DNA from: Clostridium sp. AT4 | GTDB lineage: Bacteria; Bacillota; Clostridia; Lachnospirales; Lachnospiraceae | Assembly (NCBI RefSeq): GCF_001517625.2 | Contig: NZ_LN999828.1 | Span: 1,819,960 to 1,883,959 of the forward strand | Direction: 5' to 3' | DNA length: 64,000 bases | Shown: one piece after another, positions 1 through 64,000 of the stretch | Position numbering within the stretch: the stretch's first letter is position 1 | Layout: each line of letters starts with the position of its first letter | Translations under genes and position numbers: made by a program | Notes under the pieces: generated by a model | Seen by the model: only the letters and a program-made list of their open reading frames with translations | Told to the model about the DNA's origin: nothing | Database searches by the model: none

Positions 1-294
1 TTGGTTCTGTTACGGAAAGGTTATTTCTTTCCGTAGTTACTGGAATCACATTTAATGGCTGTTCATATGGGAGCGGGTCAGTATCATGAAAATCCACTCT
101 GACAACTTCCTGGCTTTCCGGTGCACGATAGCTGCATCCATACAACCTTTCTGACGCAGCCTTTTTACCCAGTTGTAAAAAGTTCCCGGTTTGATGTCGT
201 GTTCCACACACCATTGATGATCTGTCAATCCACTTTGACGGCATTCCATGATGAGACGGTATTGTTTTTCGGCAGGTATTCTTTTGCTTCTCAT
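1..294 (-). pseudogene. Frameshifted IS66 accessory protein TnpA
   Basis: The start is ATG at 294, eight bases after GGAGGTG; the longer reading from 351 has no such site. The N-terminal part (MRSKRIPAEKQ, then a helix-turn-helix with GTFYNWVKRLR) is the IS66 TnpA (IS66 Orf1-like) fold. After GCMDAAIV the frame ends in a meaningless tail stopping at 52, but an adjacent frame resumes with PESQEVVRVDFHD, the kind of C-terminus TnpA proteins have, and stays open to the window edge. A single-base loss near position 121 explains this. TnpA is required for IS66 transposition, so this copy is probably inactive. Confidence 0.65.
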
Positions 295-442
295 GAGCAC
301 ACCTCCATAAATCGGATAGAATAAAATGCTCGCATCTATCATTTCTAGCAAGAGAAGATGAAGTGAAATGCTTGCATTCTCTAATGATTATTATGGAATA
401 ATTTTTAGGGCAACACAATCCGTCGAATTATTTTGCGCTTAC
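1..442 (-). mobile_element. IS66-family element, end portion (runs off window)
   Basis: The stretch holds an IS66-type tnpA remnant reading leftward, preceded on the minus strand by a terminal sequence beginning GTAAGCG at 442, which fits the GTAA start of IS66-family terminal inverted repeats. The element therefore ends at about 442 and continues beyond the left edge, where tnpB and the DDE transposase would be expected. Family assignment rests on the TnpA sequence and the terminus; no target duplication can be checked because the other end is outside the window. Confidence 0.6.
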
Positions 443-595
443 GAAATAAGTTCTTATAACCTTGTAAATCGTTGCATATCAGCAGTTTTATATTTATTTT
501 TTCTCTTGTCTTTTGTAATAGTACCCCCCTGTTAGATAACGGGGGCTTACTGTTCGCTCGCAAGCTCGCTCAACTGCCGGAGTGAACCAGCCACT
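443..595. other. Intergenic spacer, no gene seen
   Basis: AT-rich sequence between the IS66 end and the riboflavin operon terminator. It contains one GC hairpin around 525-546 (CCCCC arm, GTTA, GGGGG arm) without a following T-run. I see no open frame with a ribosome-binding site. Confidence 0.5.
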
Positions 596-631
596 AAAAA
601 CGGTGGAAAAATCTAAGAGATTTTCCCACCG
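596..631 (-). terminator. Rho-independent terminator of rib operon
   Basis: Minus-strand hairpin with arms CGGTGGGAAAATCT and its near-perfect complement (601-631) followed by TTTTT at 600-596, about 60 bp after the ribH stop. Confidence 0.85.
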
Positions 632-692
632 CCGTGTCTGGATCACTCCGCCTATTATGCTTTTTCGCTTTACCTTTTAATCCCCAATCATA

Positions 693-1160
693 TTATACCT
701 CTAATGCACGAATTAGATTTACCATTTCAATAGCTCCCTGTGCACATTCAGAGCCTTTATTTCCTGCTTTGCTACCAGCTCGTTCTATCGCCTGTTCAAT
801 CGTATCTGTCGTAAGAACACCAAACATAACTGGTGTTTCGGTATTTAAACTGATTTGAGCAATTCCTTTTGATACCTCACTACACACATAATCATAATGG
901 CTTGTACTACCTCGAATAACTGCTCCCAAACAAATAATCGCATCATATTTTTTACTTTTTGCCATTTTAGACGCTATCAAAGGTATTTCAAATGCTCCCG
1001 GAACCCAAGCTACCTCTATGTCCTTTTCACCAACATTTTCTCTTTTCAAATTATCTAATGCACCTGCTAACAGCTTAGAAGTTATAAACTCATTAAATCT
1101 TGCTACAACAATACCGATTTTTATATTTTCTGCTACTAAATTTCCTTCAAAAGTGTTCAT
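693..1160 (-). CDS. ribH: 6,7-dimethyl-8-ribityllumazine synthase
   Basis: Penultimate enzyme of riboflavin synthesis: condenses 5-amino-6-ribitylamino-uracil with 3,4-dihydroxy-2-butanone 4-phosphate to the lumazine. The 155-residue length is normal. Conserved family segments are visible: VVARFNEFI near 19-27, PGAFEIP at 54-60, and RGSTSHYDY at 83-91 with the catalytic histidine at 88. It is the last gene of a four-gene ribD-ribE-ribBA-ribH operon and starts directly after the ribBA stop. The product forms 60-subunit capsids in bacilli; whether this one does is not shown here. Confidence 0.97.
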
Positions 1161-2366
1161 TTATTTTTCCTCCATATTCAAAATGTGTCCCATTCGGTCT
1201 TTCTTTGTCTTTAGATAAAAACTATCATAAGGATTTGCTTCTATTTCAATCGGTACTCTGCTTGAAATTTTCATTCCATAATCTTCTAACTGATAAACTT
1301 TATCAGGATTATTTGTAAGTAAATGCAATGATTTTATTCCCAAATCTCTTAAAATCTGTGCACCGATATAATATTCTCTTAAATCGCCTTGAAATCCTAA
1401 TGCAAGGTTGGCATCAAGTGTATCCATACCGTTATCCTGTAAATGATAGGCTTTTAGTTTATTGACAAGCCCGATACCTCGTCCCTCTTGTCGCATATAA
1501 AGCAATACACCAGAACCATTTTCTGCAATCATTTTCATTGCTTTATCTAACTGCTGTCCACAATCACAGCGTAAAGAACCAAAGACATCTCCTGTTAAGC
1601 ACTCTGAGTGGACACGACATAGCACATCGTTTCCATTATTCAAATCTCCCATAACCAATGCAACATGATGTTCTCCATTCAATTTATTGATATAACAATG
1701 TGCTTTGAAATTCCCATATTTTGTAGGCATTTCTACAACCGAAACACATTCTACAAGCAAATCATATACTTTTCTGTATTCCTGTAATTCTTTAATTGTG
1801 AGGGTAGGTATATGGTGCGTTTGAGAAAACTGAATTAAATCAGGTGTTCTCATCATTTTCCCGTTTTCATTCATAATTTCGCAACATAAGCCACATTCTT
1901 TTAAGCCAGCCAACCTCAATAGGTCAACCGTTGCTTCTGTATGTCCATTTCTTTCCAAAACACCTCCGTTCTTTGCAATCAGAGGAAACATGTGCCCCGG
2001 TCTACGAAAGTCAAAGGGATTTACATTCTCAGTCACACACATACGAGCCGTTAATCCTCTTTCTTCGGCAGAAATACCTGTTGTAGTATCCTTATAATCA
2101 ATAGAAACTGTAAAGGCAGTTTCATGGTTATCTGTATTATCTTCAACCATAGGGGAAAGCATGAGCCTGTTAGCCAGACTTTCACTCATAGGCATACAGA
2201 TTAAGCCTTTTGCATAAGTCGCCATAAAATTAACATTTTCTGTTGTCGCAAATTGTGCCGAACAAATTAAATCCCCCTCATTTTCTCTCTCTTTATCGTC
2301 CATAACCAAAACAAGTTTTCCCTCTTGTAACGCCTGCAATGCCTCTTTTATTTTTTGATATTTCAT
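1161..2366 (-). CDS. ribBA: Bifunctional DHBP synthase / GTP cyclohydrolase II
   Basis: Fusion supplying both riboflavin precursors. The N-terminal half (about 1-200) is 3,4-dihydroxy-2-butanone-4-phosphate synthase, with the acidic [10 protein letters not shown] loop at 23-32 and RRPGHMFPL at 121-129. The C-terminal half is GTP cyclohydrolase II, with zinc cysteines at 256, 267 and 269 ([16 protein letters not shown]) and RQEGRGIGL at 292-300. I use ATG 2366, which follows AAAGGA at good spacing; a longer in-frame reading to 2432 would run into ribE and lacks a site. 401 residues is typical. Confidence 0.96.
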
Positions 2367-2385
2367 AATTCCTTTATCCTTTCTG

Positions 2386-3021
2386 CTAAAATCCGTATCG
2401 GCATAACAACTCTTTCGACAACTCTGTTTCATTGCTGTTGTCTATGAGTTTCTGCACATATTTCCCTAATATATCATTTTCAAGGTTTACCATATCCCCG
2501 ACTTGTTTATTCTTGAGAATTGTTTGCTCCAAAGTATGAGGGATAACGGATACCGAAAAATCTGCTTTCGATACTTTTGCGACAGTAAGACTAATACCGT
2601 CAATAGCAATCGAACCTTTTTCAACAATTAGATTTAAGATTTCTCTTTGCGTATTGATTTGATACCACACCGCATTTTTGTCTCTACGCACAGACGATAT
2701 TCTACCTGTCCCATCAATATGCCCCGTAACAATGTGACCGCCCAACCTGCCATTCATAGGCATAGCTCTTTCTAAATTCACAAGGTTTCCATGTCTTAAC
2801 AGGCTAAGAGCCGTTCTGTTCCATGTTTCATTCATCACATCAACTGTAAAAGATTGTCGAGTGAAACAAGTAACTGTAAGGCAGATACCATTGACTGCTA
2901 TGCTGTCGCCTAAATGTATATCCTCTAATATTTTTGAAGCTTTAATGGATAGTTTACAGTTACAAGTATCTTTCTGTATTCTTTCTACTTTACCGATTTC
3001 TTCTATTATTCCTGTAAACAT
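2386..3021 (-). CDS. ribE: Riboflavin synthase alpha subunit
   Basis: Dismutates two 6,7-dimethyl-8-ribityllumazine molecules to riboflavin plus the pyrimidine that is recycled by RibH. The protein has the diagnostic [10 protein letters not shown] start and two lumazine-binding repeats (about 1-95 and 97-190; second begins near [10 protein letters not shown]). Length 211. Its start overlaps the end of ribD by 16 bases, indicating translational coupling. Some databases name this gene ribC or ribB in bacilli. Confidence 0.96.
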
Positions 3022-4106
3022 GGATAAATCACTTCGCTTTCTATGAAATAATCATTTCCCACTTGAGAAAAAGCATATGGTTTGAGCATAATGGCGTCAT
3101 TAGGAAAAGCAACACCTTGACCACTTACAGGGCTTTTTGCACTCCCACCAAATATTTTAGGTGCTATATAAATTTGCACCTCATCAACAATCTGTTGCTC
3201 AAGAGCACTCCAATTCATTGCACTTCCACCCTCTAAAAGTAGACTGTCTATCTGCATATTTCCTAAACATTGCATTAAATTCATTAAGTCAATATGATTA
3301 CCTTTTTTCTTCGTATAAATAATTTCACAACCACATTTTCTGTAAAGAGCAATCTTACTTTCATCAATAGAAGAAGTAGCGATATATGTTTTAATGTCAT
3401 TCGCTGTTTTGATAATTTTTGATGTAATGGGTGTTCTTAAATCTGTATCACATACGATACGAATAGGATTTTTCCCGTTTTCTAATCGGCATGTCAGTAA
3501 AGGGTCATCTTGAATAACGGTATTCACTCCTACCATGATCGCAGTAACCTTATGCCTGAATTGATGTACTTGTTTTCTCGCCTTTTCGCCACTTATCCAT
3601 TTTGATTGATTTGTATAAGTTGCTATTTTCCCGTCCATTGTCATTGCATATTTCATAAAAACATAAGGAATATGCCTTGTAACATATTTTCTAAAAACTT
3701 TGATTAACTGTTGACACTCCATTTCTAAAATTCCTATCACAACTTGAATGTTGTTTTCCTCAAGTACCTTTACACCTTTTCCAGACACAATAGGATTACA
3801 GTCTAAAGTTCCGACGACTACTCTCGTAATGCCACTTTTAATAATTGCTTCTGTGCAAGGTGGTGTCTTACCATAGTGACAGCATGGTTCAAGTGTTACA
3901 TAAAGTGTTGCTCCTACAGGTGACTCCCTACAATTTTTTAGTGCATTTCTCTCTGCATGCAATCCACCAAAGATTTCATGGTATCCCTGTCCTATAATTC
4001 GATTATCTTTTACAATTACTGCCCCAACCATAGGATTAGGATTGACATAGCCAGCACCTTTTTTTGCCAGTTTTATTGCTAATTTCATGTATTCTGTATC
4101 GCTCAT
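3006..4106 (-). CDS. ribD: Bifunctional deaminase/reductase RibD
   Basis: First gene of the operon. N-terminal deaminase domain (about 1-145) carries the zinc site HAE at 50-52 and PCC at 74-76 plus Cys84 (TPPCTEA). The C-terminal domain (about 150-366) is the NADPH-dependent ribosyl reductase, with a DGKIAT stretch and LLLEGGSAMN near the end. Start ATG 4106 follows GGGAGGTGT; the longer open frame to 4157 enters the leader and has no site. Expression is set by the FMN riboswitch upstream. Confidence 0.96.
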   Translation of the reverse strand: MSDTEYMKLAIKLAKKGAGYVNPNPMVGAVIVKDNRIIGQGYHEIFGGLHAERNALKNCRESPVGATLYVTLEPCCHYGKTPPCTEAIIKSGITRVVVGTLDCNPIVSGKGVKVLEENNIQVVIGILEMECQQLIKVFRKYVTRHIPYVFMKYAMTMDGKIATYTNQSKWISGEKARKQVHQFRHKVTAIMVGVNTVIQDDPLLTCRLENGKNPIRIVCDTDLRTPITSKIIKTANDIKTYIATSSIDESKIALYRKCGCEIIYTKKKGNHIDLMNLMQCLGNMQIDSLLLEGGSAMNWSALEQQIVDEVQIYIAPKIFGGSAKSPVSGQGVAFPNDAIMLKPYAFSQVGNDYFIESEVIYPCLQE

Positions 4107-4180
4107 TTTTACACCTCCCAAAAAATACATGCCTTGAATAAAATCTATCCAAGACATACAAAAGAGGATTTATGCGATTA

Positions 4181-4220
4181 AAGAAAATGCTCTGAAACAA
4201 TATAAAATCATTCCAGAGCA
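4181..4220 (-). terminator. Intrinsic terminator in riboswitch expression platform
   Basis: On the minus strand TGCTCTG (4220-4214) pairs with CAGAGCA (4194-4188), followed by TTTTCTTT. It lies between the FMN aptamer and ribD, the place where FMN binding is known to promote premature termination. Confidence 0.85.
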
Positions 4221-4246
4221 CGCAAAAAAAGCATAAACTTACTTTC

Positions 4247-4353
4247 ATCTTCTTTCATCCAGACTATACTGTCGGCTTTGGAATTTCACCAAATCATGCC
4301 TTTCGGCTCGTGGGCTATACCACCGGTAGGGAATTACACCCTGCCCTGAAGAT
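4247..4353 (-). promoter_or_regulatory. FMN riboswitch (RFN element)
   Basis: Minus-strand aptamer closed by ATCTTC (4353-4348) pairing with GAAGAT (4252-4247). Inside are hallmark RFN segments: AGGGCAGGGTG, AATTCCC, ACCGGTGGTATAG, CCCACGAGCC and the AGTCTGGATG close. It senses FMN and controls the four-gene riboflavin operon by termination at 4181-4220. Confidence 0.97.
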
Positions 4354-4372
4354 AGTTATTCAATTACGAACA

Positions 4373-4401
4373 ATTATAATATTTGATATTATATCTGTCA
4401 A
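4373..4401 (-). promoter_or_regulatory. Consensus sigma-A promoter of rib operon
   Basis: TTGACA (4401-4396), 17-bp spacer, TATAAT (4378-4373): a perfect consensus match. The predicted start near 4366 is just upstream of the FMN aptamer. Confidence 0.9.
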
Positions 4402-4465
4402 TAAAAAGTTTTTTCTCGTTTATCCAAATACAATAATTTGCAAGCAGGTAAACACAGGTTATTTC

Positions 4466-4594
4466 TTAATATCCTTTTGTTTGGGAAACTCCCCAGTCCC
4501 AGATGGCCATATAGACCACGCCGGAGCAATCGCCGTTGGACAGTTTCTGCCGCTGACCGTCTTTGAGAAGATAAAAGGATGCAATCTGTGACAT
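4466..4594 (-). pseudogene. Truncated 42-residue remnant at the immunity-array end
   Basis: ATG 4594 has a strong AGGAGG site 7 bases upstream and encodes 42 residues (MSQIASFYLL..., ending QTKGY). It is the last reading frame of the immunity array before the rib promoter region. The start looks authentic but the product is very short, so I read it as the 5' remnant of a larger array gene cut off where the AT-rich riboflavin segment begins. It could also be a genuine small protein. Confidence 0.45.
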
Positions 4595-4618
4595 GGTGAT
4601 TCCTCCTGAAAGTTAATC

Positions 4619-5122
4619 TTACGCGTCTCCTCTTTGCTCCAGCAAAGCAAAAACTTCATTCATATCCATTTCGAACATGACACTGTTTGCCTGCACCGGT
4701 GCAAAGTAGTAGGAAACTTTTTCTGTGCCAAATTCCTGCTCTATCTGCTCCCATTCTGAAGTGGGATAAATACAGAAAGCAAGGGTATCGCTACCGAGCG
4801 AGCCCATATACCAGCGGAGCTGATACTGCGGCGACAGATACTCCTGAATACTTCTCAGCGTAGTGTCACGGTCGGTACAATCATCTGCGTAGGGGATCGG
4901 TGCGCTGACACCATTCTTTTTCATAAAAATATCAACACCGCGTTCTTTTTCTGTTTCCACACATTCAAACTGAATTTTATCTTCATCAGGCAGTTTTTTA
5001 TTGAAGTATTCGATGATAGATTCATCAAAATCTCTCCAGTCCACCCAGATCAGAGCATCGCTTTCCCAAAATTCGTCCTGATGTTCCTCATGTTCCGATA
5101 AAAACTTTCTGATTTCTTCCAT
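4619..5122 (-). CDS. Hypothetical protein of the immunity array (167 aa)
   Basis: I do not recognise the family. The protein is acidic, rich in Trp, Tyr and Phe, has no signal peptide or membrane segment, and so is probably a small cytoplasmic alpha/beta protein, the usual character of toxin-immunity proteins. It is the last intact gene of the array, 24 bp upstream of the truncated remnant, and starts at ATG 5122 after an AGGA-type site. Function inferred only from context. Confidence 0.75.
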   Translation of the reverse strand: MEEIRKFLSEHEEHQDEFWESDALIWVDWRDFDESIIEYFNKKLPDEDKIQFECVETEKERGVDIFMKKNGVSAPIPYADDCTDRDTTLRSIQEYLSPQYQLRWYMGSLGSDTLAFCIYPTSEWEQIEQEFGTEKVSYYFAPVQANSVMFEMDMNEVFALLEQRGDA

Positions 5123-5159
5123 ACCGATTTCCTCCGTTTTGTTTTCTTACTGTAATTTA

Positions 5160-5711
5160 TTATGTCTTTTTGAGATACTCCCGGAAGCATTCGATGAACT
5201 CCCGATTCCGCTTAGGGACATCGACCCCCTTCCGATGTGGGAAGAACCCTTCCTGTTCCACATCGTCCAGCAACTTGGGCAGATTCGAAAACCGGGCAAA
5301 GAACGGTAGTGCATAGTCTTGGATCTGCCCGGAAATCTCCTGGATAGAGCGTTCCCGCTCCAGCAGAGTAGATACCTCATAGCGGGGGAAGTCATCATAC
5401 CGGCGGGTCAGCCGGGCGATGGAGGTGCCCACGATACCATCATAGGTTTTCTCCGTCCCTTCCTGCTCACTGCGCCACTTGGCAATTACCGGGGAACTCA
5501 CATCGAAGAAGGCAGTAAAAGTGGTGGAGCCAAAGCGGATGGAGGGGGAAAAGTAAAAGGAGAACACAAAGATGCCGTCTTTTTTGTAGATGTCATTTTT
5601 GCTCTTGCGGTATTTGTAGCCCAGCGAGATCAAAGGCTCCGCGATCCGCTCACAGGTATAGACGAAGCTCTCGCGGTGCTTGGTTCCCTTGGGAAAATCC
5701 TTCTTCTCCAT
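5160..5711 (-). CDS. DUF4304-like protein
   Basis: 183 residues, cytoplasmic. The segment LISLGYKYRKSKNDIYKKDG, followed by beta-rich FVFSFYFS and FTAFFDV, resembles DUF4304 proteins, a family common in contact-dependent and secreted toxin immunity loci. It ends 37 bp before the next gene and begins 9 bp after the CbrC-family gene. The assignment is by pattern only. Confidence 0.6.
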   Translation of the reverse strand: MEKKDFPKGTKHRESFVYTCERIAEPLISLGYKYRKSKNDIYKKDGIFVFSFYFSPSIRFGSTTFTAFFDVSSPVIAKWRSEQEGTEKTYDGIVGTSIARLTRRYDDFPRYEVSTLLERERSIQEISGQIQDYALPFFARFSNLPKLLDDVEQEGFFPHRKGVDVPKRNREFIECFREYLKKT

Positions 5712-5720
5712 GTTGCCACC

Positions 5721-6599
<879 letters not shown>

Positions 6600-9500
6600 T
6601 CAATCCCACCAGAAATACCAGGCAGTAGACTGCCACAGGACATCCGCCAGATTGCCCACAGTGGGGGCATCCTGCTCCTGGTTCACGATGTCCGGGCAGA
6701 AACCATATTGTTCTGTAGCAACTTCCATTGCCTTCTCCTTGGGAACAGGGGTCGGGAGTAGGAATTCCAACTCATCGTGGCTCATGGCAGCAGGGATGGC
6801 GCCATACTGCTCAAACCAGTATTTTGCCACTGCCATCAGCTCCGGCGTATCCGGACACTCATTCCAGTTTCCAAAGGGTAGATAGGCGAAGAGCTCCCAA
6901 GGGTTCTTTACCGGAATTTTAGCCAGAATAATGGGATAAGTCATGTGACAATCTGAATCCCAGTAGCTGGAAAAGCGGCAGTTTTCATATCCATCCTTCA
7001 TCTCGCCCAGAACTTCCTCCTTCCAATCCATGTCATCGTCCTCAGCTTCTTCCTTACGCTGACCAGTCAATTCTTCCAGAACGGCCTTCCCATCCTTTAC
7101 AGGCGCTTCTATCATCTTCCTTCGATACTCCTCTACCGTTTTGAGGTCAAATTCATAGCAGTCCACATCATGATCCGGGTCAGCGTTCATTACCAGACAC
7201 TCCAACAATGTTTCATCATCCGCTCGAATAAGGATAGGAACAAAGCCATCATGGAAACTGTCCCGCTTAGCATAGCTATACGCAGCCATAATGGGGTCAT
7301 CATCTGCCATAGCGGGAAAATAAGTACATTCGCAGTCCAAATATTCCATAATAGCCTGGGCCACCTCGGAAGGCTCCAGGGTATCCTCATCAAAGTTCTG
7401 TCCTTTCCAGTTTTCAAATCGCTCTCCAATTACCTCTGCCATAGCCTGATAATAATCCTCGTCAAAAGGAATGAACAGATAGGCTTCGTCTTGAATCTCC
7501 TCAGAGTAATTGCGTTCCTGCCCGATGACGCTGATTGCGTAGTTGTCAATGTCACTTGGGAAATAGGGACTATCCGGCTCCCCATAGTAGTAGGAAGCAA
7601 ATGCTCGGCCAATTTTGTTGAATAGCGGGCCGACCAGCTGACCATCCAGTTCATCTCGGATAAATTCCCTTAGACCCACGCTGTCAGGATCAGCCTTGAC
7701 CTTTTCTACTACCTCTCCGTACTCCACAAGGAATTTCTTATCCATCAGGTCATGCTCCATGCACCAGCGCAGGTAAATGGCCATGTGGTTGTAGGCGTTG
7801 ATCTCATCCACTGGAAGAGCCTTTTCCTCAATGGTTTCCAGATGCCCGTTGGCATCATCCATTTCCACCACATAGTCGTCATCACTACTATCATCTGACT
7901 CGCTATCCAACGGTTCCCATCCGATTTTCAAAGTCATCTGCTCCTCTGGCAGAGAAACACCGGCACTGCGGGTAATGGTATGCTTATCGTCTGCCGAAAA
8001 TCCGATGGTCTCACCATCTTTCAGCGTCACATCACACGCCAGCACATAGGAGGCAAGGCTTGCCAAAAAGTCCCGCAGATCCTCCGGCTCGGCGTCGGTG
8101 TTCAGCACCTCCATCTCCTCCTTACCGAACACATCCATGCCGTAAGTGTAGCCGTTCAATCCGCCCTCGCTCCGGTACAGGCCGAACCAGACCCAGTTGA
8201 AGATGGGCAGTTCGTCCTCTTTCATCATATTGGCGAAGCCCTCGTAGAATCGGGGTTCAAACACCACACCGCTGGTAAAAACGCCGGTAACATATTTCTG
8301 CTTACAGCACACTGCCATTGCCTTAGTAAACAGCTTGCCCCGTTCCAGCAGTTTTTCCTCCTCGCCAAGTACTGCCACCATGATATGGGCCTTGTGCGCT
8401 TTAGCCGCTTCTACGGCTTCTGGCCACATATAGTTATTTTCGGCGTTAATCTCTGCTTCGCTATCCGGGATGTGACCAGGAAAGAGTGTCGCAACCAGCA
8501 TCATGCCGCCAACTTGCATTACCACAGCATCGCTGCTGTTCTCATCATCTTCATCTGCCCCATCTGATCCTTCATCCACAATGCCCCATTCTTCCCTCAG
8601 ATCCCGGATAAACTGTTCCTTGTCCCACTCCGCTTTGGACAGGAGCACAGACCCGGCAAAGGATCCCTTACAGTCAGTTTCCTCCTCGTCGGCGTCATCC
8701 TCTTCGTCAAGATCCCCTGCCTCTTCATCCGAATCATAGAGGGATTCATGCTCCAGTCCACGGATAAATTCCTCAAAGCTATCTGCCAGATGGGTGATTT
8801 TATAGTCGTTTTCCTGATCCACATGGACTACCGCAGGCTCTCCCTGGGGGCCGCAGGTCCGGTAGTCCAGGAAGATCATATCGTGTCCGGCGCTGGGACA
8901 GTCACAAATGGCCACACCGATAGCGGGATATTCCCACTCATCGATCATAAACTGGCTGCCCAATTCCCCACACAGGGAATAGCTCTTTTCCCGTCCAATA
9001 CCCAAAATTCCTGTAATGGCCACATGATCTTCCGCCCAACTGGTCGGCTCATCGCAGGGATAGCAGGTATTCACCGGAATGCCGCCGTTGTGCTGCTTCA
9101 TCAGCCAGATGTAGGAGGCAGGCAGCTTGTAGCCCAGTTCCTCCTCCACGCTGGCGATCAGTTCATCGGAAGGCAGATCACTGACATACTCTTTTAGTGC
9201 ATACCAATTATCATCCCAAAAGTTGGTAAGGTCGAAGTCCTCGAAAGGGGTATCGCCAGGCACGAATTTTACCTTCTTGTTCCTGCTGTGCTGGTATTTC
9301 CGAATCTCCGCCTTACATTCCCGGATTACCGCTGTGGCATTTTCATCCTCTGGGTCCAGTTCTGCCCACCGCTGGGCATAGTGGATAGCTTTTTGCTCCT
9401 GGCCGTGGAGATACTGATAGCCGTAGGCCATCCGCATATTCCACTCCGCCTTGTCCTCTCCTTCTTCTCTGACGGACTCCAGCACCTCAATGGCGCGAAG

Positions 9501-12119
9501 CAGAGCCTTATCCCCTTTGTAGTTGGGGGTTCCCTCATCGTGATCGCCGATAATGGCGTAGTTTTCCAGTGCCCTCGCCAGCGCGTAGGAAATGCGGTAG
9601 TTCCGACCGTCCTCCGGGATGGCATTCAGTGCCTGGATGCAGCGGGTGTACTCGTCCTCGTCGTTCCACTGCTCCAGCTGTGTAAAGAATGCCTCCTCGT
9701 TTTGCGGGGTGTAAGGGATATAGTCTATACCATTCAGCGTTTCGTCCAACTCGTCATCCTGATTCTCAGTTTCTGGCCCATCATCTTGTTGTTTTAGGGG
9801 CACAGATCCTGCTTCACGGCGGAAGGTATGGAAGATGGCCCATGGGATGTCCGTGCCTTCAAAGAACTCTTTTGCCATGTTCAGTGCCTCTCGGATGTCC
9901 CAGGCGATGAAGTCCACATAGCCGCAGTAGAGGCCGCTGGCCCCGCCGGTGAGAGTAAGCACTTCCGAACCGTCCCCGATGGTAAACAATTCCTCCAGCT
10001 TGTCCCGGAAGTCGAAGATTTTCTGACTGCCTTCCTTCTCTCGCAGGGTATCCAGGGGATAGCAGAAAAAGCCCGCCACCGCGCCGTCGGCATGGAGATC
10101 GTCCATAAAATCATTGTCGGCATTCAGATAGCCGTTGATGAGCGGCACACAGTTAGTGGAACCAGCAATTACATCCAGCCGCCAGTCGGTATCAGGGTCC
10201 TTGTTGGGTTCCATTTTGTAGCCAATGTAACTGTCCAGATAGGCTGCCGGATCGGTGGAGAGTTCCAGGCCCCGATCCTTCAGAGCATCAGGAAGTTGAG
10301 ACATAAGAATGGACGGCTCCGCCTTGGGTTCCACCAGCACATCAAAGCTGTCTATATATCTCATGTGGGGGATCTCACCCAGCACCTGGTCGGTAAGGGT
10401 GGTGAGCAGCCACCAAGCCCGGCCTTCCTCCTCCCTGAGCATAGGCAGCAGCTTTTCGCAGTAGGCGGAGATGGCGAAGCTGTTTTCACCCTGCTCCTCC
10501 AGCCAGATCTGCACATCCTCTCCGGAAATCTCCCAGCCATCCTCTGTGCGCAGGCCGATATTCTGGAGGGGCTGACGGCCCACCAGGATATTCCAGTGCT
10601 CCAACACCTTCTTGGGAGCGTGTTTCTGGAAATAGACCAGTTCGAACAATTTGACTTTGTCGCCCTCCGGGGTGAGGATCAGCTCATGCTTTTCGCCGCC
10701 CACGCCCAGTTCAAAGGAGATCTCATCAAAAACCAGATTCAGGGTTTCCTCCATTTGGGCCACGATCTCCGCACCACGGATGTGATCCTTGTCCTCGTCC
10801 ATCATCTGGCGCAATTCTGCTTCCATTTCGGCAAAGGTTTCCCACCAGTTCTCTGTCCGCTCTCGGAAGCACTCCGAGAACTGCGGCAGGGAAATGCCCT
10901 TCCTGCACCAGTCGATCAGCTCCATGGTGTCCTCGTCACCAGGGCGGGCCTCCAATGCCTTTTCAAAGTATCGCAGAGCCCGGCCCTCTTGATCCAGATA
11001 AAAGTAAGAGTAACCCATGCGGAAGTTCCAGTAATAGTCGTCCTCGAAGTATTCCTCATGGGGCTTTAGCAGAGCGAGGGCCTTTTTGAGCATTTCTTTG
11101 CAAGTTGGCTTATGTGGGTCTGCCAGATTGTTATAGGCGCGGGCCAACTCGCTGTCCATCTCAGGGGTACGCTCCTCGGCGGGGATGGCCTCCAGCGCAT
11201 CAATAATTTTATGTTGTTTGCTCTCCTCATGCCACTTCTGGCACTGCTTCAAAATGTCCATATCAGTCTCCTCCTCGTCCTCATCCGGTTTCCAGTCTTT
11301 GATCTGCTGAAACACACCATTCTCATCCCGCTCAAAGGCACAGGGAGCGAGTGTATGCAGCAGAGGAATGATGTCGGGATCGTCGTTGCAGATCGTATTC
11401 AGTTTGTAAATCCCGGCATTGTTGGGGGCGTCCATGTACGCCTCGCTCTCGTCACCGGCGGTAAAGCGCCAGCCGCTGTCCCAGCCGCCGTCCGGCTCCT
11501 CCCGGTAGCAGTAGCCCACCTTGCAGCCCTCTACCGTGATGCGGTTGGTGGCGATGCAGCCATCGGCGCCCTCCCAGTCAGGGAGCAGATGTTTCACATC
11601 TTCCGCCTTTACATGGTAGTTCCGGTTACGGCCGGGGGATTCGTACAGCTCTTTCCGCAGCATCTCCACCTGATAAGCCATATCTGTGATCTCATCCTTA
11701 CCCATCATCTCACTGATGTCATAGGACAGGGGATCTTGGACAAAGTCCGCCATGGCCTTATTCATGGCGTCGTACTCCTCCGGCGTAGCAGTGATGCGGA
11801 TACGGCGGGCGGGGGTGTTGTACTCGTCCAGATCCTGAAGGTTTACACTGCCGCTGACGCTGCACTCCAGCAGAATGGCGGCCAAATCGGTGACCACATC
11901 ACTGGCGAAGTGGAAGTCCATCTCCACGCCATTGGAGTGGGTGAACTCCAGATACTCCACGGTTTGGTGAAAGTCCCAGTTCTGCTTGTCCAGACCGATC
12001 TTGGCGAAAATCTCGCTGAGGGGGATCTCCTCTTGCTTCTGGTCCTCCAAAAATGCCACAAGGTTCAGGCTGTCATCCGAGCCGCCAATAAAGTTGCCCC
12101 AGTATTTTTTGATATACAT
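6600..12119 (-). CDS. Giant multi-domain (poly)immunity protein, 1839 aa
   Basis: A chain of domains that usually occur alone. In order: an acidic N-terminal domain (1-130); DUF2185/Imm33-like (about 167-265; GCIATNRITVEGCKVGY); TPR-type helices (285-410); an unassigned domain (430-770); a second TPR unit (810-945); SMI1/KNR4 SUKH domain (985-1125; EELGYKLPASYIWLMKQHNGG); DUF4261 (1155-1400); a second unassigned region (1435-1610); and C-terminal DUF4253 (1710-1839; LAKIPVKNPWELFAYLPFG, WNECPDTPELMAVAKYWFEQYG). Asp/Glu-rich linkers separate blocks. No signal peptide, no membrane segment, no catalytic motif seen. SUKH, DUF2185, DUF4261 and DUF4253 are known toxin-immunity-associated families, so I infer a protein able to neutralise several toxins. 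Start ATG 12119 abuts the upstream stop. Confidence 0.85.
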   Translation of the reverse strand: MYIKKYWGNFIGGSDDSLNLVAFLEDQKQEEIPLSEIFAKIGLDKQNWDFHQTVEYLEFTHSNGVEMDFHFASDVVTDLAAILLECSVSGSVNLQDLDEYNTPARRIRITATPEEYDAMNKAMADFVQDPLSYDISEMMGKDEITDMAYQVEMLRKELYESPGRNRNYHVKAEDVKHLLPDWEGADGCIATNRITVEGCKVGYCYREEPDGGWDSGWRFTAGDESEAYMDAPNNAGIYKLNTICNDDPDIIPLLHTLAPCAFERDENGVFQQIKDWKPDEDEEETDMDILKQCQKWHEESKQHKIIDALEAIPAEERTPEMDSELARAYNNLADPHKPTCKEMLKKALALLKPHEEYFEDDYYWNFRMGYSYFYLDQEGRALRYFEKALEARPGDEDTMELIDWCRKGISLPQFSECFRERTENWWETFAEMEAELRQMMDEDKDHIRGAEIVAQMEETLNLVFDEISFELGVGGEKHELILTPEGDKVKLFELVYFQKHAPKKVLEHWNILVGRQPLQNIGLRTEDGWEISGEDVQIWLEEQGENSFAISAYCEKLLPMLREEEGRAWWLLTTLTDQVLGEIPHMRYIDSFDVLVEPKAEPSILMSQLPDALKDRGLELSTDPAAYLDSYIGYKMEPNKDPDTDWRLDVIAGSTNCVPLINGYLNADNDFMDDLHADGAVAGFFCYPLDTLREKEGSQKIFDFRDKLEELFTIGDGSEVLTLTGGASGLYCGYVDFIAWDIREALNMAKEFFEGTDIPWAIFHTFRREAGSVPLKQQDDGPETENQDDELDETLNGIDYIPYTPQNEEAFFTQLEQWNDEDEYTRCIQALNAIPEDGRNYRISYALARALENYAIIGDHDEGTPNYKGDKALLRAIEVLESVREEGEDKAEWNMRMAYGYQYLHGQEQKAIHYAQRWAELDPEDENATAVIRECKAEIRKYQHSRNKKVKFVPGDTPFEDFDLTNFWDDNWYALKEYVSDLPSDELIASVEEELGYKLPASYIWLMKQHNGGIPVNTCYPCDEPTSWAEDHVAITGILGIGREKSYSLCGELGSQFMIDEWEYPAIGVAICDCPSAGHDMIFLDYRTCGPQGEPAVVHVDQENDYKITHLADSFEEFIRGLEHESLYDSDEEAGDLDEEDDADEEETDCKGSFAGSVLLSKAEWDKEQFIRDLREEWGIVDEGSDGADEDDENSSDAVVMQVGGMMLVATLFPGHIPDSEAEINAENNYMWPEAVEAAKAHKAHIMVAVLGEEEKLLERGKLFTKAMAVCCKQKYVTGVFTSGVVFEPRFYEGFANMMKEDELPIFNWVWFGLYRSEGGLNGYTYGMDVFGKEEMEVLNTDAEPEDLRDFLASLASYVLACDVTLKDGETIGFSADDKHTITRSAGVSLPEEQMTLKIGWEPLDSESDDSSDDDYVVEMDDANGHLETIEEKALPVDEINAYNHMAIYLRWCMEHDLMDKKFLVEYGEVVEKVKADPDSVGLREFIRDELDGQLVGPLFNKIGRAFASYYYGEPDSPYFPSDIDNYAISVIGQERNYSEEIQDEAYLFIPFDEDYYQAMAEVIGERFENWKGQNFDEDTLEPSEVAQAIMEYLDCECTYFPAMADDDPIMAAYSYAKRDSFHDGFVPILIRADDETLLECLVMNADPDHDVDCYEFDLKTVEEYRRKMIEAPVKDGKAVLEELTGQRKEEAEDDDMDWKEEVLGEMKDGYENCRFSSYWDSDCHMTYPIILAKIPVKNPWELFAYLPFGNWNECPDTPELMAVAKYWFEQYGAIPAAMSHDELEFLLPTPVPKEKAMEVATEQYGFCPDIVNQEQDAPTVGNLADVLWQSTAWYFWWD

Positions 12120-12122
12120 CTG

Positions 12123-12593
12123 TCACGCCTCCTGTTCTGAATCCAGTCGATCAATGAGCTGATTCAAGTGTTCCAACCACGCAGGAGCGATCTCACCGCT
12201 ATCCTCGTTCTTCCAAAGATCCACAATCTCACGGATGCCGTCCTCGTCCGGCACCTCGTTTTTGATGTCGGTGAGCTGCCGCAGCAGGAAGGCAATGGCT
12301 TCTTTGGATGCTGTGAAACCGGTGACTTTATCCCATATAGCTTCTTCATGATCGTAGTCCAGCTTGCCGTTATCCTTCCATTGGAAATACAGCTCCGCCA
12401 GAGCCATCGCAGTATTGTCAAAGAGGAAGTCGATTTGTGAAAAGTCAGATCCCAGCATGACTTCCTCTTTCATCAGTTCAATCATCTCGCCCAGATCCAT
12501 TACCGGATGCTCCGGTACATATTCATTTTTGAGGATGTCCAGTACATCCAGCCCTTCGTCACGCTCTAATGCTTTTATACCCCATGCTCCCAT
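12123..12593 (-). CDS. DUF4259 family protein
   Basis: 156 residues beginning MGAWGIKALERDEGLDVLD, the signature opening of DUF4259 proteins, which are all-helical, cytoplasmic and frequent in immunity clusters. It stops 3 bp before the giant gene's start, so the two are probably cotranslated. Molecular function is unknown. Confidence 0.85.
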   Translation of the reverse strand: MGAWGIKALERDEGLDVLDILKNEYVPEHPVMDLGEMIELMKEEVMLGSDFSQIDFLFDNTAMALAELYFQWKDNGKLDYDHEEAIWDKVTGFTASKEAIAFLLRQLTDIKNEVPDEDGIREIVDLWKNEDSGEIAPAWLEHLNQLIDRLDSEQEA

Positions 12594-12635
12594 GTCGGCA
12601 CCTCTCTTTCTTTATTTCGTATCAAGCTTCTATTG

Positions 12636-14273
12636 TCAATCATGGTTCTCCACCCGGATAATGGGCCGGTAGAAGTCATAATCTCCGTTTAGTTCCTTGT
12701 CCTCCTGCACTTCCGGCTTACAGTGGGGCGAACAGGGTAGGAAACCGAGAAATGGGCCCAGCCCGCCGCAGATATTGCACCCGCCGTCACCGCCGCAGGT
12801 GGTAAGTCTATCAGACTGCACCACTTCCCGCATATAGGGATCGTAGGCGATGGACAGGCCGAAGAAGTTGGGTTCCTCCATATCATAGGGCCGGTTCTCA
12901 TCCTCATCCATGTCCTCAAACCAGCGTAGACGCATGGAGTAGTCTAACCCATCTCCCCATGGGAACAGGGTCCGACATCCGCCGCCGCACAGGTAGGCCC
13001 ACTCGTCCGCTGTGGGCAGCGAAAGCCCCTGCTTTTCCAGCCCGGCAAGAAGTGCATCGTAGTCTGTGCAGTGATAGATCCAGGTATGAAATCCATCTTC
13101 TGTCCGTTCTATGCGGGCCGACTGATGCAAGGTAAGACTGCTGCTGTCACTCCAAGCAAAATCACGGAATTCCTTCAGCCAGTCAGGGTGGGCAGTCAGC
13201 CTGGGATCGTCCATTTTGACTGGCTCCCAGTTAATTTCCTCCAGTTCCCGGCCCACCAGCATGGGGTCAATGGCCGCCTGCCGAACGGGAGCCATACTCT
13301 CTCCAATGAGTTCTGTCGGGTCCTGCTCCATTTCCCATTCCTGGAACAGATACTCCAATTCCTCCCGGCTCTCCTGATTCAGTCCCACGGCAAACTGCTC
13401 CCAGCCCAGGGTGACGGTATCGCCGGGGACAAAGACGAACTCCCGACCATCTTTCTCGAAGATGCCGGTGGTGCAGCTCTGGCCCCAGTGGTCAAAGGTA
13501 TGTAGACCGAGAAAGGTCATAGTATAACGAGCAGCCAGGCTTTCCATCAGCGCCTGCTTCTCGGTGGTATCCATTTGATTGAATTGGGGACGGGACAGTT
13601 TTTCGTTCATGGAAAGTCCTCCTTCGATTCGTTTTGCGTGTTCCAGCAGATAGCTCCGACCATCCTGCTTGGCCCGTTCCAAGTATTGTGGAAGCAGGTC
13701 GGAATGGATGGCATCCAGCGAGACCAGAACGGCGATCCGCTGGTATTCCTGAAGTTCAGGAGAGTAACAGTTGCGTTCCCAAAACAGCGGAGCGAACTGT
13801 TCCACACAGTCAGGACGCAGAGCGGGCATCGCCAAAAGCGCCCGACGGCTCACATATTCATTGGGGTCCTTTGCGAAATCCAGAATTATATCCCTGACTT
13901 TCTGACTACATGAGCATTCCGGCAGATAGGCGGCAAACTGCCACTTGGCCTCATTCTCATTGGAGGCTGCGGCCCTGCGGCAGAGGCACTCAAACCATTT
14001 GGGATGGGAAGTGGTTTCCTGTATAAATCCCTCCGCTTCGTTGGCTCTGGCAATTAAATAGACCATCTCATCCAGCAGAAAGCTGTCTGCCATTTCTGCA
14101 TCCATTTGGGTCAACACATGGCAAAAGGCATCAAATATATCATTCCACGCAGGGTAATCGACCTCCCACTCACCGCCAATCTCCTCGGTGGTTTTTCCGG
14201 GATAAGTGATTTCCTGCCACTGATGAAATTTTCTTGCCTGCTCCAGCAGGCACTCCCTGATGTCCTTTGCCAT
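12636..14273 (-). CDS. HEAT-like / formylglycine-generating-enzyme-like protein
   Basis: 545 residues. The N-terminal 200 residues are helical repeats with HEAT-like spacing (DPNEYVSRRALLAMPAL). The C-terminal 180 resemble the SUMF1/FGE-sulfatase fold: LPTADEWAYLCGGGCRTLFPWGD, followed by GGDGGCNICGGLGPFLGFLP. FGE-like folds act as oxidases or as inert ligand-binding modules; the cysteine-rich loop here does not match the catalytic pair clearly, so enzymatic activity is not claimed. ATG 14273 follows GAGG and overlaps the upstream gene end. An FGE-type fold is unusual in an immunity array. Confidence 0.75.
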   Translation of the reverse strand: MAKDIRECLLEQARKFHQWQEITYPGKTTEEIGGEWEVDYPAWNDIFDAFCHVLTQMDAEMADSFLLDEMVYLIARANEAEGFIQETTSHPKWFECLCRRAAASNENEAKWQFAAYLPECSCSQKVRDIILDFAKDPNEYVSRRALLAMPALRPDCVEQFAPLFWERNCYSPELQEYQRIAVLVSLDAIHSDLLPQYLERAKQDGRSYLLEHAKRIEGGLSMNEKLSRPQFNQMDTTEKQALMESLAARYTMTFLGLHTFDHWGQSCTTGIFEKDGREFVFVPGDTVTLGWEQFAVGLNQESREELEYLFQEWEMEQDPTELIGESMAPVRQAAIDPMLVGRELEEINWEPVKMDDPRLTAHPDWLKEFRDFAWSDSSSLTLHQSARIERTEDGFHTWIYHCTDYDALLAGLEKQGLSLPTADEWAYLCGGGCRTLFPWGDGLDYSMRLRWFEDMDEDENRPYDMEEPNFFGLSIAYDPYMREVVQSDRLTTCGGDGGCNICGGLGPFLGFLPCSPHCKPEVQEDKELNGDYDFYRPIIRVENHD

Positions 14274-14282
14274 ACGCTTACC

Positions 14283-14972
14283 TCACGATTTTCCGAAATG
14301 GTCCAGATATAACTCCCGCACAGAATAAGGACCTACAAGGGTTGTTTCCTGTTGGCCATCCCAGGAATACACATGAATTTTGCCCTCGTCCCCAATGTAC
14401 TGCTGCTCCTCAAAGGATGCAGGGAAGGGGAAGCTTTCTACCATGCTCCAGTCGATCTTGGGTTTCAGCCCATCAAACTCCTCGCGCTTGAGCCTTTTGA
14501 AGTTAAACACCAATGCTGCTCCAATCCCATCGAACAGCAAGTCTGCGTATTCTCTGGGGGTGATGCTCTCGCTTACATTGGCAGCGTCAATATTGACATC
14601 CAGAACCTTGTTGCCGCAGTTTGTCCAGATTTTGTCGGGAGAGAACCAGGTGGTGCGTTCCTCGGCGTCTGCAAAATCCTCACGGGGATACCATCCGTTT
14701 GCGCTGTCCGACTTGACGCCTTCCCGAAGCGGCCCGTTGTACGGGGAAAGCGGATAATATCGGTGCCGCACCGGATCAAATCGGTGAAACGAAATTTTCA
14801 GCAGATACCTATGCTTTTCGCTGAGCATGAGCTTATGGGGCTTCACGATATGTTCTTCGATCAAACTCCAAATGTACTCATCCACACGGATGGATACACG
14901 GGGACGGTCGAATAGTGTGATTTTGTTGGTGTCTGTATCCACATTGAGCCAGACGCGATTGATCTCAACCAT
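14283..14972 (-). CDS. Hypothetical protein (229 aa)
   Basis: I do not recognise the family. ATG 14972 is chosen because GAGGA lies six bases before it; the open frame extends to 15032 but would overlap the upstream gene. The protein is cytoplasmic, mixed alpha/beta, with WYPREDFADAEERTTWFSPDKIWTN and NVSESITPREYADLLFDGIGAA as its most distinctive parts. Its stop lies 9 bp before the HEAT/FGE-like gene. Confidence 0.75.
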   Translation of the reverse strand: MVEINRVWLNVDTDTNKITLFDRPRVSIRVDEYIWSLIEEHIVKPHKLMLSEKHRYLLKISFHRFDPVRHRYYPLSPYNGPLREGVKSDSANGWYPREDFADAEERTTWFSPDKIWTNCGNKVLDVNIDAANVSESITPREYADLLFDGIGAALVFNFKRLKREEFDGLKPKIDWSMVESFPFPASFEEQQYIGDEGKIHVYSWDGQQETTLVGPYSVRELYLDHFGKS

Positions 14973-15009
14973 TGTCATTCCTCGCTTTTCAAAACGCTCC
15001 GCTATAAAA

Positions 15010-15285
15010 TCAGCTTTCCCAGATGGCCTCAAATTCCGCTTTCTCTATGACGCAGGCGTGGAACTCCTCGCCCCAGATATGGGCGTTTAATTCCTCCACG
15101 GTGGGGATGGGCGTAATTTCAATAGCTCCATCGTAAAGGTCAGGTATGTTGCGGGTGCGGCCATCCGCAGAGATGTCTATGGAGCGGAGGGCCAGCCGCT
15201 CATTTTCGGTATCAACTTCATAGAGGATTACCGACGGCTCTCCCTCCGGCGCATCCTCCCAAAAGAGTTTGATGTACTCGATCAT
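15010..15285 (-). CDS. Small hypothetical immunity-array protein (91 aa)
   Basis: 91 residues starting MIEYIKLFWEDAPEGEPS at ATG 15285. The longer open frame to 15396 is rejected because a separate small gene occupies that DNA in another frame and overlaps this start by ATGA, implying translational coupling. Acidic and soluble, no recognised domain. Confidence 0.75.
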   Translation of the reverse strand: MIEYIKLFWEDAPEGEPSVILYEVDTENERLALRSIDISADGRTRNIPDLYDGAIEITPIPTVEELNAHIWGEEFHACVIEKAEFEAIWES

Positions 15286-15431
15286 TCCATTTCCCTCATT
15301 TGAACCAATGCCACCCTGTCTCGGTATATGTAATCCTCCCCATGGCCCATGCGCCAGCCAATGGAGTATCGCTCGATCTCCCGGTGGGCCAGCCAAGGGG
15401 GAGGCATGATTTTCTTATCTTGTAGTGCCAT
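15282..15431 (-). CDS. Small protein (49 aa), easily missed
   Basis: ATG 15431 has GAGGA at correct spacing, and the frame runs 49 codons to a TGA overlapping the next start (ATGA). The product includes PPPWLAHREIERYSIGWRMG and then GEDYIYR, a compact motif-rich sequence that I have seen as the core of small clostridial proteins in similar loci. Coupling at both ends and the dense aromatic/arginine motif argue that it is expressed. Function unknown. Confidence 0.75.
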   Translation of the reverse strand: MALQDKKIMPPPWLAHREIERYSIGWRMGHGEDYIYRDRVALVQMREME

Positions 15432-15441
15432 ATTGTTTTCC

Positions 15442-16041
15442 TCATTTCTCTTGCAGCTTCTTCAGCAGCTTCACGATCCGCTCCCGGTTCTTTGCGGTTT
15501 TCATAAAGGTGGGGAGATGGTCGGCCTGGGTCATTTTCGCTCTTCCCGGCGGCTTTTCCCGCAGGTCGGCGCTGAGATAGCCGATCAGATAGGCAAGATG
15601 TTCTCGGTTGAGTGCCCATACAGGTTTTCCCTGAAATGAAGTCAAAAACCATAGTTCCAACCCGAAATAAGGTTCTCGTCCATCCCTGATTTCGCCAATA
15701 TATGAAAACGCCTCCGCTGTTTTATGGACTTCTCCCGGCATGATCGTCCCACAATAGGGGCAGGCCACATGGAGAACGGAAAAGTGCTGCCTTTCCTCAT
15801 CTTCAATATCCACCCGGTAGTACCTGCCGCAGTTTTTGCACTGGTTATGGACATCATAGCGGTAGATCGTCCGGTCACGGGCCACCTGATGGCCGCAGCT
15901 CAGGCAGCGGAAATAGGCGTTATCCTCATCCGCGGTCACCACGCCCGTGCCATGACACTTGGGGCATTTCACCTGAATGCCGGAGGTGAGAGCGTCGTAT
16001 GCACTGTATGTAAAGTAGGGTTCATCAACAATTCGGCTCAT
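15442..16041 (-). CDS. Multi-zinc-ribbon protein (199 aa)
   Basis: The first 110 residues contain four CxxC knuckles: CPKCHGTG (25-32), CLSCG, CKNCG and CPYCG, making two zinc ribbons of the TFIIB/rubredoxin-like sort. The C-terminal 90 residues are helical and basic (KTAKNRERIVKLLKKLQEK). The second half, with WALNREHLAYLIGYLSADLREKP, is typical of hypothetical proteins in these immunity loci. Cytoplasmic; nucleic-acid binding is possible but unproved. Ends 10 bp before the 49-aa gene. Confidence 0.8.
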   Translation of the reverse strand: MSRIVDEPYFTYSAYDALTSGIQVKCPKCHGTGVVTADEDNAYFRCLSCGHQVARDRTIYRYDVHNQCKNCGRYYRVDIEDEERQHFSVLHVACPYCGTIMPGEVHKTAEAFSYIGEIRDGREPYFGLELWFLTSFQGKPVWALNREHLAYLIGYLSADLREKPPGRAKMTQADHLPTFMKTAKNRERIVKLLKKLQEK

Positions 16042-16053
16042 AAACTCATATCC

Positions 16054-17535
16054 TCAAAAATCCCGAAGTTCCTCAAACTTCTCAATCAGGGCTTCTTTTT
16101 GAAGCGTGCTGTCTGGCAGAGCATCCAGAATATCCCGCAGAGCCATGTAGATCTCGTCCCGCTCCACGGTTTCGATAAAGCCCATCTTGTTGAAAGTCTG
16201 GGTGTAGGCGGCCACGGCATCCAGCGCCTGGGCCTGGGCATCCTCGTCCGACTGGGCAGCCAGCTTCACCAGCTGGGAACGGGTCTTGCGGTATTGACTG
16301 GCTGCCTTTTTTGCGGCGGCGGCAGGGATATGCTCCGCGCCGTCCCAGCCTCGGAAGGGATTGTCCAGGTTTTGCGCCAGCCACTCTGGTTTCCGGGGCT
16401 TGGTGATCCGCAGGTCCATTCCCGGCTTGCCTTTCCAGAGCTGCTTTGTCGCTTTTGCCGTATCTTCCGACAGGCTGGTCATCCAGAACCAGCGAAGTTC
16501 CGGCATCTGCTCCGGGGTGGGGATGTCGTCCGCCCCGTAGCCGAACAGATCAAAGGTGGAGAGGTTCGTCAGTTCCCGGAACTCTTGCACGGCGGAGAAG
16601 TTCCCAAGGTTTCCCGGCGCACCCCAGAGCCGCAGCTCCTTTAAGTGAGGATGGGCGTCAACAAGGGCGGTCAGATCAAAGTCCTTCAGCTGGATGCCAT
16701 GCAGCCCCCAAAGGTTTGGCAGTTCCGTGTGCGGGCGGTATTCCCCGATAAATTGGAGGGTCAAACCGCTGCCATCTTCGGGGGCATGGATGGTACAATC
16801 GTCCGGCCCCTTGTTCTGAAATAGGAGCTGCTCTGTATCCTCACCCAGCCACAGTTCCTCCAGTCCGGTCATGTCCAGCATTAGCTTTCTGATGCTGGTG
16901 CCCCGCAGATCAAGTGTCCTCTGACCGTGGTTCAGCAGGGTTAGCTCACTGATAAAGGGATTCCCCCTCAGAAATTCCAGCAGATCCGGGTGCCACCGCT
17001 GGCAGTTGAGGTCGGAGAGGCAGGGCAGCGCCGCCAGTTCCAGCGCCGAGTCGAATGGCTCGTACTGGTCCATGATCCGATGGCTGCTGACCTTCACCGG
17101 GATACCGCCGATCTCCGTCACCCCGTCGCTCTCCGCGGCCTCCTTGAAGGCCCGCCGCCGCTCCTCCGGGATGGCCTGCCACCGGATCTGGAGATACACA
17201 TCATAGCCGTCACTCCAGCCGCCGTAGGAGCGGCAGGGCTGGTCGGTGAAGGGTGGCAGGGTACCCACCAGCGTGTACTGGGGCGTGACCTCCATCGGCA
17301 CCCGCAGCAGATGAAGGTCACGGGACCAGTACATGAAATCTATGTAGAGCGGGCGGAGATGAGGCAGTTCCTCCGCAGTCAAAGGGGCGTCGCCTACCCA
17401 ATCCAGAGAGAGGATCACCGCCCAGGGCTCCTTGCTCACCGAGTCCGGCGGCGCAACGTAGGCCACCTGGCAGGCAGTGTAGCGTTTCAGATATTGATTG
17501 TAAACGGTATAGACCTCTCCGGCGCTGGCTTTCAT
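16054..17535 (-). CDS. Leucine-rich-repeat-like protein (493 aa)
   Basis: N-terminal region of unknown fold, then irregular leucine-rich repeats from about 190 to 380 (SDLNCQRWHPDLLEFL, LEELWLGEDTEQLLF, HPHLKELRLWGAPGNLGNF, LTNLSTFDLFGYGAD), and a helical Ala/Gln-rich C-terminus with AAAAKKAASQYRKTRSQLVKL. No signal peptide. LRR proteins of this kind occur beside immunity genes, likely as binding scaffolds. ATG 17535 follows AGGAGC. Confidence 0.75.
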   Translation of the reverse strand: MKASAGEVYTVYNQYLKRYTACQVAYVAPPDSVSKEPWAVILSLDWVGDAPLTAEELPHLRPLYIDFMYWSRDLHLLRVPMEVTPQYTLVGTLPPFTDQPCRSYGGWSDGYDVYLQIRWQAIPEERRRAFKEAAESDGVTEIGGIPVKVSSHRIMDQYEPFDSALELAALPCLSDLNCQRWHPDLLEFLRGNPFISELTLLNHGQRTLDLRGTSIRKLMLDMTGLEELWLGEDTEQLLFQNKGPDDCTIHAPEDGSGLTLQFIGEYRPHTELPNLWGLHGIQLKDFDLTALVDAHPHLKELRLWGAPGNLGNFSAVQEFRELTNLSTFDLFGYGADDIPTPEQMPELRWFWMTSLSEDTAKATKQLWKGKPGMDLRITKPRKPEWLAQNLDNPFRGWDGAEHIPAAAAKKAASQYRKTRSQLVKLAAQSDEDAQAQALDAVAAYTQTFNKMGFIETVERDEIYMALRDILDALPDSTLQKEALIEKFEELRDF

Positions 17536-17550
17536 GGGTTCACGCTCCTT

Positions 17551-17787
17551 TCATCCGTCTTTCTCTAAATAAAATCCCCACACGCAGTTGGAGAACTCTC
17601 CGGCGGCAAAGCGGTGGATCTGCCCATCGATTTCCACCTTCCAGACCTCAAAGGTATGGTTTTGGTGATAGGCAGGATCTTGGACTTTTACCCGCTTGCC
17701 AGTGGTTTGCCAGTGGTAGTCAAAGATATTTACGCCGAACAATTTGCATTGGCCGTCTGGGCCAAAGGTTTCATATTCCCAAGCCAT
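17551..17787 (-). CDS. Small hypothetical protein (78 aa)
   Basis: Starts MAWEYETFGPDGQCKLFGVN at ATG 17787 with TGAGG six bases before; an in-frame ATG at 17799 overlaps the upstream stop and lacks spacing. Predicted small beta-rich protein. Not recognised as a named family; position between two LRR-type genes suggests an immunity partner. Confidence 0.7.
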   Translation of the reverse strand: MAWEYETFGPDGQCKLFGVNIFDYHWQTTGKRVKVQDPAYHQNHTFEVWKVEIDGQIHRFAAGEFSNCVWGFYLEKDG

Positions 17788-17795
17788 GTGATGCC

Positions 17796-18755
17796 TCACA
17801 ATCCCGTGCGCTGCCAGCCGTTCAGCCGCTCCTGCACCGCATCAATCTTCCAGCCTTCGCCCACGCGCTTCATAAGAAAGCGGCGGTCAAAGTCGGTGGT
17901 TTTCTCTTTGGTGTAGATGTAGAGCTTGTTTTTGGTGATCTGCTCTGCGTCAAGGAATTCTTCCCCGTTGTAGGTGCCCTGGGCGCTGTACGAAAGGCCC
18001 AGGGGCCGGAAGCCCATACGGGGCTTTTCACTCACATACTTCTCCCAGATCGCCAGCAGGCGGGGTACAGCCTCGGCATCCTCAAACCCGGCCTGCTCCA
18101 TATACCGCTCCCATTCTGTCATCTCGGCAAAGAAAGCGGACAACACACTGCGGCATTCCTCCGCCGCCTGCTCATCCAGATGGACGGGCTTTTTGGCCTT
18201 TTCTCGCTGGAGCTGGGAGAAGTGTTCCATCTGCTCCTTGGTGAATTGCACATGGGCCACCGGCTCAATGCGGTTGTTGCCAGCGATGGCCAGCAGGCCA
18301 TTATAGGTAACGGCGGTATGGTCGATCTGGATATGGGAGAGCTTGGGGATGGAGGCCGCCTGGAGCAGACCGGCGTCGTCCAGCCCGGTCCGATTAAGGG
18401 TCAAAAGGTCCAGCTTGCTGCCGTGCAAGGCGGACAGGCCGCTGCCGTGAATGGCAGAATTGCCGTCCAACAGCAGATAGCGAAGTTTGGGCATGGGGTC
18501 AAAGATGGGGAAACAGGCGTCAGTGAGGGAGCCGTTCTCTACGCCGAAGTTAGCCATACTTTTATGTCCGGCAAAGGGTATAAGCAGTTCATCCGTCGCC
18601 GGATAATCTTTCACATGGAAGCCCACCAGGGTGTAACCGGCCAGCCGCTCCATGAGTTCCATAGTCAGTTCCGGAATTTCAAATTTCTTTTCTCCGTCCA
18701 AGGTCAGAACGCCGTTTTCCCAGTCCGCTGTCCGCGCCCGTTTTGGTAATTCCAT
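17796..18755 (-). CDS. LRR plus NTF2-like immunity protein
   Basis: 319 residues. Residues 80-170 have leucine-rich repeat character (LRYLLLDGNSAIHGSGLSAL, KLDLLTLNRTGLDDAGLLQA). The C-terminal 120 residues resemble the NTF2-fold immunity domain: a helical segment, LGLSYSAQGTYNGEEFLDAEQI, then RRFLMKRVGEGWKIDAVQERL. NTF2-fold immunity proteins are an established polymorphic-toxin partner class. ATG 18755 follows AAGGAGG. Confidence 0.75.
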   Translation of the reverse strand: MELPKRARTADWENGVLTLDGEKKFEIPELTMELMERLAGYTLVGFHVKDYPATDELLIPFAGHKSMANFGVENGSLTDACFPIFDPMPKLRYLLLDGNSAIHGSGLSALHGSKLDLLTLNRTGLDDAGLLQAASIPKLSHIQIDHTAVTYNGLLAIAGNNRIEPVAHVQFTKEQMEHFSQLQREKAKKPVHLDEQAAEECRSVLSAFFAEMTEWERYMEQAGFEDAEAVPRLLAIWEKYVSEKPRMGFRPLGLSYSAQGTYNGEEFLDAEQITKNKLYIYTKEKTTDFDRRFLMKRVGEGWKIDAVQERLNGWQRTGL

Positions 18756-18766
18756 GATGTACCTCC

Positions 18767-19723
18767 TTATTCCTGCTCCTTATAACTGGCTTCAATGTCA
18801 ATGAACCGCACATACACGGCGCAGACTTCGCCCTTGGCGTCGTAGCCGAAGTAGACGGGATAGTAACCGTCACCCCAGCCAGAGGAGAAGATGGGCAGGT
18901 TGCAGTCCGTGTCCGGCACTGTCCAGTTGAGCCAGTCTCCGTCGCTTCCCTGATATTTAGGGTGAGCTTTGGCATTTTCCTCCATCAAGTCGCAGAACAG
19001 GTCGTTGTAGGGGTCAATGTCCGGGGCCTCCTCCAGCCGCTTGGCCCAGTATGCCTTGAAGGCCGCCTGGGTCTGGATGTCCGCAATACACCCCATCCCG
19101 GCGTCTACGCCGAAACCGAAGTAGTCGTCATCTCCCAGCGCCGCGTCCAACTCCTCGTTGCCCACCATGCCCAGCTCATAGCGGACAGGTTTTTCCTGAG
19201 AAACCGCCACCTTGACGCAGGCGTAGCGGTCGCCGTATTGTTCGCTGGGCACCACGCAGATTTTCACGGGATAAGTTCCGGCGGGGATCGTTTGAAGGAA
19301 CGGCAGAGTGTCCTCCAACTCCACCAGTGGGTCACAGGCGAAGATCTGCCCGGTGGGGAAATGGACGGCGCCGATGTCCAGTACATCCACCGCCATGTTC
19401 CCAATCACTTTCTCTGTGAAATGGGCCTCCAAGTCATCTTTACAGGTCAGTTTGTTCTTGATTACTTCGTATTTGTTCAGCCATTCAGTTGTAGGCATAT
19501 CAGTTTCCTCCTGTTGATTCTGTTTCTTGATGTACACACTCTTTGAGCCGTCCCAATAGCAGTTCACACACCGACCATCATGAAAATGATGGGCACAATT
19601 CGGGTAGCCATAGAGAATATGGGCACATTCCGGGCATAGCCCCATCATCTGTGAGGAGCCTTTGAAAAACAGGCTGCCGCACTCATCACAAACGACCAGT
19701 TCTTTTTCTGCCATAGGGATCAC
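18767..19723 (-). CDS. DUF4241 protein with N-terminal zinc ribbon
   Basis: The first 60 residues carry paired cysteines (CDECG, CPEC, then CAHH and CVNC). From about 75 onward it is DUF4241: PTTEWLNKYEVIKNKL, FPTGQIFACDPLVELE, GTYPVKICVVPSEQYGDRYA, GVDAGMGCIAD. DUF4241 is a common secretion-immunity locus family without known activity. Two starts are possible: GTG 19723, whose GTGA overlaps the upstream stop, or ATG 19714; neither has a clear site. The zinc ribbon fused to DUF4241 is uncommon. Confidence 0.85.
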   Translation of the reverse strand: MIPMAEKELVVCDECGSLFFKGSSQMMGLCPECAHILYGYPNCAHHFHDGRCVNCYWDGSKSVYIKKQNQQEETDMPTTEWLNKYEVIKNKLTCKDDLEAHFTEKVIGNMAVDVLDIGAVHFPTGQIFACDPLVELEDTLPFLQTIPAGTYPVKICVVPSEQYGDRYACVKVAVSQEKPVRYELGMVGNEELDAALGDDDYFGFGVDAGMGCIADIQTQAAFKAYWAKRLEEAPDIDPYNDLFCDLMEENAKAHPKYQGSDGDWLNWTVPDTDCNLPIFSSGWGDGYYPVYFGYDAKGEVCAVYVRFIDIEASYKEQE

Positions 19724-20046
19724 CAGTCCCGTTCCCGGATGGCCTCCTCGGTGTCAATAGGGATATTGAACCACTCCAGAATGTAGGCCACAGTTGCCGC
19801 GATACATTCCCGTGCCACCGTTTCGATCTCGCTGTCGTGCTCGTCAAACTCCTCCTGGAGATCATTGATGCCGCAGACCGCCTCGTCCAGCGTCTCCTGC
19901 ACCACTTCGGTGTCGGTTTCGCCGCTCTCCAGCAGATCGATGACCTTCTGAAGTTCATCCTTTACCTTGTCCACCAGAAAAGTGGGATAGTAATTGTCCT
20001 GATACATCTCGTCCAGCAGTTTGTAATTGGGGTCAAATGCTTTCAT
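19720..20046 (-). CDS. DUF5713 family protein
   Basis: 108-codon frame opening MKAFDPNYKLLDEMYQDNYY at ATG 20046 with AGGAG upstream; the open frame to 20070 would overlap the previous stop. The pattern LLDEMYQDNYYPTFLVDKVKDELQKVIDLLE is that of DUF5713, a small all-helical acidic family found in immunity loci. It overlaps the next gene by GTGA. Confidence 0.8.
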   Translation of the reverse strand: MKAFDPNYKLLDEMYQDNYYPTFLVDKVKDELQKVIDLLESGETDTEVVQETLDEAVCGINDLQEEFDEHDSEIETVARECIAATVAYILEWFNIPIDTEEAIRERDW

Positions 20047-20062
20047 CGTGATTTCTCCTTTC

Positions 20063-20608
20063 TCATTCAAACATCAAACCGTATGATTCGGTCAGGCTTC
20101 CGTCGTCCTCGTGAAATATACACTGATACAGAGGCTCACGCTGGGTTGCTTTGCGGAACCGCTCCAGAACCGGAGCCAGCGGCTCACCGGCAGGGATGCC
20201 GAGGGCATCAGACACCCGTTGCAAGCTGTCCATATCCATATCTTCCAAGTTACAGTTGCGCTGTCTCTGTCCATACTCCTCCAGTGTTTTGGAATCTACA
20301 TACTGCTTTGTGTCACAGCAGTCGTGCCAGCAGATACAGCTCACAAGCAGGGAAAAGAGATCATCCATGCTCTCGGCGAGACGGCCTGCCTCCCCTTCGC
20401 TGCTGTAATATCCAATGGAGCCATCTTCCAACAGGTGGTATTCTCCGCCGGAGCCATCTCTGGCAAAGGCCATGCCGGGCAGGGAAAAGGTGCATCGGCC
20501 TTCTGGGTCATTCCGCGGGGATAACTCATCCAGCAGGAAGAAGTCAAACAGCGAATCAAATTCATCCGCCAAATCAGGGTTTTCATGCAGTATTTTCAAA
20601 TAATCCAT
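20063..20608 (-). CDS. Hypothetical protein (SMI1-like surroundings, 181 aa)
   Basis: Starts MDYLKILHENPDLADEFDSL at ATG 20608 with GGAGGG upstream (open frame to 20665 rejected). It has a beta-rich middle (GGEYHLLEDGSIGYYSSEGEAGRLAESMDDLFSLL) reminiscent of SMI1/KNR4 SUKH proteins, where a residue-sensing loop precedes a final helix. The resemblance is weak, so I leave it unnamed. Soluble and acidic. Confidence 0.7.
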   Translation of the reverse strand: MDYLKILHENPDLADEFDSLFDFFLLDELSPRNDPEGRCTFSLPGMAFARDGSGGEYHLLEDGSIGYYSSEGEAGRLAESMDDLFSLLVSCICWHDCCDTKQYVDSKTLEEYGQRQRNCNLEDMDMDSLQRVSDALGIPAGEPLAPVLERFRKATQREPLYQCIFHEDDGSLTESYGLMFE

Positions 20609-20625
20609 TGTCGTTTTCCCTCCGT

Positions 20626-21630
20626 TTACGGTTCTTGGGTCATTTTGCGCAGCTGTTCCAGCCACTGTGTTTCTTCGATCATCTCATCGTTTTGGTAAAA
20701 ATGGTCTTTATCGCGGGCCAGATGATCGGCAAGTAGAGCCGCGTCCACAGGAGTGCAGACTGTAAATCTGTCCCGATCCGCGCCCTTGATCTCTCGGTTG
20801 ATGTAGTACACCCGCTTGGCATCGCGGGAATACCAGTGCCCAAGTAGTTCCCAGGAAGTCAGCTCTGCTTTGGGAAGCTGTTTGCCGTAGGCATAGATCT
20901 GTTTCTCATCCCTGGCAAAATAGGTATCGCCCAACGAGCGGAAAGAGGAAACTTCCGCGCCCTTGATGATCTTCACCTTGCCATCCCCGTTGTGGAAGTA
21001 GACCTTCCGGCTGTCCTTTGCATAGCCCTGGGGCGCACCCGAATCGTTCTGGCCGTTGTCCAACACCTGGAAGGCTGCCAGCTCTGCATCTGGGATTCTC
21101 CCGCTGGTGGTGTAGACGGTTGTTTTGTCCATCTCATAGGCATAGTTTAACACCCGAAACGATGCCGGGTCTGCTCCACGAAGGCGAATCCCGCCGAGAA
21201 AGCAGGCCGTAGAAGATTTGCCCCAGTAACGCCAGCAGCAGAAGTCTTTGGGCGCAACACCTTTGAGTAGACCGTTTTCATATAGGCCGGAGAAATAGAC
21301 CGCTCCATCCCGAAGGAAAAATTCGTTGTCCACCGGCTCTGTGTTGGTGAGCGGTTGGAGCATTTCTCCGTGCTCGGCTGTGATGCTCAACTCGATCTCA
21401 TCGTCGCTGTAAACTAAGCAGAGTCCATGAGGAGCCTTTCTATCGAAATGCAGTTCAATGTCACAGTATTTGAGGATCAAAGGGTTCCCGTCGCTTCTCA
21501 TGGTGGAAACGGCATCGGGCTTGCCAAATACCTCCATGATCTCATCCTGTGACATTCCGAATTTCAGCGGTGAAATGTCCCACGGATTCTGCAATATTTG
21601 ATTGCGCCAAATCGTAAAGTCCTGTTTCAT
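20626..21630 (-). CDS. DKNYY-family protein
   Basis: 334 residues. From about 110 on there are repeated units in which a buried aromatic precedes D(K/R)-x-VY(Y/F): ARDEKQIYAYGKQLPKAEL, SRDAKRVYYINREIKGAD, ARDKDHFYQNDE. This is the DKNYY repeat, found in immunity and phage-associated loci. No signal peptide is seen. Its ATGA start overlaps the preceding gene's stop, so the two are coupled. Confidence 0.85.
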   Translation of the reverse strand: MKQDFTIWRNQILQNPWDISPLKFGMSQDEIMEVFGKPDAVSTMRSDGNPLILKYCDIELHFDRKAPHGLCLVYSDDEIELSITAEHGEMLQPLTNTEPVDNEFFLRDGAVYFSGLYENGLLKGVAPKDFCCWRYWGKSSTACFLGGIRLRGADPASFRVLNYAYEMDKTTVYTTSGRIPDAELAAFQVLDNGQNDSGAPQGYAKDSRKVYFHNGDGKVKIIKGAEVSSFRSLGDTYFARDEKQIYAYGKQLPKAELTSWELLGHWYSRDAKRVYYINREIKGADRDRFTVCTPVDAALLADHLARDKDHFYQNDEMIEETQWLEQLRKMTQEP

Positions 21631-22181
21631 AGTTTTCCGTCCAGTGCCTCCACAGTTTTCATGGCAGCGGAATCAAATTTACACTGCCGTAGTTCCCGTT
21701 CAATCAGGGCAAACACATCTGGAAAGCACTCAATCTCATCCTGGTACTCATATTTCGCATACAGTTTCCCATACTCCGAGATCCAAACCTCTGCCGGGTA
21801 GTAGTAGCCGATGTGACCGATGGGCTGGCACTTCTGACCAGCAGCCTGCTCGATCTCCGCCAGCTCACAGCCGGACATATCCCGGAAATAGGCGTCCTCC
21901 AAATGGTTTTTGATCCCATTGACCAGGTAAGGGAACAAAGCAAACTCAAAGTCAGCCGCCCATTTCAACTTTTTCTGCGCCAAGTACCACTCGCAGCACA
22001 GGCCGAAATACTTGCGGTAAAATCGTTGGGTGGTTTTCATCATCGGGACGCCATGATCGGCGTAATACTTCTCCGCAATGGAAATATCCACACTGCGGCC
22101 TTCGTACCATCCGGCGTACTCCATCAGCTGCTTAACCTTGCTGCCCAGATCGCCAGAGATAGGGATGCGTTCTTTGATCAT
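21627..22181 (-). CDS. SUKH-3 immunity-type protein
   Basis: 184 residues. The opening KQLMEYAGWYEGRSVDI, a helix ending in AGW-x-x-GR-x-VD, is the SUKH-3 family hallmark, followed by FYRKYFGL and a C-terminal GHIGYYYPAEVWISEYGKLYA strand pair. SUKH superfamily proteins are established immunity proteins against polymorphic nuclease toxins. ATG 22181 follows AGGAGG. Confidence 0.85.
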   Translation of the reverse strand: MIKERIPISGDLGSKVKQLMEYAGWYEGRSVDISIAEKYYADHGVPMMKTTQRFYRKYFGLCCEWYLAQKKLKWAADFEFALFPYLVNGIKNHLEDAYFRDMSGCELAEIEQAAGQKCQPIGHIGYYYPAEVWISEYGKLYAKYEYQDEIECFPDVFALIERELRQCKFDSAAMKTVEALDGKL

Positions 22182-22203
22182 GGTAGTATCCTCCTGTTTT
22201 TCG

Positions 22204-22803
22204 TCACCACAGCCGGTCGATCTGGGTATATATCTTATTCGGTTCTCTGTCCGTAAAACTGGTCAATGCGTCGGTGAGTTCTGCAAGCGGCATCACATTC
22301 AAAATGTCCAGCACATAATACCAGATCCCAGTGTCCCAGTCTCGGAACCGCCCATTGCAGACAGCTCGACCATAATCACCAGGAATCAAATCCAATGCCA
22401 GCTCATTGAGGGGCTGTTTTTGCCCGCTCTTATCATAGGTATATCGCTCCGGCATCGCACCAATATGCCAATCATAGCGGTAACGCACCTGGATTCCGGA
22501 CTCCTGCTGAATCAGTTCAAAAGGGTAAAACCGCATTGTGCCATTCGGCTTCCATTCCATCAGCCTGCGACAGTCCCTACCGATCCGAAATCCATCGGGC
22601 CTCTGTACGATAGATGCAAAGTGAGTAGGTAGGCCAAAGGAATAATAAGAGAAGAAGTCTTTAGGCAGCCGCATCGCTCTGGGATACTGGTTTCGTTGTG
22701 CGGCGGCGTTTCCGCCCCGACAGTCTTTATACCATTGCAGGCGGATCTGCTGGATCAGAAGCGTGGGAAGATATTTTTCTCTTTTTCGTTCCTCAGCTCT
22801 CAT
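22204..22803 (-). CDS. Hypothetical protein (199 aa)
   Basis: I do not recognise it. N-terminal 40 residues are basic and helical (KREKYLPTLLIQQIRLQWYKDCR). The central part is beta-rich with RFYPFELIQQESGIQVRYRYDWHIG. No membrane segment. Starts at ATG 22803, overlapping the end of the DUF2004 gene by about 11 bases; the AGGAG site is a little far (14 bases), so initiation may rely on coupling. Confidence 0.65.
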   Translation of the reverse strand: MRAEERKREKYLPTLLIQQIRLQWYKDCRGGNAAAQRNQYPRAMRLPKDFFSYYSFGLPTHFASIVQRPDGFRIGRDCRRLMEWKPNGTMRFYPFELIQQESGIQVRYRYDWHIGAMPERYTYDKSGQKQPLNELALDLIPGDYGRAVCNGRFRDWDTGIWYYVLDILNVMPLAELTDALTSFTDREPNKIYTQIDRLW

Positions 22804-23299
22804 GTGTGATACAGAAAATCTCCTTCTTCAAATCAAAGTAGATCACCATCAGTTCGTCGGTAATCTCCGGGTTAAAGGACAGATCCAGAATGAAAACTTG
22901 CTGGTTCATCTCGCTATCCACCAGGCTGCCAAACCGCTTGAGCCGCAAAAAGTCCACCATCTCAGTAAAGGACAGCTTGGATGAGTCGGTTCCCGGAAAA
23001 AGATCAGCCGCAATATCAGGGCCTACCTCGTCTCGGTGGAACTCCATGAAAAATGTCACAACGCTATAGTAGCGGCTGTCCTCGTCCGCCAGCGCCGCTT
23101 TGATGGTGGCTTTGGCCTTTTCTGCCAGTTTTTCCGCCTCATCCAGCATTTCTCCCACCGCATCCATAGCGGCAGGATCAGCAGTCAGTTCTTCCTCTAC
23201 ATCGAAAAGAAAGGGCAGTCCAGTGTCCTCGGGAAAGGTGAAGATCTCCTCGCCGGGCGTATATGGTAAATCAATGCGTTTACAGTTCAGTTTCATCAT
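22793..23299 (-). CDS. DUF2004 family protein
   Basis: 168 residues from ATG 23299, seven bases after GGAGGA. The pattern of an N-terminal beta-rich part, PFLFDVEEELTADPAAMDAVGEML helix, and C-terminal DELMVIYFDLKKEIF, matches DUF2004, a soluble family seen in immunity arrays. Function unknown. Confidence 0.75.
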   Translation of the reverse strand: MMKLNCKRIDLPYTPGEEIFTFPEDTGLPFLFDVEEELTADPAAMDAVGEMLDEAEKLAEKAKATIKAALADEDSRYYSVVTFFMEFHRDEVGPDIAADLFPGTDSSKLSFTEMVDFLRLKRFGSLVDSEMNQQVFILDLSFNPEITDELMVIYFDLKKEIFCITHES

Positions 23300-23309
23300 G
23301 GTATCCTCC

Positions 23310-23369
23310 TTACCCCTCAATGCAGGCAGCTTTGAGATGGGTGATGTAAGTTCTGTTTTCTTCTGTCAT
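23310..23369 (-). CDS. Possible 19-residue leader or remnant ORF
   Basis: ATG 23369 preceded by GGAG at a spacing of about seven bases, 20 codons including stop, in the gap between ankyrin and DUF2004 genes. The peptide (MTEENRTYITHLKAACIEG) has the look of the N-terminus of a larger gene, so it is either a remnant or a short coupling ORF. Weak call. Confidence 0.3.
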   Translation of the reverse strand: MTEENRTYITHLKAACIEG

Positions 23370-23380
23370 AGCTTTACTCC

Positions 23381-24460
23381 TTATTCCTCAAACTCGCCCT
23401 CGATCATTCCGTTCAAATACCGGCCAGGGTCTGCGATGAAGTCGTCCCATTTGGCCAGAGGGTGAAATTCCTCATGCTCGATGTCCAGATACCACAGTTT
23501 CTTGTCCCTGGGGCTCCACAGCAGCAGATAGTCGCTGTAATTGTCCATGGCCGCCATAAGGGAGAGCAGCTTTTTCCGTTTCCAGGTCATCTCCTGCACA
23601 TCCATGAAGGAGTAGAGCTCCGCCCACTTCACCCACTCCTGCTCCGGGAACTCCAGCCGCAGGGGACCGGTTTTCAAGTATTCCACCAACTTGACGGGTA
23701 GCTTGTAGGGCATGAGCTGCCGGACCTTTTCTTGTTCGTTGTGCCATTCTTCCGGTTCCAGGGCTTTTAAGTAGTCGGCCAACTCCTGATTTTTGTCCTG
23801 CATCGCCATGGTGTAAGGTCGGTCGCCGTATTTGTCAGCAATGGTGATGTCGGCTCCTTGCTCAATGAGCCAGCGCACCATGGGGAGATTTTTGTGTCGG
23901 ACAGCTTCAGTGACAGCGGTGGAGGCGTTCGGAAACACCATGTCCGGCTTGTGGTAATTGATGTCTGCCCCTTTTTCCAGAAACAGTCGGGCAAGTTTGG
24001 TATTGCCTTCGGACACAGCGGCCCGGAATGCTTCGCCGCCAAACTTGTCCACTGTGATCCCGGCTTGCTCCAGTACCTGGATATTCTCCGGGCGCTTGCC
24101 CCAGCGCACTTCCTGGAAGGCCCGCTCTTTCTGCTTCGGGCTGAGTTTTGCGGCCTGTCCAGCAAAGAGCGCCACTACCTCTGACCCACAACAGCGGGCA
24201 GCGGTGAGCAGTAGGGACTGTTCCTCTGCCAGACCGGGATCAGCTCCATGCTCCAGTAGGAAGTGAATCATGGGCACATCATTCCGAAAAACCGCAATCT
24301 CCAATGGCATCAGCTTGATGTATTCGCTAAGCTGGATGGGAACATCTAAATCCAGACCGCCTTGGAGCAGCGCCTCCAGCTTGGGAGTGTCATGGTCACA
24401 GATGGCGGCAGCCGTTTCCGGGAGGGTTTCCCAGCGGCCAATATATGCAATTTGGTACAT
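23381..24460 (-). CDS. Ankyrin-repeat protein (359 aa)
   Basis: Ankyrin units are clear between about 30 and 240: LEIAVFRNDVPMIHFLLEHGADPG, FRAAVSEGNTKLARLFLEKGADIN, VTEAVRHKNLPMVRWLIEQGADIT. The C-terminal 120 residues are not repetitive and include LLLWSPRDKKLWYLDIEHEEF, a beta-rich piece common in immunity proteins. Soluble scaffold protein, possible toxin-binding partner. ATG 24460 has a usable AGG site. Confidence 0.85.
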   Translation of the reverse strand: MYQIAYIGRWETLPETAAAICDHDTPKLEALLQGGLDLDVPIQLSEYIKLMPLEIAVFRNDVPMIHFLLEHGADPGLAEEQSLLLTAARCCGSEVVALFAGQAAKLSPKQKERAFQEVRWGKRPENIQVLEQAGITVDKFGGEAFRAAVSEGNTKLARLFLEKGADINYHKPDMVFPNASTAVTEAVRHKNLPMVRWLIEQGADITIADKYGDRPYTMAMQDKNQELADYLKALEPEEWHNEQEKVRQLMPYKLPVKLVEYLKTGPLRLEFPEQEWVKWAELYSFMDVQEMTWKRKKLLSLMAAMDNYSDYLLLWSPRDKKLWYLDIEHEEFHPLAKWDDFIADPGRYLNGMIEGEFEE

Positions 24461-24467
24461 AAGGCAC

Positions 24468-24809
24468 CTACTTTCGTTGTTGTTTTACTTGATAGGGTAT
24501 CGTCCGGCCCAGCACCCGGCCCTTACCAACGGCATTGGCTCCCTCATAGATTAAGAACTCCGCATTGTTTTCCAGCGGAGCATAGTCAATGGTATCTGGA
24601 TAGAGGGGCTGGGCATTTCCCAAGGCTGGGGTATCGAATGTACACTTGCTTCCGTCCAGAAAGCAGACACCCAGATATTTCGTAGTTCCTGTGACCACAA
24701 AATGGGGACAATACTTTCCGCTGACCAGGCTGGGGGGAGTCTTTCGCTTGCCGCTCCAGAAGATGACCTCCACATGGAGCACCGCCCGGTTTTCATCTGT
24801 CCCAATCAT
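24468..24809 (-). CDS. Small beta-barrel-like protein (113 aa)
   Basis: Begins AVLHVEVIFWSGKRKTPPSL then GKYCPHFVVTGTTKYLGVCF, which recalls the small beta-barrel found at the C-terminus of translation factors of the EF-Tu type. I have seen similar stand-alone proteins in immunity loci; assignment is low. ATG 24809 follows AGGAGG, itself overlapping the stop of the preceding gene. Confidence 0.7.
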   Translation of the reverse strand: MIGTDENRAVLHVEVIFWSGKRKTPPSLVSGKYCPHFVVTGTTKYLGVCFLDGSKCTFDTPALGNAQPLYPDTIDYAPLENNAEFLIYEGANAVGKGRVLGRTIPYQVKQQRK

Positions 24810-24821
24810 GCCGCATTCCTC

Positions 24822-25409
24822 CTATCCCACAATGGTGGTTTCCTTGACGACCAGATTGTCATAATCCATGGCGAGCAGCTTTTTGGCGGCCTGTGGGGTA
24901 CACATGAACCAAGTGCTCACACCCCAAAAGTCCATCCTTGTGACGGTGAAGAAATCAGTTTGAGCAGAAGCAGGTTCTCTTGCATCAATATAGTAGTCGG
25001 AGTAGAGATACACCAGATCCACCTCCCGCTCCGGCAGCCACTTGGCCCGACGCGCACGCGGTTTGCCGTTTTTCAGAGTCTTTTCCCTGGGGTTCTCAAA
25101 CCACGCCAGTTCCTTGATTTTCAGGCCAGTGAAAGTATCCATCAGCCACTGGGCAATCTCTCTGTGAGTAAACACCCCACAGTTACAGGAGCTCATTAAC
25201 CATGTCTGTATAAAGTCACCCACCTTGCTGCCGGGAGCAGGTGGCCCGTAGACGCTCTCATCCGCCCACATAACCTCCATTTTCTCGCACTGATCCGGCC
25301 AGGGACAGGGGCGCTTGTCGCCATAGCGGTACATGATATTCACATAGCCATAGTCTTCGCCAGTTCGGTCATGACCGACGGCTTCAATTTTATAAGCAGT
25401 TAAGGACAT
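24822..25409 (-). CDS. Hypothetical protein (195 aa)
   Basis: Starts MSLTAYKIEAVGHDRTGEDY at ATG 25409 with GGAGGTGG ten bases before. Cysteine-containing SSCNCGVFTHREIAQWLMDTFTG and VDLVYLYSDYYIDAREPA stand out. Soluble, family not recognised. Overlaps the upstream frame by ten bases. Confidence 0.7.
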   Translation of the reverse strand: MSLTAYKIEAVGHDRTGEDYGYVNIMYRYGDKRPCPWPDQCEKMEVMWADESVYGPPAPGSKVGDFIQTWLMSSCNCGVFTHREIAQWLMDTFTGLKIKELAWFENPREKTLKNGKPRARRAKWLPEREVDLVYLYSDYYIDAREPASAQTDFFTVTRMDFWGVSTWFMCTPQAAKKLLAMDYDNLVVKETTIVG

Positions 25410-25795
25410 TGCAATTCCACCTCCTGAGCCAGTATAAATCCACACAGCCCAAGGGAAGAGTCAATGACAAATACCCGGATGTGCTCCTGTTCTATGCGCT
25501 TCCTTAGTTCCTTGATACCGCAACAGGCGGGAAAGCCGTAAGAGATGGTACCGCCCAGCAGATCTTTGTACTGTTCAAAAAAATCGTCCACGGTAATCTC
25601 ATCCATGCCAAAGAGGATATTTTCCTGGATCACATTCTCAAACCAGTGGGCCAGCAGGCCGGTAAAGTGAACGGATACTTTCTCTCCGGCCTCAGTCTGG
25701 GTATCCATGTGTAGGGTGTGGGCTTCAAAGTCAGCGCAGTAGCGCAGGACTCGGTTGTCGTGCAGATTGTCAAAGGATTGAATTACCATACTCAT
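25400..25795 (-). CDS. Hypothetical protein (131 aa)
   Basis: Residues 1-131 with DNLHDNRVLRYCADFEAHTL near the start and HFTGLLAHWFENVIQENILF in the middle, a pattern shared by small immunity-type beta/alpha proteins. Its ATGA start overlaps the preceding stop, indicating coupling. No recognised domain. Confidence 0.7.
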   Translation of the reverse strand: MSMVIQSFDNLHDNRVLRYCADFEAHTLHMDTQTEAGEKVSVHFTGLLAHWFENVIQENILFGMDEITVDDFFEQYKDLLGGTISYGFPACCGIKELRKRIEQEHIRVFVIDSSLGLCGFILAQEVELQCP

Positions 25796-26334
25796 GCCAA
25801 TTCCGCGTCCAAAATCTGGACGGGTTTTCCTTTCTCGTTCAAATAGTAAAGGGCGATATAGTCAATGCCGTCCCGCTTGACCTGTTCCCAGGGCATACGC
25901 TCGCCGTTGATCAGCTCCACAGTATCCGCTTCATCCGGTTCAAAGTCCTCTTTTTCGTCCTCGTAGTCCACGCTGTACCCCAGTTCCAGCACCAGCTTGG
26001 AGGCGGGAATCTCATACCGCTTGAGGGGACGATCCTTCAGTTCGGCTGGATCATGTTCATCGCAAAACATATTGTCGTAGCCATGCCGCCCACCGTCAAA
26101 GATGACGAACTCCTCGCCGCTCTCTGGGTCGCGGGCTGCCACCAGTCTGGGGGACTCATCGCTATCTACAATATAGGATTGGGGTTCTCCCTTCACCGTG
26201 AGCAAATCTCCGTAATACCAAACCTCCAGCAGTTCACTGCCAGTGATAGAACAGAGTGTCACAGTGGTCAGACGCTTCTCTGCCCATTCTTTCACATGAT
26301 TTTCCAGCCAAGTGGGATATTTCTCGGTCATCAT
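25792..26334 (-). CDS. Hypothetical acidic protein (180 aa)
   Basis: ATG 26334 follows AGGAGGAGG. The protein opens with a helix (WLENHVKEWAEKRLTTVTLC), then a beta-rich core with ESGEEFVIFDGGRHGYDNMFCDEHD, and an acidic C-terminal stretch. Family not recognised; fits the small soluble immunity profile. It is second in the transcription order of the array. Confidence 0.7.
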   Translation of the reverse strand: MMTEKYPTWLENHVKEWAEKRLTTVTLCSITGSELLEVWYYGDLLTVKGEPQSYIVDSDESPRLVAARDPESGEEFVIFDGGRHGYDNMFCDEHDPAELKDRPLKRYEIPASKLVLELGYSVDYEDEKEDFEPDEADTVELINGERMPWEQVKRDGIDYIALYYLNEKGKPVQILDAELA

Positions 26335-26347
26335 AGCTATCCTCCTC

Positions 26348-26584
26348 CTATTTCTTCAATTTCAACACAAATCCCCAGATACTCACCACAATCAATAGGA
26401 CACTCAGCAAGAAGAATATCGCCCGCCGGTATCCCCTGCTATGGCGGTAAGCATCCGACGTACCTGTAGGATCGCAGAGCCAGTTCCAGTTACGGATTGC
26501 TCCAGCCAAAAGTATCACACCCGTAAATATCGAAGCAATGTACCAATGCTCTTGTAAAAAAGTCATTATCTTCTCATGATCCAT
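26348..26584 (-). CDS. Small two-helix membrane protein, Imm17-like
   Basis: 78 residues from ATG 26584, preceded by GGGGGGAG. Two hydrophobic segments (IASIFTGVILLAGAI and RRAIFFLLSVLLIVVSIWGF) flank a short loop with WNWLCDPTG, the W-x-W-x-x-x-P arrangement of Imm17-type membrane immunity proteins. First gene of the array, about 260 nt downstream of the predicted promoter. Confidence 0.7.
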   Translation of the reverse strand: MDHEKIMTFLQEHWYIASIFTGVILLAGAIRNWNWLCDPTGTSDAYRHSRGYRRAIFFLLSVLLIVVSIWGFVLKLKK

Positions 26585-26850
26585 TTCGCTCCCCCCTTTA
26601 TGAAAACATCTCAAAGCATGCTTCTTTTCTTTGATATAACAAAAAAGCCTCATTCCACACCGTCATTATAAATAACAACAGCTTGGTACAAGGCATAAAA
26701 AGACCGCAAGAGGAAATCCCCATCCAAGATTAGATATGGCTTCTTCTACAGACACTATTCGCTTTTTATATCTATTATAAACAATTGGGGGCTGTTTCCA
26801 TGACTGATCCATGGGCAAAACCTCTCTTATATGTGTATTTTGGTTTTCTA
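26585..26850 (-). other. Long 5' leader of the immunity array
   Basis: About 260 bases between the predicted promoter and the first gene. I see no ORF with a ribosome-binding site. A second possible promoter lies inside it: TATAAT at 26665-26670 with TTGTAC 15 bp upstream. Confidence 0.4.
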
Positions 26851-26879
26851 ATTATATCATAAACTGTTTTTATTGTGAA
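26851..26879 (-). promoter_or_regulatory. Promoter upstream of the immunity array
   Basis: TTCACA (26879-26874), 17-bp spacer, extended -10 TGATATAAT (TATAAT at 26856-26851). Confidence 0.75.
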
Positions 26880-26896
26880 ACTTTTTCTTGCTTTTT

Positions 26897-26993
26897 CACG
26901 GGTCTTTGACACCTTTTTTCTCTCGAAATGGCTTGTAAACCGCATAAAGGCTTACAGGGTGTTTTTAGAGAGAAGATGTGTTAAAGACCCGTG
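26897..26993. repeat. Imperfect terminal inverted repeat, MITE-like
   Basis: CACGGGTCTTTGACACC at 26897-26913 is the inverse complement of 26977-26993 with two mismatches, and the similarity continues inward to about 27 bases per arm. A second, smaller inverted pair sits inside (TGTAA/TTACA). No T-run follows either arm, so it is not a terminator. Dimensions (97 bp, GC-rich ends, no ORF) fit a MITE. Confidence 0.5.
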
Positions 26994-27000
26994 TATATGA

Positions 27001-28889
27001 TTAGATACTTGGAGTAAAAGTTCCATCGCTATCCCATGTGCCTGGGCGTTTAGTAAATTCTGGATGAGATGAACAATTACGGAACATTTCGGTAAAATCG
27101 GTTACATTAGAGATATTCCAGTCATTAATACCTGATGCGTCTTGAAGAACATAACATTGATAGAACATCTCACTCATATCCGTCACATTTCCAGTATTCC
27201 AACCTGACAGAGCACTAAGGTCAGTCAGGGAAGTGCAATTGGAGAACATTCTAGTCATTTCCATCACATGTCTTGTATTCCAACCTGACAGAGCGTTAAG
27301 ATCGGTTAAGGAGCGACAGTTTAAGAACATCCCACCCATGCCCGTCACATTTCCAGTATCCCAGCCTGACAAAGCACTAAGGTCAGTCAGGGAAGTGCAA
27401 TCGGAGAACATATAAGTCATGCCCATCACGGTTCCGATATTCCAACCTGACAGAGCGTTAAGATCGGTTAAGGAGCAACAGCTTAAGAACATCTCATCCA
27501 TGCCCGTCACATTTCCAGTATCCCAGCTTGACAGAGAACTAAGATCAATCAGGGAAGTGCAGTAACTGAACATACCGCCCATATCCGTCACGCTTCCGGT
27601 ATCCCAGCCCGACAGAGCGCTAAGATCGGCCAGGAAGGTACATTGTCTAAACATATCACCCATATTCGTCACATTTCCGGTATTCCAACTTGACAGAGCG
27701 TTAAGATCAGCCAGGAAGGTACATTGTCTAAACATATCACCCATATCCGTCACATTTCCGGTATTCCAACCTGACAGGGTGCTAAGATCGGCCAGGGATA
27801 CACAGTTACCGAACATAGCATGTTTGTCACGTTTCCGGTATCCCAACCTGACAAAGCGTTGATATCAGTTAAGGAATCACAATCGCTAAACATATCGTTA
27901 GATTCCTTGTTCAAACGGATTTTCTCGGCATCTGTCGCGATGTAAATCGTACCCGTAGCTGCATCAAAATACATAACGGCTTCCTTTTCACTTCCAGAGT
28001 CCGAAATGATCTGCGTCTCTGCATCTTCTGGAACTGAATCTGCGTTTTTGATGCTCTGGATTTTGTCTAAATTTCCGGAAAGAGTTTTCATAGCCTCATT
28101 AAAAGACGGACCCTCGATCAGAGTCGCTGTTCCCTGTTTGATTTCCGGTTTATCCTCAGAACCGCCACCCTGCTCCTTTTCCGGATTCTGGTTAAAGTAG
28201 ATATCGTATATCTTGCTGAGATTCTCTTCCGACAGAGCATCCGTCAGATCCGTATTGCCTTCCAATACCTCGGAAGCCTGGATCGCATAAGTGTTTACCA
28301 CAACATTCTGTGCCTCTCCTGCAGTTACCTCGCCTTCGATCACATTTTTAAGCTGGATCTTGTCAAACAGACTGTCCGTTGCCGCATCTTTAGCAACTGC
28401 GGTTTTGTAGGCAAATACATAGGTGTTGGTGTCGCCGGCTGTCAGGTCCTTCTCGCCTTTGGAAGTTAACTCCATCCATTGATCGGAAAAATGATTTGCG
28501 TAAGTCCCCTGGGTATCGGAAGCATCCTTAAGCCAAAATAATTCGGTCTTTTCCTTAGCACCCTTGGTACCATCTGCTTTTACCAAAGTTACATCTTTGA
28601 CCGGAACTTCCACGCTCATAAACACAATCGCGTCATTTACCCCGACATTCGTTACCTTCGGATCTTTCTGGACTTCCTGATTGGGAACCAGATCCTTTAC
28701 ATCCGGACTGTCGTTTCCCGGATAACTGGGTTCGGTTAGATCCACATCGATTTTTCCCACTGTAAAGGTGTTGGTTACACTCTCGTTGTCGGTCATGTAA
28801 GCAATCGTGCCTCCGATCCCCAATGCTCCAACCAGAACACATGCGGCTGTCGTTCCGGTCAGCCATCTCCACTTTTTGCTTCTTTTCAT
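27001..28889 (-). pseudogene. SipW-type surface protein with BspA repeats, frameshifted
   Basis: The 5' part (28889-27750) has a SipW/TasA-type signal peptide: basic MKRSKKWRWLTG, hydrophobic core, IGGTIAYMTDNESVTNTF. A beta-rich region (about 60-240) resembles CalY/TasA-like camelysin domains. From about 335 it enters 27-residue BspA/LRR-type repeats (MF-x-x-C-x-x-L-x-D-L-x-x-LSGW(D/N)TGNVT-x-M). At 27817-27818 the reading frame breaks: ATG CT ATG TTC replaces the usual ATG-six bases-ATG TTT, a net loss of four bases. In the shifted frame nine more repeats and a natural C-terminus continue to 27001. Roughly ten full repeats in total. Repaired, it would be a secreted adhesin-like protein. Confidence 0.8.
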
Positions 28890-29024
28890 TTTGACATCCT
28901 CCTGTCATATTTTTTTGCATCTCAATTATGGAACGGATTTCCCATGTTTTAGTATTTTTATAACGCAGGGGATTCGTGCTTTAAGAAACCAGGCAACCAA
29001 TAGGTACATTACCCAAAAAGCATA

Positions 29025-29064
29025 CAAAAAAAAGAAGGACTGCATTTTTTCGCACATCCTTCTT
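29025..29064 (-). terminator. Terminator of kptA
   Basis: AAGAAGGA...TCCTTCTT stem with a loop of about 16 bases on the minus strand, followed by eight T residues; about 30 bp past the kptA stop. Confidence 0.9.
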
Positions 29065-29093
29065 GTACTTTTCCTTTTCTTTCGATTTTCTCA

Positions 29094-29630
29094 CTACATC
29101 TTTTCCAGGTATTCCGGTGGCACACGCTTCGTCAACCACACATCATTTGCTGATCTCCAGAATTTGTGTCCGTCTCTTGCCATCGCTCCGGCTGCCACCT
29201 GATACACAATCGGCTCCCCATGACGCTTTCCGACTTTTATAGCCGTCTCTTGATCTCCGGACAGATGGACATACAGCCGACTCTTAGGAATCAACCCTGT
29301 CTGATCAATGGACTCCACATATTTGCGCCCAGTACCATGAAACAGGTACTCTGGCGGCTCCTTTTCTTCCAGTTCCACATCTACCTGGATTGAATGTCCC
29401 TGATTTGCCCTGATACGGGCATGATCCTCGTTAAATGTGTATCGCTGCTTCTCGTCCGTGCGGACGATTTCTTCCAGCATTTCCGTGTCGATCGGCCTGG
29501 TTCGCCTGATGCCGGCAAGCAGCTCATCTACATTGGCCCAGCCATGGTCGTCCAGGCTGATCCCGATTACTTCCGGCTTATGCCGTAAAATCAAGCTGAT
29601 GAATTTACTTAAATCCCTGTAATTTGCCAA
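29094..29630 (-). CDS. kptA: RNA 2'-phosphotransferase (Tpt1/KptA)
   Basis: NAD-dependent removal of an internal 2'-phosphate from RNA, releasing ADP-ribose 1'',2''-cyclic phosphate. Family marks: LSKFISLILRHKPEVIGI at 7-24, DDHGWANVDELL, YLFHGTGRKYVESI, and YVHLSGDQETAIKVG. 178 residues, usual length. The start is TTG 29630 with AGAGGTG eight bases before; no ATG fits. The gene lies 20 bp behind a terminator-like hairpin ending a structured leader (29652-29820). Substrates in bacteria are unknown because tRNA splicing by this route is absent; a macrodomain protein of the sort that acts on ADP-ribose derivatives occurs elsewhere in this window. Confidence 0.95.
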   Translation of the reverse strand: MANYRDLSKFISLILRHKPEVIGISLDDHGWANVDELLAGIRRTRPIDTEMLEEIVRTDEKQRYTFNEDHARIRANQGHSIQVDVELEEKEPPEYLFHGTGRKYVESIDQTGLIPKSRLYVHLSGDQETAIKVGKRHGEPIVYQVAAGAMARDGHKFWRSANDVWLTKRVPPEYLEKM

Positions 29631-29651
29631 TAGGTATCACCTCTTTCTGTA

Positions 29652-29820
29652 TGAAGAAAGGCCCTGCAGTTGCAGAGCCTCGCAGCATTTTCTTTTCGGA
29701 AGCTTCCTCCTAGCCAGTGTGTGGTAAATACAGAACCCTTATAAAGCTCCGTAAGGCACTGCTTTCTGGCACAACACCTTACTTCAACGCTTAACAGGCA
29801 CACGCTGTTGCCTGTTTTAC
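29652..29820 (-). ncRNA. Structured RNA / kptA leader of unknown family
   Basis: Bounded by a consensus promoter (29827-29855) and a hairpin with 10-bp arms (AGGCTCTGCA/TGCAGGGCCT at 29680-29659) followed by a T-rich tail. Within it I find CAGGCA...TGCCTG near the 5' end, a ten-pair stem (AAGGTGTTGT with GCAGTGCCTT), and CGGAGCTT pairing with AAGCTTCCG. GCCAG in the loop of the second stem can pair with CTGGC inside the third, a pseudoknot. No T-box, tRNA or purine motif seen. Either an independent RNA of about 170 nt (6S RNA-like size) or a cis-regulator of kptA, 20 bp downstream. Confidence 0.55.
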
Positions 29821-29826
29821 ACTTTA

Positions 29827-29855
29827 AGTATACGCAAAACCCTTAAAAATGTCAA
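29827..29855 (-). promoter_or_regulatory. Consensus promoter of the minus-strand RNA/kptA
   Basis: TTGACA (29855-29850), 17-bp spacer, TATACT (29832-29827). Confidence 0.85.
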
Positions 29856-29864
29856 ATTTCCACC

Positions 29865-29893
29865 TTGTGTTTTTCGAAAATTACGAATATAAT
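29865..29893 (+). promoter_or_regulatory. Divergent plus-strand promoter
   Basis: TTGTGT (29865-29870), 17-bp spacer, TATAAT (29888-29893). Its -35 lies 9 bp from the -35 of the minus-strand promoter, so the two are back to back. Confidence 0.7.
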
Positions 29894-29899
29894 GGATAT

Positions 29900-30153
29900 G
29901 TACCACAACTGTACCGTGTAGCGGCACGTAAAAGCTGGGCTCCAGTTGGGGAGGGTAAGTACCAACACTTTCAGATACTCGGAAGGGTATCGCGCCCCCG
30001 CCAGGGAGATACGGTGAGTCCGCGCCGGGGACTTAAATTTCCGGCGGCTATACAGATGTTCGGAAGGATGTCGCGGCTGACAGCCAGCATAAAACCGCTT
30101 TTAGAAAAAGAAGCGCTGGATGACAAGAGTTGTCCAGCGTGGTTTTTTTTCGC
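29900..30153 (+). ncRNA. Structured plus-strand RNA, family not recognised
   Basis: About 250 nt from the promoter to a strong terminator (CGCTGGA...TCCAGCG stem near 30115-30140, then eight T). It is GC-rich compared with its flanks. Local hairpins include CGTG/CACG, CTGG/CCAG, CGCCGG/CCGGCG, and two related hairpin-loops GATACTCGGAAGGGTATCGCG-type and GATGTTCGGAAGGATGTCGCG-type. No ORF with a ribosome-binding site. Size and density of stems suggest a conserved structured RNA; raiA-motif RNA is one family to test. Not a known SRP, tmRNA or RNase P sequence by eye. Confidence 0.55.
30115..30150 (+). terminator. Terminator of the first plus-strand RNA
   Basis: CGCTGGATGACA and TTGTCCAGCG arms, followed by TGG and eight consecutive T. 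Confidence 0.85.
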
Positions 30154-30171
30154 CTGTAAATCATTATCGCC

Positions 30172-30200
30172 TTGCATTTTTTTTAAAAATTTCCTATAAT
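30172..30200 (+). promoter_or_regulatory. Promoter of the second plus-strand RNA
   Basis: TTGCAT (30172-30177), 17-bp spacer, TATAAT (30195-30200). Confidence 0.65.
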
Positions 30201-30206
30201 AGAAAT

Positions 30207-30410
30207 AAGGAAGTGGACATCATTCCGCTCGTGTGGCTGACACGTAAAATCCGAAAGTTGGTGTCGGACGCTGGGCCGGACGGTTGGCGGGCAACGGAAA
30301 AACCCGAAAGCGATGCACGACTTTGGGCGTGACGGTTGGCGGACAACGGAAAAATCAGTCATTAAGGGAGGCGAGCAGCATCAAGGTGTTGCAGTCTCCT
30401 TTTAAATTTA
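30207..30410 (+). ncRNA. Second structured plus-strand RNA with tandem motif
   Basis: Follows the promoter at 30172-30200. It starts with CGTGT/ACACG hairpin, then carries two 24-nt copies of GACGGTTGGCGG(G/A)CAACGG plus AAAAA (30279-30302 and 30331-30354, one difference, 52 nt apart), each folding as GTTG/CAAC. It ends in a terminator: GGAG and GCAGCA arms pairing with TGTTGC and CTCC, then TTTT. No coding frame. Tandem hairpins of this kind suggest a duplicated binding module. Confidence 0.5.
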
Positions 30411-30419
30411 AAGGAATAT

Positions 30420-30567
30420 AGTAACAATGCTTCTGACCGAAATCAGAAGCATTGTCGCTCTTTGTAATGGCTGCTCGCTTTTCGGCATGGCGCCTATTCG
30501 GGAGAGTGAGCCGAACTCTCGGTGGGAGCTCCAGCCGTGAGCCGAACGACCACGACCTTCTTCGCTC
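30420..30567 (-). ncRNA. Possible minus-strand RNA converging on the above
   Basis: A TATACT -10 box at 30579-30574 (weak -35) would start a GC-rich transcript of about 150 nt ending at a 12-bp hairpin (30425-30454, CAATGCTTCTGA arms) shared by both strands. A 72-codon open frame (ATG 30573) runs through it without a ribosome-binding site, so I favour RNA over protein. Tentative. Confidence 0.35.
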
Positions 30568-30640
30568 AAACATAGTATAGCAGAAATTGGGACAAAAAGC
30601 TATTTTTACCCAAAATCATTTGTTTTAAAAAGACTTTTTT

Positions 30641-31852
30641 CTATTCATAGCCCTTCTCAAGATTTTCCGCCCTGTATTCCTTTCCCTGTATGGTAACAGA
30701 AAGATTCTCCGCACATTCCCAAAAAGCATACTCACCGATTCTGACCTCGTCTCCGCCTATCACTGCGCTCTCCAATTTCTCGCAGTATTGAAATGCCCTG
30801 TCGTCAATCTCCACGGCGCTCTCGTCCCTTCCCTCACAGATCTTTACATCCACCAGATCCTCACAACTCAAAAATGTATTCTCTCCCAGAATAATGGAAT
30901 CCCCGTCCAAAACAACTATGACCAGGTCCTCGCAACTGGAAAAGGTACTTTCTCCTGTCTCCAGGGTACTGTCCTTTACCGACAAACTGGACAGTGAGGC
31001 GTACTGGAATGCCCGATCGTCCAGTTTCACGGAGCAGCCCGTCATCTGAACGACTGCTTCGTCCCCGCTTCCCATGAAAGTATGCTCTCCTGCCACGATG
31101 CTGCTGTCCGAAAAATCCATATTTAACAAGTCTTCACAGGAAGAAAAAACACTCTCTCCCATCTCCAGTTCCGATCCCGCCACGGAAAGCTTCGTGAGAT
31201 CCGCATACTGAAATGCACGGTCATCCAACAGACCGGAGCAGCGTAAAAACGAAACTTCCATGTCCTTTCCGGCACTTAGGAACGAATGCTCATCTATCTG
31301 GATCAAGCAGTCCTCAAACGATACAGCAACCAGATCCTCACAGGAAGAAAATACGCTTTCTCCCACAACTGGCGCCCCTCCAATAAATCTTACTTCTGTC
31401 ATCTCCCCGTACTGAAACGCACGCTTGTCAATCTTTCCCTCAAAGTTCAGAAAAGTCACGCTGTTCACATCTTCCAGGCTCATAAAAACATTTTCCTCAA
31501 CGAGAGCCACCCTCTCCCCATCCGGACTGTAAGCAGGAATAACCAGTTCCGTGTCCGTACAAATCCCGATTCCGGTAAGCACGCAGGTTCCGTCCTCTTT
31601 ACGCTCAAACATTAACCCTTCTGACGGCTTCAGATCGGTCTGCACCTGTGGGACCACTTCCTCCTTCCCGCTTTCTCCCGTTTCCTTTTCTTCCGGCTTC
31701 AAGACTTCTGAAATCTCTGTAGCTTCTGCTGTCGTTTCCACTGCCTGCATGCCGCTTTCGCCGGTTTTCTCCACATCCCCTGTATTTCCGCATCCGGAAA
31801 GAACAACCGATACAGCCAAAGCAGAACACAATACCATTTTTATCTTTCTCAT
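30641..31852 (-). CDS. BspA-like leucine-rich surface lipoprotein
   Basis: Lipoprotein signal peptide at the N-terminus: basic MRKIK, hydrophobic core, lipobox VLSG-Cys at about 18-22. A Thr/Glu-rich linker (25-75) precedes seven or so LRR_5/BspA-type repeats of the form DDRAFQYA-x-L, GES(V/T)FSSCEDL. 403 residues from ATG 31852, nine bases after AGGAGG; the upstream TTG 31858 is too close. Probably anchored on the outer face of the membrane. Last gene of the HTH-NERD operon. Confidence 0.85.
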   Translation of the reverse strand: MRKIKMVLCSALAVSVVLSGCGNTGDVEKTGESGMQAVETTAEATEISEVLKPEEKETGESGKEEVVPQVQTDLKPSEGLMFERKEDGTCVLTGIGICTDTELVIPAYSPDGERVALVEENVFMSLEDVNSVTFLNFEGKIDKRAFQYGEMTEVRFIGGAPVVGESVFSSCEDLVAVSFEDCLIQIDEHSFLSAGKDMEVSFLRCSGLLDDRAFQYADLTKLSVAGSELEMGESVFSSCEDLLNMDFSDSSIVAGEHTFMGSGDEAVVQMTGCSVKLDDRAFQYASLSSLSVKDSTLETGESTFSSCEDLVIVVLDGDSIILGENTFLSCEDLVDVKICEGRDESAVEIDDRAFQYCEKLESAVIGGDEVRIGEYAFWECAENLSVTIQGKEYRAENLEKGYE

Positions 31853-31866
31853 TTCCAATCTTCCTC

Positions 31867-32100
31867 CTATTCTTCTATTTCAACCGCTATGTACTCAAAA
31901 TTCTCCCCATCGCCGTAATCTTCCTCATAATCGAACGGATTGCTCAGTTTAAGTATCTCTGCTCCCTGGGCCGCACAGCCGTTTAAATAGGAAGCATGAT
32001 CCTGAGCATCTTCCTCACGGTCGAAAACCTGGTCATCTACCAGATCCTCGACTACCTCCTCCGTGTATTTATTTACCATCTGAACCTTGTATTTTTCCAT
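31867..32100 (-). CDS. Small acidic hypothetical protein (77 aa)
   Basis: Starts MEKYKVQMVNKYTEEVVEDL at ATG 32100, eight bases after GGAGGA; an ATG at 32118 overlaps that site. The composition (Glu/Asp-rich, no hydrophobic helix) suggests a soluble partner protein. It sits between the NERD-operon membrane peptide and the lipoprotein gene. Family not recognised. Confidence 0.7.
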   Translation of the reverse strand: MEKYKVQMVNKYTEEVVEDLVDDQVFDREEDAQDHASYLNGCAAQGAEILKLSNPFDYEEDYGDGENFEYIAVEIEE

Positions 32101-32123
32101 CGCAATTTTCCTCCTCATTCACT

Positions 32124-32297
32124 TTACATGATTTTTTCGTTTCTCCGTTCCACGACACAGGGCATGGTCTGTCTTTTCAGGGCAATCCCCATCGCTGCCA
32201 GCAGAATGTCATCCAGCAAATCTCTTTTTCCGTCTTCCGCCAGAAAAACATAGGCCAAAACCGTTGTCATGCACAGTACTTTTACCAGTTCACTCAT
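32124..32297 (-). CDS. Small hydrophobic peptide (57 aa)
   Basis: ATG 32297 overlaps the NERD gene stop (ATGA) and has GGAGGA in front. It starts MSELVKVLCMTTVLAYVFLA, a plausible single membrane segment, followed by a basic tail. Function unknown; likely membrane partner of the NERD protein. Confidence 0.65.
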   Translation of the reverse strand: MSELVKVLCMTTVLAYVFLAEDGKRDLLDDILLAAMGIALKRQTMPCVVERRNEKIM

Positions 32298-33334
32298 CTC
32301 TTTAATCCTCCATTTCTGTTTTTTGAAAAATACCAGGCTGCCGCTGCGGCCAGTGCAGTAACAACCACGGTTACTGTTGGCCATATCGGACTCTGGGAAT
32401 CCGTATTTTCTTCTGTTTCCTCCTCCGTCTTTTCAACAAATCTGATTTCCGCACATTCCTGTATCTGCTCTTCCGACTCCAATGCAGCCATGGTTTCCGC
32501 AAAATCCCGTTTAAACTGATTCATATCGATTGCTTCTATCGGATACGCTTCCATTTTTTCAGCTCCGTCAATTATGTCCGCCATTTCTTCCAGTTCGCCC
32601 TCTGTAAACACCTCCTGTCCTTCATAACCGTCTATGATATAGGATAACTGGCTGAGAAAACAGGTCTTTGCTCCTTTGTAGCAGTTCCTTACGGAAATTC
32701 GATTGTCCGTGAAGACGACAATCCTGATTACTTCCATGTCATCTGTCTCAATTCCCGCAGCATGCAGCACTTCCAGGAACACCTGCTCCTTCCGATCCAG
32801 CTTTTCTGCGATATTGGAATCTCTGTTCAGATACTCCCCTGTCCTGTAATAATCTCCCGATTCATCAATGAAAATATCCCGTCTGGTGTTCTTTACTTCC
32901 ACGATGAAGGCTGCCTTCGGTGTCAGAATTAGTGCGTCGATTTCCGTACGGATTCCGCTCGACTCCAGCTCCAAGTTATGTAAAGTGCAATGCGGACTCT
33001 TTATGTACTTCAACGCATGGAAGGCCTTCCTCTCCCCTCTGTTTCCGGAAACTTCCGCCTTGATCAGGTTGCTCACAGTCCTGCATCCGACTTTGAACCT
33101 GGCCAGTTCCGCATCCACCACATGCCCACGCTCTTCGTTGAGTCGTTCCAGATGGTACCTTACATCCCATAATTTAAGGTTTCCCTGCCTGGCATGCTCC
33201 TCTCTGTAGGTCAGACCGCCCATCTCTTCCTGCAACAGGAAACATTCCTGTAGGAGCTCATCCTTCCGGTATTTCTGCTTTACAAAACTTTTCATGCTTC
33301 TCAAAATTTCTTCGATTCTTTCTTCCCTGTTCAT
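32294..33334 (-). CDS. NERD-domain protein with C-terminal membrane anchor
   Basis: 346 residues. The middle (about 95-190) is a nuclease-related NERD domain: GERKAFHALKYI, EIDALILTPKAAFIVEVKNTR (acidic residue ... E-x-K catalytic pattern intact). A C-terminal hydrophobic stretch (VTVVVTALAAAAAWYF) then NRNGGLKR forms a membrane anchor with a basic end. ATG 33334 follows AGGAGG; the open frame to 33373 has no site. NERD proteins occur in nucleic-acid processing and defence loci; membrane anchoring is notable. Confidence 0.85.
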   Translation of the reverse strand: MNREERIEEILRSMKSFVKQKYRKDELLQECFLLQEEMGGLTYREEHARQGNLKLWDVRYHLERLNEERGHVVDAELARFKVGCRTVSNLIKAEVSGNRGERKAFHALKYIKSPHCTLHNLELESSGIRTEIDALILTPKAAFIVEVKNTRRDIFIDESGDYYRTGEYLNRDSNIAEKLDRKEQVFLEVLHAAGIETDDMEVIRIVVFTDNRISVRNCYKGAKTCFLSQLSYIIDGYEGQEVFTEGELEEMADIIDGAEKMEAYPIEAIDMNQFKRDFAETMAALESEEQIQECAEIRFVEKTEEETEENTDSQSPIWPTVTVVVTALAAAAAWYFSKNRNGGLKR

Positions 33335-33410
33335 CGTTTTCCTCCTAAAAAATAAGCCGGGGCTGACAGGCAATTCGATTGCACTATCAACTCCGGCTTC
33401 TTCTTGTTTA

Positions 33411-33632
33411 TCAACAGACCAGCTCGTCCAAGTTTACACTGTTTCGATATATAATTTTTTTTCCTTTGCTTATCAGAAATCTGTTTACCTGAGCAATAAA
33501 CTCCTCCAAAGGCAAGCTGTCTACCCGTTTCCCGTTCTTAATTTCCAGGTTTGCCGTGTCTTCCTTATCCGATTTCAGCTTGCAAAGTAACAGATTCTGC
33601 TCACTTGTACGGATCTCCTGTGTTTCTTTCAT
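33411..33632 (-). CDS. Small hypothetical protein (73 aa)
   Basis: Begins MKETQEIRTSEQNLLLCKLK, with NGKRVDSLPLEEFIAQVNRF in the middle and an AGGAGG-type site upstream. Soluble. Family not recognised. It lies in the middle of the HTH-NERD operon, between the membrane protein gene and the NERD gene. Confidence 0.7.
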   Translation of the reverse strand: MKETQEIRTSEQNLLLCKLKSDKEDTANLEIKNGKRVDSLPLEEFIAQVNRFLISKGKKIIYRNSVNLDELVC

Positions 33633-33644
33633 CCGTTTTTCCTC

Positions 33645-34049
33645 CTATGCCGCACTTTTTCCTCTTGCATAAGAAGAAACCAGTGTTTCATTCTCCCCTA
33701 GTGGAATGTTCAACTGTTCCGCAAGGTCTTTCTTTTTCTGGGATGCCATCTGACCATCCGGCAATCTTCTTCGGTACATATCCACGGTATGCTCCACCGG
33801 TGATTTTCTCGTTACGGCCTCTGCCGAACCGTGATCTTCCAGTATCTCCGGAAGCTTTTCGGTAGGTTTTTCCGGTATTGAAAGCTCAGGCTCCGTCTCT
33901 TCATGTAGCAATACACAGCCTACCAATACACCAATAGCTACTGCTCCGACTGCAATTTCCTTCCAGTGTTCCCTGAGCGTATCCCCGGTTCTCTGAAACC
34001 AGGATTTCTTTTCTTCTGTTTTGGAATTTTCCTTGTTATATTCTTCCAC
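33645..34049 (-). CDS. Single-pass membrane protein (134 aa)
   Basis: Charged N-terminus, one transmembrane helix (about 28-47; EIAVGAVAIGVLVGCVLL), then an acidic Pro-rich and finally basic extracytoplasmic or cytoplasmic tail (KKKDLAEQLNIPLGEN). The topology resembles a small signalling or anchor protein. Second gene of its operon, 36 bp after the HTH gene. Confidence 0.7.
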   Translation of the reverse strand: MEEYNKENSKTEEKKSWFQRTGDTLREHWKEIAVGAVAIGVLVGCVLLHEETEPELSIPEKPTEKLPEILEDHGSAEAVTRKSPVEHTVDMYRRRLPDGQMASQKKKDLAEQLNIPLGENETLVSSYARGKSAA

Positions 34050-34085
34050 TATACCGTCCCCTTTCCTCTGAATGTCGCTTTTCCA

Positions 34086-34985
34086 TTAAACAACCGTCAA
34101 ATTTGATTCCGGATTTTCCGTGTCGTAGTATGCAATATATTCTTCCTTCACAACACGAACCTGCTTCTCGTCCACAAGAATAACGGAGACATTGCCTCTG
34201 TAGCAGTTACTTCCCTTAAATCCGGCAAAAACTTTGTACAATTCCTCGTCATTTACGACAATGGAAATCTTCCTTTTTTTGTTTTCCGGCAGGAAGAAAA
34301 ATCTTATGAATGTATTCGGAGCCGTTTTCTTGATGAATCCATTAAATTCCTTGTCCTCGTCAGACATGCAGACGATGGAAAACACCCATTCTTCTATTCC
34401 CTCCTCTTCCACAAAAATCACGGAATCCTCTTCGTTGAGACGGTAATCCAGACTTTCCTTATTACCGGGGCGGAAACGAATGCCTTTTTGTGCCAGCTGG
34501 CTGTAAACAACGCCAGAGGCAATTGCTGAAAACTGCTGATTTTTCTTCTGTAATGCATGAATGCGTTCCGTTGAAATACTGTTTGATACTTCGTGTTTAC
34601 TCGTCTCTTCCTTCTCCGATTGTTCGTTTTTGGAGTTTTCATTTTCTCTTTCCAAAATATCAAACAATTTTATAGTGCCCGGAATAAGTAGACCTGGAAG
34701 TCCTGTTGCAATTGTTGTTAGCATTGTCATCGCAGTCATAGCTGCTACTTTTCCAGTTACATTTCCATTCTTTCCTCTGGCTGCAACCAACATTTCAATA
34801 GTTACTCCACTATTAGGATCCGCATGGTTTGCTAATTTCTGTAAAACATCTATTCCGGGACGATGGATTCCTTTAAGCGTGCGATACAATGTTGAAGAAT
34901 CCACGCCTGCTTCTTCTGCATACTTTTTTGCCGTTCTTTTTCCTTGGGCTTTTTTTACTAAATCACTTAATTCTTGATATTGCAT
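34086..34985 (-). CDS. HTH regulator with hydrophobic middle and sensor-like C-term
   Basis: 299 residues from ATG 34985 (GGAGGTG seven bases upstream; the GTG start at 34994 lies within that site). Residues 10-60 form a helix-turn-helix (TAKKYAEEAGVDSSTLYRTLKG, then LQKLANHADP). A hydrophobic section follows (VAAMTAMTMLTTIATGLPGLLIPG), then a coiled Glu/Lys region and a beta-rich C-terminus (SVIFVEEEGIEEWVFSIVCM, IRFFFLPENKKRKISIVVND). It may sense something at the membrane or bind a partner. First gene of the NERD operon; operator-like repeats lie in front. Confidence 0.75.
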   Translation of the reverse strand: MQYQELSDLVKKAQGKRTAKKYAEEAGVDSSTLYRTLKGIHRPGIDVLQKLANHADPNSGVTIEMLVAARGKNGNVTGKVAAMTAMTMLTTIATGLPGLLIPGTIKLFDILERENENSKNEQSEKEETSKHEVSNSISTERIHALQKKNQQFSAIASGVVYSQLAQKGIRFRPGNKESLDYRLNEEDSVIFVEEEGIEEWVFSIVCMSDEDKEFNGFIKKTAPNTFIRFFFLPENKKRKISIVVNDEELYKVFAGFKGSNCYRGNVSVILVDEKQVRVVKEEYIAYYDTENPESNLTVV

Positions 34986-35012
34986 TTGTTTCACCTCCTC
35001 ATCTATAAGTCC

Positions 35013-35041
35013 ATAATATCATAAAAAATCATAACGGTCAA
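35013..35041 (-). promoter_or_regulatory. Promoter of the HTH-NERD operon
   Basis: TTGACC (35041-35036), 17-bp spacer, extended -10 TGATATTAT (TATTAT at 35018-35013). Confidence 0.75.
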
Positions 35042-35045
35042 TATA

Positions 35046-35090
35046 AAATAGGATTTATTTCCCATTTTTATTTTCCTATTTTTCCTATTT
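35046..35090. promoter_or_regulatory. Operator-like inverted/direct repeats
   Basis: AAATAGGA at 35046-35053 with TCCTATTT at 35074-35081 and 35083-35090. They lie immediately upstream of the -35 box, a position expected for an operator of the HTH protein just downstream. Confidence 0.45.
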
Positions 35091-35230
35091 AATGTAATGG
35101 TAGGATTCCCACTATTCTGTTTAAGTAAATCCAAACACTTTTCTAGCTATAAAATAGAGCTACTGTATACTGCAAATAACAGTAAGTCAATAGCCCCATG
35201 AACTGGTCACTGGAACTCACTTTTTATAAA

Positions 35231-35262
35231 AGAAAAACCGTCGAAAATTTCTTTTCGACGGT
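35231..35262 (-). terminator. Terminator of the DISARM-like operon
   Basis: ACCGTCGAAAA/TTTTCGACGGT arms (35237-35262) and a T-run at 35236-35232 on the minus strand, about 85 bp past the vsr stop. Confidence 0.9.
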
Positions 35263-35346
35263 TCTCTGGTATTACTCTATGCTTTATGTTTTGATGTCTG
35301 CCTGTTTTATACCTGGATTCTAAAACTCTCTTTTATTTTGGTCGCA

Positions 35347-35787
35347 TTAGCAATCATCGTCACTCAAAAAAGCTTCAAACACTGCTTCTTCAATTACCCT
35401 GACACATTCATCCGTATTTTTCAATATATCCTTCCCCCAGAACCGAATAACCGTCCATCCACGAAAAAGTAATGCCTTGTTGATTTCATCATCGCGTTCC
35501 CTGTTTCTGGATATTTTTTCAACCCAGAATTCACCGTTATTTCCTCTTTCCAATTGCGGCCTCAGAATTTCCCAGTCTTTACCGTGAAAAAACTCACTGT
35601 CGCAAAAAACGGCTATTTTATATTTGGTCAGGGCAATGTCCGGCTTTCCGGGCAGTGCCGCATAATTTTTCCTGTACCTGTACCCTTTGTTCCAAAGTGC
35701 TTTTCGAAGTGCAAGTTCTATTTTAGTGTCCTTGGAACAGATGCGACGCATATTTTCACTGCGTTCCACGCTTACAGAATCCGACAT
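35347..35787 (-). CDS. vsr: Very short patch repair endonuclease
   Basis: Nicks DNA 5' of the T in T:G mismatches left by deamination of 5-methylcytosine. Family motifs: RRICSKDTKIELALRKALWNKG at 14-35, LPGKPDIAL with catalytic Asp50, CDSEFFHG at 62-69, and FWVEKISRNRERD. 146 residues from ATG 35787 (GGAGGAAAATC before it; a longer open frame to 35850 overlaps the upstream helicase). It is the last gene of an operon that starts with a cytosine methyltransferase, which explains its presence. Could alternatively act as the restricting nuclease. Confidence 0.92.
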   Translation of the reverse strand: MSDSVSVERSENMRRICSKDTKIELALRKALWNKGYRYRKNYAALPGKPDIALTKYKIAVFCDSEFFHGKDWEILRPQLERGNNGEFWVEKISRNRERDDEINKALLFRGWTVIRFWGKDILKNTDECVRVIEEAVFEAFLSDDDC

Positions 35788-35803
35788 GATTTTCCTCCTC
35801 CGA

Positions 35804-37504
35804 TCAACGTTCCCGGACCGCCATGCAGTTAAGAATCGCAGCAAGATCACGTGTCGGTCTTCTGAAATCCCGTTTCCCGACTATTTTCTCCATAAGGTTT
35901 CTGCAGGAATCATTATCCATATCCGTTACCACTTCCAATCGAATCCTTGCCCTTGATGCCCCGACATAAAAAAGTAATCGATCGGACAAAACCGTCCTGT
36001 CCGTAAAATCCACCAGTATTACCGCATCCGCTTCAAGTCCCTTGAATTTTCTGCATGTCGTGAATCGGCATCCTCTGTATCTGCCGTCAACTGTTGCGTT
36101 CTTCATAAAGCTTCTTGCCTCAGTTTCAAGAGTCAGTATCACGATATCATCGATTCCCGATTCTTTCAGTTCATCAATGATCCCGTCAAGAGCTTTGATT
36201 TGCAGTTCCTGCGTCTCGCAAAAATGCATTCTGGGAATCCTGCCTGCAATACCGTGCAGAAACAGCTTATTGCCTAAATCCGGAAGCAGGCTCATGGATG
36301 CCCTGCTTACATTCTCCGTGTTTCGACAGTTACGGTACAGCGTCAGTCTGCAGTCCGCTTTTTCTATCAATTCAGGAAGTCGGTCAGACTGAACTGTCTG
36401 GAGCCGGTCGTAAAACACATAAAACGATGACTGAGAATTTTCCGTTTCCATAACCGCATCACGCAGCAGTTGAAGAATTTCGGTTTTCTCAATTGCATCC
36501 CTGCCAAAATCCTGTCCTTCATCGACTATGACATGTTCATAAGGGAAATTTCCAAACGCAACATAGTCCCTCAGTTTTCTGGCGGCTTTTTCATAATCTG
36601 GAATATCCGTTTTGCACAGACTGCATACATAACCGTCCAGTGTCATAAAATCAATAAAACTGCTTTCATGGCGGGAAACCAGATATTTCCTCAGTTCCGA
36701 ATTGTAACAGAGAAAAAGAACCCTGCTTCCGTCTGATGCATGACGCCGTGCCTTTTCCACCGCAATCAGGGTCTTCCCTGTACCGGCAGCACCGTTAATA
36801 ACGGCTGTTTTCTGTTCCGTGAGGAAATTGAGAATTCCGGCCTGTTCATCCAGCATCCTGTGAAAAACCATATGTTTCAGATCCGTGTCAAACCCGGCCG
36901 GCGGAAATACATTAAACTCAGGACAGAGTATTTCTCTGATAAGTCTGTTGACCTCGTTCTCGGAAAGAACCGTTACGACTCCGGCACGCACATCCAATGA
37001 AAACAGAGTTTCAATGTACGGAAGCGGATCTTCGAGTGCCTCCCTGCCGATTACCATGATACGGTCCGCTTCGGGCGGCATGGAGATGGAATCCAGTTCC
37101 CCTGACGAAAGTGAAGGGAACCACACTCCGTGCAGAAATTTTATCCGTCCGACCAGCCAGCCAAGACTGCTGTTCCCTATCAAACCCATAAGCTTCCATT
37201 TATTCGCCGAAGCCTGATTAAAAGGTCCGCCGTTATGCATGGGGACACCGTTACCGTAACGCCACTCGCCGTCACGGTATGAAACGGCTCCTGCTTTTGC
37301 TTCAAGACAAAGGATCCCCTTTTCTCTGTGAAAAATCACAAAATCCGTCTCACTTTCATGGACAGTTCCGTTTTTTACCTTTGTAATCCTGAAGGAATGA
37401 AAAACCATGTATTCATCTGGAAGTTTTTTAAGTGCTTCAAACATGATATCCTCAAGACTTCCCTCCGGAAACTGACATGGTTTTTCGGGAATCATTACAG
37501 CCAT
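35804..37504 (-). CDS. NERD-UvrD-type helicase-nuclease of the DISARM-like locus
   Basis: 566 residues. NERD nuclease domain at about 15-140 with an intact catalytic set (Asp54, Glu68-x-Lys70). A superfamily 1 helicase/ATPase follows: Walker A GAAGTGKT at 238-245, Walker B VDEGQD around 327-332, and late motifs ASRARIRLEVVT. Protein of this layout (NERD plus UvrD-like) occurs in defence loci. It occupies the slot where class 2 DISARM loci carry DrmC, a phospholipase D-family protein that is not found here. Starts at ATG 37504, two bases from the drmB stop. Confidence 0.88.
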   Translation of the reverse strand: MAVMIPEKPCQFPEGSLEDIMFEALKKLPDEYMVFHSFRITKVKNGTVHESETDFVIFHREKGILCLEAKAGAVSYRDGEWRYGNGVPMHNGGPFNQASANKWKLMGLIGNSSLGWLVGRIKFLHGVWFPSLSSGELDSISMPPEADRIMVIGREALEDPLPYIETLFSLDVRAGVVTVLSENEVNRLIREILCPEFNVFPPAGFDTDLKHMVFHRMLDEQAGILNFLTEQKTAVINGAAGTGKTLIAVEKARRHASDGSRVLFLCYNSELRKYLVSRHESSFIDFMTLDGYVCSLCKTDIPDYEKAARKLRDYVAFGNFPYEHVIVDEGQDFGRDAIEKTEILQLLRDAVMETENSQSSFYVFYDRLQTVQSDRLPELIEKADCRLTLYRNCRNTENVSRASMSLLPDLGNKLFLHGIAGRIPRMHFCETQELQIKALDGIIDELKESGIDDIVILTLETEARSFMKNATVDGRYRGCRFTTCRKFKGLEADAVILVDFTDRTVLSDRLLFYVGASRARIRLEVVTDMDNDSCRNLMEKIVGKRDFRRPTRDLAAILNCMAVRER

Positions 37505-37505
37505 T

Positions 37506-39848
37506 TCACTTCATCCCCTTAATGATTTTCTCTACCGTTTCCGTATATCCGTCCGGTCCGTAAATGCATTTTATTCCTGCTTTTTCCGCAACATCCCTGC
37601 TTTTTTCCTGTCCGAAAGAAAAATACATTATTTCCTGATCAGGCCAGTAATAATCGCAGTGATGTTCCCCTCCGTCTGCCGGCGTCACGAATTTTACATC
37701 CATGACGGGCATTCTCCTGCCGTCAAACAGTCCGTTATCCATAAGCTGTCCGGCAAATTCATGTTCGCCTTTCGTCTCTGCAAACTGGAGAATGTCGGAC
37801 AGTACAGCCGTCCAGTCTTCTCCTCTCATGTCCGTTCCTGCCATCATGACAATGTTTCCCGTCCCGCATTCCTCTTTTTTCTTATTTGTTTCCGGAGCCT
37901 TTTTTTCGCATGCTTTCCATCCGACATTTCCGTACAGCTGCTCATGGAAAAATCCGAGCCTTTTATTTTCATATGTACCGACAACCACGCCTCTGTCAAG
38001 AAACACATTGAACTCCTCACAGCAGGTTTCCGGAAGAAGGCCGCAGGAATAACAGGCGGCAAGATTTAATGAATCCCGTCCCTGTCCCTTGCTCAGAGAA
38101 CATACCGGATCATTTGAACAGGTAACCGCGGACTCAACAGCCCTTCTGTATATGTTGGGGAACGCATCGTATCTTCCCTGACGCACAAGTCCTCCGAGCG
38201 TTCCTTCGGAATCACCGCTGGCCGTATAAATCAGAATACCCGCCATTTCCTTTCCGTCGGCAGCATCTCCGCAATAAATTCGTTCCTTCAATGAAGATAT
38301 GTTATACCCGCATTCAAAACTCAACTGCTTTATGAACAGATGGGAAATTGTATGAAGGAGGAGAAATTTACCCGAAACCGTTCTCGGGTTCTGACTTCCA
38401 AGGAATGAATTATTATAATTTTCCTGCAGGGTACGCACGCGCTTTTCAAGATCATCATTCCCGCTTCTCCATGCATCTATCGCGTCGCCGTCAAACTCAA
38501 TAAAGATTCCTTCCCCATATACATTGTAACCCGGATACCAGTCCGTTTCCTCTGCCTTGACGGAAACGAATCTGTTTGACCCCGTTCTGATCATGGAGGC
38601 CGAAAACGGTTCCATTCTTGAAAATCCGAGAAGGACCTGAACTTCCCTGATTTTTTCAATCAGCGACACTCCCTTTATATACGGAATATTGTATTTAGAT
38701 ATATCCGTCTCAGTTCGTTTAAAATCGCTGTATGCATCCGTATTCTCCACGGACGACCTTCCGGAAAGGGCATCATATTCCGTTGCACGGTATTCAATGC
38801 TTCCGGTATCATAATTTTTCTCGTTTCTGGAAAGCATCTTTCGTTCCAGAATCTCCCTGACCTGCTTCGGATCACATCCAATATTTGCAGCAATCCGCTC
38901 TGAATAATCATTTACAACCGACAGAATATTCTCTTCCTGAAGCTGAGCGGGCATACCCTTGAGCCCCCGTATGGTTTTAACCGCGTTTCGGAATTCGTCG
39001 TACAGACTGCTGTCTTCAATCCTGTTGTTGATAATGTCCGAAAATGGGGGGATCACGAGCGAACTTGCCGTCACCGGAAAATATACGGACGAGCTTCCCC
39101 GCTGCAGCACCTTTGGATAGAGACCACAGTTTTTTTCACGTTCCCCCTTCCAAGGCTGTCCTCCTTCACATGTAAAATTATATCTTCCAGGGTATTTCTC
39201 ATCCAGTCTTTCAAACTCTCCGTCATTAAACGCTCCCAAAAGTGTGGCGGATGCGCCGCATTCACATTTTACACTCAGACCTTCCAGGCCCTCGGACGCA
39301 ACCGGACTGGTAGTAAATTTAAGCTGTGGATTCCCGCATACTTCCCTGGCTCCTCCGAAACTCTTTGCGTGAGTCCACTTTACCCATGGGAAGTCATTAA
39401 TATGTCCGTACTGGCATACCGTCACGATTCTCGCCACCACAAGTTCCACACGATCCGTCGGACAACGAAGTACCCTGCTCATGTTCTGATTATTTACCTT
39501 TTCGTTTTCCTTGGCCTTACTGTTGAATTCGGCAATCCAGCGCGACAGAGGCTGAAATTTTCTGCATTTCGGACAGAAATACCATTCGGGAAAACGGGCA
39601 TACGCGATTCCGTCACCGTTTTTTCCGCCCTTTGGCATACCGAAATATCTTACTCCCAGAGACTTCTCAAGGCGTTCATCATGGATATGCACAACCTGAT
39701 CCTGCCAATATTCCGGAGCCGCAGTCATAAGCGTCTGCGAGGGAAAATCCACCATTGCGCCGACACCGTACTGGAGTACCGCCTGCGCCGCACGCACTGA
39801 GTGAGAGGTGGCATTCAGTCTGATTTTTGTAACCTGTTTCATGCTCAT
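37506..39848 (-). CDS. drmB: DISARM protein DrmB (DUF1998)
   Basis: 780 residues. DUF1998 motifs: cysteines in FCPKCRKFQPL and in the C-terminal ACYSCGLLPETCCEEFNVFLDRG, and a conserved LLLHTISHLFIKQLSFECGY helix (about 530). The first third has RFPEWYFCPKC and ARIVTVCQYGHINDFPW. ATG 39848 overlaps the drmA stop (ATGA). DrmB forms a heterodimer with DrmA and is a core component of DISARM. Confidence 0.93.
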   Translation of the reverse strand: MSMKQVTKIRLNATSHSVRAAQAVLQYGVGAMVDFPSQTLMTAAPEYWQDQVVHIHDERLEKSLGVRYFGMPKGGKNGDGIAYARFPEWYFCPKCRKFQPLSRWIAEFNSKAKENEKVNNQNMSRVLRCPTDRVELVVARIVTVCQYGHINDFPWVKWTHAKSFGGAREVCGNPQLKFTTSPVASEGLEGLSVKCECGASATLLGAFNDGEFERLDEKYPGRYNFTCEGGQPWKGEREKNCGLYPKVLQRGSSSVYFPVTASSLVIPPFSDIINNRIEDSSLYDEFRNAVKTIRGLKGMPAQLQEENILSVVNDYSERIAANIGCDPKQVREILERKMLSRNEKNYDTGSIEYRATEYDALSGRSSVENTDAYSDFKRTETDISKYNIPYIKGVSLIEKIREVQVLLGFSRMEPFSASMIRTGSNRFVSVKAEETDWYPGYNVYGEGIFIEFDGDAIDAWRSGNDDLEKRVRTLQENYNNSFLGSQNPRTVSGKFLLLHTISHLFIKQLSFECGYNISSLKERIYCGDAADGKEMAGILIYTASGDSEGTLGGLVRQGRYDAFPNIYRRAVESAVTCSNDPVCSLSKGQGRDSLNLAACYSCGLLPETCCEEFNVFLDRGVVVGTYENKRLGFFHEQLYGNVGWKACEKKAPETNKKKEECGTGNIVMMAGTDMRGEDWTAVLSDILQFAETKGEHEFAGQLMDNGLFDGRRMPVMDVKFVTPADGGEHHCDYYWPDQEIMYFSFGQEKSRDVAEKAGIKCIYGPDGYTETVEKIIKGMK

Positions 39849-42800
39849 AAACCCCTCTCCTCCTTCCATTCAATAATGCTTCCGGGAACCATGACATCCA
39901 CATTTCTCATGGAGGTCATGGTTTCAAAAGCCGGATCCTCCCTGAATGTACCGAATGTTTTCAAAAGCCGTTCCCCTGGTCCGTCAGGTCCATTGACCAT
40001 GAATTTCTTACCGTACCAGAAACCTTCTTCGGCATTCTCGGCCAGATCTTCCCATTTATCAATAATCTCCTTTATTTCGGAACGGATTGCATTCGCATCA
40101 TCTTCCATGTTCGGATTGATTCTGCGGTTAACATCCGTACAGCGCTTAACCATAAAATCCGTAATTTCATTCACTGATTCCTCATAATCTTTTTTTCGGA
40201 ATCCCGCGGCACCGTCTTCCGCACTCAGGGATTTTACGGAAAGCCTCAGATATGCAATGATTACGGCATGAAGCGCCCTCCTTCTGGCAGGAATCGAAAA
40301 CGGCGTTGCCCCCGTGGGTTCCACATGTCTGTAGAATGACTCGTGATAAGGCCTGAACTGCTCGTAATGGGACCGGTCACGGCTTTTCCCACCGTCATAC
40401 ATAATAAACGCGACACCGGGATATTCACGCCCGACACGGCTTGATGCCTGGATGTACTCACTTGTGAGTTTCGGCTGTCCGACAAGAAGCATGACATTCA
40501 GTCTCGCCACGTCAATGCCCACGGAAATCATATTGGTTGCGAGAAGCACATTGCACGGATAAACATGATTTTTCATTCCTTCCGCCGAATAACGGACTTT
40601 TTCCAGTTTGTCCAGCGTGCGGTTCAGTTCCGTCGTGGTTACACGGCTTGTCAGTTCATCGGCTGTTCCGATGCTTCTGACCTCCGAACTGGATTTCAGT
40701 CGGTAGCACATCCGCTTCATAAAGTCTTTTACGTCATCATCCACCATTGTGGCCGCCTTGCCCAGATCCTTCAAACTGTTGAAATAGGCAGTCAGTGTCC
40801 AAAGCTTGTCCCTGACTTCATCGGACAGATCCATGTCCTTGGCTTTCTGCAGCATTGCAGCCATTGCACGGATCTCCATCATAGCCTTTGTCTTGCCGGA
40901 CGGCATGAGTCCGACATATTTCCGTCCAAACACACCGTTTTCATAATTAATTTTTGACTCCCTTGCAAAGAAGGAGTCTTCCGCATCAAGTGCGGGATGA
41001 GGAAACTGGCTGACACCTCTGTCGTACAGTGCGGCACACTGCTCGACCGCTCTTCGTATCGTGGCGGTTGAAGCCACGATCTTCGTAATGTTTCCTTTTT
41101 TACGGCACAGGGCATCAATCGTACTTTCATACAGTCCCACCATCGTTCCAAGCGGACCGGAAATCAGATGCAGCTCATCCTGAATAATGAGTTCCGGTGC
41201 CCTGTTACCGTTTCCAAGGGCAAAGAAATTTCCGATCTGTTCATTCCATGGAAGCATTGCGAACTTGTCCACCGTGCCGAAAAGCAGTGTGGGCGGTTCC
41301 CTGTACAGTTCCTCATCCACAACCTGAACCGGAAGACCTCCGCCAAACTGACAGCTTTGCCGAGTGCAGAAAAGTGCAAATCGGTTCCCTCGCATTTTAT
41401 ATCCGAATTGGCCACGGTTTTTCTTTCCGTCCTTCTCCGGAACAAGCCTGGTTCCACACCACGGACACTTCAGAACCTGAAATTTATTATATTTTTCCTT
41501 TGCATATTCCAGATTATATGATGCCTTTGAATTCAGATTCTTTAAATTCTGCGCTGCCCCTTTGTTATCGTTCGGCGTATGATCTCCGCCGATCCAAAGC
41601 CCGATGGTAATCGGCATTTTACCAAGAGGATACGCCGGATAATCATGTTTTTTTGATTCGCTGTCCCTTCTGATGACCTCACAGGCACAAATCAGTGTCG
41701 ATGCCCTGGTAAACTGCTGTGCGGCCAGAAGACGGAGCGTATATCTCATGATAACCGTCGTCCCCCCACTCTCATTCGGATAGCGGAATCGTCTGTAGAA
41801 TATTGTCATGGCCGTAAGTCCCAGATAAGCTTCCGTCTTTCCGCCGCCGGTAGGAAACCAGATCAGATCGACCAACTCCCTGTCCGCGGATTTCTCATCG
41901 GTTACGGATACAATGTCAAGAAGCATAAATGCAAGCTGAAACGGTCTCCATGCATACCTGTCCTCTGGGAATTCCATGTCCGCTGTTCTGTAATCAATCC
42001 CTTGGAGAACATTCGATAACTCCCTGTCCTCCGGAAAGGTTGCAGGCCATTTTCTCTGAACAACCAGCTGGACTCTCTGCATAAACATGGCACGATTGGC
42101 AAGCTGAAAAGCGTTCCATGCCTGGTCGTCGCTTTCAAGAATCTTAATTCCGGCACGCATCCTTTCGCATGCAGCCCGACAGCCGTTAAGATTTTTCTTC
42201 GCTGCGGCGGAAAAACAACCGTCCAGCGTATCCGCACGATTCGCAAGCTCATCAATCCAGACTGAATAAGCACCTACGAGGCTGTCTAAATTGCTGATTT
42301 TTTCCTTCCTGTCCGTATCGTCAAGATCAGAAAGATACTTCATGGACAGTGTCCTGGGATTTACGCCGCAATCCCCAGGCAAATTAAAGTCCATGGAAGG
42401 TACTTCAAATTCCGGGAAAAAGTCATTTCTGATACTTCCGTTTCCTTTTTCATCAATATCCCAGTTTACCGCCGTTCCGAGCCCTGTCCCATAAACATGC
42501 TTGTTCCGATACTGAAGTTCCAGGGACTGTTCCTCGGCATCAAGGATATCAAAATCCGCATTGCCCGTATATTCCGCAAACACAAAATTATTGTTGGCGG
42601 ATTCAACCTTCAGTTCCGGCTGAAATATGCAGCTTTCCCCCGCAGCATGACCGCTCTTTTTATTTATTACCATGACCGTCAGGGACGTGTTTCCGTTTTC
42701 CATCCGTCTTCTGAGTGCGGTAATGCCAACCAGGTCGGAATCAAGATTTTCAGCAGAATCCGCATAATTTGAATCCCCAAATGCAATAACAATGTCTTTC

Positions 42801-43531
42801 AGCTCATGCGGTTCCCTGACATATCCGCTTTTCAGCTGATCCGCAAGTTTATACATGTTGTCAATAATATGATCGTCATCCGTGTCCAGCCTGTCCGATT
42901 CCTTCAGGAGTCTGACATCCTTGCGATTAAATCCTCTAAGCATTTTAAGAGTTCTTTCGGAAGCATCATATGTTACATATCCCGAAGCAGCTTCTGGGAC
43001 ACGGTAATCATCCGGTAGCATGGGCACAAACGGAATACGGCAGTCTTCAATTCTGGAACCTCTGTAAGTTCCGTACTTCAGCGAGACATGGATCCTGTCC
43101 GTATTTCCCTTAACAAAAAAGGAAATTCCAAAGGAAGACGGCATGTTCTGTGCCGCAAGACTGACTTCCTCATCAAGGTTATCCTCGGAATCAGGATCAT
43201 CGTCATCTTCTTCTTCCTGTTTTTTTTCTTCCTTTATTTCCCTGGCGGTATAATCAGAGCTTTCAATTTTCTCTTCCGTTACCGATATGTCGTCCACCGT
43301 TTCTTTTCCTTCTTCTTCCTCCTCCCCGCTGTCAACATCCCCGTTATCGGCTTTCATTTTTCTTCCTTGCGGGAAAAGTATCCCAATGGAATACCTTTTT
43401 TCGGGAGAAGCCGTTATAAGCTCGTGTTCCGCATCCGGTACCGAAACTTCGGATCCCGGACCGAGCAATTCTTTTTTTATTAAGACAATAAACTCGTCCC
43501 TTGCACCGATTATTTCGTTCTTAATCCCCAT
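39845..43531 (-). CDS. drmA: DISARM helicase DrmA
   Basis: 1228 residues, large superfamily 2 helicase-like protein. Acidic low-complexity region at about 65-120. Walker A FPTGGGKT around 559-566, motif II IIQDELHL near 780, motif VI AFQ-type IQASSRVGREYPG near 1055, and a zinc-like pair CPWCG/CTRQSC between 690 and 730. DrmA with DrmB binds and translocates on single-stranded DNA ends in known systems. Gene order and the exact partners identify it. Start ATG 43531. Confidence 0.93.
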   Translation of the reverse strand: MGIKNEIIGARDEFIVLIKKELLGPGSEVSVPDAEHELITASPEKRYSIGILFPQGRKMKADNGDVDSGEEEEEGKETVDDISVTEEKIESSDYTAREIKEEKKQEEEDDDDPDSEDNLDEEVSLAAQNMPSSFGISFFVKGNTDRIHVSLKYGTYRGSRIEDCRIPFVPMLPDDYRVPEAASGYVTYDASERTLKMLRGFNRKDVRLLKESDRLDTDDDHIIDNMYKLADQLKSGYVREPHELKDIVIAFGDSNYADSAENLDSDLVGITALRRRMENGNTSLTVMVINKKSGHAAGESCIFQPELKVESANNNFVFAEYTGNADFDILDAEEQSLELQYRNKHVYGTGLGTAVNWDIDEKGNGSIRNDFFPEFEVPSMDFNLPGDCGVNPRTLSMKYLSDLDDTDRKEKISNLDSLVGAYSVWIDELANRADTLDGCFSAAAKKNLNGCRAACERMRAGIKILESDDQAWNAFQLANRAMFMQRVQLVVQRKWPATFPEDRELSNVLQGIDYRTADMEFPEDRYAWRPFQLAFMLLDIVSVTDEKSADRELVDLIWFPTGGGKTEAYLGLTAMTIFYRRFRYPNESGGTTVIMRYTLRLLAAQQFTRASTLICACEVIRRDSESKKHDYPAYPLGKMPITIGLWIGGDHTPNDNKGAAQNLKNLNSKASYNLEYAKEKYNKFQVLKCPWCGTRLVPEKDGKKNRGQFGYKMRGNRFALFCTRQSCQFGGGLPVQVVDEELYREPPTLLFGTVDKFAMLPWNEQIGNFFALGNGNRAPELIIQDELHLISGPLGTMVGLYESTIDALCRKKGNITKIVASTATIRRAVEQCAALYDRGVSQFPHPALDAEDSFFARESKINYENGVFGRKYVGLMPSGKTKAMMEIRAMAAMLQKAKDMDLSDEVRDKLWTLTAYFNSLKDLGKAATMVDDDVKDFMKRMCYRLKSSSEVRSIGTADELTSRVTTTELNRTLDKLEKVRYSAEGMKNHVYPCNVLLATNMISVGIDVARLNVMLLVGQPKLTSEYIQASSRVGREYPGVAFIMYDGGKSRDRSHYEQFRPYHESFYRHVEPTGATPFSIPARRRALHAVIIAYLRLSVKSLSAEDGAAGFRKKDYEESVNEITDFMVKRCTDVNRRINPNMEDDANAIRSEIKEIIDKWEDLAENAEEGFWYGKKFMVNGPDGPGERLLKTFGTFREDPAFETMTSMRNVDVMVPGSIIEWKEERGL

Positions 43532-43534
43532 AAG

Positions 43535-46132
43535 CTATACTCCTCCTTCAAGATCAATCGGACGGTTTGTCATATAAGCCGGCACGGACTGATCCGTTTT
43601 TACTATTGTCTCAATGCGAAGTACCACAGCCATTGTATCAAGTCTTTCCCGTATTTCTGCCGGAATAATACCGCTGACGGACTTTTCGCCTTCCAGACTG
43701 CCGATGATTGCCGCGCCAAGTTCCTGCAGTATGACTCTGCGGACACGTTTAACATCACGGCATGCCTCAAAATAATCGTTGGCATGATCAAACATTTCAG
43801 CATTTTCCGTCAAAAGCGAAATCTGTTCCAGATATTCCACTTTTTGCGGACCTACTGTACGCGTGTCTTCATTCAGCCAGTTTTTAATGGTGGCAGGCTG
43901 AACATTGACTCCGTTCGCAATCATTTTCTTCACAATCCGTTTCGGTGTTTCTCCGGTACGCTCCATATACTGTGAAAGATCTTTTTTCCACTGCCGGGAC
44001 ATGGCATATCTTTCCGAAAATTCTTTGTTAATCCTTTCGGTACGGATCAGTTCATTCAGTATGTAATCCACGATGTCCCTGGTTTCATTGTCCCTGTTCA
44101 GAAATACCATGCTGTCTCCGACTTTCAGGTCATCCGCTTTCCTCTGTTCGACCTCGCTCTTTTCCTCATTCAGGACATATGCCTCATAATACTTCGTCAG
44201 CATTGCACCTTCTCCATCCTCAAAATGCACGAGTGTTGCCACATCCGAAAGCGGTGCCGAAGCATCACTTCCGCCCTGTCTGACCACCGCATCAAATTTC
44301 ACGGCAAGAACCTCTTCCGCATATCGGACGATTTCTTCATCCACCCTGTTAATTTCCTCCACTTCCTTCAGAAGTTCGTCCTCCTCCGGCAAATCATTTT
44401 CCTCTCCGATTATCTGCTGTCTTGAATTAAACAATCGATCCCGTTCGGATCCCTTCCTGCTTTTTGCCTTGAACACTGCTTCCTCTGGCTTATAAAGCAG
44501 CACCGTGATTTTGGGTGCAGCCATACAGCGAAAGACATCAAAACGCCTGCCGGAAATATTGCCGACAATCAGAATATCGTCATAAATACGGGTTCCGTCA
44601 AAACGCTTTACGGGCACAATATCTATTCCGGAAGCATTCTGCTTAAAATCATGGAGAACAAAATCCCACATAATATCCGCATAATATGCATTCGGAACAA
44701 CAATTGCCATCTTCTTTTTCCGTCGCATTTCCACATACTCTCTTACAAGTTCCCTTTTCGGAGAACCGTCATATCTGACAAAAAGCAATTTTGTAAGTAT
44801 ATCCGCAATTTTCTTTCCGCTGCCCTTCAAATTATCCGGCAGGTTTTGCAGCCGTTCTTCTAGTTCTCCCAACATTTTCATGGGTTCTTCAGCCTGAATC
44901 TTTCCTTCTGTAATTTCCTTTTCCATCTCATCCAATGAAAACGGCGCCGTCATGAACAGCTTCATAAGGGACCATGCCGGAAATATAATACTGTTCTTCT
45001 CCTCATCATCCAATTCATCCCTTTTTATCAGTCCCACAGCCGTTTTAAAATTCCTGTAATCCTGCCAGCTGATTTCCCCCGGAATTACCTGTGTAACGAT
45101 TTCCCTGTCAATAACAGCGCCTGCCTGTCGATCCAGTTCCAGTGTCAGGCTGTTTTTTTCTGTTGGTGGGAGCGTATTTTCAAGAAGAAAATCCTTCGTG
45201 CAGGCAAAAACACCCGATTCTTCATGTTCAGCTACCAGGCTTTCCCCACAGGAAAGATCCATGCCTCCGCACACGAAAGAAAAACCAAGTGTTTCCCGAT
45301 TCATTGCCTGGTTGATTTCCATGCTTTCATTACCCTGTTCAATCAGGGAATTTCCGCACACAAATATTCCCATATGCTCATTTCCTTCTGCATTCCATGT
45401 CATGTCGAGTCCGACGGAAATCTTTGAAGTAAATTTCAGCATTGCTTCATTTTTTCCTGTATTTCCGCCATAAGGATACTCATTTCCGTCCGTAAAATAG
45501 GATGCCGTTATCAAATCCAGAATGCTGATTTCACTGTCACCGTACCTGACTGTCAGGCCTTTCATGTATCTGTCCGCCCTGTACCGATCCATTACAAAAA
45601 TAACAGAAGTATCCGTAATCCCCGGAATATCCTTTTCTTCGCAGTTTAAAATTTCCGACAGAAATCTTTTTCTGGCACCGTTCTGTGAGCGGATTCCTCT
45701 CCCATCATATCTCTCAGACAATCCCTGATACGGAACAATCAAAGCCCAGCCTCTTCTTCCGACTCTTTTCGTTTTTTCTTTTCCCTGACCAATTACAGCC
45801 CATTCCTTACCGTCAGAATCAACTTCTATTCCTTTGAATTCTCCACGTTCTTTCCCGTAAAGTACCTTATCTCCAATCGGGATCGTTCGTACTATATCTT
45901 CAACGCTCGTATTACTTCCCATGATCACTGCAAAAGCTGCCCATACGATCGCAATGGCATCAAAACACGGAGAGCCAAGATGAAGCACAATACTTCCGCT
46001 GTTTTCCGTTTTTTCAGCCTCCCTTGACAGAAATTTCAAAAAGGAGCGGAGAATAAGTTCCCTGGAAATGAGCCGGCCATCCAGGCAGATGTCGCACTTC
46101 TCAAGGCACCTGTTCAGACCCTCGGTATCCAT
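43535..46132 (-). CDS. drmE: DISARM-associated protein DrmE
   Basis: 865 residues, upstream of drmA, the position of drmE in class 2 DISARM. It contains TSVIFVMDRYRADRYMKGLTV, PVKRFDGTRIYDDILIVGN and a C-terminal helical region with a helix-turn-helix-like section (GETPKRIVKKMIANGVNVQPA). No enzyme motif is evident; DrmE's role is not settled in known systems though it is required there. Identification is by length, location and sequence character. Start ATG 46132. Confidence 0.8.
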   Translation of the reverse strand: MDTEGLNRCLEKCDICLDGRLISRELILRSFLKFLSREAEKTENSGSIVLHLGSPCFDAIAIVWAAFAVIMGSNTSVEDIVRTIPIGDKVLYGKERGEFKGIEVDSDGKEWAVIGQGKEKTKRVGRRGWALIVPYQGLSERYDGRGIRSQNGARKRFLSEILNCEEKDIPGITDTSVIFVMDRYRADRYMKGLTVRYGDSEISILDLITASYFTDGNEYPYGGNTGKNEAMLKFTSKISVGLDMTWNAEGNEHMGIFVCGNSLIEQGNESMEINQAMNRETLGFSFVCGGMDLSCGESLVAEHEESGVFACTKDFLLENTLPPTEKNSLTLELDRQAGAVIDREIVTQVIPGEISWQDYRNFKTAVGLIKRDELDDEEKNSIIFPAWSLMKLFMTAPFSLDEMEKEITEGKIQAEEPMKMLGELEERLQNLPDNLKGSGKKIADILTKLLFVRYDGSPKRELVREYVEMRRKKKMAIVVPNAYYADIMWDFVLHDFKQNASGIDIVPVKRFDGTRIYDDILIVGNISGRRFDVFRCMAAPKITVLLYKPEEAVFKAKSRKGSERDRLFNSRQQIIGEENDLPEEDELLKEVEEINRVDEEIVRYAEEVLAVKFDAVVRQGGSDASAPLSDVATLVHFEDGEGAMLTKYYEAYVLNEEKSEVEQRKADDLKVGDSMVFLNRDNETRDIVDYILNELIRTERINKEFSERYAMSRQWKKDLSQYMERTGETPKRIVKKMIANGVNVQPATIKNWLNEDTRTVGPQKVEYLEQISLLTENAEMFDHANDYFEACRDVKRVRRVILQELGAAIIGSLEGEKSVSGIIPAEIRERLDTMAVVLRIETIVKTDQSVPAYMTNRPIDLEGGV

Positions 46133-46152
46133 ATCATCACCTCTCCTCTCCG

Positions 46153-47568
46153 TTAAACATTTACTGCAAATTCGCCCTTTTTGTTTTCAAGTTCATATCC
46201 GTCTCTTTCTTTCCTCACACAGCCTGCCCTTTCCATTCTGTGAAGAAAATTATATGCGGAAACCTGAGACACGCCGAGAATGTTGCGGATATCTTCCACC
46301 CTGAACTCATTTGAAATTCCCACTTCGGAAACAATCCGACAGCATTTCTCTATGGTCTTCGGTTTGACTTCCTCTTTCAATTCCTTCTCAAGATTTATGA
46401 ACATTCTAAGTTGCGGCCCCGGAACGGCGTATCTCCTTCTCTCTTTTTCCGAAAAAGCATCCGTCATGTCCTTTACACACTGCTTTATGAACAGTGCCAT
46501 TTCTTCTATAAGCGGAATTGATACGGAATTGCCAAACTGTTTAAATTTCTGCTGATTCGATATTCCCTCTGGAAATGAAAAACCTTCATTTCCGTTCTCA
46601 TCCAAAAATGCATAACCGATGAACCCCTGCAGACGTCCCCATTCTTCCGGCGTCATTGTTCTGATGTATTCATTGTTAATCGGCGTTTGCTTTCTTCCTA
46701 CCATCATGCCGGCACATCTTCTTCCGTTAACCGGATCGTAAATCAGATTTCTCTCCTTACCCGAACCTCCCGTAGCCAGTAAAGTGCTGGAAATGGGATT
46801 TTCGACACCTTCGGCATTGACAATCCGATATCCGAATCCGTTTCCATTTTTTCTCTGTCTGGCCTTATGATTTTGTAATGTCTCCAAAAAACCGGAAGCA
46901 AGAAAAAAGCTGTCCGGCACATATTCATCAAGAATGTCCCTTACTGAGCCAAAAATAACCCTATTGTTTCTTACCGGCGTACTGTCCGGAATAAGCTGCA
47001 GGTGTTCTCCGAAATAGTCCCTGCTGAATGCAACTATGTATACTCTTGGTCTGTTCTGCGGAAGACCGAAGTTCTTTGTATTTCTGATAAAGGAAGACTT
47101 ATCGTATATCAGACTTCCGTCCTCTCCCCTTGTAACACCTACCACATGGTAGTTCAATTCATTTTCCAGTGTGTTTAAAATGATTTTAAACGTATTTCCC
47201 CCGTCATGACTTACCAGATTTTCAACATTTTCCAGAAAAACCACTTTCGGCATGGTTTGTTCTATAATTCTAGCGATGTAAAAAAAGATTGTTCCTTTTG
47301 TTGTATCCTTAAATCCTTCCCGTAAACCGATCCGACTGAAAGCCTGGCATGGAAATCCGGCAAGGAGTACATCATAATCCGTCCTGCAGACCGTCTTTCT
47401 GAATTCATCATATGTCACATCATTTTCTGCATTATCGCCAAACAAATGCTCATAAGTCCGACAGGCATATTCGTCTTTTTCCGCTGACAGGACATTTTCA
47501 AATTCACCGGCCAATTCAAAACCTCTCCTTATTCCGCCGATTCCGCAGCACAAATCTATCATACGCAT
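46153..47568 (-). CDS. drmMII: DNA cytosine-5 methyltransferase (DrmMII) with C-terminal winged helix
   Basis: 471 residues. C5-cytosine methyltransferase motifs: I DLCCGIGGIRRGF (5-17), IV GFPCQAFSRIG with nucleophile Cys74, VI LENVENL (112-118), VIII NRPRVYIVAF, IX/X near GNSVSIPLIE. Beyond about 385 there is an added helix-turn-helix/winged domain (EFRVEDIRNILGVSQVSAYNFLHRME, RKERDGYEL). In class 2 DISARM this enzyme marks self DNA. The added domain suggests autoregulation. First gene of the operon; Start ATG 47568. Confidence 0.93.
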   Translation of the reverse strand: MRMIDLCCGIGGIRRGFELAGEFENVLSAEKDEYACRTYEHLFGDNAENDVTYDEFRKTVCRTDYDVLLAGFPCQAFSRIGLREGFKDTTKGTIFFYIARIIEQTMPKVVFLENVENLVSHDGGNTFKIILNTLENELNYHVVGVTRGEDGSLIYDKSSFIRNTKNFGLPQNRPRVYIVAFSRDYFGEHLQLIPDSTPVRNNRVIFGSVRDILDEYVPDSFFLASGFLETLQNHKARQRKNGNGFGYRIVNAEGVENPISSTLLATGGSGKERNLIYDPVNGRRCAGMMVGRKQTPINNEYIRTMTPEEWGRLQGFIGYAFLDENGNEGFSFPEGISNQQKFKQFGNSVSIPLIEEMALFIKQCVKDMTDAFSEKERRRYAVPGPQLRMFINLEKELKEEVKPKTIEKCCRIVSEVGISNEFRVEDIRNILGVSQVSAYNFLHRMERAGCVRKERDGYELENKKGEFAVNV

Positions 47569-47647
47569 TTTATCTGTCTCCTCTACCCATTTTTTCCTCC
47601 AACCGTTTATAACGGCTTTTTTCTTAAGAATCAGTAATTCCTATATG

Positions 47648-47678
47648 CAAATTATGATTCCGTTATGGCGATAATTGG
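47648..47678. promoter_or_regulatory. Operator-like inverted repeat in front of drmMII
   Basis: CAAATTAT (47648-47655) and ATAATTGG (47671-47678) form an imperfect 8-bp inverted pair (7 of 8) downstream of the -10 element; a possible site for the methyltransferase's winged-helix domain. Confidence 0.35.
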
Positions 47679-47701
47679 TTTTAACACAAATATTCAAGAA
47701 T

Positions 47702-47710
47702 ATTATATCA
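47702..47710 (-). promoter_or_regulatory. Extended -10 promoter of the DISARM-like operon
   Basis: TGATATAAT (TATAAT at 47707-47702) with only a weak -35. The predicted leader to the drmMII start is about 130 nt. Confidence 0.6.
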
Positions 47711-47793
47711 TAACAATAACTAAATAGAAGAATTTATGTCATTTTTTTCCTATATCCTTCATATATTTACTTTTTCAATACAACTCATAGCAA

Positions 47794-47824
47794 CAAAAAA
47801 GAGCTCTCATATCAATGACAGCTC
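47794..47824 (-). terminator. Terminator of the GHKL-ATPase operon
   Basis: GAGCTGTCAT/ATGAGAGCTC stem (one mismatch) followed by six T, 13 bp past the small zinc-protein stop. Confidence 0.85.
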
Positions 47825-47836
47825 CTCATCCAACTC

Positions 47837-48028
47837 TTATTCAGTTTTTTCCTCATACTCCGCCAGTTCCTCAAAATCCCCGTCATCCCCCATCCTTCTC
47901 AGATAGTCCAGGCCGCCGTCCACAGCACACTTCCCGCAGTGGCAGGTAACGAAGTCGTGACAGCTTCGTGATTCGATCACATCCCCACAGTGATTGCATC
48001 GAATTACATTTCTTTTAATCTTTCTCAT
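47837..48028 (-). CDS. Small zinc-binding protein (63 aa)
   Basis: Two CxxC pairs with a histidine cluster (RCNHCGD and TCHCGKC) and an acidic C-terminus. Resembles the DUF7695-type small zinc proteins. Terminal gene of the GHKL operon, 15 bp after the Pth2-like gene. Start ATG 48028 with a reasonable site. Confidence 0.75.
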   Translation of the reverse strand: MRKIKRNVIRCNHCGDVIESRSCHDFVTCHCGKCAVDGGLDYLRRMGDDGDFEELAEYEEKTE

Positions 48029-48043
48029 AGCTTTCCTTTTCTT

Positions 48044-48499
48044 TTATTTGTAAAGCTGATATTTCTTGCTGATTTTGTGAGCAATTTCGTCGTCCAGTGG
48101 CTGAAAACCAATGGCCGTCAGTGTCCAGCCGATTCCGTCCTCATCCACTTCCTCCGGCTCCAGCTCCGTGAGACAACGGTCCCGTATGAGAAAGAAATCC
48201 TTTCCTTCTTCCAGGCCAAGCTCCTCTGCCATCGCCTTCGCTTTCAGCAGATTGTTCCGATTCTTGGCCTCGCAGACTGTTTTGGTAAAAATCCCACAGA
48301 TCCAGTCTTCATACACATCTTTTGAGAAAATATATTCCGCCCTGTAGCAGAGCTTTCCTGTCGCATCTGTTACTTCCGTTACATTCGCTCTGTCCCGCAA
48401 ATGGCTGGTTAAAAAAGCTTCGGAGGCATGGCAGCACTGGGCCGCCAGCTTCCCGGCAGACATCTCTAAATCTTTTCTCGCTATGATTAACTGTCGCAT
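48044..48499 (-). CDS. Pth2-family peptidyl-tRNA hydrolase-like protein
   Basis: 151 residues beginning MRQLIIARKDLEMSAGKLAAQCCHASEAFL, the K-D-x-M-x-x-G-K-x-x-A-Q-x-x-H-A pattern characteristic of the Pth2/PTRHD fold, which hydrolyses peptidyl-tRNA in archaea and eukaryotes. ATG 48499 has GGAGGA in front; the open frame to 48529 lacks a site. Bacteria normally use unrelated Pth1, so this copy is an accessory gene in an operon with two GHKL proteins. Confidence 0.82.
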   Translation of the reverse strand: MRQLIIARKDLEMSAGKLAAQCCHASEAFLTSHLRDRANVTEVTDATGKLCYRAEYIFSKDVYEDWICGIFTKTVCEAKNRNNLLKAKAMAEELGLEEGKDFFLIRDRCLTELEPEEVDEDGIGWTLTAIGFQPLDDEIAHKISKKYQLYK

Positions 48500-48516
48500 T
48501 TCTGTTCCTCCATATA

Positions 48517-48810
48517 TTAAAAATAGCAATATTCCGTTTCCATCAGCACTTTCCTGATCAGCGCTTCTTTACTTAAATTCGGGTACTTCTCAACTAGCGC
48601 ACAAAACTCTTTGTACTGGCCATCTGCACATTTCGTTTCAAAGAAGGTCCACAGCTTTTCTTTTCTCTCCTCTTCTGTTTCTTCTTTATTTCTGATGCAG
48701 TGTATTAAATATCTAAGGTAGGATTCTGCATATCCGATCCCATACCCTTCCTGATGCCAATAAGCATACTGCTCGTCCCATGAGCTGCGGTCGTATTTAT
48801 CCTCAAACAT
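48517..48810 (-). CDS. Small hypothetical protein (97 aa)
   Basis: Starts MFEDKYDRSSWDEQYAYWHQ at ATG 48810, overlapping the preceding ATPase stop by 8 bases. Rich in Tyr/Trp, then helical (LRYLIHCIRNKEETEEERKEKLW). Family not recognised. Conserved placement between the GHKL proteins and the Pth2-like gene would mark it as a partner. Confidence 0.65.
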   Translation of the reverse strand: MFEDKYDRSSWDEQYAYWHQEGYGIGYAESYLRYLIHCIRNKEETEEERKEKLWTFFETKCADGQYKEFCALVEKYPNLSKEALIRKVLMETEYCYF

Positions 48811-50317
48811 CGCCTTCCACCGCCTTCCATTCCTTTTCGTATTCTTCCAGCTGTTTGGCCTCACGCAGCATCTGCAGGGCCATGAGCGTAATCATTTTTC
48901 GAAATGCTTCCGAACCGTCCCCACCAAACTGGTGCATCAGCTCGTGCATATACACTGCCACTGCTTCCGAAAACCGATCCTGTGCGAATAGTTCCACACG
49001 AAGCTGAATCGTCCTTATCTCTTGGCGAACTTTTAGTCCAAAAGAATTTTTCTCTCCTCCTGTCATATCAACCGAAAAAGCGGAACCGGCATTTACCGTT
49101 CGGTTGGTAATGATTCTGCAGTGTGGGAATTGGTTGTAGCAGACATATCCCTTAAAAACAGTTGCGGCAATCCGTTCCAGGATATCCAGATATCTTTGCT
49201 CCTTGAGATTCGCTTCACGAAGCTGCTCATAACCTCCATGCTCCCTGCACAGACTGTCCAGTGAATCAATGCTCAATGTTTCAAAATCGCTAAACACAAT
49301 CCTTCGGTTTCCGAATTCCACGCTTTTTCCAAACCACGCTAAAGCAAGTTTCCTCCGGTTTCCATACTCTTCATCCGGAAAGTCGGCAACCAGGCGGCTT
49401 CCATACTCTTTCCGGAATCTTTCCACTTCCTTACTGTCCTCCGCCACACGACGAATCAGATGGCTGACGGTTTCCTCCCAATCGTAATCCCAACGACCGG
49501 CTTTTGCGGATCGGCTCCATACCCGTTCAAGCACACGAAGGATTCTTCCTGCCGCTTTCGGTGATATCTGGTCAAATACCTCTTTCGAGCAGCGTTTAAT
49601 ATCGTTTTCGTAAAAATGATCCCGTTCCCTTCCTTCTTTTTCGGGACGGTAGGTATGGTTGCACACGATCAGCGGCACGCCCAGGGAAATCCGGTTCAGT
49701 CCTCCTGCATACAATGCACCTCTTTCCTCAAATCGGCTTCCTTTGCTCGGAAGATAAACAGCACAGAAGTCTGTTTCAGCGATTGATTCCAAAAAGTTTG
49801 GATTTTCTCTGTAAAAGTAATCCTCCACAGCCTTTTCACAAAGATCTGCATCCTGTCTGGATACATTCTTCAGTGTAAGCACAGATCCAGCGAGAAACTC
49901 CCGTTCCTCGGTTTCGTAAGCCAGAACCTTCACTTCCGTACCGTCGATCCTGTCCGCTGCTTCCGTCACATGCATTTTCCATTCCCTTGATTCCATTGTG
50001 ATATCCCAGCCATAATCCCGGTAGGCAATCAGGGAAGCGATTTTAAAACCTTCGCCGAATCTTCCCACCTGCATGGGAGTGGGAGTACTTCGTTTGCTCG
50101 ACGCTCCTATACAGGTAAGCCAGTCCATGGAAAAATCCCTGTTAGTCTGCATCCTGAGCGATTTTGTTTCTTCATTGTATGCATAGGAAAAATCCTTCCC
50201 GAACCGATCCGGTCCAACGGCGTCATAAAAATTCTGAACATAATCCCGCATGACCGCGAAAACTGTCCATTTAACCGGATAAGACATGACCAGATTCAGC
50301 TTTTCAATCTGTTGCAT
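48803..50317 (-). CDS. GHKL-ATPase with C-terminal HExxH zinc-peptidase motif
   Basis: 504 residues. N-terminal GHKL (HATPase_c) module: N-box RDYVQNFYDA at 24-33 and G-box GRFGEGFKIAS at 85-95. The C-terminus carries YMHELMHQFGG with HELMH at 458-462, a gluzincin-type zinc-protease signature. Between them is an unassigned region of about 350 residues. Such ATPase-protease fusions are unusual and suggest a conformational switch on a protease, as in some defence systems. ATG 50317 follows GGAGG and overlaps the upstream gene. Confidence 0.82.
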   Translation of the reverse strand: MQQIEKLNLVMSYPVKWTVFAVMRDYVQNFYDAVGPDRFGKDFSYAYNEETKSLRMQTNRDFSMDWLTCIGASSKRSTPTPMQVGRFGEGFKIASLIAYRDYGWDITMESREWKMHVTEAADRIDGTEVKVLAYETEEREFLAGSVLTLKNVSRQDADLCEKAVEDYFYRENPNFLESIAETDFCAVYLPSKGSRFEERGALYAGGLNRISLGVPLIVCNHTYRPEKEGRERDHFYENDIKRCSKEVFDQISPKAAGRILRVLERVWSRSAKAGRWDYDWEETVSHLIRRVAEDSKEVERFRKEYGSRLVADFPDEEYGNRRKLALAWFGKSVEFGNRRIVFSDFETLSIDSLDSLCREHGGYEQLREANLKEQRYLDILERIAATVFKGYVCYNQFPHCRIITNRTVNAGSAFSVDMTGGEKNSFGLKVRQEIRTIQLRVELFAQDRFSEAVAVYMHELMHQFGGDGSEAFRKMITLMALQMLREAKQLEEYEKEWKAVEGDV

Positions 50318-51863
50318 CCGCAGCCTCCTTCCATCGTTTTTCTGCTTTCTTTAACTCCTTCCGGTTTTCATACATCCAACTGCCGAGATAGGTCAAGAGT
50401 ACGGTCATCCGCTCACTCCGGTCCGTCCCGAATGCCCGGAACCGGCCCTTGCAGTATTTTATAAATGTCTCTGGAAAGCAGTCCTCGCTATAATCTTCCG
50501 GCTTAAGGAGGATATTTTCCACTCTGTATTTCCTGGAAATCCTTCCTCGTTTTCTCTTCTGACCATATTCTCTGCTGCAAAACTCCATAGGATTTCTGCT
50601 GTCATCGTTGCCTATCACAATTTTGGGCGGCATCTCATCCTGCCCCAGATTTGCCTGCACAACGGTTTCATAGGCTGCTTCCAATATGGCATCCATTCTT
50701 TCCTGTTTTGCATCCGGAACGGAAAAGACCGTTTGTTCCACATGTTCCCTGTAAGTTTCCAGAAGCGATGGCACACCCAGAAGGCGGAAGATCGGATTTA
50801 CCAGTTGCTCCTTCTTTCCGGAACTCCGATGCCATTCCTTTGCCTGTCTGATTTTACGGTTTTGAGCCGGGTCGGATCCGGTTCTCTCCATATACAGCAA
50901 CGCAGGATAATCTTTGACGAACCGTTCCCGTATCCCATCATCCATTGCCATGTTTCTCACAAGCTGGCAAACCACATAGTACCAGGTATTCAGATCCAAG
51001 GGCCACCGTGATGTCATAACCGGCATTTCCGCCCAATGATTTTTCATGTGCCGGAGCATTTCGTAGGAATCTGTCGGTGTCATGGTGCAGGCTACTTTAT
51101 AGATCAGAGAAGGAATCTCAAACCCGTACATCGTGTTCCGATCCCGTTTTTCGGAATCATATTTCTGCGTTTTGGCAAGAACCACCAACCGGAACGGCAG
51201 GGTTCCTCTGGCAAGGTAACGGTAGTACAAAAGCCCATAGTCCTTCTCCCACCATGCCGAAGGAATCCTCATCTCAGACCGCTCGTACACTGCATAATCT
51301 TCCGTATCCGCCAGGCAGCGGCCAAACAGCGGATTTCCCTGATAAAAAAATTCCAATAGCCCTTCCTGGATTATTCTTTCACGGCTTTTATCGATACCGG
51401 TTACTACCAGACAGGTCTCGCCGTCATCCTCCCGTTCTTCCACCTGATACCCCAACATCCTGGTGTTCTGACCATCTATTTTCTTCGTATAAACCTGAGG
51501 CCGCAGTTTCCAGTTCTGGGATTCCATTATAAAATCACATCCCATCCGTACAAGGCATAAGGCGCACAGCTTGAATCCCTCTCCGTAGTTTCCAACATAC
51601 CCTTCCTGTCCGGTCTTAGTACTTCCTCCGAAATAAGTCAGCCATTCATAGGAAAAGGGATGGTTCTTCGTTTTCATGGTAAGCGTGATGTTACCTGTTT
51701 TATCAACAGTATGATTGTAATCAAACTCCTTATGAAAATTTTCGTATCCGATGCTGTCGTAAAAGTTCTGGATCAAATCCCGCAGAATCCGCCAGAATTC
51801 CCAGTTTACCGGATAATCCATGACCAGATCAAGCGGGACAAGATACCGATTTCTTTTATCCAT
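50304..51863 (-). CDS. Paralogous GHKL-ATPase without HExxH
   Basis: 519 residues from ATG 51863 (GGAGGG before it). Same opening as the next gene: LVMDYPVNWEFWRILRDLIQNFYDS with N-box RDLIQN at 28-33, and GNYGEGFKLC at 91-100. The region matching the protease site reads MTVLLTYLGSWMYENRKEL with no HExxH, so it is probably a non-proteolytic partner. The pair most likely arose by duplication and may form a heteromer. First gene of the operon. Confidence 0.8.
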   Translation of the reverse strand: MDKRNRYLVPLDLVMDYPVNWEFWRILRDLIQNFYDSIGYENFHKEFDYNHTVDKTGNITLTMKTKNHPFSYEWLTYFGGSTKTGQEGYVGNYGEGFKLCALCLVRMGCDFIMESQNWKLRPQVYTKKIDGQNTRMLGYQVEEREDDGETCLVVTGIDKSRERIIQEGLLEFFYQGNPLFGRCLADTEDYAVYERSEMRIPSAWWEKDYGLLYYRYLARGTLPFRLVVLAKTQKYDSEKRDRNTMYGFEIPSLIYKVACTMTPTDSYEMLRHMKNHWAEMPVMTSRWPLDLNTWYYVVCQLVRNMAMDDGIRERFVKDYPALLYMERTGSDPAQNRKIRQAKEWHRSSGKKEQLVNPIFRLLGVPSLLETYREHVEQTVFSVPDAKQERMDAILEAAYETVVQANLGQDEMPPKIVIGNDDSRNPMEFCSREYGQKRKRGRISRKYRVENILLKPEDYSEDCFPETFIKYCKGRFRAFGTDRSERMTVLLTYLGSWMYENRKELKKAEKRWKEAADATD

Positions 51864-51887
51864 ATCGTCCCTCCTTTCCATCCTTTC

Positions 51888-51935
51888 ATTTTATCAACGG
51901 TTTTATTAAAAGTCATGCAACCGGCAGATGCAGAA
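51888..51935 (-). promoter_or_regulatory. GHKL operon promoter within a shared 27-nt box
   Basis: TGACTT (51915-51910), 16-bp spacer, extended TGA-TAAAAT (51893-51888). The -35 forms part of a 27-nt box (51909-51935) also found upstream of the DIP1984 gene. Confidence 0.65.
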
Positions 51936-51941
51936 CATAAA

Positions 51942-52005
51942 AAATCCGTTGCCGCAATACTTCTTTTCTACTCTTGTAAAATGAAGTAAGCACGACAACG
52001 GATTT
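51942..52005 (-). terminator. Long-stem terminator-like hairpin
   Basis: AAATCCGTTG (minus, 52005-51996) pairs with CAACGGATTT (51951-51942), extended inward by TTACTTC/GAAGTA, and followed by TTTTTT. It insulates the GHKL promoter from the IS3 side. Confidence 0.6.
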
Positions 52006-52061
52006 GAAATCACTGATATTGTCAATATTGGTTTACACTTTTTTCTCAAGAATGTTCGACC

Positions 52062-52967
52062 TTATGCTGCCTCCTGTAGCGAAGCATAGTATTGTTGTCG
52101 CTTAACCATTGGAGGTAGTCCACCATTAGCAGAGCAGATCCTCCGATTATTCCAGTAGCTGATGAAGTATCTCCAGATGAGCGTCTTTAACTGCTCTACG
52201 GTCATTGAGGTAGGATCGTAACGACCATAAAGTAATTCCTCTTTGAAGCGTGCCCACATGCTTTCGCATCTGGCATTATCATGGCATCTGCCACCGGCAC
52301 TGTTCATGCTTTGAACAATGCCATATCTGTTGATAGCTTTACGATATAGCTCACTGGTATACTGGGTTCCCCTGTCACTGTGAAGAATAGCTCCACGGAG
52401 CATCGGGTAAGCTTTGCAAGCATTCTCTAAGGTTTGTTCGCATCGGGTAGCTCTCATATTTGTATCCATAGCAAGTCCCAATACTGCTAAATCATAGCAG
52501 TCAAAGATAGCTGAAACATAGAGCTTCCCGTCAGAAGCCTTTATTTCAGTCATATCGGTCATGCACTTTTCAAGGGGCTTTTCAGCAGCGAAGTCACGCT
52601 TGATTAAATCGTCGGATTTACTGGCTTCTCTATCAGCTTTGGTAATACCATTCGGCTTACGTTTTGGTTTATGATTAAGACCAATTTCTGCCATGACACG
52701 ATAAACAGTTCTCTCACCGGGAATATGTACTCCCTCAGGCTGTTTGAGCTGTAAGGCCTGATACATACGGATTCTTCCATAAGTGTCATTGCATTCATCT
52801 TCGCTGCAAATATCAAGCATTGCATCTGCCAGTGCCTGATATTTCCAAGGGGTATCTTTTGCTTTTAGGAATTTGTTGAATGCCTGCCTTGAAACATGAA
52901 GCACTTTGCAATAAAAAGAAATTTTACCCTTAATCCGGCCGTCATCCGTTTTGATTGCAATAAACAT
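52062..52967 (-). CDS. IS3-family transposase OrfB (DDE)
   Basis: 301 residues with helix-turn-helix (HTH_21) start and an rve integrase core. The DDE triad is visible: TDMTEI (Asp about 142), HSDRGTQYTS (Asp about 198) and ARCESMWARFK (Glu about 234). The gene begins at ATG overlapping the OrfA stop (TAATG). A run of six A followed by C (52977-52982) just before the OrfA stop is a candidate -1 slippery site giving the OrfAB fusion. Confidence 0.92.
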   Translation of the reverse strand: MFIAIKTDDGRIKGKISFYCKVLHVSRQAFNKFLKAKDTPWKYQALADAMLDICSEDECNDTYGRIRMYQALQLKQPEGVHIPGERTVYRVMAEIGLNHKPKRKPNGITKADREASKSDDLIKRDFAAEKPLEKCMTDMTEIKASDGKLYVSAIFDCYDLAVLGLAMDTNMRATRCEQTLENACKAYPMLRGAILHSDRGTQYTSELYRKAINRYGIVQSMNSAGGRCHDNARCESMWARFKEELLYGRYDPTSMTVEQLKTLIWRYFISYWNNRRICSANGGLPPMVKRQQYYASLQEAA

Positions 52968-53308
52968 TAATCTCTGTTTTTTGCTGACTTCCGACGGCTG
53001 GCTGCGAAAAAAGCACTTGCTTGCTCAAGGAATTCGTTTTCTTCTTTTAAGCGACGAATTTCCTTATCCTGCTCTTTTACACGCTTTCTGAGTTCAATAA
53101 GCTCATCGTTGAGGGATAAAGCATTCTTGGGCGTATGAACTGCTTCATTTGCACTGAGACGCCCCTCTTTGAAGGCTTTTATCCAAGTGTACATAGTACC
53201 CTTTGGAATCCCTAATTCCTGAGCAGCTTTATGACCGCCGATTTCCTGGGCAAGCTTTACCGCCTGTGCTTTAAATTCATTGTCATAAGATTTTTGATTC
53301 TGTGCCAT
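52967..53308 (-). CDS. IS3-family transposase OrfA
   Basis: 113 residues: N-terminal HTH (GGHKAAQELGIPKGTMYTWIK) and a leucine-zipper-like C-terminus (LRKRVKEQDKEIRRLKEENEFLEQA). The product binds IS ends. Start ATG 53308 follows AGAAA-rich leader. Confidence 0.9.
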   Translation of the reverse strand: MAQNQKSYDNEFKAQAVKLAQEIGGHKAAQELGIPKGTMYTWIKAFKEGRLSANEAVHTPKNALSLNDELIELRKRVKEQDKEIRRLKEENEFLEQASAFFAASRRKSAKNRD

Positions 53309-53400
53309 AGGTTTTTCTCCCGTTCTCGTATTGATTATGATTATATATCAAAATCCTTGAGAATAGGGTGTCAACTTTTATGATACAACACCAATATACA

Positions 53401-53424
53401 GAAAAATCCCCGTCATGGACGAGG
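53401..53424 (-). terminator. Terminator of small upstream gene
   Basis: CCTCGTC-CAT-GACGGGG stem followed by ATTTTT on the minus strand; the TGA stop of the gene lies inside the loop. Confidence 0.65.
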
Positions 53425-53616
53425 ATACTTTTCATACTTCTCTTCAAATGCGGCCTGAAACCATGCCATTGCCGCCGTCCGGAACCCATAAGTTCCAGAT
53501 AATGGCTTTCGCGGACGGAAAAAACGAACATCTTCGTTAAAATGTATTTTCTGCAATCCAATGCTCTGAACATTAACGTATACAGGATAACAACGCAAAT
53601 AACGGAAAACCTTCAC
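53413..53616 (-). CDS. Small conserved-looking hypothetical protein (67 aa)
   Basis: Starts at GTG 53616 with AAGG six bases before. Contains RPRKPLSGTYGFRTAAM and a C-terminal AWFQAAFEEKYEKYPRP rich in aromatic residues. It ends in the loop of a terminator hairpin (53401-53424), which supports a real gene. No family recognised. Confidence 0.45.
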   Translation of the reverse strand: MKVFRYLRCYPVYVNVQSIGLQKIHFNEDVRFFRPRKPLSGTYGFRTAAMAWFQAAFEEKYEKYPRP

Positions 53617-53668
53617 ATTTAACCTTAACTGCTTTTAGCAACGAATCGTCCGCCCGTCTGGAAAAAGA

Positions 53669-54178
53669 TCAGTCGATCTTGATTTCCATGGTCATCGTTG
53701 TGTTTACCAGATCCAGCGCCGTCTGAGCTTTTGCCAGTTCGTCGGATACTCTTTGATAATCAGCTTTTGCAGCTTCAATATCGTAATTGGCATACCGGTA
53801 ATCAATAATCTGGCTTCCTAAACCGGACACCTTCGCCCGTTCTTTCGGGAGACAGCTGCTCATCATAGCCAGTTTTTGTTTTCTTCTGCTCAGCTGCGGG
53901 ATATAAACCAAAAGCTGATCGATGGTCATATCGAATCCCGGCACTTCCGTAGTAGAGTTGAAACAATTCAGCGCATGTTTAACCGTACGAATTTTTGCCT
54001 GCAGTTCCTTCAGCTTCCTCTGAGTGTCCGCATAATCGTATGCCGGCCGTACGGTTTCGACGTCCTCGCCCAACGCTGCATTAAATTCACGACGTTTTAC
54101 TTCCTGATCTTCCAGGTTTTCCACTTCCTCGTTCAGTTTTCGAAGCAGCTTTGCCGCCTCTGCCGATGAATATTTCAT
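53669..54178 (-). CDS. DIP1984-family coiled-coil protein
   Basis: 169 residues, highly helical and coiled-coil-rich: AAKLLRKLNEEVENLEDQEVKRREFN, then ALGEDVETVRPAYDYADTQRKLKEL, in the pattern of the DIP1984 family (septicolysin-like annotation in databases is unreliable). Function unknown. ATG 54178 follows AAGGAGG. Preceded by a promoter of the same type as the GHKL operon. Confidence 0.8.
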   Translation of the reverse strand: MKYSSAEAAKLLRKLNEEVENLEDQEVKRREFNAALGEDVETVRPAYDYADTQRKLKELQAKIRTVKHALNCFNSTTEVPGFDMTIDQLLVYIPQLSRRKQKLAMMSSCLPKERAKVSGLGSQIIDYRYANYDIEAAKADYQRVSDELAKAQTALDLVNTTMTMEIKID

Positions 54179-54274
54179 GACTTCCAGCCTCCTTTTTTCG
54201 TGTCTTATGTTTTTATTTTACAACATTTATACTGCTACTTCTATGAACCTGTAGTTCAATCTTAATATATCTTT

Positions 54275-54322
54275 ATTTTACCAGTAATTCAGCTGAAAGT
54301 CACGCAACCAGCAGGTGCAAAA
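54275..54322 (-). promoter_or_regulatory. DIP1984 promoter with shared 27-nt box
   Basis: TGACTT (54302-54297), 16-bp spacer, TAAAAT (54280-54275). Bases 54296-54322 match 51909-51935 at 23 of 27 positions, including TGCA-C-TGC-GGTTGC-TGACTTT. Confidence 0.65.
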
Positions 54323-54453
54323 AGAACTTTCCACGCATCAACTGCTCTCGAATCACTTGTGTGCCTCTTATTTATAAAAAAATGCTTACCGCTACCTGAA
54401 GTCATATACAATCCATCTGTTTTAATTATGAAAATCTTTTTGTGTTTATTGGT

Positions 54454-54485
54454 AAAAAACAGGAGACCTGTTCGGCAGTCTCCTG
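54454..54485 (-). terminator. Terminator of flavin reductase gene
   Basis: CAGGAGAC/GTCTCCTG arms with loop, followed by TTTTTT; 37 bp past the stop. Confidence 0.9.
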
Positions 54486-54521
54486 CCAAACGGTCCCTCG
54501 TTAAAGGATCGACGCATTCTG

Positions 54522-55082
54522 CTATTTCAGCTTCAATCCGTCCCGGAACGCCCTGCCTACCCGTTCTCCAAGAATCCTGTACTCATGATGTACCGGATCA
54601 AAGGTAATGGGCTGCAGTCTGTCCGGATCTATCTTTCCATCTTTATCCAGGACACTCTCGTCCGCACTGACATTGATGATCTCCCCTACCAGCCGGCAGC
54701 TTTCCGGATCGTAACTTACCAGTCTGCATTCCAGCGCCATGCGAAGCTCCTTGATGATCGGAGCGTCCACGAACTCTGATTTTTCTGCATGAAAGCCTAC
54801 TTTTTCAAACTTGTCCGGCACATCGTTTCCGGACACGATGCCAACGTAGTCGCATTCCTTCACATAGGAAGACTCTGCCATACTGACGGTAAACGCTTTT
54901 CTGGCCAGGATATTCTCTGTGGTTTTATGATCCGCACTGACACAGATGGAAATCTGCGTGTCGTCACTGATGCCGCCCCAGGCTGCATTCATCACATCCG
55001 GCGTGCCATCCTCCCCGTAGGTTGCGATCATCAGCACCGGCTGCGGGTAAGTCCATGGTTTTGCTCCAAAATTCTTTCTCAT
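54522..55082 (-). CDS. Flavin reductase-like FMN-binding protein
   Basis: 186 residues. Opens KPWTYPQPVLMIATYGEDGTPDVMNAAWGG, the FMN-binding split-barrel signature, with CDYVGIVSGNDVPDKFEKVGF and FDPVHHEYRILGE. Members use FMN in reduction or carry electrons. ATG 55082 follows AGGAGG, 17 bp after the macrodomain gene stop, so the two form an operon. Confidence 0.88.
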   Translation of the reverse strand: MRKNFGAKPWTYPQPVLMIATYGEDGTPDVMNAAWGGISDDTQISICVSADHKTTENILARKAFTVSMAESSYVKECDYVGIVSGNDVPDKFEKVGFHAEKSEFVDAPIIKELRMALECRLVSYDPESCRLVGEIINVSADESVLDKDGKIDPDRLQPITFDPVHHEYRILGERVGRAFRDGLKLK

Positions 55083-55099
55083 TGTAAAATGTCCTCCTA

Positions 55100-55612
55100 T
55101 TATAAAATCTCAGTCTGCTCCTTCAAAGCACGCTCATAATACCCAAGTGTCTCACCGTCAAAACACACCATCCGCACTTCCATGTCCGGATGGGCTTCCA
55201 GAAACTTAAGAATCGTCCTTGCGGAAATTTCAGAAGCCTTTTCCAAGGGGAAGCGGTAGATCCCAGTGCTGATGGAAGGAAATGCCACGCTCCGGCATCC
55301 GTTCTCCGCCGCAAGCCTCAGGCAGTTTTCGTAGCAGCTCTGCAAAAGCTGTTCCTCGCCCATGATACCGCCCCTCCAAATCGGTCCAGGCGTATGGATC
55401 ACATATTTCGCCGGAAGTCGGTACCCCTTTGTGATTTTCGCCTGTCCTGTCTCGCAGCCGTGGAGTGTCCGGCACTCAGCCAGAAGTTCCGGCCCTGCAG
55501 CCCGATGAATGGCGCCGTCCACGCCGCCTCCTCCCAGAAGACTGGTGTTGGCGGCGTTCACAATGGCATCCACTGATTCTTTTGTAATGTCTCCCAAAAT
55601 AATTGTAAGCAT
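55100..55612 (-). CDS. Macrodomain O-acetyl-ADP-ribose deacetylase
   Basis: 170 residues in the YmdB/MacroD class: [34 protein letters not shown] at 7-40 has the catalytic Asn-Asn pair and glycine loop, and [16 protein letters not shown] is the second substrate-binding loop. Hydrolyses O-acetyl-ADP-ribose and mono-ADP-ribosyl linkages in characterised relatives. Related in chemistry to products of KptA (ADP-ribose phosphate), encoded 26 kb away; the link is speculative. ATG 55612 follows AAGG. Confidence 0.93.
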
Positions 55613-55661
55613 TTGATCACCTTCTTATTATAGATTGTTTTCAATTCTTCCGTTTTCTGTC

Positions 55662-55670
55662 AGTATATCA
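55662..55670 (-). promoter_or_regulatory. Extended -10 promoter of macrodomain operon
   Basis: TGATATACT (TATACT at 55667-55662), no clear -35. Confidence 0.5.
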
Positions 55671-55808
55671 CATTTTAATAGGAAAGAATACTCTCAGCTG
55701 CGGAGCACAGCAAGCACAGCTAAATTGTCTTTCAAATACTTCCGTTTTCAAAAGTTGAAAATTTTTTATTTTTCGAAAGTGACTATATGATTGCAAAAAG
55801 CGCTCCCT

Positions 55809-56393
55809 GTTTCCGATACAATGGGAATTGCAAAATCGCAATTTTACCCTTTTGTTTCCGGTATAATGGGAATTGGGTTTTTTCGATTTCGACCTCTTGT
55901 TTCCTTTGCAATAGGAAAATATTTTGCAATTTTACACCCTTGTTTCCGGTACAATGGGAAATTCTTCAAAAATGTCAATTTTCGTCCTTTTCCCATTTCA
56001 AACGGAAACAAGACGCATTTTTTGAAAAAATCGCAGTTCCATTTCAAAAGGAAACAGGCGTTTTCCGGATTTTTGGCTTTTCCTATTAGAAAAGAAACAA
56101 GCGGCTGTTTGAAAACACTTTTCCCATTTTTCGTACCTGCTGCGGCACAATATATTTTTGCTGCAGAAAAGAGAAAAAACCACAGCCAGTCAGGGTTTTC
56201 CGACTGTCCGTGGTCTTTTCCGGTTTGCTATGACATGTGTATTTTTGCTCTTTATTTCCGATATAATGGGAATTACGATTCGAAGTTTTTTGCCGTATTG
56301 TTTCCGATTGAAATAGGAAAATTCTTCTTAAAACTGCTATTTTTCAAATCTCCTGTTTCCGAAAAATGTCCCTGTTTCCGATTGAAATGGGAA
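55809..56393. repeat. Array of about ten 20-nt palindrome-like units, period about 45 bp
   Basis: Unit GTTTCC-N(8-9)-GGGAA(A/T) recurs: 55809, 55854, 55899, 55942 forward; 55990, 56037, 56079 in the opposite orientation; then 56254, 56300, a partial 56354 and 56374 forward again. Start-to-start distance is mostly 42-48 bp. Intervening segments differ. Several units embed TATAAT or TACAAT. The 56254-56393 copies lie between purD and its terminator, so are transcribed with it. No coding frame fits. Confidence 0.75.
56172..56213 (-). terminator. Terminator of the pur operon
   Basis: CCACGGACAGTC/GACTGGCTGTGG stem (loop GGAAAACCCT) followed by TTTTTT on the minus strand. Confidence 0.9.
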
Positions 56394-56416
56394 TTAACAA
56401 ATCCCCCAAACGAACC

Positions 56417-57691
56417 TCAAACCTCATCAATGGCATGACCGATATCATTTCTCATATATTTATTCCCAAATTCCACCCACTCGGTTGCCTTGTAAGCATT
56501 GGCACGGGCCTCTTTGAGATCGCCTCCTGTGGCTGTGACGCCCAGCACCCGGCCGCCGTTTGTGACGATCTGGCCCTGATCGTTTAATTTTGTGCCTGCA
56601 TGGAATACAAAATATCCGTCTGCATCCTTAAAACGCTCCAGGCCGGAAATAGGATAGCCCTTTTCATAGTGCTCCGGATATCCGTCCGATGCCAGGACTA
56701 CGCATACGGCTGCATTGTCCTCAAATTCCAGTTCCACCTGATCCAGAGTGCCGTCAATGCAGGCTTCAAAAAGATCTGCCAGATCGTTTTTCATCCTTGG
56801 GAGCACCACCTGGGTCTCCGGATCACCGAAGCGGGCGTTGTACTCCAGCACCTTGGGGCCATCTTCAGTGAGCATCAGACCAAAGAAAATGATCCCCTTA
56901 AATTCTCTGCCCTCCGCTCTCATGGCATCCACCGTAGGCTGATAGATCTTTTCCCTGCAGAATGCATCTACCTCGGAGGTATAGAAGGGACTTGGGGAAA
57001 ATGTGCCCATTCCGCCTGTATTTAATCCCTGATCCCCATCCTTTGCCCGCTTGTGATCCTGAGCAGAAGTCATGATTTTGATGGTCTTTCCATCCACAAA
57101 GGATAAGACGGAAACCTCCCGTCCGGTCATAAATTCCTCGATTACGATCTCGTCTCCGGCAGAGCCAAACTGCTTATCCAGCATCAGGGTGCGTACCCCT
57201 TCCTTTGCTTCTTCCAGATTACTGCAGATTAAAACGCCTTTTCCCAGAGCCAGGCCGTCTGCCTTTAATACGATGGGCATTCTGGCAGTTTCCAGGTATT
57301 TGATGGCCTCCTCCGGGTCTGTGAAGGTTTCGTAAGCCGCTGTGGGTATATTGTATTTTTTCATCAGATCCTTTGAAAATGCCTTGGAACCCTCCAGAAT
57401 CGCTGCATTTGCTCTGGGGCCGAAGGCACGCAGTCCTGCCGCCTCAAAGGCATCTACGGCTCCTGCTGCCAGAGGATCATCCGGCGCTACTACGGTTAAG
57501 TCAATCCCATGCTCCTTTGCAAAGGCCACCTGCCGGTCAAATTCCATCACGCCGATATTGACGCATTCTGCAATCTCTGCGATTCCCGCATTTCCGGGAG
57601 CACAGTAAATTTTTTCTACTCTGGGGCTTTTTGAAAGCTTCCATGCAATGGCATGCTCTCTTCCGCCGCCTCCTATGATCAGAATCTTCAT
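56417..57691 (-). CDS. purD: Phosphoribosylamine-glycine ligase
   Basis: ATP-grasp ligase joining phosphoribosylamine and glycine in purine synthesis. 424 residues from ATG 57691 (GGAGAGGA upstream). Motifs: MKILIIGGGGREHAIAWKL at 1-19, MPIVLKADGLALGKGVLI, RFGDPETQVVLPRM near 285-298. Last of the purE-purM-purN-purD operon; about 17 bp after purN. Confidence 0.97.
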   Translation of the reverse strand: MKILIIGGGGREHAIAWKLSKSPRVEKIYCAPGNAGIAEIAECVNIGVMEFDRQVAFAKEHGIDLTVVAPDDPLAAGAVDAFEAAGLRAFGPRANAAILEGSKAFSKDLMKKYNIPTAAYETFTDPEEAIKYLETARMPIVLKADGLALGKGVLICSNLEEAKEGVRTLMLDKQFGSAGDEIVIEEFMTGREVSVLSFVDGKTIKIMTSAQDHKRAKDGDQGLNTGGMGTFSPSPFYTSEVDAFCREKIYQPTVDAMRAEGREFKGIIFFGLMLTEDGPKVLEYNARFGDPETQVVLPRMKNDLADLFEACIDGTLDQVELEFEDNAAVCVVLASDGYPEHYEKGYPISGLERFKDADGYFVFHAGTKLNDQGQIVTNGGRVLGVTATGGDLKEARANAYKATEWVEFGNKYMRNDIGHAIDEV

Positions 57692-57707
57692 ATCAACTCT
57701 TCCTCTC

Positions 57708-58301
57708 CTATACTTCCCCATGGGCGATCATCTGGATTGCTTTTGGAAGAATAATCCATTCTGCCTGCTCCATGACCCGTCTCTGCAGGATTTCAGGGGT
57801 ATCTCCCTTTTCCACCTCTACTGCCTTCTGCAGAATGATCGGCCCCGTATCCATACCGCCGTCCACATAATGTACCGTTGCACCTGTGACCTTTACGCCT
57901 CTTCTCAGCGCTTCCTCATGAACCTTCAGTCCATAATAGCCTACACCGCAGAAGGATGGGATCAGGGACGGATGGATATTGATGATCCTTCCCTCATATT
58001 TTTTCACCATAGCCTCAGGAATTTTTACCAAAAAGCCCGCCAGCACGATAAGATCCAGCTTATATTTATCTACTTTTTCAAGAAAGGCCCTGTTAAAGGC
58101 TTCCCTGCTCTCAAACTCCTTCGGAGATATACATACAGCCTCAATGCCGTGCGTTCTGGCCCGCTCTAAGGCATAAGCGCCGGGATTGTTGCTGATCACT
58201 ACACTGATTTCCGTGTCTGTGATCTTCCCGCTGTCAACGGCGTCCAGAATTGCCTGCAGATTAGTGCCTCCGCCGGATACCATTATCCCTGTTCTTAACA
58301 T
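57708..58301 (-). CDS. purN: Phosphoribosylglycinamide formyltransferase
   Basis: 197 residues with [13 protein letters not shown] near the start, [12 protein letters not shown] and [17 protein letters not shown] with the conserved catalytic His-Asp arrangement. Adds a formyl group from 10-formyltetrahydrofolate to GAR. Its ATG overlaps the purM stop, and a ribosome-binding site (GGAGTGG) lies before it. Confidence 0.97.
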
Positions 58302-59332
58302 AAGGCCACTCCCTTTTCGCCCTCTTCAATGGAGCCGATCACATAAGGAGTATCTCCGGCCGCCCGGATGGCCTCCATAGCCTTCTCTGCATCTGCCGGG
58401 TCAACTGCCACGATCATACCGATTCCCATATTGAAGGTGTTGTACATCATTTCTTCCGCAATATTTCCCTTTTCCTGTAAAAGCTTAAAGATTGCCGGAA
58501 CCTCATAGCTGTCCTTTTTAATCACTGCACGGACGCCGTCCTTTAACATACGGGGCACATTTTCATAAAAACCGCCTCCGGTAATGTGGCTGCAGGCCTT
58601 TACGGCCACTCCGGCCTTTTTAATACTCTTTAATGCTTTTACATAGATACGGGTAGGCGCCAAAAGGGCTTCTCCAAGAGTCTTTCCCAGGCAGTCATAA
58701 TAGGTATTTAATCCTTCTGCGGTCATCTCCTGCTCAAATACCTTGCGCACCAGTGAAAAACCATTAGAATGTACGCCGGTGGATGCCATACCGATGAGCA
58801 CGTCTCCTGCCTTTAAGCTCTCTCCTGTGATCATTTCCTTCCGGTCGCAGACACCGACTGCAAAGCCTGCCAGATCGTAATCATCCTCAGGCATCAGTCC
58901 CGGATGCTCTGCCGTCTCGCCTCCAATCAAGGCAGCCTCAGACTGTAAGCACCCTTCAGCCACTCCCTTTACGATGTCGGCAATCTTTTCAGGATAATTC
59001 TTTCCGCAGGCAATGTAATCCAGGAAAAATAAAGGCTCGCCTCCGGCGCAGGCAATATCGTTTACGCACATGGCCACCGCATCAATACCGATGGTGTTAT
59101 GCTTATCCATGATGATCGCCAGCTTCACCTTGGTACCGCATCCGTCTGTACCGGATAAAAGCACTGGATCCTCCATGTCCTTAATCTTTGACAGGGAAAA
59201 CGCCCCTGAAAATCCGCCCAGACCGCCTAATACCTCCGGCCGCATGGTTTTCTTTACGTGCTCTTTCATCAGCTCTACGGACTTGTAACCCGCCTCTATA
59301 TCTACTCCGGCTTTCTTATAATCCATCATCAT
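58295..59332 (-). CDS. purM: Phosphoribosylformylglycinamidine cyclo-ligase
   Basis: 345 residues from ATG 59332 (AGGAGAGG upstream). Family motifs [30 protein letters not shown] and [20 protein letters not shown]. Converts FGAM to AIR using ATP. Its start lies 14 bp after the purE stop. Confidence 0.97.
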
Positions 59333-59345
59333 CTCATCCTCTCCT

Positions 59346-59858
59346 TTACATCTGTGCAAGGTATTCTTTATAACCCAGTTTTTCCAGCTTTTCCGCCTTT
59401 TTTACCACATCATTTTTAAGGCCCTCGGAATACAATTTAAGCTTTTCAAGAAGCCCTGAATCAGAAGCAGCAAGGATCTTTGCCGCAAGGATGCCTGCAT
59501 TGGCTCCTCCGTTGATGGCTACAGTGGCAACGGGAATGCCGCTTGGCATCTGTACGATGGAATAAAGGGAATCTACGCCGCCCAGGTCTGAGGTCTTCAT
59601 AGGAATACCGATCACGGGAAGGGGGAATACAGCTGCACACATACCCGGCAGATGGGCTGCCTTTCCAGCTCCTGCGATAATTACCTTAAAGCCCTTTTCC
59701 TCGGCGCTCTTTGCCCACTGAAAGAAGATATCCGGCTCTCTGTGGGCAGAGATAATCGTCATCTCATAATCAATTCCCAGCTGATCCAGGATCTCCGCTG
59801 CCTTTGCCATAACCGGCATATCTGAGTCGCTGCCCATTACAATTCCTACTTTTGCCAT
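59346..59858 (-). CDS. purE: N5-carboxyaminoimidazole ribonucleotide mutase
   Basis: 170 residues: [20 protein letters not shown] at 5-24 and [41 protein letters not shown]. Class I PurE. First gene of the pur operon. No purK is present in the window, so it may lie elsewhere or be dispensed with. ATG 59858 follows AAGGAG. Confidence 0.97.
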
Positions 59859-59936
59859 GTTTCAATCTCCTTTTCTAATAATAAATATTAGCTTTTCTAA
59901 TAAGTATCTTTTTATATCTTAATGTTACTTATAATT

Positions 59937-59965
59937 ATAATACTAAGAAACTCTGGCAACGTCAA
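59937..59965 (-). promoter_or_regulatory. Promoter of the pur operon
   Basis: TTGACG (59965-59960), 17-bp spacer, TATTAT (59942-59937). The leader of about 75 nt shows no purine riboswitch. Confidence 0.75.
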
Positions 59966-59990
59966 TACTATTCTTTTAAAAAAGAAGCTT

Positions 59991-60014
59991 AAAAAAGGGC
60001 GCATTACAGCGCCC
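59991..60014 (-). terminator. Terminator behind the aminopeptidase gene
   Basis: GGGCGC/GCGCCC stem whose loop contains the aminopeptidase stop codon, followed by six T on the minus strand. Confidence 0.9.
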
Positions 60015-62094
60015 GGTTTAATTCCTCTGTTCCAGGCAGCACAAACTGGCCGGCCTGAATCAGCAGAATTTCACTTCCGTCTGCCTTTACAGCCGTGATA
60101 TCCCCCAGTTCATTATAAGGAATGGTAATATCTGTATGACAGCTGAAATAGGCTCTGGACATATCTTCTTTTCTTAAAAGGGAAATCTCATTGTCCCTGG
60201 CAATCACTTCTTTTCCGTCAGGATTGTACATGGGTGAATCCTCGGCAAAGCTGTAGCAGGTATCTCCCACTGCAAAGTGAGGCCCTGTCTTTTCTGCGAT
60301 CAGGATAGGAAGCTTGCTACCGATGTTGTATTTTTTTGCCATGGCATAAGCTGCGGTGTTGGTTCCAATAGCGAACTCGCCTAAGGGAAGCCAGCTGTGA
60401 CCGTTTAAGATTACCTGCTTTACCAGTTCTTTTCCTGAATCGAAATTTCCGCAGGAAAACTCCGTCACCCTTCCATCCTCAAACTCCAGACGAAGATCCT
60501 TAAAGAGATACTCCCTCACATAGACCTCCTTCACATGAAGCAGGCCCTTTGTTCCCTCTAATACCGGAGAAGTAAAGACTTCCCCCAGAGGAATATTTAC
60601 ATCGGAAACACAGTTTTCAAAGTTTGTTTCCCTGGAAGGGTCATTTAAAGTGTGCAGATGAACAGTCAGATCGGTTTCATTACCCTCCCGTCCTGTGATC
60701 CGCACATACTCCGCCTGATCCAATGCATCAATAAGCGTCTGCTGGATTTTCTGGTAGGTATCGTAATCCAAAGTATTGATCCGGATAGTTTCCTTAAAAA
60801 TCTCCTCAAAATCAGGCCCGATCTCCGGTCTTGGAAATGCGATGATGGTAAAACTGGTCTCATCTCCGGGCATATACTGGTTCACGATCTGCCTGGATGC
60901 AGTGGCATAGGAAAGAGTCAGCTCCTGCTGGTGATCATTTAAAGAAAACGCAGTCTTCTTATTTACCGGCTCAAATTCCTCTTCCCCAAAGGTTTCCACC
61001 ACAGCCGGACCGGCACACATAGCTGCCAGGTCTTTATATTCCTCATAAGCGGTTTTTAAAATAGACAGCTTGCGCTCCTTAAAAGCATTTCCCATATACA
61101 GGGCGCTGTCATAGCGGTGGTCATAATCATACTGGCGGTTGGCAGACGTACCGTAATATCCCCTTTTGCCGTTTGAACGGCGGTTTAAGGACTCCACTGC
61201 GGCACGATAGCAGACCGGTTCCAGCCCCAGGCTGCGAAACTGCTCCACTGCACGGCGGATCATGCGCTCAAATCCCAGCTGGTATTCCACTACCACTGTC
61301 TTTTTCTTTGAAAGATCCCTGCCCATTACCTCAAAGCCGCGGCGGTAGCCTTCTGTATAGGTATGGGCCATTTTTTCAATGGTTTCCTCCGGCAGCGAAG
61401 CCATAAACGCTGCCAGCCTACGCTCTGAATCAGAAACATACTCTCCGTACTGATACAGATAGCGCAGATCTGTCAGGTCTGAATCCATAATGATATCTGC
61501 TGCAAAGCTTAAAGCAGGATCCAGCCCTTCTCTGATCCGCCATGGCAGATGCAGATCTACATAATCGCTCACATACCAGTACAGCGCATCCCGTACCGCC
61601 TGCTCCCTGGGAGTCTCATTTTCCTCCTCCCATGCCTGGGTAAAAAGGTTATAAACCTCTAAAAAGGTCTCGCACAAAATCGCAATATATTCCAGGCGCA
61701 TTTCAAAGGCATACACAATGCAGCCCCTGAGTTCTGTATAAAGAAAGGATAAAAGAGGGCCAAATTCCTTCCCCAGACAGTCTGCCGCATAATCAGGATT
61801 GGCAAAGCTCTCCCCATAATTTTCAGGGAGAATATCCTCATAAAGGCGGTGATTCCAGTCTGAAAGCTCCTCTAAGGAAAGCTTCTCCCAGCTCTCCGGC
61901 AGTTCTTTCTCCCCAATTCCCCTGGCAGTTAAAAGCTCACGGATCATGCCTAAGAATCCGGCGGTCCGTTTAAAATAAAGGCCGTATGGCAGACGAGCGT
62001 CCTCCTCCTTAATCGAACGGATACGATCCAGAGAAAGCTCCAGGCGTTCCCTTACGGCTTCATTTTCTTCCCGTAATAATATTCTGTAATCCAT
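60004..62094 (-). CDS. M29-type aminopeptidase
   Basis: 696 residues, thermophilic aminopeptidase (M29) family. The C-terminal half holds the hallmark LHVKEVYVREYLFKDLRL, LGEFAIGTNTAAYAMAKKY and HFAVGDTCYSFAEDSPMYNPDGKEVIARDNE segments with the metal ligands. The N-terminal 300 residues are helical and extra relative to the compact family members, which are about 400 residues long. Cytoplasmic peptidase. End overlaps the terminator loop. Confidence 0.88.
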   Translation of the reverse strand: MDYRILLREENEAVRERLELSLDRIRSIKEEDARLPYGLYFKRTAGFLGMIRELLTARGIGEKELPESWEKLSLEELSDWNHRLYEDILPENYGESFANPDYAADCLGKEFGPLLSFLYTELRGCIVYAFEMRLEYIAILCETFLEVYNLFTQAWEEENETPREQAVRDALYWYVSDYVDLHLPWRIREGLDPALSFAADIIMDSDLTDLRYLYQYGEYVSDSERRLAAFMASLPEETIEKMAHTYTEGYRRGFEVMGRDLSKKKTVVVEYQLGFERMIRRAVEQFRSLGLEPVCYRAAVESLNRRSNGKRGYYGTSANRQYDYDHRYDSALYMGNAFKERKLSILKTAYEEYKDLAAMCAGPAVVETFGEEEFEPVNKKTAFSLNDHQQELTLSYATASRQIVNQYMPGDETSFTIIAFPRPEIGPDFEEIFKETIRINTLDYDTYQKIQQTLIDALDQAEYVRITGREGNETDLTVHLHTLNDPSRETNFENCVSDVNIPLGEVFTSPVLEGTKGLLHVKEVYVREYLFKDLRLEFEDGRVTEFSCGNFDSGKELVKQVILNGHSWLPLGEFAIGTNTAAYAMAKKYNIGSKLPILIAEKTGPHFAVGDTCYSFAEDSPMYNPDGKEVIARDNEISLLRKEDMSRAYFSCHTDITIPYNELGDITAVKADGSEILLIQAGQFVLPGTEELNRAL

Positions 62095-62108
62095 AGAAAA
62101 CTCCTACT

Positions 62109-62435
62109 CTACCGTCCTGTAAATCCTATGATAAGAATCACAGCCCAGATAATAATAAGAATGCCCTCCAGGGCGATTCCGATCTTAGCCAGGATATAGT
62201 TGCAGTTATCCTCCGTAAATGAAAGGATACCATACCACAGGCCTGCCGCAGCAGCCACAATGCTGGAAAACCCGTAGGCTCCTGTATTTAATCCTCCCTG
62301 TCCGGCTCCCTTTAAGGAAAGATAAATGCTGAAAGTTCCCAGCCCCAGTGCCAGGATTCCCAGTCCCAGACAGAAGAAGCTCTGTCTTGCAAAGGGATTT
62401 CTCACATAGGATATTTTATTTCCCACCTGTCTCAA
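62109..62435 (-). CDS. DUF6142-like membrane protein (108 aa)
   Basis: Three hydrophobic segments (SFFCLGLGILALGLGTFSIY, SIVAAAAGLWYGILSF, IGIALEGILIIIWAVILIIGF). I take TTG 62435 as start: TTGA overlaps the VanZ stop and GGAGG is at eight bases; the GTG at 62444 lies inside the site. Membrane protein of unknown function, common in Lachnospiraceae near pyrE. Confidence 0.75.
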   Translation of the reverse strand: MRQVGNKISYVRNPFARQSFFCLGLGILALGLGTFSIYLSLKGAGQGGLNTGAYGFSSIVAAAAGLWYGILSFTEDNCNYILAKIGIALEGILIIIWAVILIIGFTGR

Positions 62436-62905
62436 CGCTTCCACCTCCTGTAATGGATGAGAACCCTCACATAATGAGCGATCCCATGAATATAAAAGCC
62501 AATACCGGCTCCCAGCGTATTCAGAAACATATCGTCCACATCAAAGCTTCCCACCCGCAGGATCAGCTGAAGGGTTTCTAACATCAGGCTCCATATAAAG
62601 CCGAACATCACTGTATTATACCACAGGCGGCTTCTTTTGCTGATAATGGGCAGAAAGAAACCAAAAGGGATAAAGGCTGCGATATTACCTACAATATTGA
62701 TCATAAAAAGGCCGAAGCCGAGAACCTCATAATAACGGAAATAACGGCCGATTTCTTTAAAAAGCACCAGATTGTAGGCATATTCCCGATCCGTTTCCGT
62801 TCGTCCGAAGGATTCTGAAAAAAACATAAAGTAGGCCAGAAGGCAGAGATACAGTATAAACAGTACCCATCCTGCCTTCTGGCGCGGGGTGGTATGTCGG
62901 ATCAT
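62432..62905 (-). CDS. VanZ-family membrane protein
   Basis: 157 residues with four or five membrane helices and the VanZ pattern NIVGNIAAFIPFGFFLPII, MFGFIWSLMLETLQLIL and VDDMFLNTLGAGIGFYI. VanZ-type proteins are linked with glycopeptide tolerance, mostly with unclear mechanism. Start ATG 62905 assumed from GGCGGG in front; the TTG at 62929 overlaps the preceding gene. Confidence 0.88.
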   Translation of the reverse strand: MIRHTTPRQKAGWVLFILYLCLLAYFMFFSESFGRTETDREYAYNLVLFKEIGRYFRYYEVLGFGLFMINIVGNIAAFIPFGFFLPIISKRSRLWYNTVMFGFIWSLMLETLQLILRVGSFDVDDMFLNTLGAGIGFYIHGIAHYVRVLIHYRRWKR

Positions 62906-62918
62906 CACAGCCCGCCTG

Positions 62919-63068
62919 TTAAAATTCAATCTCGGATTTGCGCTTTAAAAGCAGCGCACCGTTTACGATTGAAATAATTCCCACAGCCAGTCCTGTCACT
63001 GCAATGATGATACCCACAGCAATACAGCCGGCGCCGGTATTGCGCATGGTCTTATATACTCTTTCCAT
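62919..63068 (-). CDS. Small hydrophobic protein (49 aa)
   Basis: From ATG 63068 (AAAGG about ten bases before). Long hydrophobic run (CIAVGIIIAVTGLAVGIISIVNGALLLK) then KSEIEF; one or two membrane helices. Sits between pyrE and vanZ. Function unknown. Confidence 0.65.
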   Translation of the reverse strand: MERVYKTMRNTGAGCIAVGIIIAVTGLAVGIISIVNGALLLKRKSEIEF

Positions 63069-63121
63069 ATTTTTACTGCCTTTCATGGTTTGTACAGCCA
63101 GGTTCCATTCTAAGCGAATGG

Positions 63122-63799
63122 TCACGCCTGCGCTCCATACTCTGCATAGTATGCGTCAATGGCTGCCTTTAATGTATCATTGATCACAATTTTTCCACCG
63201 CATTCCTTATTGTACAGGTATTCGGTCACATCTGCCATGGTAACAATGGCTGCTGTGGGGAAACCATAGAGATCCTTGATCTCGTCTAAAGCACTCTTTG
63301 TTCCCTTGCCACGTTCCATACGGTTTAAAGATACGATCAGACCCTTGATCTCCACATCGCCCTGAGCCTTTAAGATGGGGAAGGTCTCCTCGATAGACTT
63401 ACCGGAGGTGGTTACATCCTCGATGATCATCACACGGTCTCCGTCCTTAATAGGACTTCCTAAAAGAATACCTGTATCGCCATGATCTTTTACCTCCTTA
63501 CGGTTGGAGCAATAACGGATATCCTTTCCGTAAAGCTCACTGATCGCCATAGTGGTTGCCACGCTTAAGGGGATACCCTTATAAGCCGGTCCAAACAGCA
63601 CGTCAAAATCCAGGCCAAAATTGTCATGGATGGCCTTTGCATAATATTCGCCCAGCTTACGCAGCTGTGTTCCTGTCACATATGCTCCTGCATTCATAAA
63701 AAACGGGGACTTACGTCCGCTCTTTAATGTAAAATCTCCAAACTTAAGTACATTGCTCTCTACCATAAATTCAATAAATTCCTGCTTATACTGTTCCAT
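63122..63799 (-). CDS. pyrE: Orotate phosphoribosyltransferase
   Basis: 225 residues. PRPP-binding motif VMIIEDVTTSGKS near 126-138, TLKSGRKSPFFMNAG and FGPAYKGIPLS around 90. Transfers phosphoribosyl from PRPP to orotate giving OMP in pyrimidine synthesis. First gene of an operon continuing with the small membrane proteins and the aminopeptidase. ATG 63799 follows GGAGG. Confidence 0.97.
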   Translation of the reverse strand: MEQYKQEFIEFMVESNVLKFGDFTLKSGRKSPFFMNAGAYVTGTQLRKLGEYYAKAIHDNFGLDFDVLFGPAYKGIPLSVATTMAISELYGKDIRYCSNRKEVKDHGDTGILLGSPIKDGDRVMIIEDVTTSGKSIEETFPILKAQGDVEIKGLIVSLNRMERGKGTKSALDEIKDLYGFPTAAIVTMADVTEYLYNKECGGKIVINDTLKAAIDAYYAEYGAQA

Positions 63800-63830
63800 G
63801 TAATAAAACCTCCTTCATTTCTTCTACCTA

Positions 63831-63859
63831 ATTTTACCATAGATTGCGGGCATTGTGAA
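63831..63859 (-). promoter_or_regulatory. Promoter of pyrE operon
   Basis: TTCACA (63859-63854), 17-bp spacer, TAAAAT (63836-63831). No feature seen from 63860 to the window end. Confidence 0.75.
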
Positions 63860-64000
63860 CTACCTATTGTCTGAAGCCAATGAACTTCCTGCTTCATAGA
63901 CCTCGCTGCCTTACCCCACCGTCTAAAGCCAGTGGGATTGCGGCAGCCTCATTTCAACCTCCCAGCATAAATTTCTCTACGACCAGCCCCACCCCGTCCT

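Follow-up and report, generated by a model that had tools for sequence, protein, structure and literature searches.

A six-gene operon lies on the minus strand of the window, by which we mean the whole stretch of 64,000 nucleotides analysed here. The genes, their order and their coordinates agree with those given in an earlier reading made from the sequence alone (the sequence-only reading), and the same six-gene operon recurs in other genomes. The features, all on the minus strand, are as follows.

47713..47742, minus: promoter-like candidate site upstream of drmMII, 9/12 matches
46153..47568, minus: drmMII-like C5-cytosine DNA methyltransferase, 471 aa; C-terminal extension of about 100 residues
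43535..46132, minus: drmE-family gene, 865 aa; C-terminal DrmE_C domain (PF24957, 2.6e-14)
39845..43531, minus: drmA, SF2 helicase, 1228 aa; PADLOC DrmA 3.9e-216
37506..39869, minus: drmB, 787 aa; NCBIfam NF038324, 435 bits (cut-off 240)
37509..37847, minus: C-terminal tail of DrmB (residues 675-787; tail profile), candidate NERD-UvrD docking module
35804..37504, minus: NERD-UvrD nuclease-helicase, 566 aa; Pfam NERD 3.1e-8, UvrD_C_2 1.2e-9
35347..35787, minus: vsr, 146 aa from the ATG at 35787; TIGR00632, 123.5 bits on the 167-aa ORF (cut-off 97.9)
35233..35266, minus: intrinsic terminator of the operon, a 15-pair stem with a T run behind it

The methyltransferase matches Pfam PF00145 (DNA_methylase; 1.3e-66, residues 1-359), the PADLOC DrmMII profile (3.6e-54) and structures of M.HhaI. 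DrmA reaches 944.8 bits against NF038325, 5 bits short of the cut-off of 950, and DrmB is a separate DUF1998/MZB protein whose MZB score exceeds the cut-off. The NERD and UvrD_C_2 domains both exceed their Pfam cut-offs, and Vsr is matched by the solved structure 1cw0 at 1.3e-16. The start of vsr is better placed at 35787 than at 35850; the ATG there stands behind a GGAGGAGG-type ribosome site, and its use removes an overlap with the NERD-UvrD gene. Gaps within the operon are of 1-20 bases, except that drmA and drmB overlap by 25 bases if drmB is taken from its ORF start; the true start of drmB possibly lies further in. A single promoter and a single terminator had been proposed for these genes. 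The terminator, reading from 35266 to 35233, is convincing; the promoter-like site was rejected as evidence, since the region holds 20 such sites and shuffled sequences 20.7.

Relation to DISARM and other helicase systems

Class 2 of the anti-phage system DISARM comprises drmMII, drmE, drmA, drmB and drmC, the last encoding a PLD nuclease. The window has the core features of DISARM, namely DrmA, DrmB and a DNA methyltransferase in one operon, and resembles class 2 in that a DrmE-family protein is encoded with them. It differs in that no DrmC was found, DrmB carries an extra tail, and NERD-UvrD and vsr are added. Its DrmE scores 753 bits against the broader NCBIfam model DrmE_fam (NF038316, cut-off 80), but only 56.8 bits against the canonical DISARM_DrmE equivalog, for which the cut-off is 250. 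Amongst 398 genomes of the phylum, the canonical model (NF038323) found a match in four, including that of the window, and none was over the cut-off; hence there was no canonical class 2 locus with DrmC to serve as a control. A control search with DrmE_fam in 14 genomes gave one match, in Haloferax volcanii and below the cut-off. Searches with the window DrmE in plasmids, phages and viral contigs gave no result, nor did a single-protein scan of genome contigs.

Compared with class 1, for which the Serratia DrmAB structure (7s9v) is available, the window DrmA matches 7s9v_A (2.8e-154) in two stretches, the better being residues 271-771, and DrmB matches 7s9v_B at residues 24-641 only. Two plasmid loci of class 1 (L143, L145) carry drmD and drmC; the window instead has DrmE, NERD-UvrD and vsr. 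A plasmid of L. plantarum (L142) carries genes for a methyltransferase, an 801-aa protein that no NCBIfam model matched, a DrmA-like protein and a DUF1998 protein, with no annotated DrmC. Vsr-type or NERD nucleases around YprA-type helicases are also a feature of the ARMADA, TALON and BRIGADE systems (Bell et al. 2025, PMC12458937); the accessible text of that paper reports NERD for TALON and Vsr as a fusion with the YprA helicase, and describes neither a NERD-UvrD nor a separate vsr in DISARM. TALON needs an ARMADA-like YprA helicase together with TPR-cold-shock and TBP genes. The window instead has a DrmA-type helicase accompanied by a separate DrmB, and the TPR-cold-shock and TBP families of TALON have no match amongst the six genes. 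Judged from its sequence, the window locus is a version of DISARM that lacks the usual nuclease gene and has a nuclease-helicase beside the core genes.

Residues 1-565 of DrmE (44438-46132, minus strand) have, according to a predicted model and fold searches, an SF2 helicase-like fold with tandem RecA-like domains. At the predicted P-loop, the position of which was set from sequence and secondary structure, a Walker A GK[ST] is found in none of 51 sequences. The prediction for DrmE is thus an SF2 helicase fold that lacks the Walker A lysine.

The DrmB tail and the NERD-UvrD protein

The survey covers loci that have DrmA or DrmE, by which they were gathered. To 79 collected loci were added eight fetched ones and the window, giving 88; removal of L040 and L075 (copies of L015 and L016), L027 (without a DrmA match) and seven loci with partial DrmA left 78. 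Five of these are without a complete DrmB, leaving 73 loci, the window included, of which 72 have a readable next gene. The near copies L032/L033, L048/L058 and L063/L072 were retained in the counts.

The tail of the window DrmB is of about 115 residues (pLDDT 83 in the predicted model). Such a tail is present in 17 of the 73 loci, and in all 17 the NERD-UvrD gene is directly downstream on the same strand, with a gap of 1-4 bases or an overlap of 4-67 between the two ORFs; where DrmB is short, NERD-UvrD is not directly downstream in 51 of 55 readable loci, 15 of which have a NERD-UvrD-like gene upstream of drmA. Only two to three independent changes are available in the surveyed loci for judging this pairing. 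The reading of the window locus as belonging to DISARM, with a DrmE-family protein and with no DrmC found, is supported, and NERD-UvrD is a stable companion within the tailed subgroup.

The same tail is found on Druantia-like single-gene helicases in two genomes (tail profile, 3e-21 for L128 and 2e-22 for L184), each followed by a NERD-UvrD ORF, at a distance of 3 and 1 bases, respectively. The L128 helicase matches DruE3 at 542 bits. These Druantia III-like loci differ from the window in that one large DruE-like gene replaces drmA and drmB, and no match to DrmE, a methyltransferase or Vsr was found within the fetched stretches. In a tree of NERD-UvrD proteins (51 rows), a single starred clade holds those of the 17 tailed DISARM loci together with those of L128, L184 and L129, the last of which also sits behind a DruE-like gene. 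The mark of the window's kind, not noticed in the sequence-only reading, is a tailed YprA-type protein paired with one NERD-UvrD clade. It may be that the tail docks NERD-UvrD on the DrmAB motor. There is also weak evidence that the tail is perhaps a degenerate nuclease-like (PD-(D/E)xK) fold; alignment of the tail with NERD-UvrD by hhalign gave no match.

The NERD residues D54, E68 and K70 and the Walker motifs of the window protein are intact, as had been claimed. In an alignment of 48 family proteins built from the collected loci, equivalents of the three residues are present in 37 (gaps stand there in eight and other letters in three), and the Walker A lysine is kept in 47.

NERD-UvrD might instead be a mobile defence gene in its own right, carried along with DISARM and acting alone, in which case the DrmB tail would serve otherwise, for example in DNA contact. 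Evidence for this includes the placement of more distant NERD-UvrD genes upstream of drmA in 19 of 78 loci, none with a tailed DrmB, and the names of the nearest PADLOC profiles, RTasNERD-Hel (described as DRT; 7.3e-53) and C3a187, which are those of other systems. Such distant relatives also keep other company: one is behind C3a193 (L147), one behind TmtA (L149), one near a RecQ/DpdF-like helicase (L131), and several (L132/L133, L135, L138) have no recognised YprA-type partner in the fetched stretch. The occurrence of NERD-UvrD far from DISARM, named beforehand as an observation that would count against a special association, was encountered in part, amongst such relatives, which stand beside Druantia-like, C3a193 or TmtA genes or without a partner. 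A search for the L128 NERD-UvrD in phages gave no result. Against independence are the unvarying position directly behind drmB, on the same strand, in the tailed loci, and the recurrence of the pairing with the tail in a different, Druantia-like system. We consider independence unlikely, though it is the strongest of the alternatives to a docked NERD-UvrD.

DrmC, Vsr and the methyltransferase

No DrmC was found amongst the 72 ORFs of the window, which gave no HKD match and, with the DrmC profile, a best E value of 0.39. A whole-genome search for PLDc_2 gave no match inside the window and seven elsewhere, all of them on the contig that holds the window but at distances above 200 kb. Two of these proteins have two HKD motifs each; the DrmC profile matches one of them at E 0.17 and does not match the second at E 1. 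A drmC gene hidden nearby, which would have undermined the sequence-only reading, was accordingly not encountered. Searches of the collected loci with the DrmC profile and the HKD pattern also found no DrmC, with or without NERD-UvrD. The controls were two annotated cyanobacterial class 1 loci, and the HKD pattern recovers both of their DrmCs. Three DrmA loci have a match to the pattern: in L026 it falls in an ORF of 786 aa that precedes the operon, and in L052 and L059 it looks like chance. Scans of neighbouring ORFs covered 133 of the 179 unassigned ORFs of at least 180 aa in DrmE-bearing loci, and the best 25 of 260 and of 159 families. A rare DrmC, or one far diverged from the two seeds, could have been missed in the collected loci.

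It had been suggested that NERD-UvrD has taken the slot of DrmC and that Vsr may be a second nuclease effector. NERD-UvrD does lie directly behind drmB, which is the position of drmC in the two annotated class 1 loci L143 and L145. However, the absence of DrmC is not tied to NERD-UvrD, because loci without NERD-UvrD yield no DrmC either, and DrmC is described as dispensable and often missing in the accessible part of Bravo et al. 2022 (PMC9142583). The company kept by vsr also speaks against the suggestion. Amongst genes within 6.5 kb of drmA, vsr is directly upstream of drmMII in ten of the 12 tailed loci that have it; the other two, the window and L030, have it behind NERD-UvrD. A fusion of vsr with the methyltransferase gene is seen in 20 of 58 loci that bear DrmE. 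Vsr thus goes with the methyltransferase, usually adjoining or fused to it, and on the strength of this placement and fusion it was rejected as a substitute for DrmC. Replacement of DrmC by NERD-UvrD is, in our judgement, improbable.

The pairing of Vsr with a C5 methyltransferase is reminiscent of very short patch repair. E25, D51, H69 and D97, which we take to be the catalytic positions of Vsr, are kept in the window and in 43-45 of 45 domains, but the zinc-ligand positions of E. coli Vsr, numbered as we presume them to be, are replaced in most of these domains, including that of the window. That the locus is mainly a restriction-modification system, with DrmA, DrmB and DrmE as accessories, is very improbable: an HpaII restriction endonuclease lies between drmMII and drmE in L038 and L076 (PF09561, 6e-114 and 3e-71), but the corresponding gap in the window has only 20 bases and no such gene, and in this set, gathered by DrmA or DrmE, it is DrmA, DrmB and mostly DrmE that are constant, and the methyltransferase and nucleases that vary.

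A proposed working of the locus

We regard as about evenly balanced the proposal that this is a DISARM of the DrmE (class-2-like) kind in which the NERD-UvrD nuclease-helicase is a built-in effector. The methyltransferase would mark host DNA, and Vsr would repair the T:G mismatches that arise from deaminated 5-methylcytosines. DrmA and DrmB would form a motor, loading on DNA that is unmarked and has a free strand; such loading has been published for another DISARM (PMC9142583, in its accessible part). DrmE, as a predicted inactive SF2 helicase, would be a structural or sensing partner. The DrmB tail, perhaps a degenerate nuclease-like domain, would hold NERD-UvrD at the motor, where it would unwind and cut foreign DNA, giving the system its putative defence function. 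What the sequences show is the gene set, its recurrence, the conservation of the active-site residues and the pairing of the tail with NERD-UvrD; docking, cutting, defence and the parts given to Vsr and DrmE are proposals.

A broader suggestion, which we make tentatively and rate at somewhat under an even chance, is that the degenerate nuclease-like tail and its dedicated NERD-UvrD form a plug-in effector cassette that has been exchanged as a whole between DISARM and Druantia-like systems. The tail would recruit the cutting arm, for which other DISARM systems would have no equivalent or would depend on the host, and within DISARM the cassette would define a subtype with an inactive SF2 helicase, DrmE.

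DISARM would then have a branch that encodes a conserved nuclease-helicase of its own and possibly a docking tail for it, and this can be tested by point mutants and by deletion of the tail. The prediction of a dead SF2 helicase likewise offers a testable idea for DrmE, on which we found little literature. Finally, that a Druantia-like helicase bears this tail too suggests a general route by which these motors acquire effectors.

Organization of the locus and its relatives

The locus is a real, recurrent DISARM variant, the function of which we infer. The gene order proposed from the sequence alone, drmMII, drmE, drmA, drmB, NERD-UvrD (a nuclease-helicase gene) and vsr, all on the minus strand, was confirmed by profiles and coordinates. 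The start of vsr has been corrected, most likely to 35787; a strong ribosome site precedes it and there is no overlap with NERD-UvrD. The claimed terminator is good, but the candidate site for the claimed single promoter is no better than chance. DrmA and DrmB both match the solved DrmAB complex (7s9v), although the match on DrmB stops at residue 641 of 787.

Against NCBIfam, DrmE scores 753 bits with the broad DrmE_fam but only 57 of the 250 bits required for DISARM_DrmE; DrmA is 5 bits short of the DrmAS equivalog cut-off, and the DrmAs of two collected loci, L030 and L048, also stay below it, at 934 and 936 bits. With the window's own genome counted in each case, DrmE_fam exceeds its cut-off in one relative out of 145, in 4 of the 391 genomes searched in the class and in 6 of the 398 in the phylum. 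A scan of genome contigs with the DrmA alignment gave 79 loci, and the six-gene set recurs in the nearest, L030 (Brotaphodocola catenula) and L031 (a Lachnospiraceae MAG). DrmE has a predicted SF2 helicase fold, and the Walker A lysine is absent from all 51 aligned sequences; that it would be a dead helicase is a new point, and it is a possible counterpart of DrmD. HNH_2 matches in 7 of 133 neighbouring ORFs, pooled from DrmE-bearing loci, hint that HNH nucleases are another partner in some loci. The window features concerned are as follows.

32294-33373: second NERD-domain gene, ~2 kb downstream of the operon (359 aa; PF08378, 1e-14), with a C-terminal membrane segment by eye
43535-46132, minus strand: drmE
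48803-51881: two adjacent large ORFs upstream of the operon (504 and 525 aa), similar in look; the one compared with Pfam and PADLOC (48803-50317) has no family match there
52062-53308: ORF pair upstream of the locus, resembling an IS3-type transposase as read by eye

DrmC, Vsr and the methyltransferase

It had been suggested that NERD-UvrD occupies the place of DrmC, the PLD nuclease of DISARM. A profile built from two annotated DrmCs found no further DrmC at E under 0.1 among 1,802 ORFs of 146 loci, and none among the 72 ORFs of the window. The HKD pattern, which recovered the two control DrmCs as well as two PLD proteins from the window's genome, gave only three matches in the DrmA loci, none resembling DrmC. 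The suggestion is not supported: these searches gave no DrmC in loci without NERD-UvrD either, so its absence is not tied to NERD-UvrD. Bravo et al. 2022 (PMC9142583) describe DrmC as dispensable and often missing.

Nor does Vsr appear to be a stand-in nuclease, since vsr goes with the methyltransferase. Among 58 DrmE-bearing loci, 20 have it as a fusion with the methyltransferase and 19 as a separate gene, and the other 19 lack it. Twelve of the 17 loci with a tailed DrmB (see below) have vsr; it lies immediately upstream of drmMII in 10 of them and behind NERD-UvrD in two, the window and L030. The equivalents of the E. coli Vsr catalytic residues E25, D51, H69 and D97 are kept in 44, 43, 44 and 45 of 45 domains; most of the zinc ligands are replaced. 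Placement and fusion thus tie vsr to the methyltransferase, which fits repair of deaminated 5-methylcytosine. In two relatives (L038:6073-7140 and L076:2487-3599) drmMII and drmE are separated by a gene for an HpaII restriction endonuclease; in this kind of DISARM the methyltransferase module can thus amount to a complete restriction-modification set. The methyltransferase-Vsr fusions (L016, L043, L046-L056, L058, L062, L063, L065, L068, L072 and L079) open or close DISARM-like operons, with no NERD-UvrD directly 3' of drmB where drmB is present; the Vsr motif of L046 looks degenerate.

Bell et al. 2025 (PMC12458937) report that Vsr is fused in ARMADA and that NERD occurs in TALON, and speak of 'many uncharacterized DISARM-like' classes; the passages covered say nothing of NERD-UvrD or vsr in DISARM. 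It was the one paper bearing on the locus that searches for DISARM with Vsr, NERD or UvrD gave, and a further search listed nothing closer; subscription papers were mostly unsearchable, and the arrangement may already have been published. The CoCoNuT paper (PMC11090510) mentions an association of McrBC that is DISARM-like.

The DrmB tail and the NERD-UvrD gene

Gene content was determined by running profiles made from the collected loci on the ORFs of those loci; 78 were tabulated, 73 with a complete DrmB. DrmB reaches at least 765 aa in 17 of the 73, through a C-terminal tail of ~115 residues (675-787 in the window). The expected co-occurrence of NERD-UvrD with DrmA and DrmB held for these: in all 17 it lies directly 3' of drmB on the same strand, with ORF gaps of 1-4 bases or overlaps of 4-67. 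It did not hold for shorter DrmBs, 51 of 55 with a readable next gene having no NERD-UvrD there. Three of the four exceptions (L090, L099, L100) have UvrD proteins without the NERD residues, and in the fourth, L078, DrmB (701 aa) bears part of the tail. Genes matching the NERD-UvrD profile also lie directly upstream of drmA in 19 of 78 loci, none tailed, which counts against a tight link; most are 21-28% identical to the window's protein.

A NERD-UvrD tree with 51 rows places every one of the 19 that have a tailed partner inside one starred clade of 20; the twentieth, L129, also stands behind a DruE-like gene, with an ORF that is missing its C-terminal part. Outside the clade, NERD-UvrD follows untailed DISARM genes (L148, L150, L151) or Druantia-like genes (L130, L141), C3a193 precedes it in L147 and TmtA in L149, and the others have no recognised partner. 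L148, L150 and L151 are from a viral contig collection and have drmB (with drmA in L148 and L151) with NERD-UvrD directly 3'. In L105, DrmB is tailed and NERD-UvrD lies inside the window's group, but DrmA lies apart from it in the DrmA tree; this discordance may reflect recombination between drmA and drmB.

Recurrence of the tail in Druantia-like loci

A search with the tail profile gave one unexpected protein, a 1586-aa single-gene helicase in L128, matched over its final 100 residues (3e-21); it scores 542 bits against the Druantia profile DruE3 and is followed after 3 bases by NERD-UvrD. A NERD-UvrD-alignment search of 124 genomes of the order of L128 reached a second case, L184, in which a homologous helicase carries the tail (1.8e-22) with a NERD-UvrD ORF 1 base behind. 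The helicase C-terminus of L130 gave a marginal tail match (E 0.13). On a Mycoplasmopsis arginini plasmid (L137), a NERD-UvrD relative is annotated in three pieces, and a DUF1998 fragment at the start of the record resembles the helicase of L128.

In L128 and L184 the same tail thus sits on a single-gene helicase, next to a NERD-UvrD of the same clade. We read the tail and the NERD-UvrDs of this clade as a cassette, with the caution that the tail changes only three times across the DrmA tree, a number too small for testing. The other new point is that this cassette would be common to a DISARM variant and Druantia-like systems.
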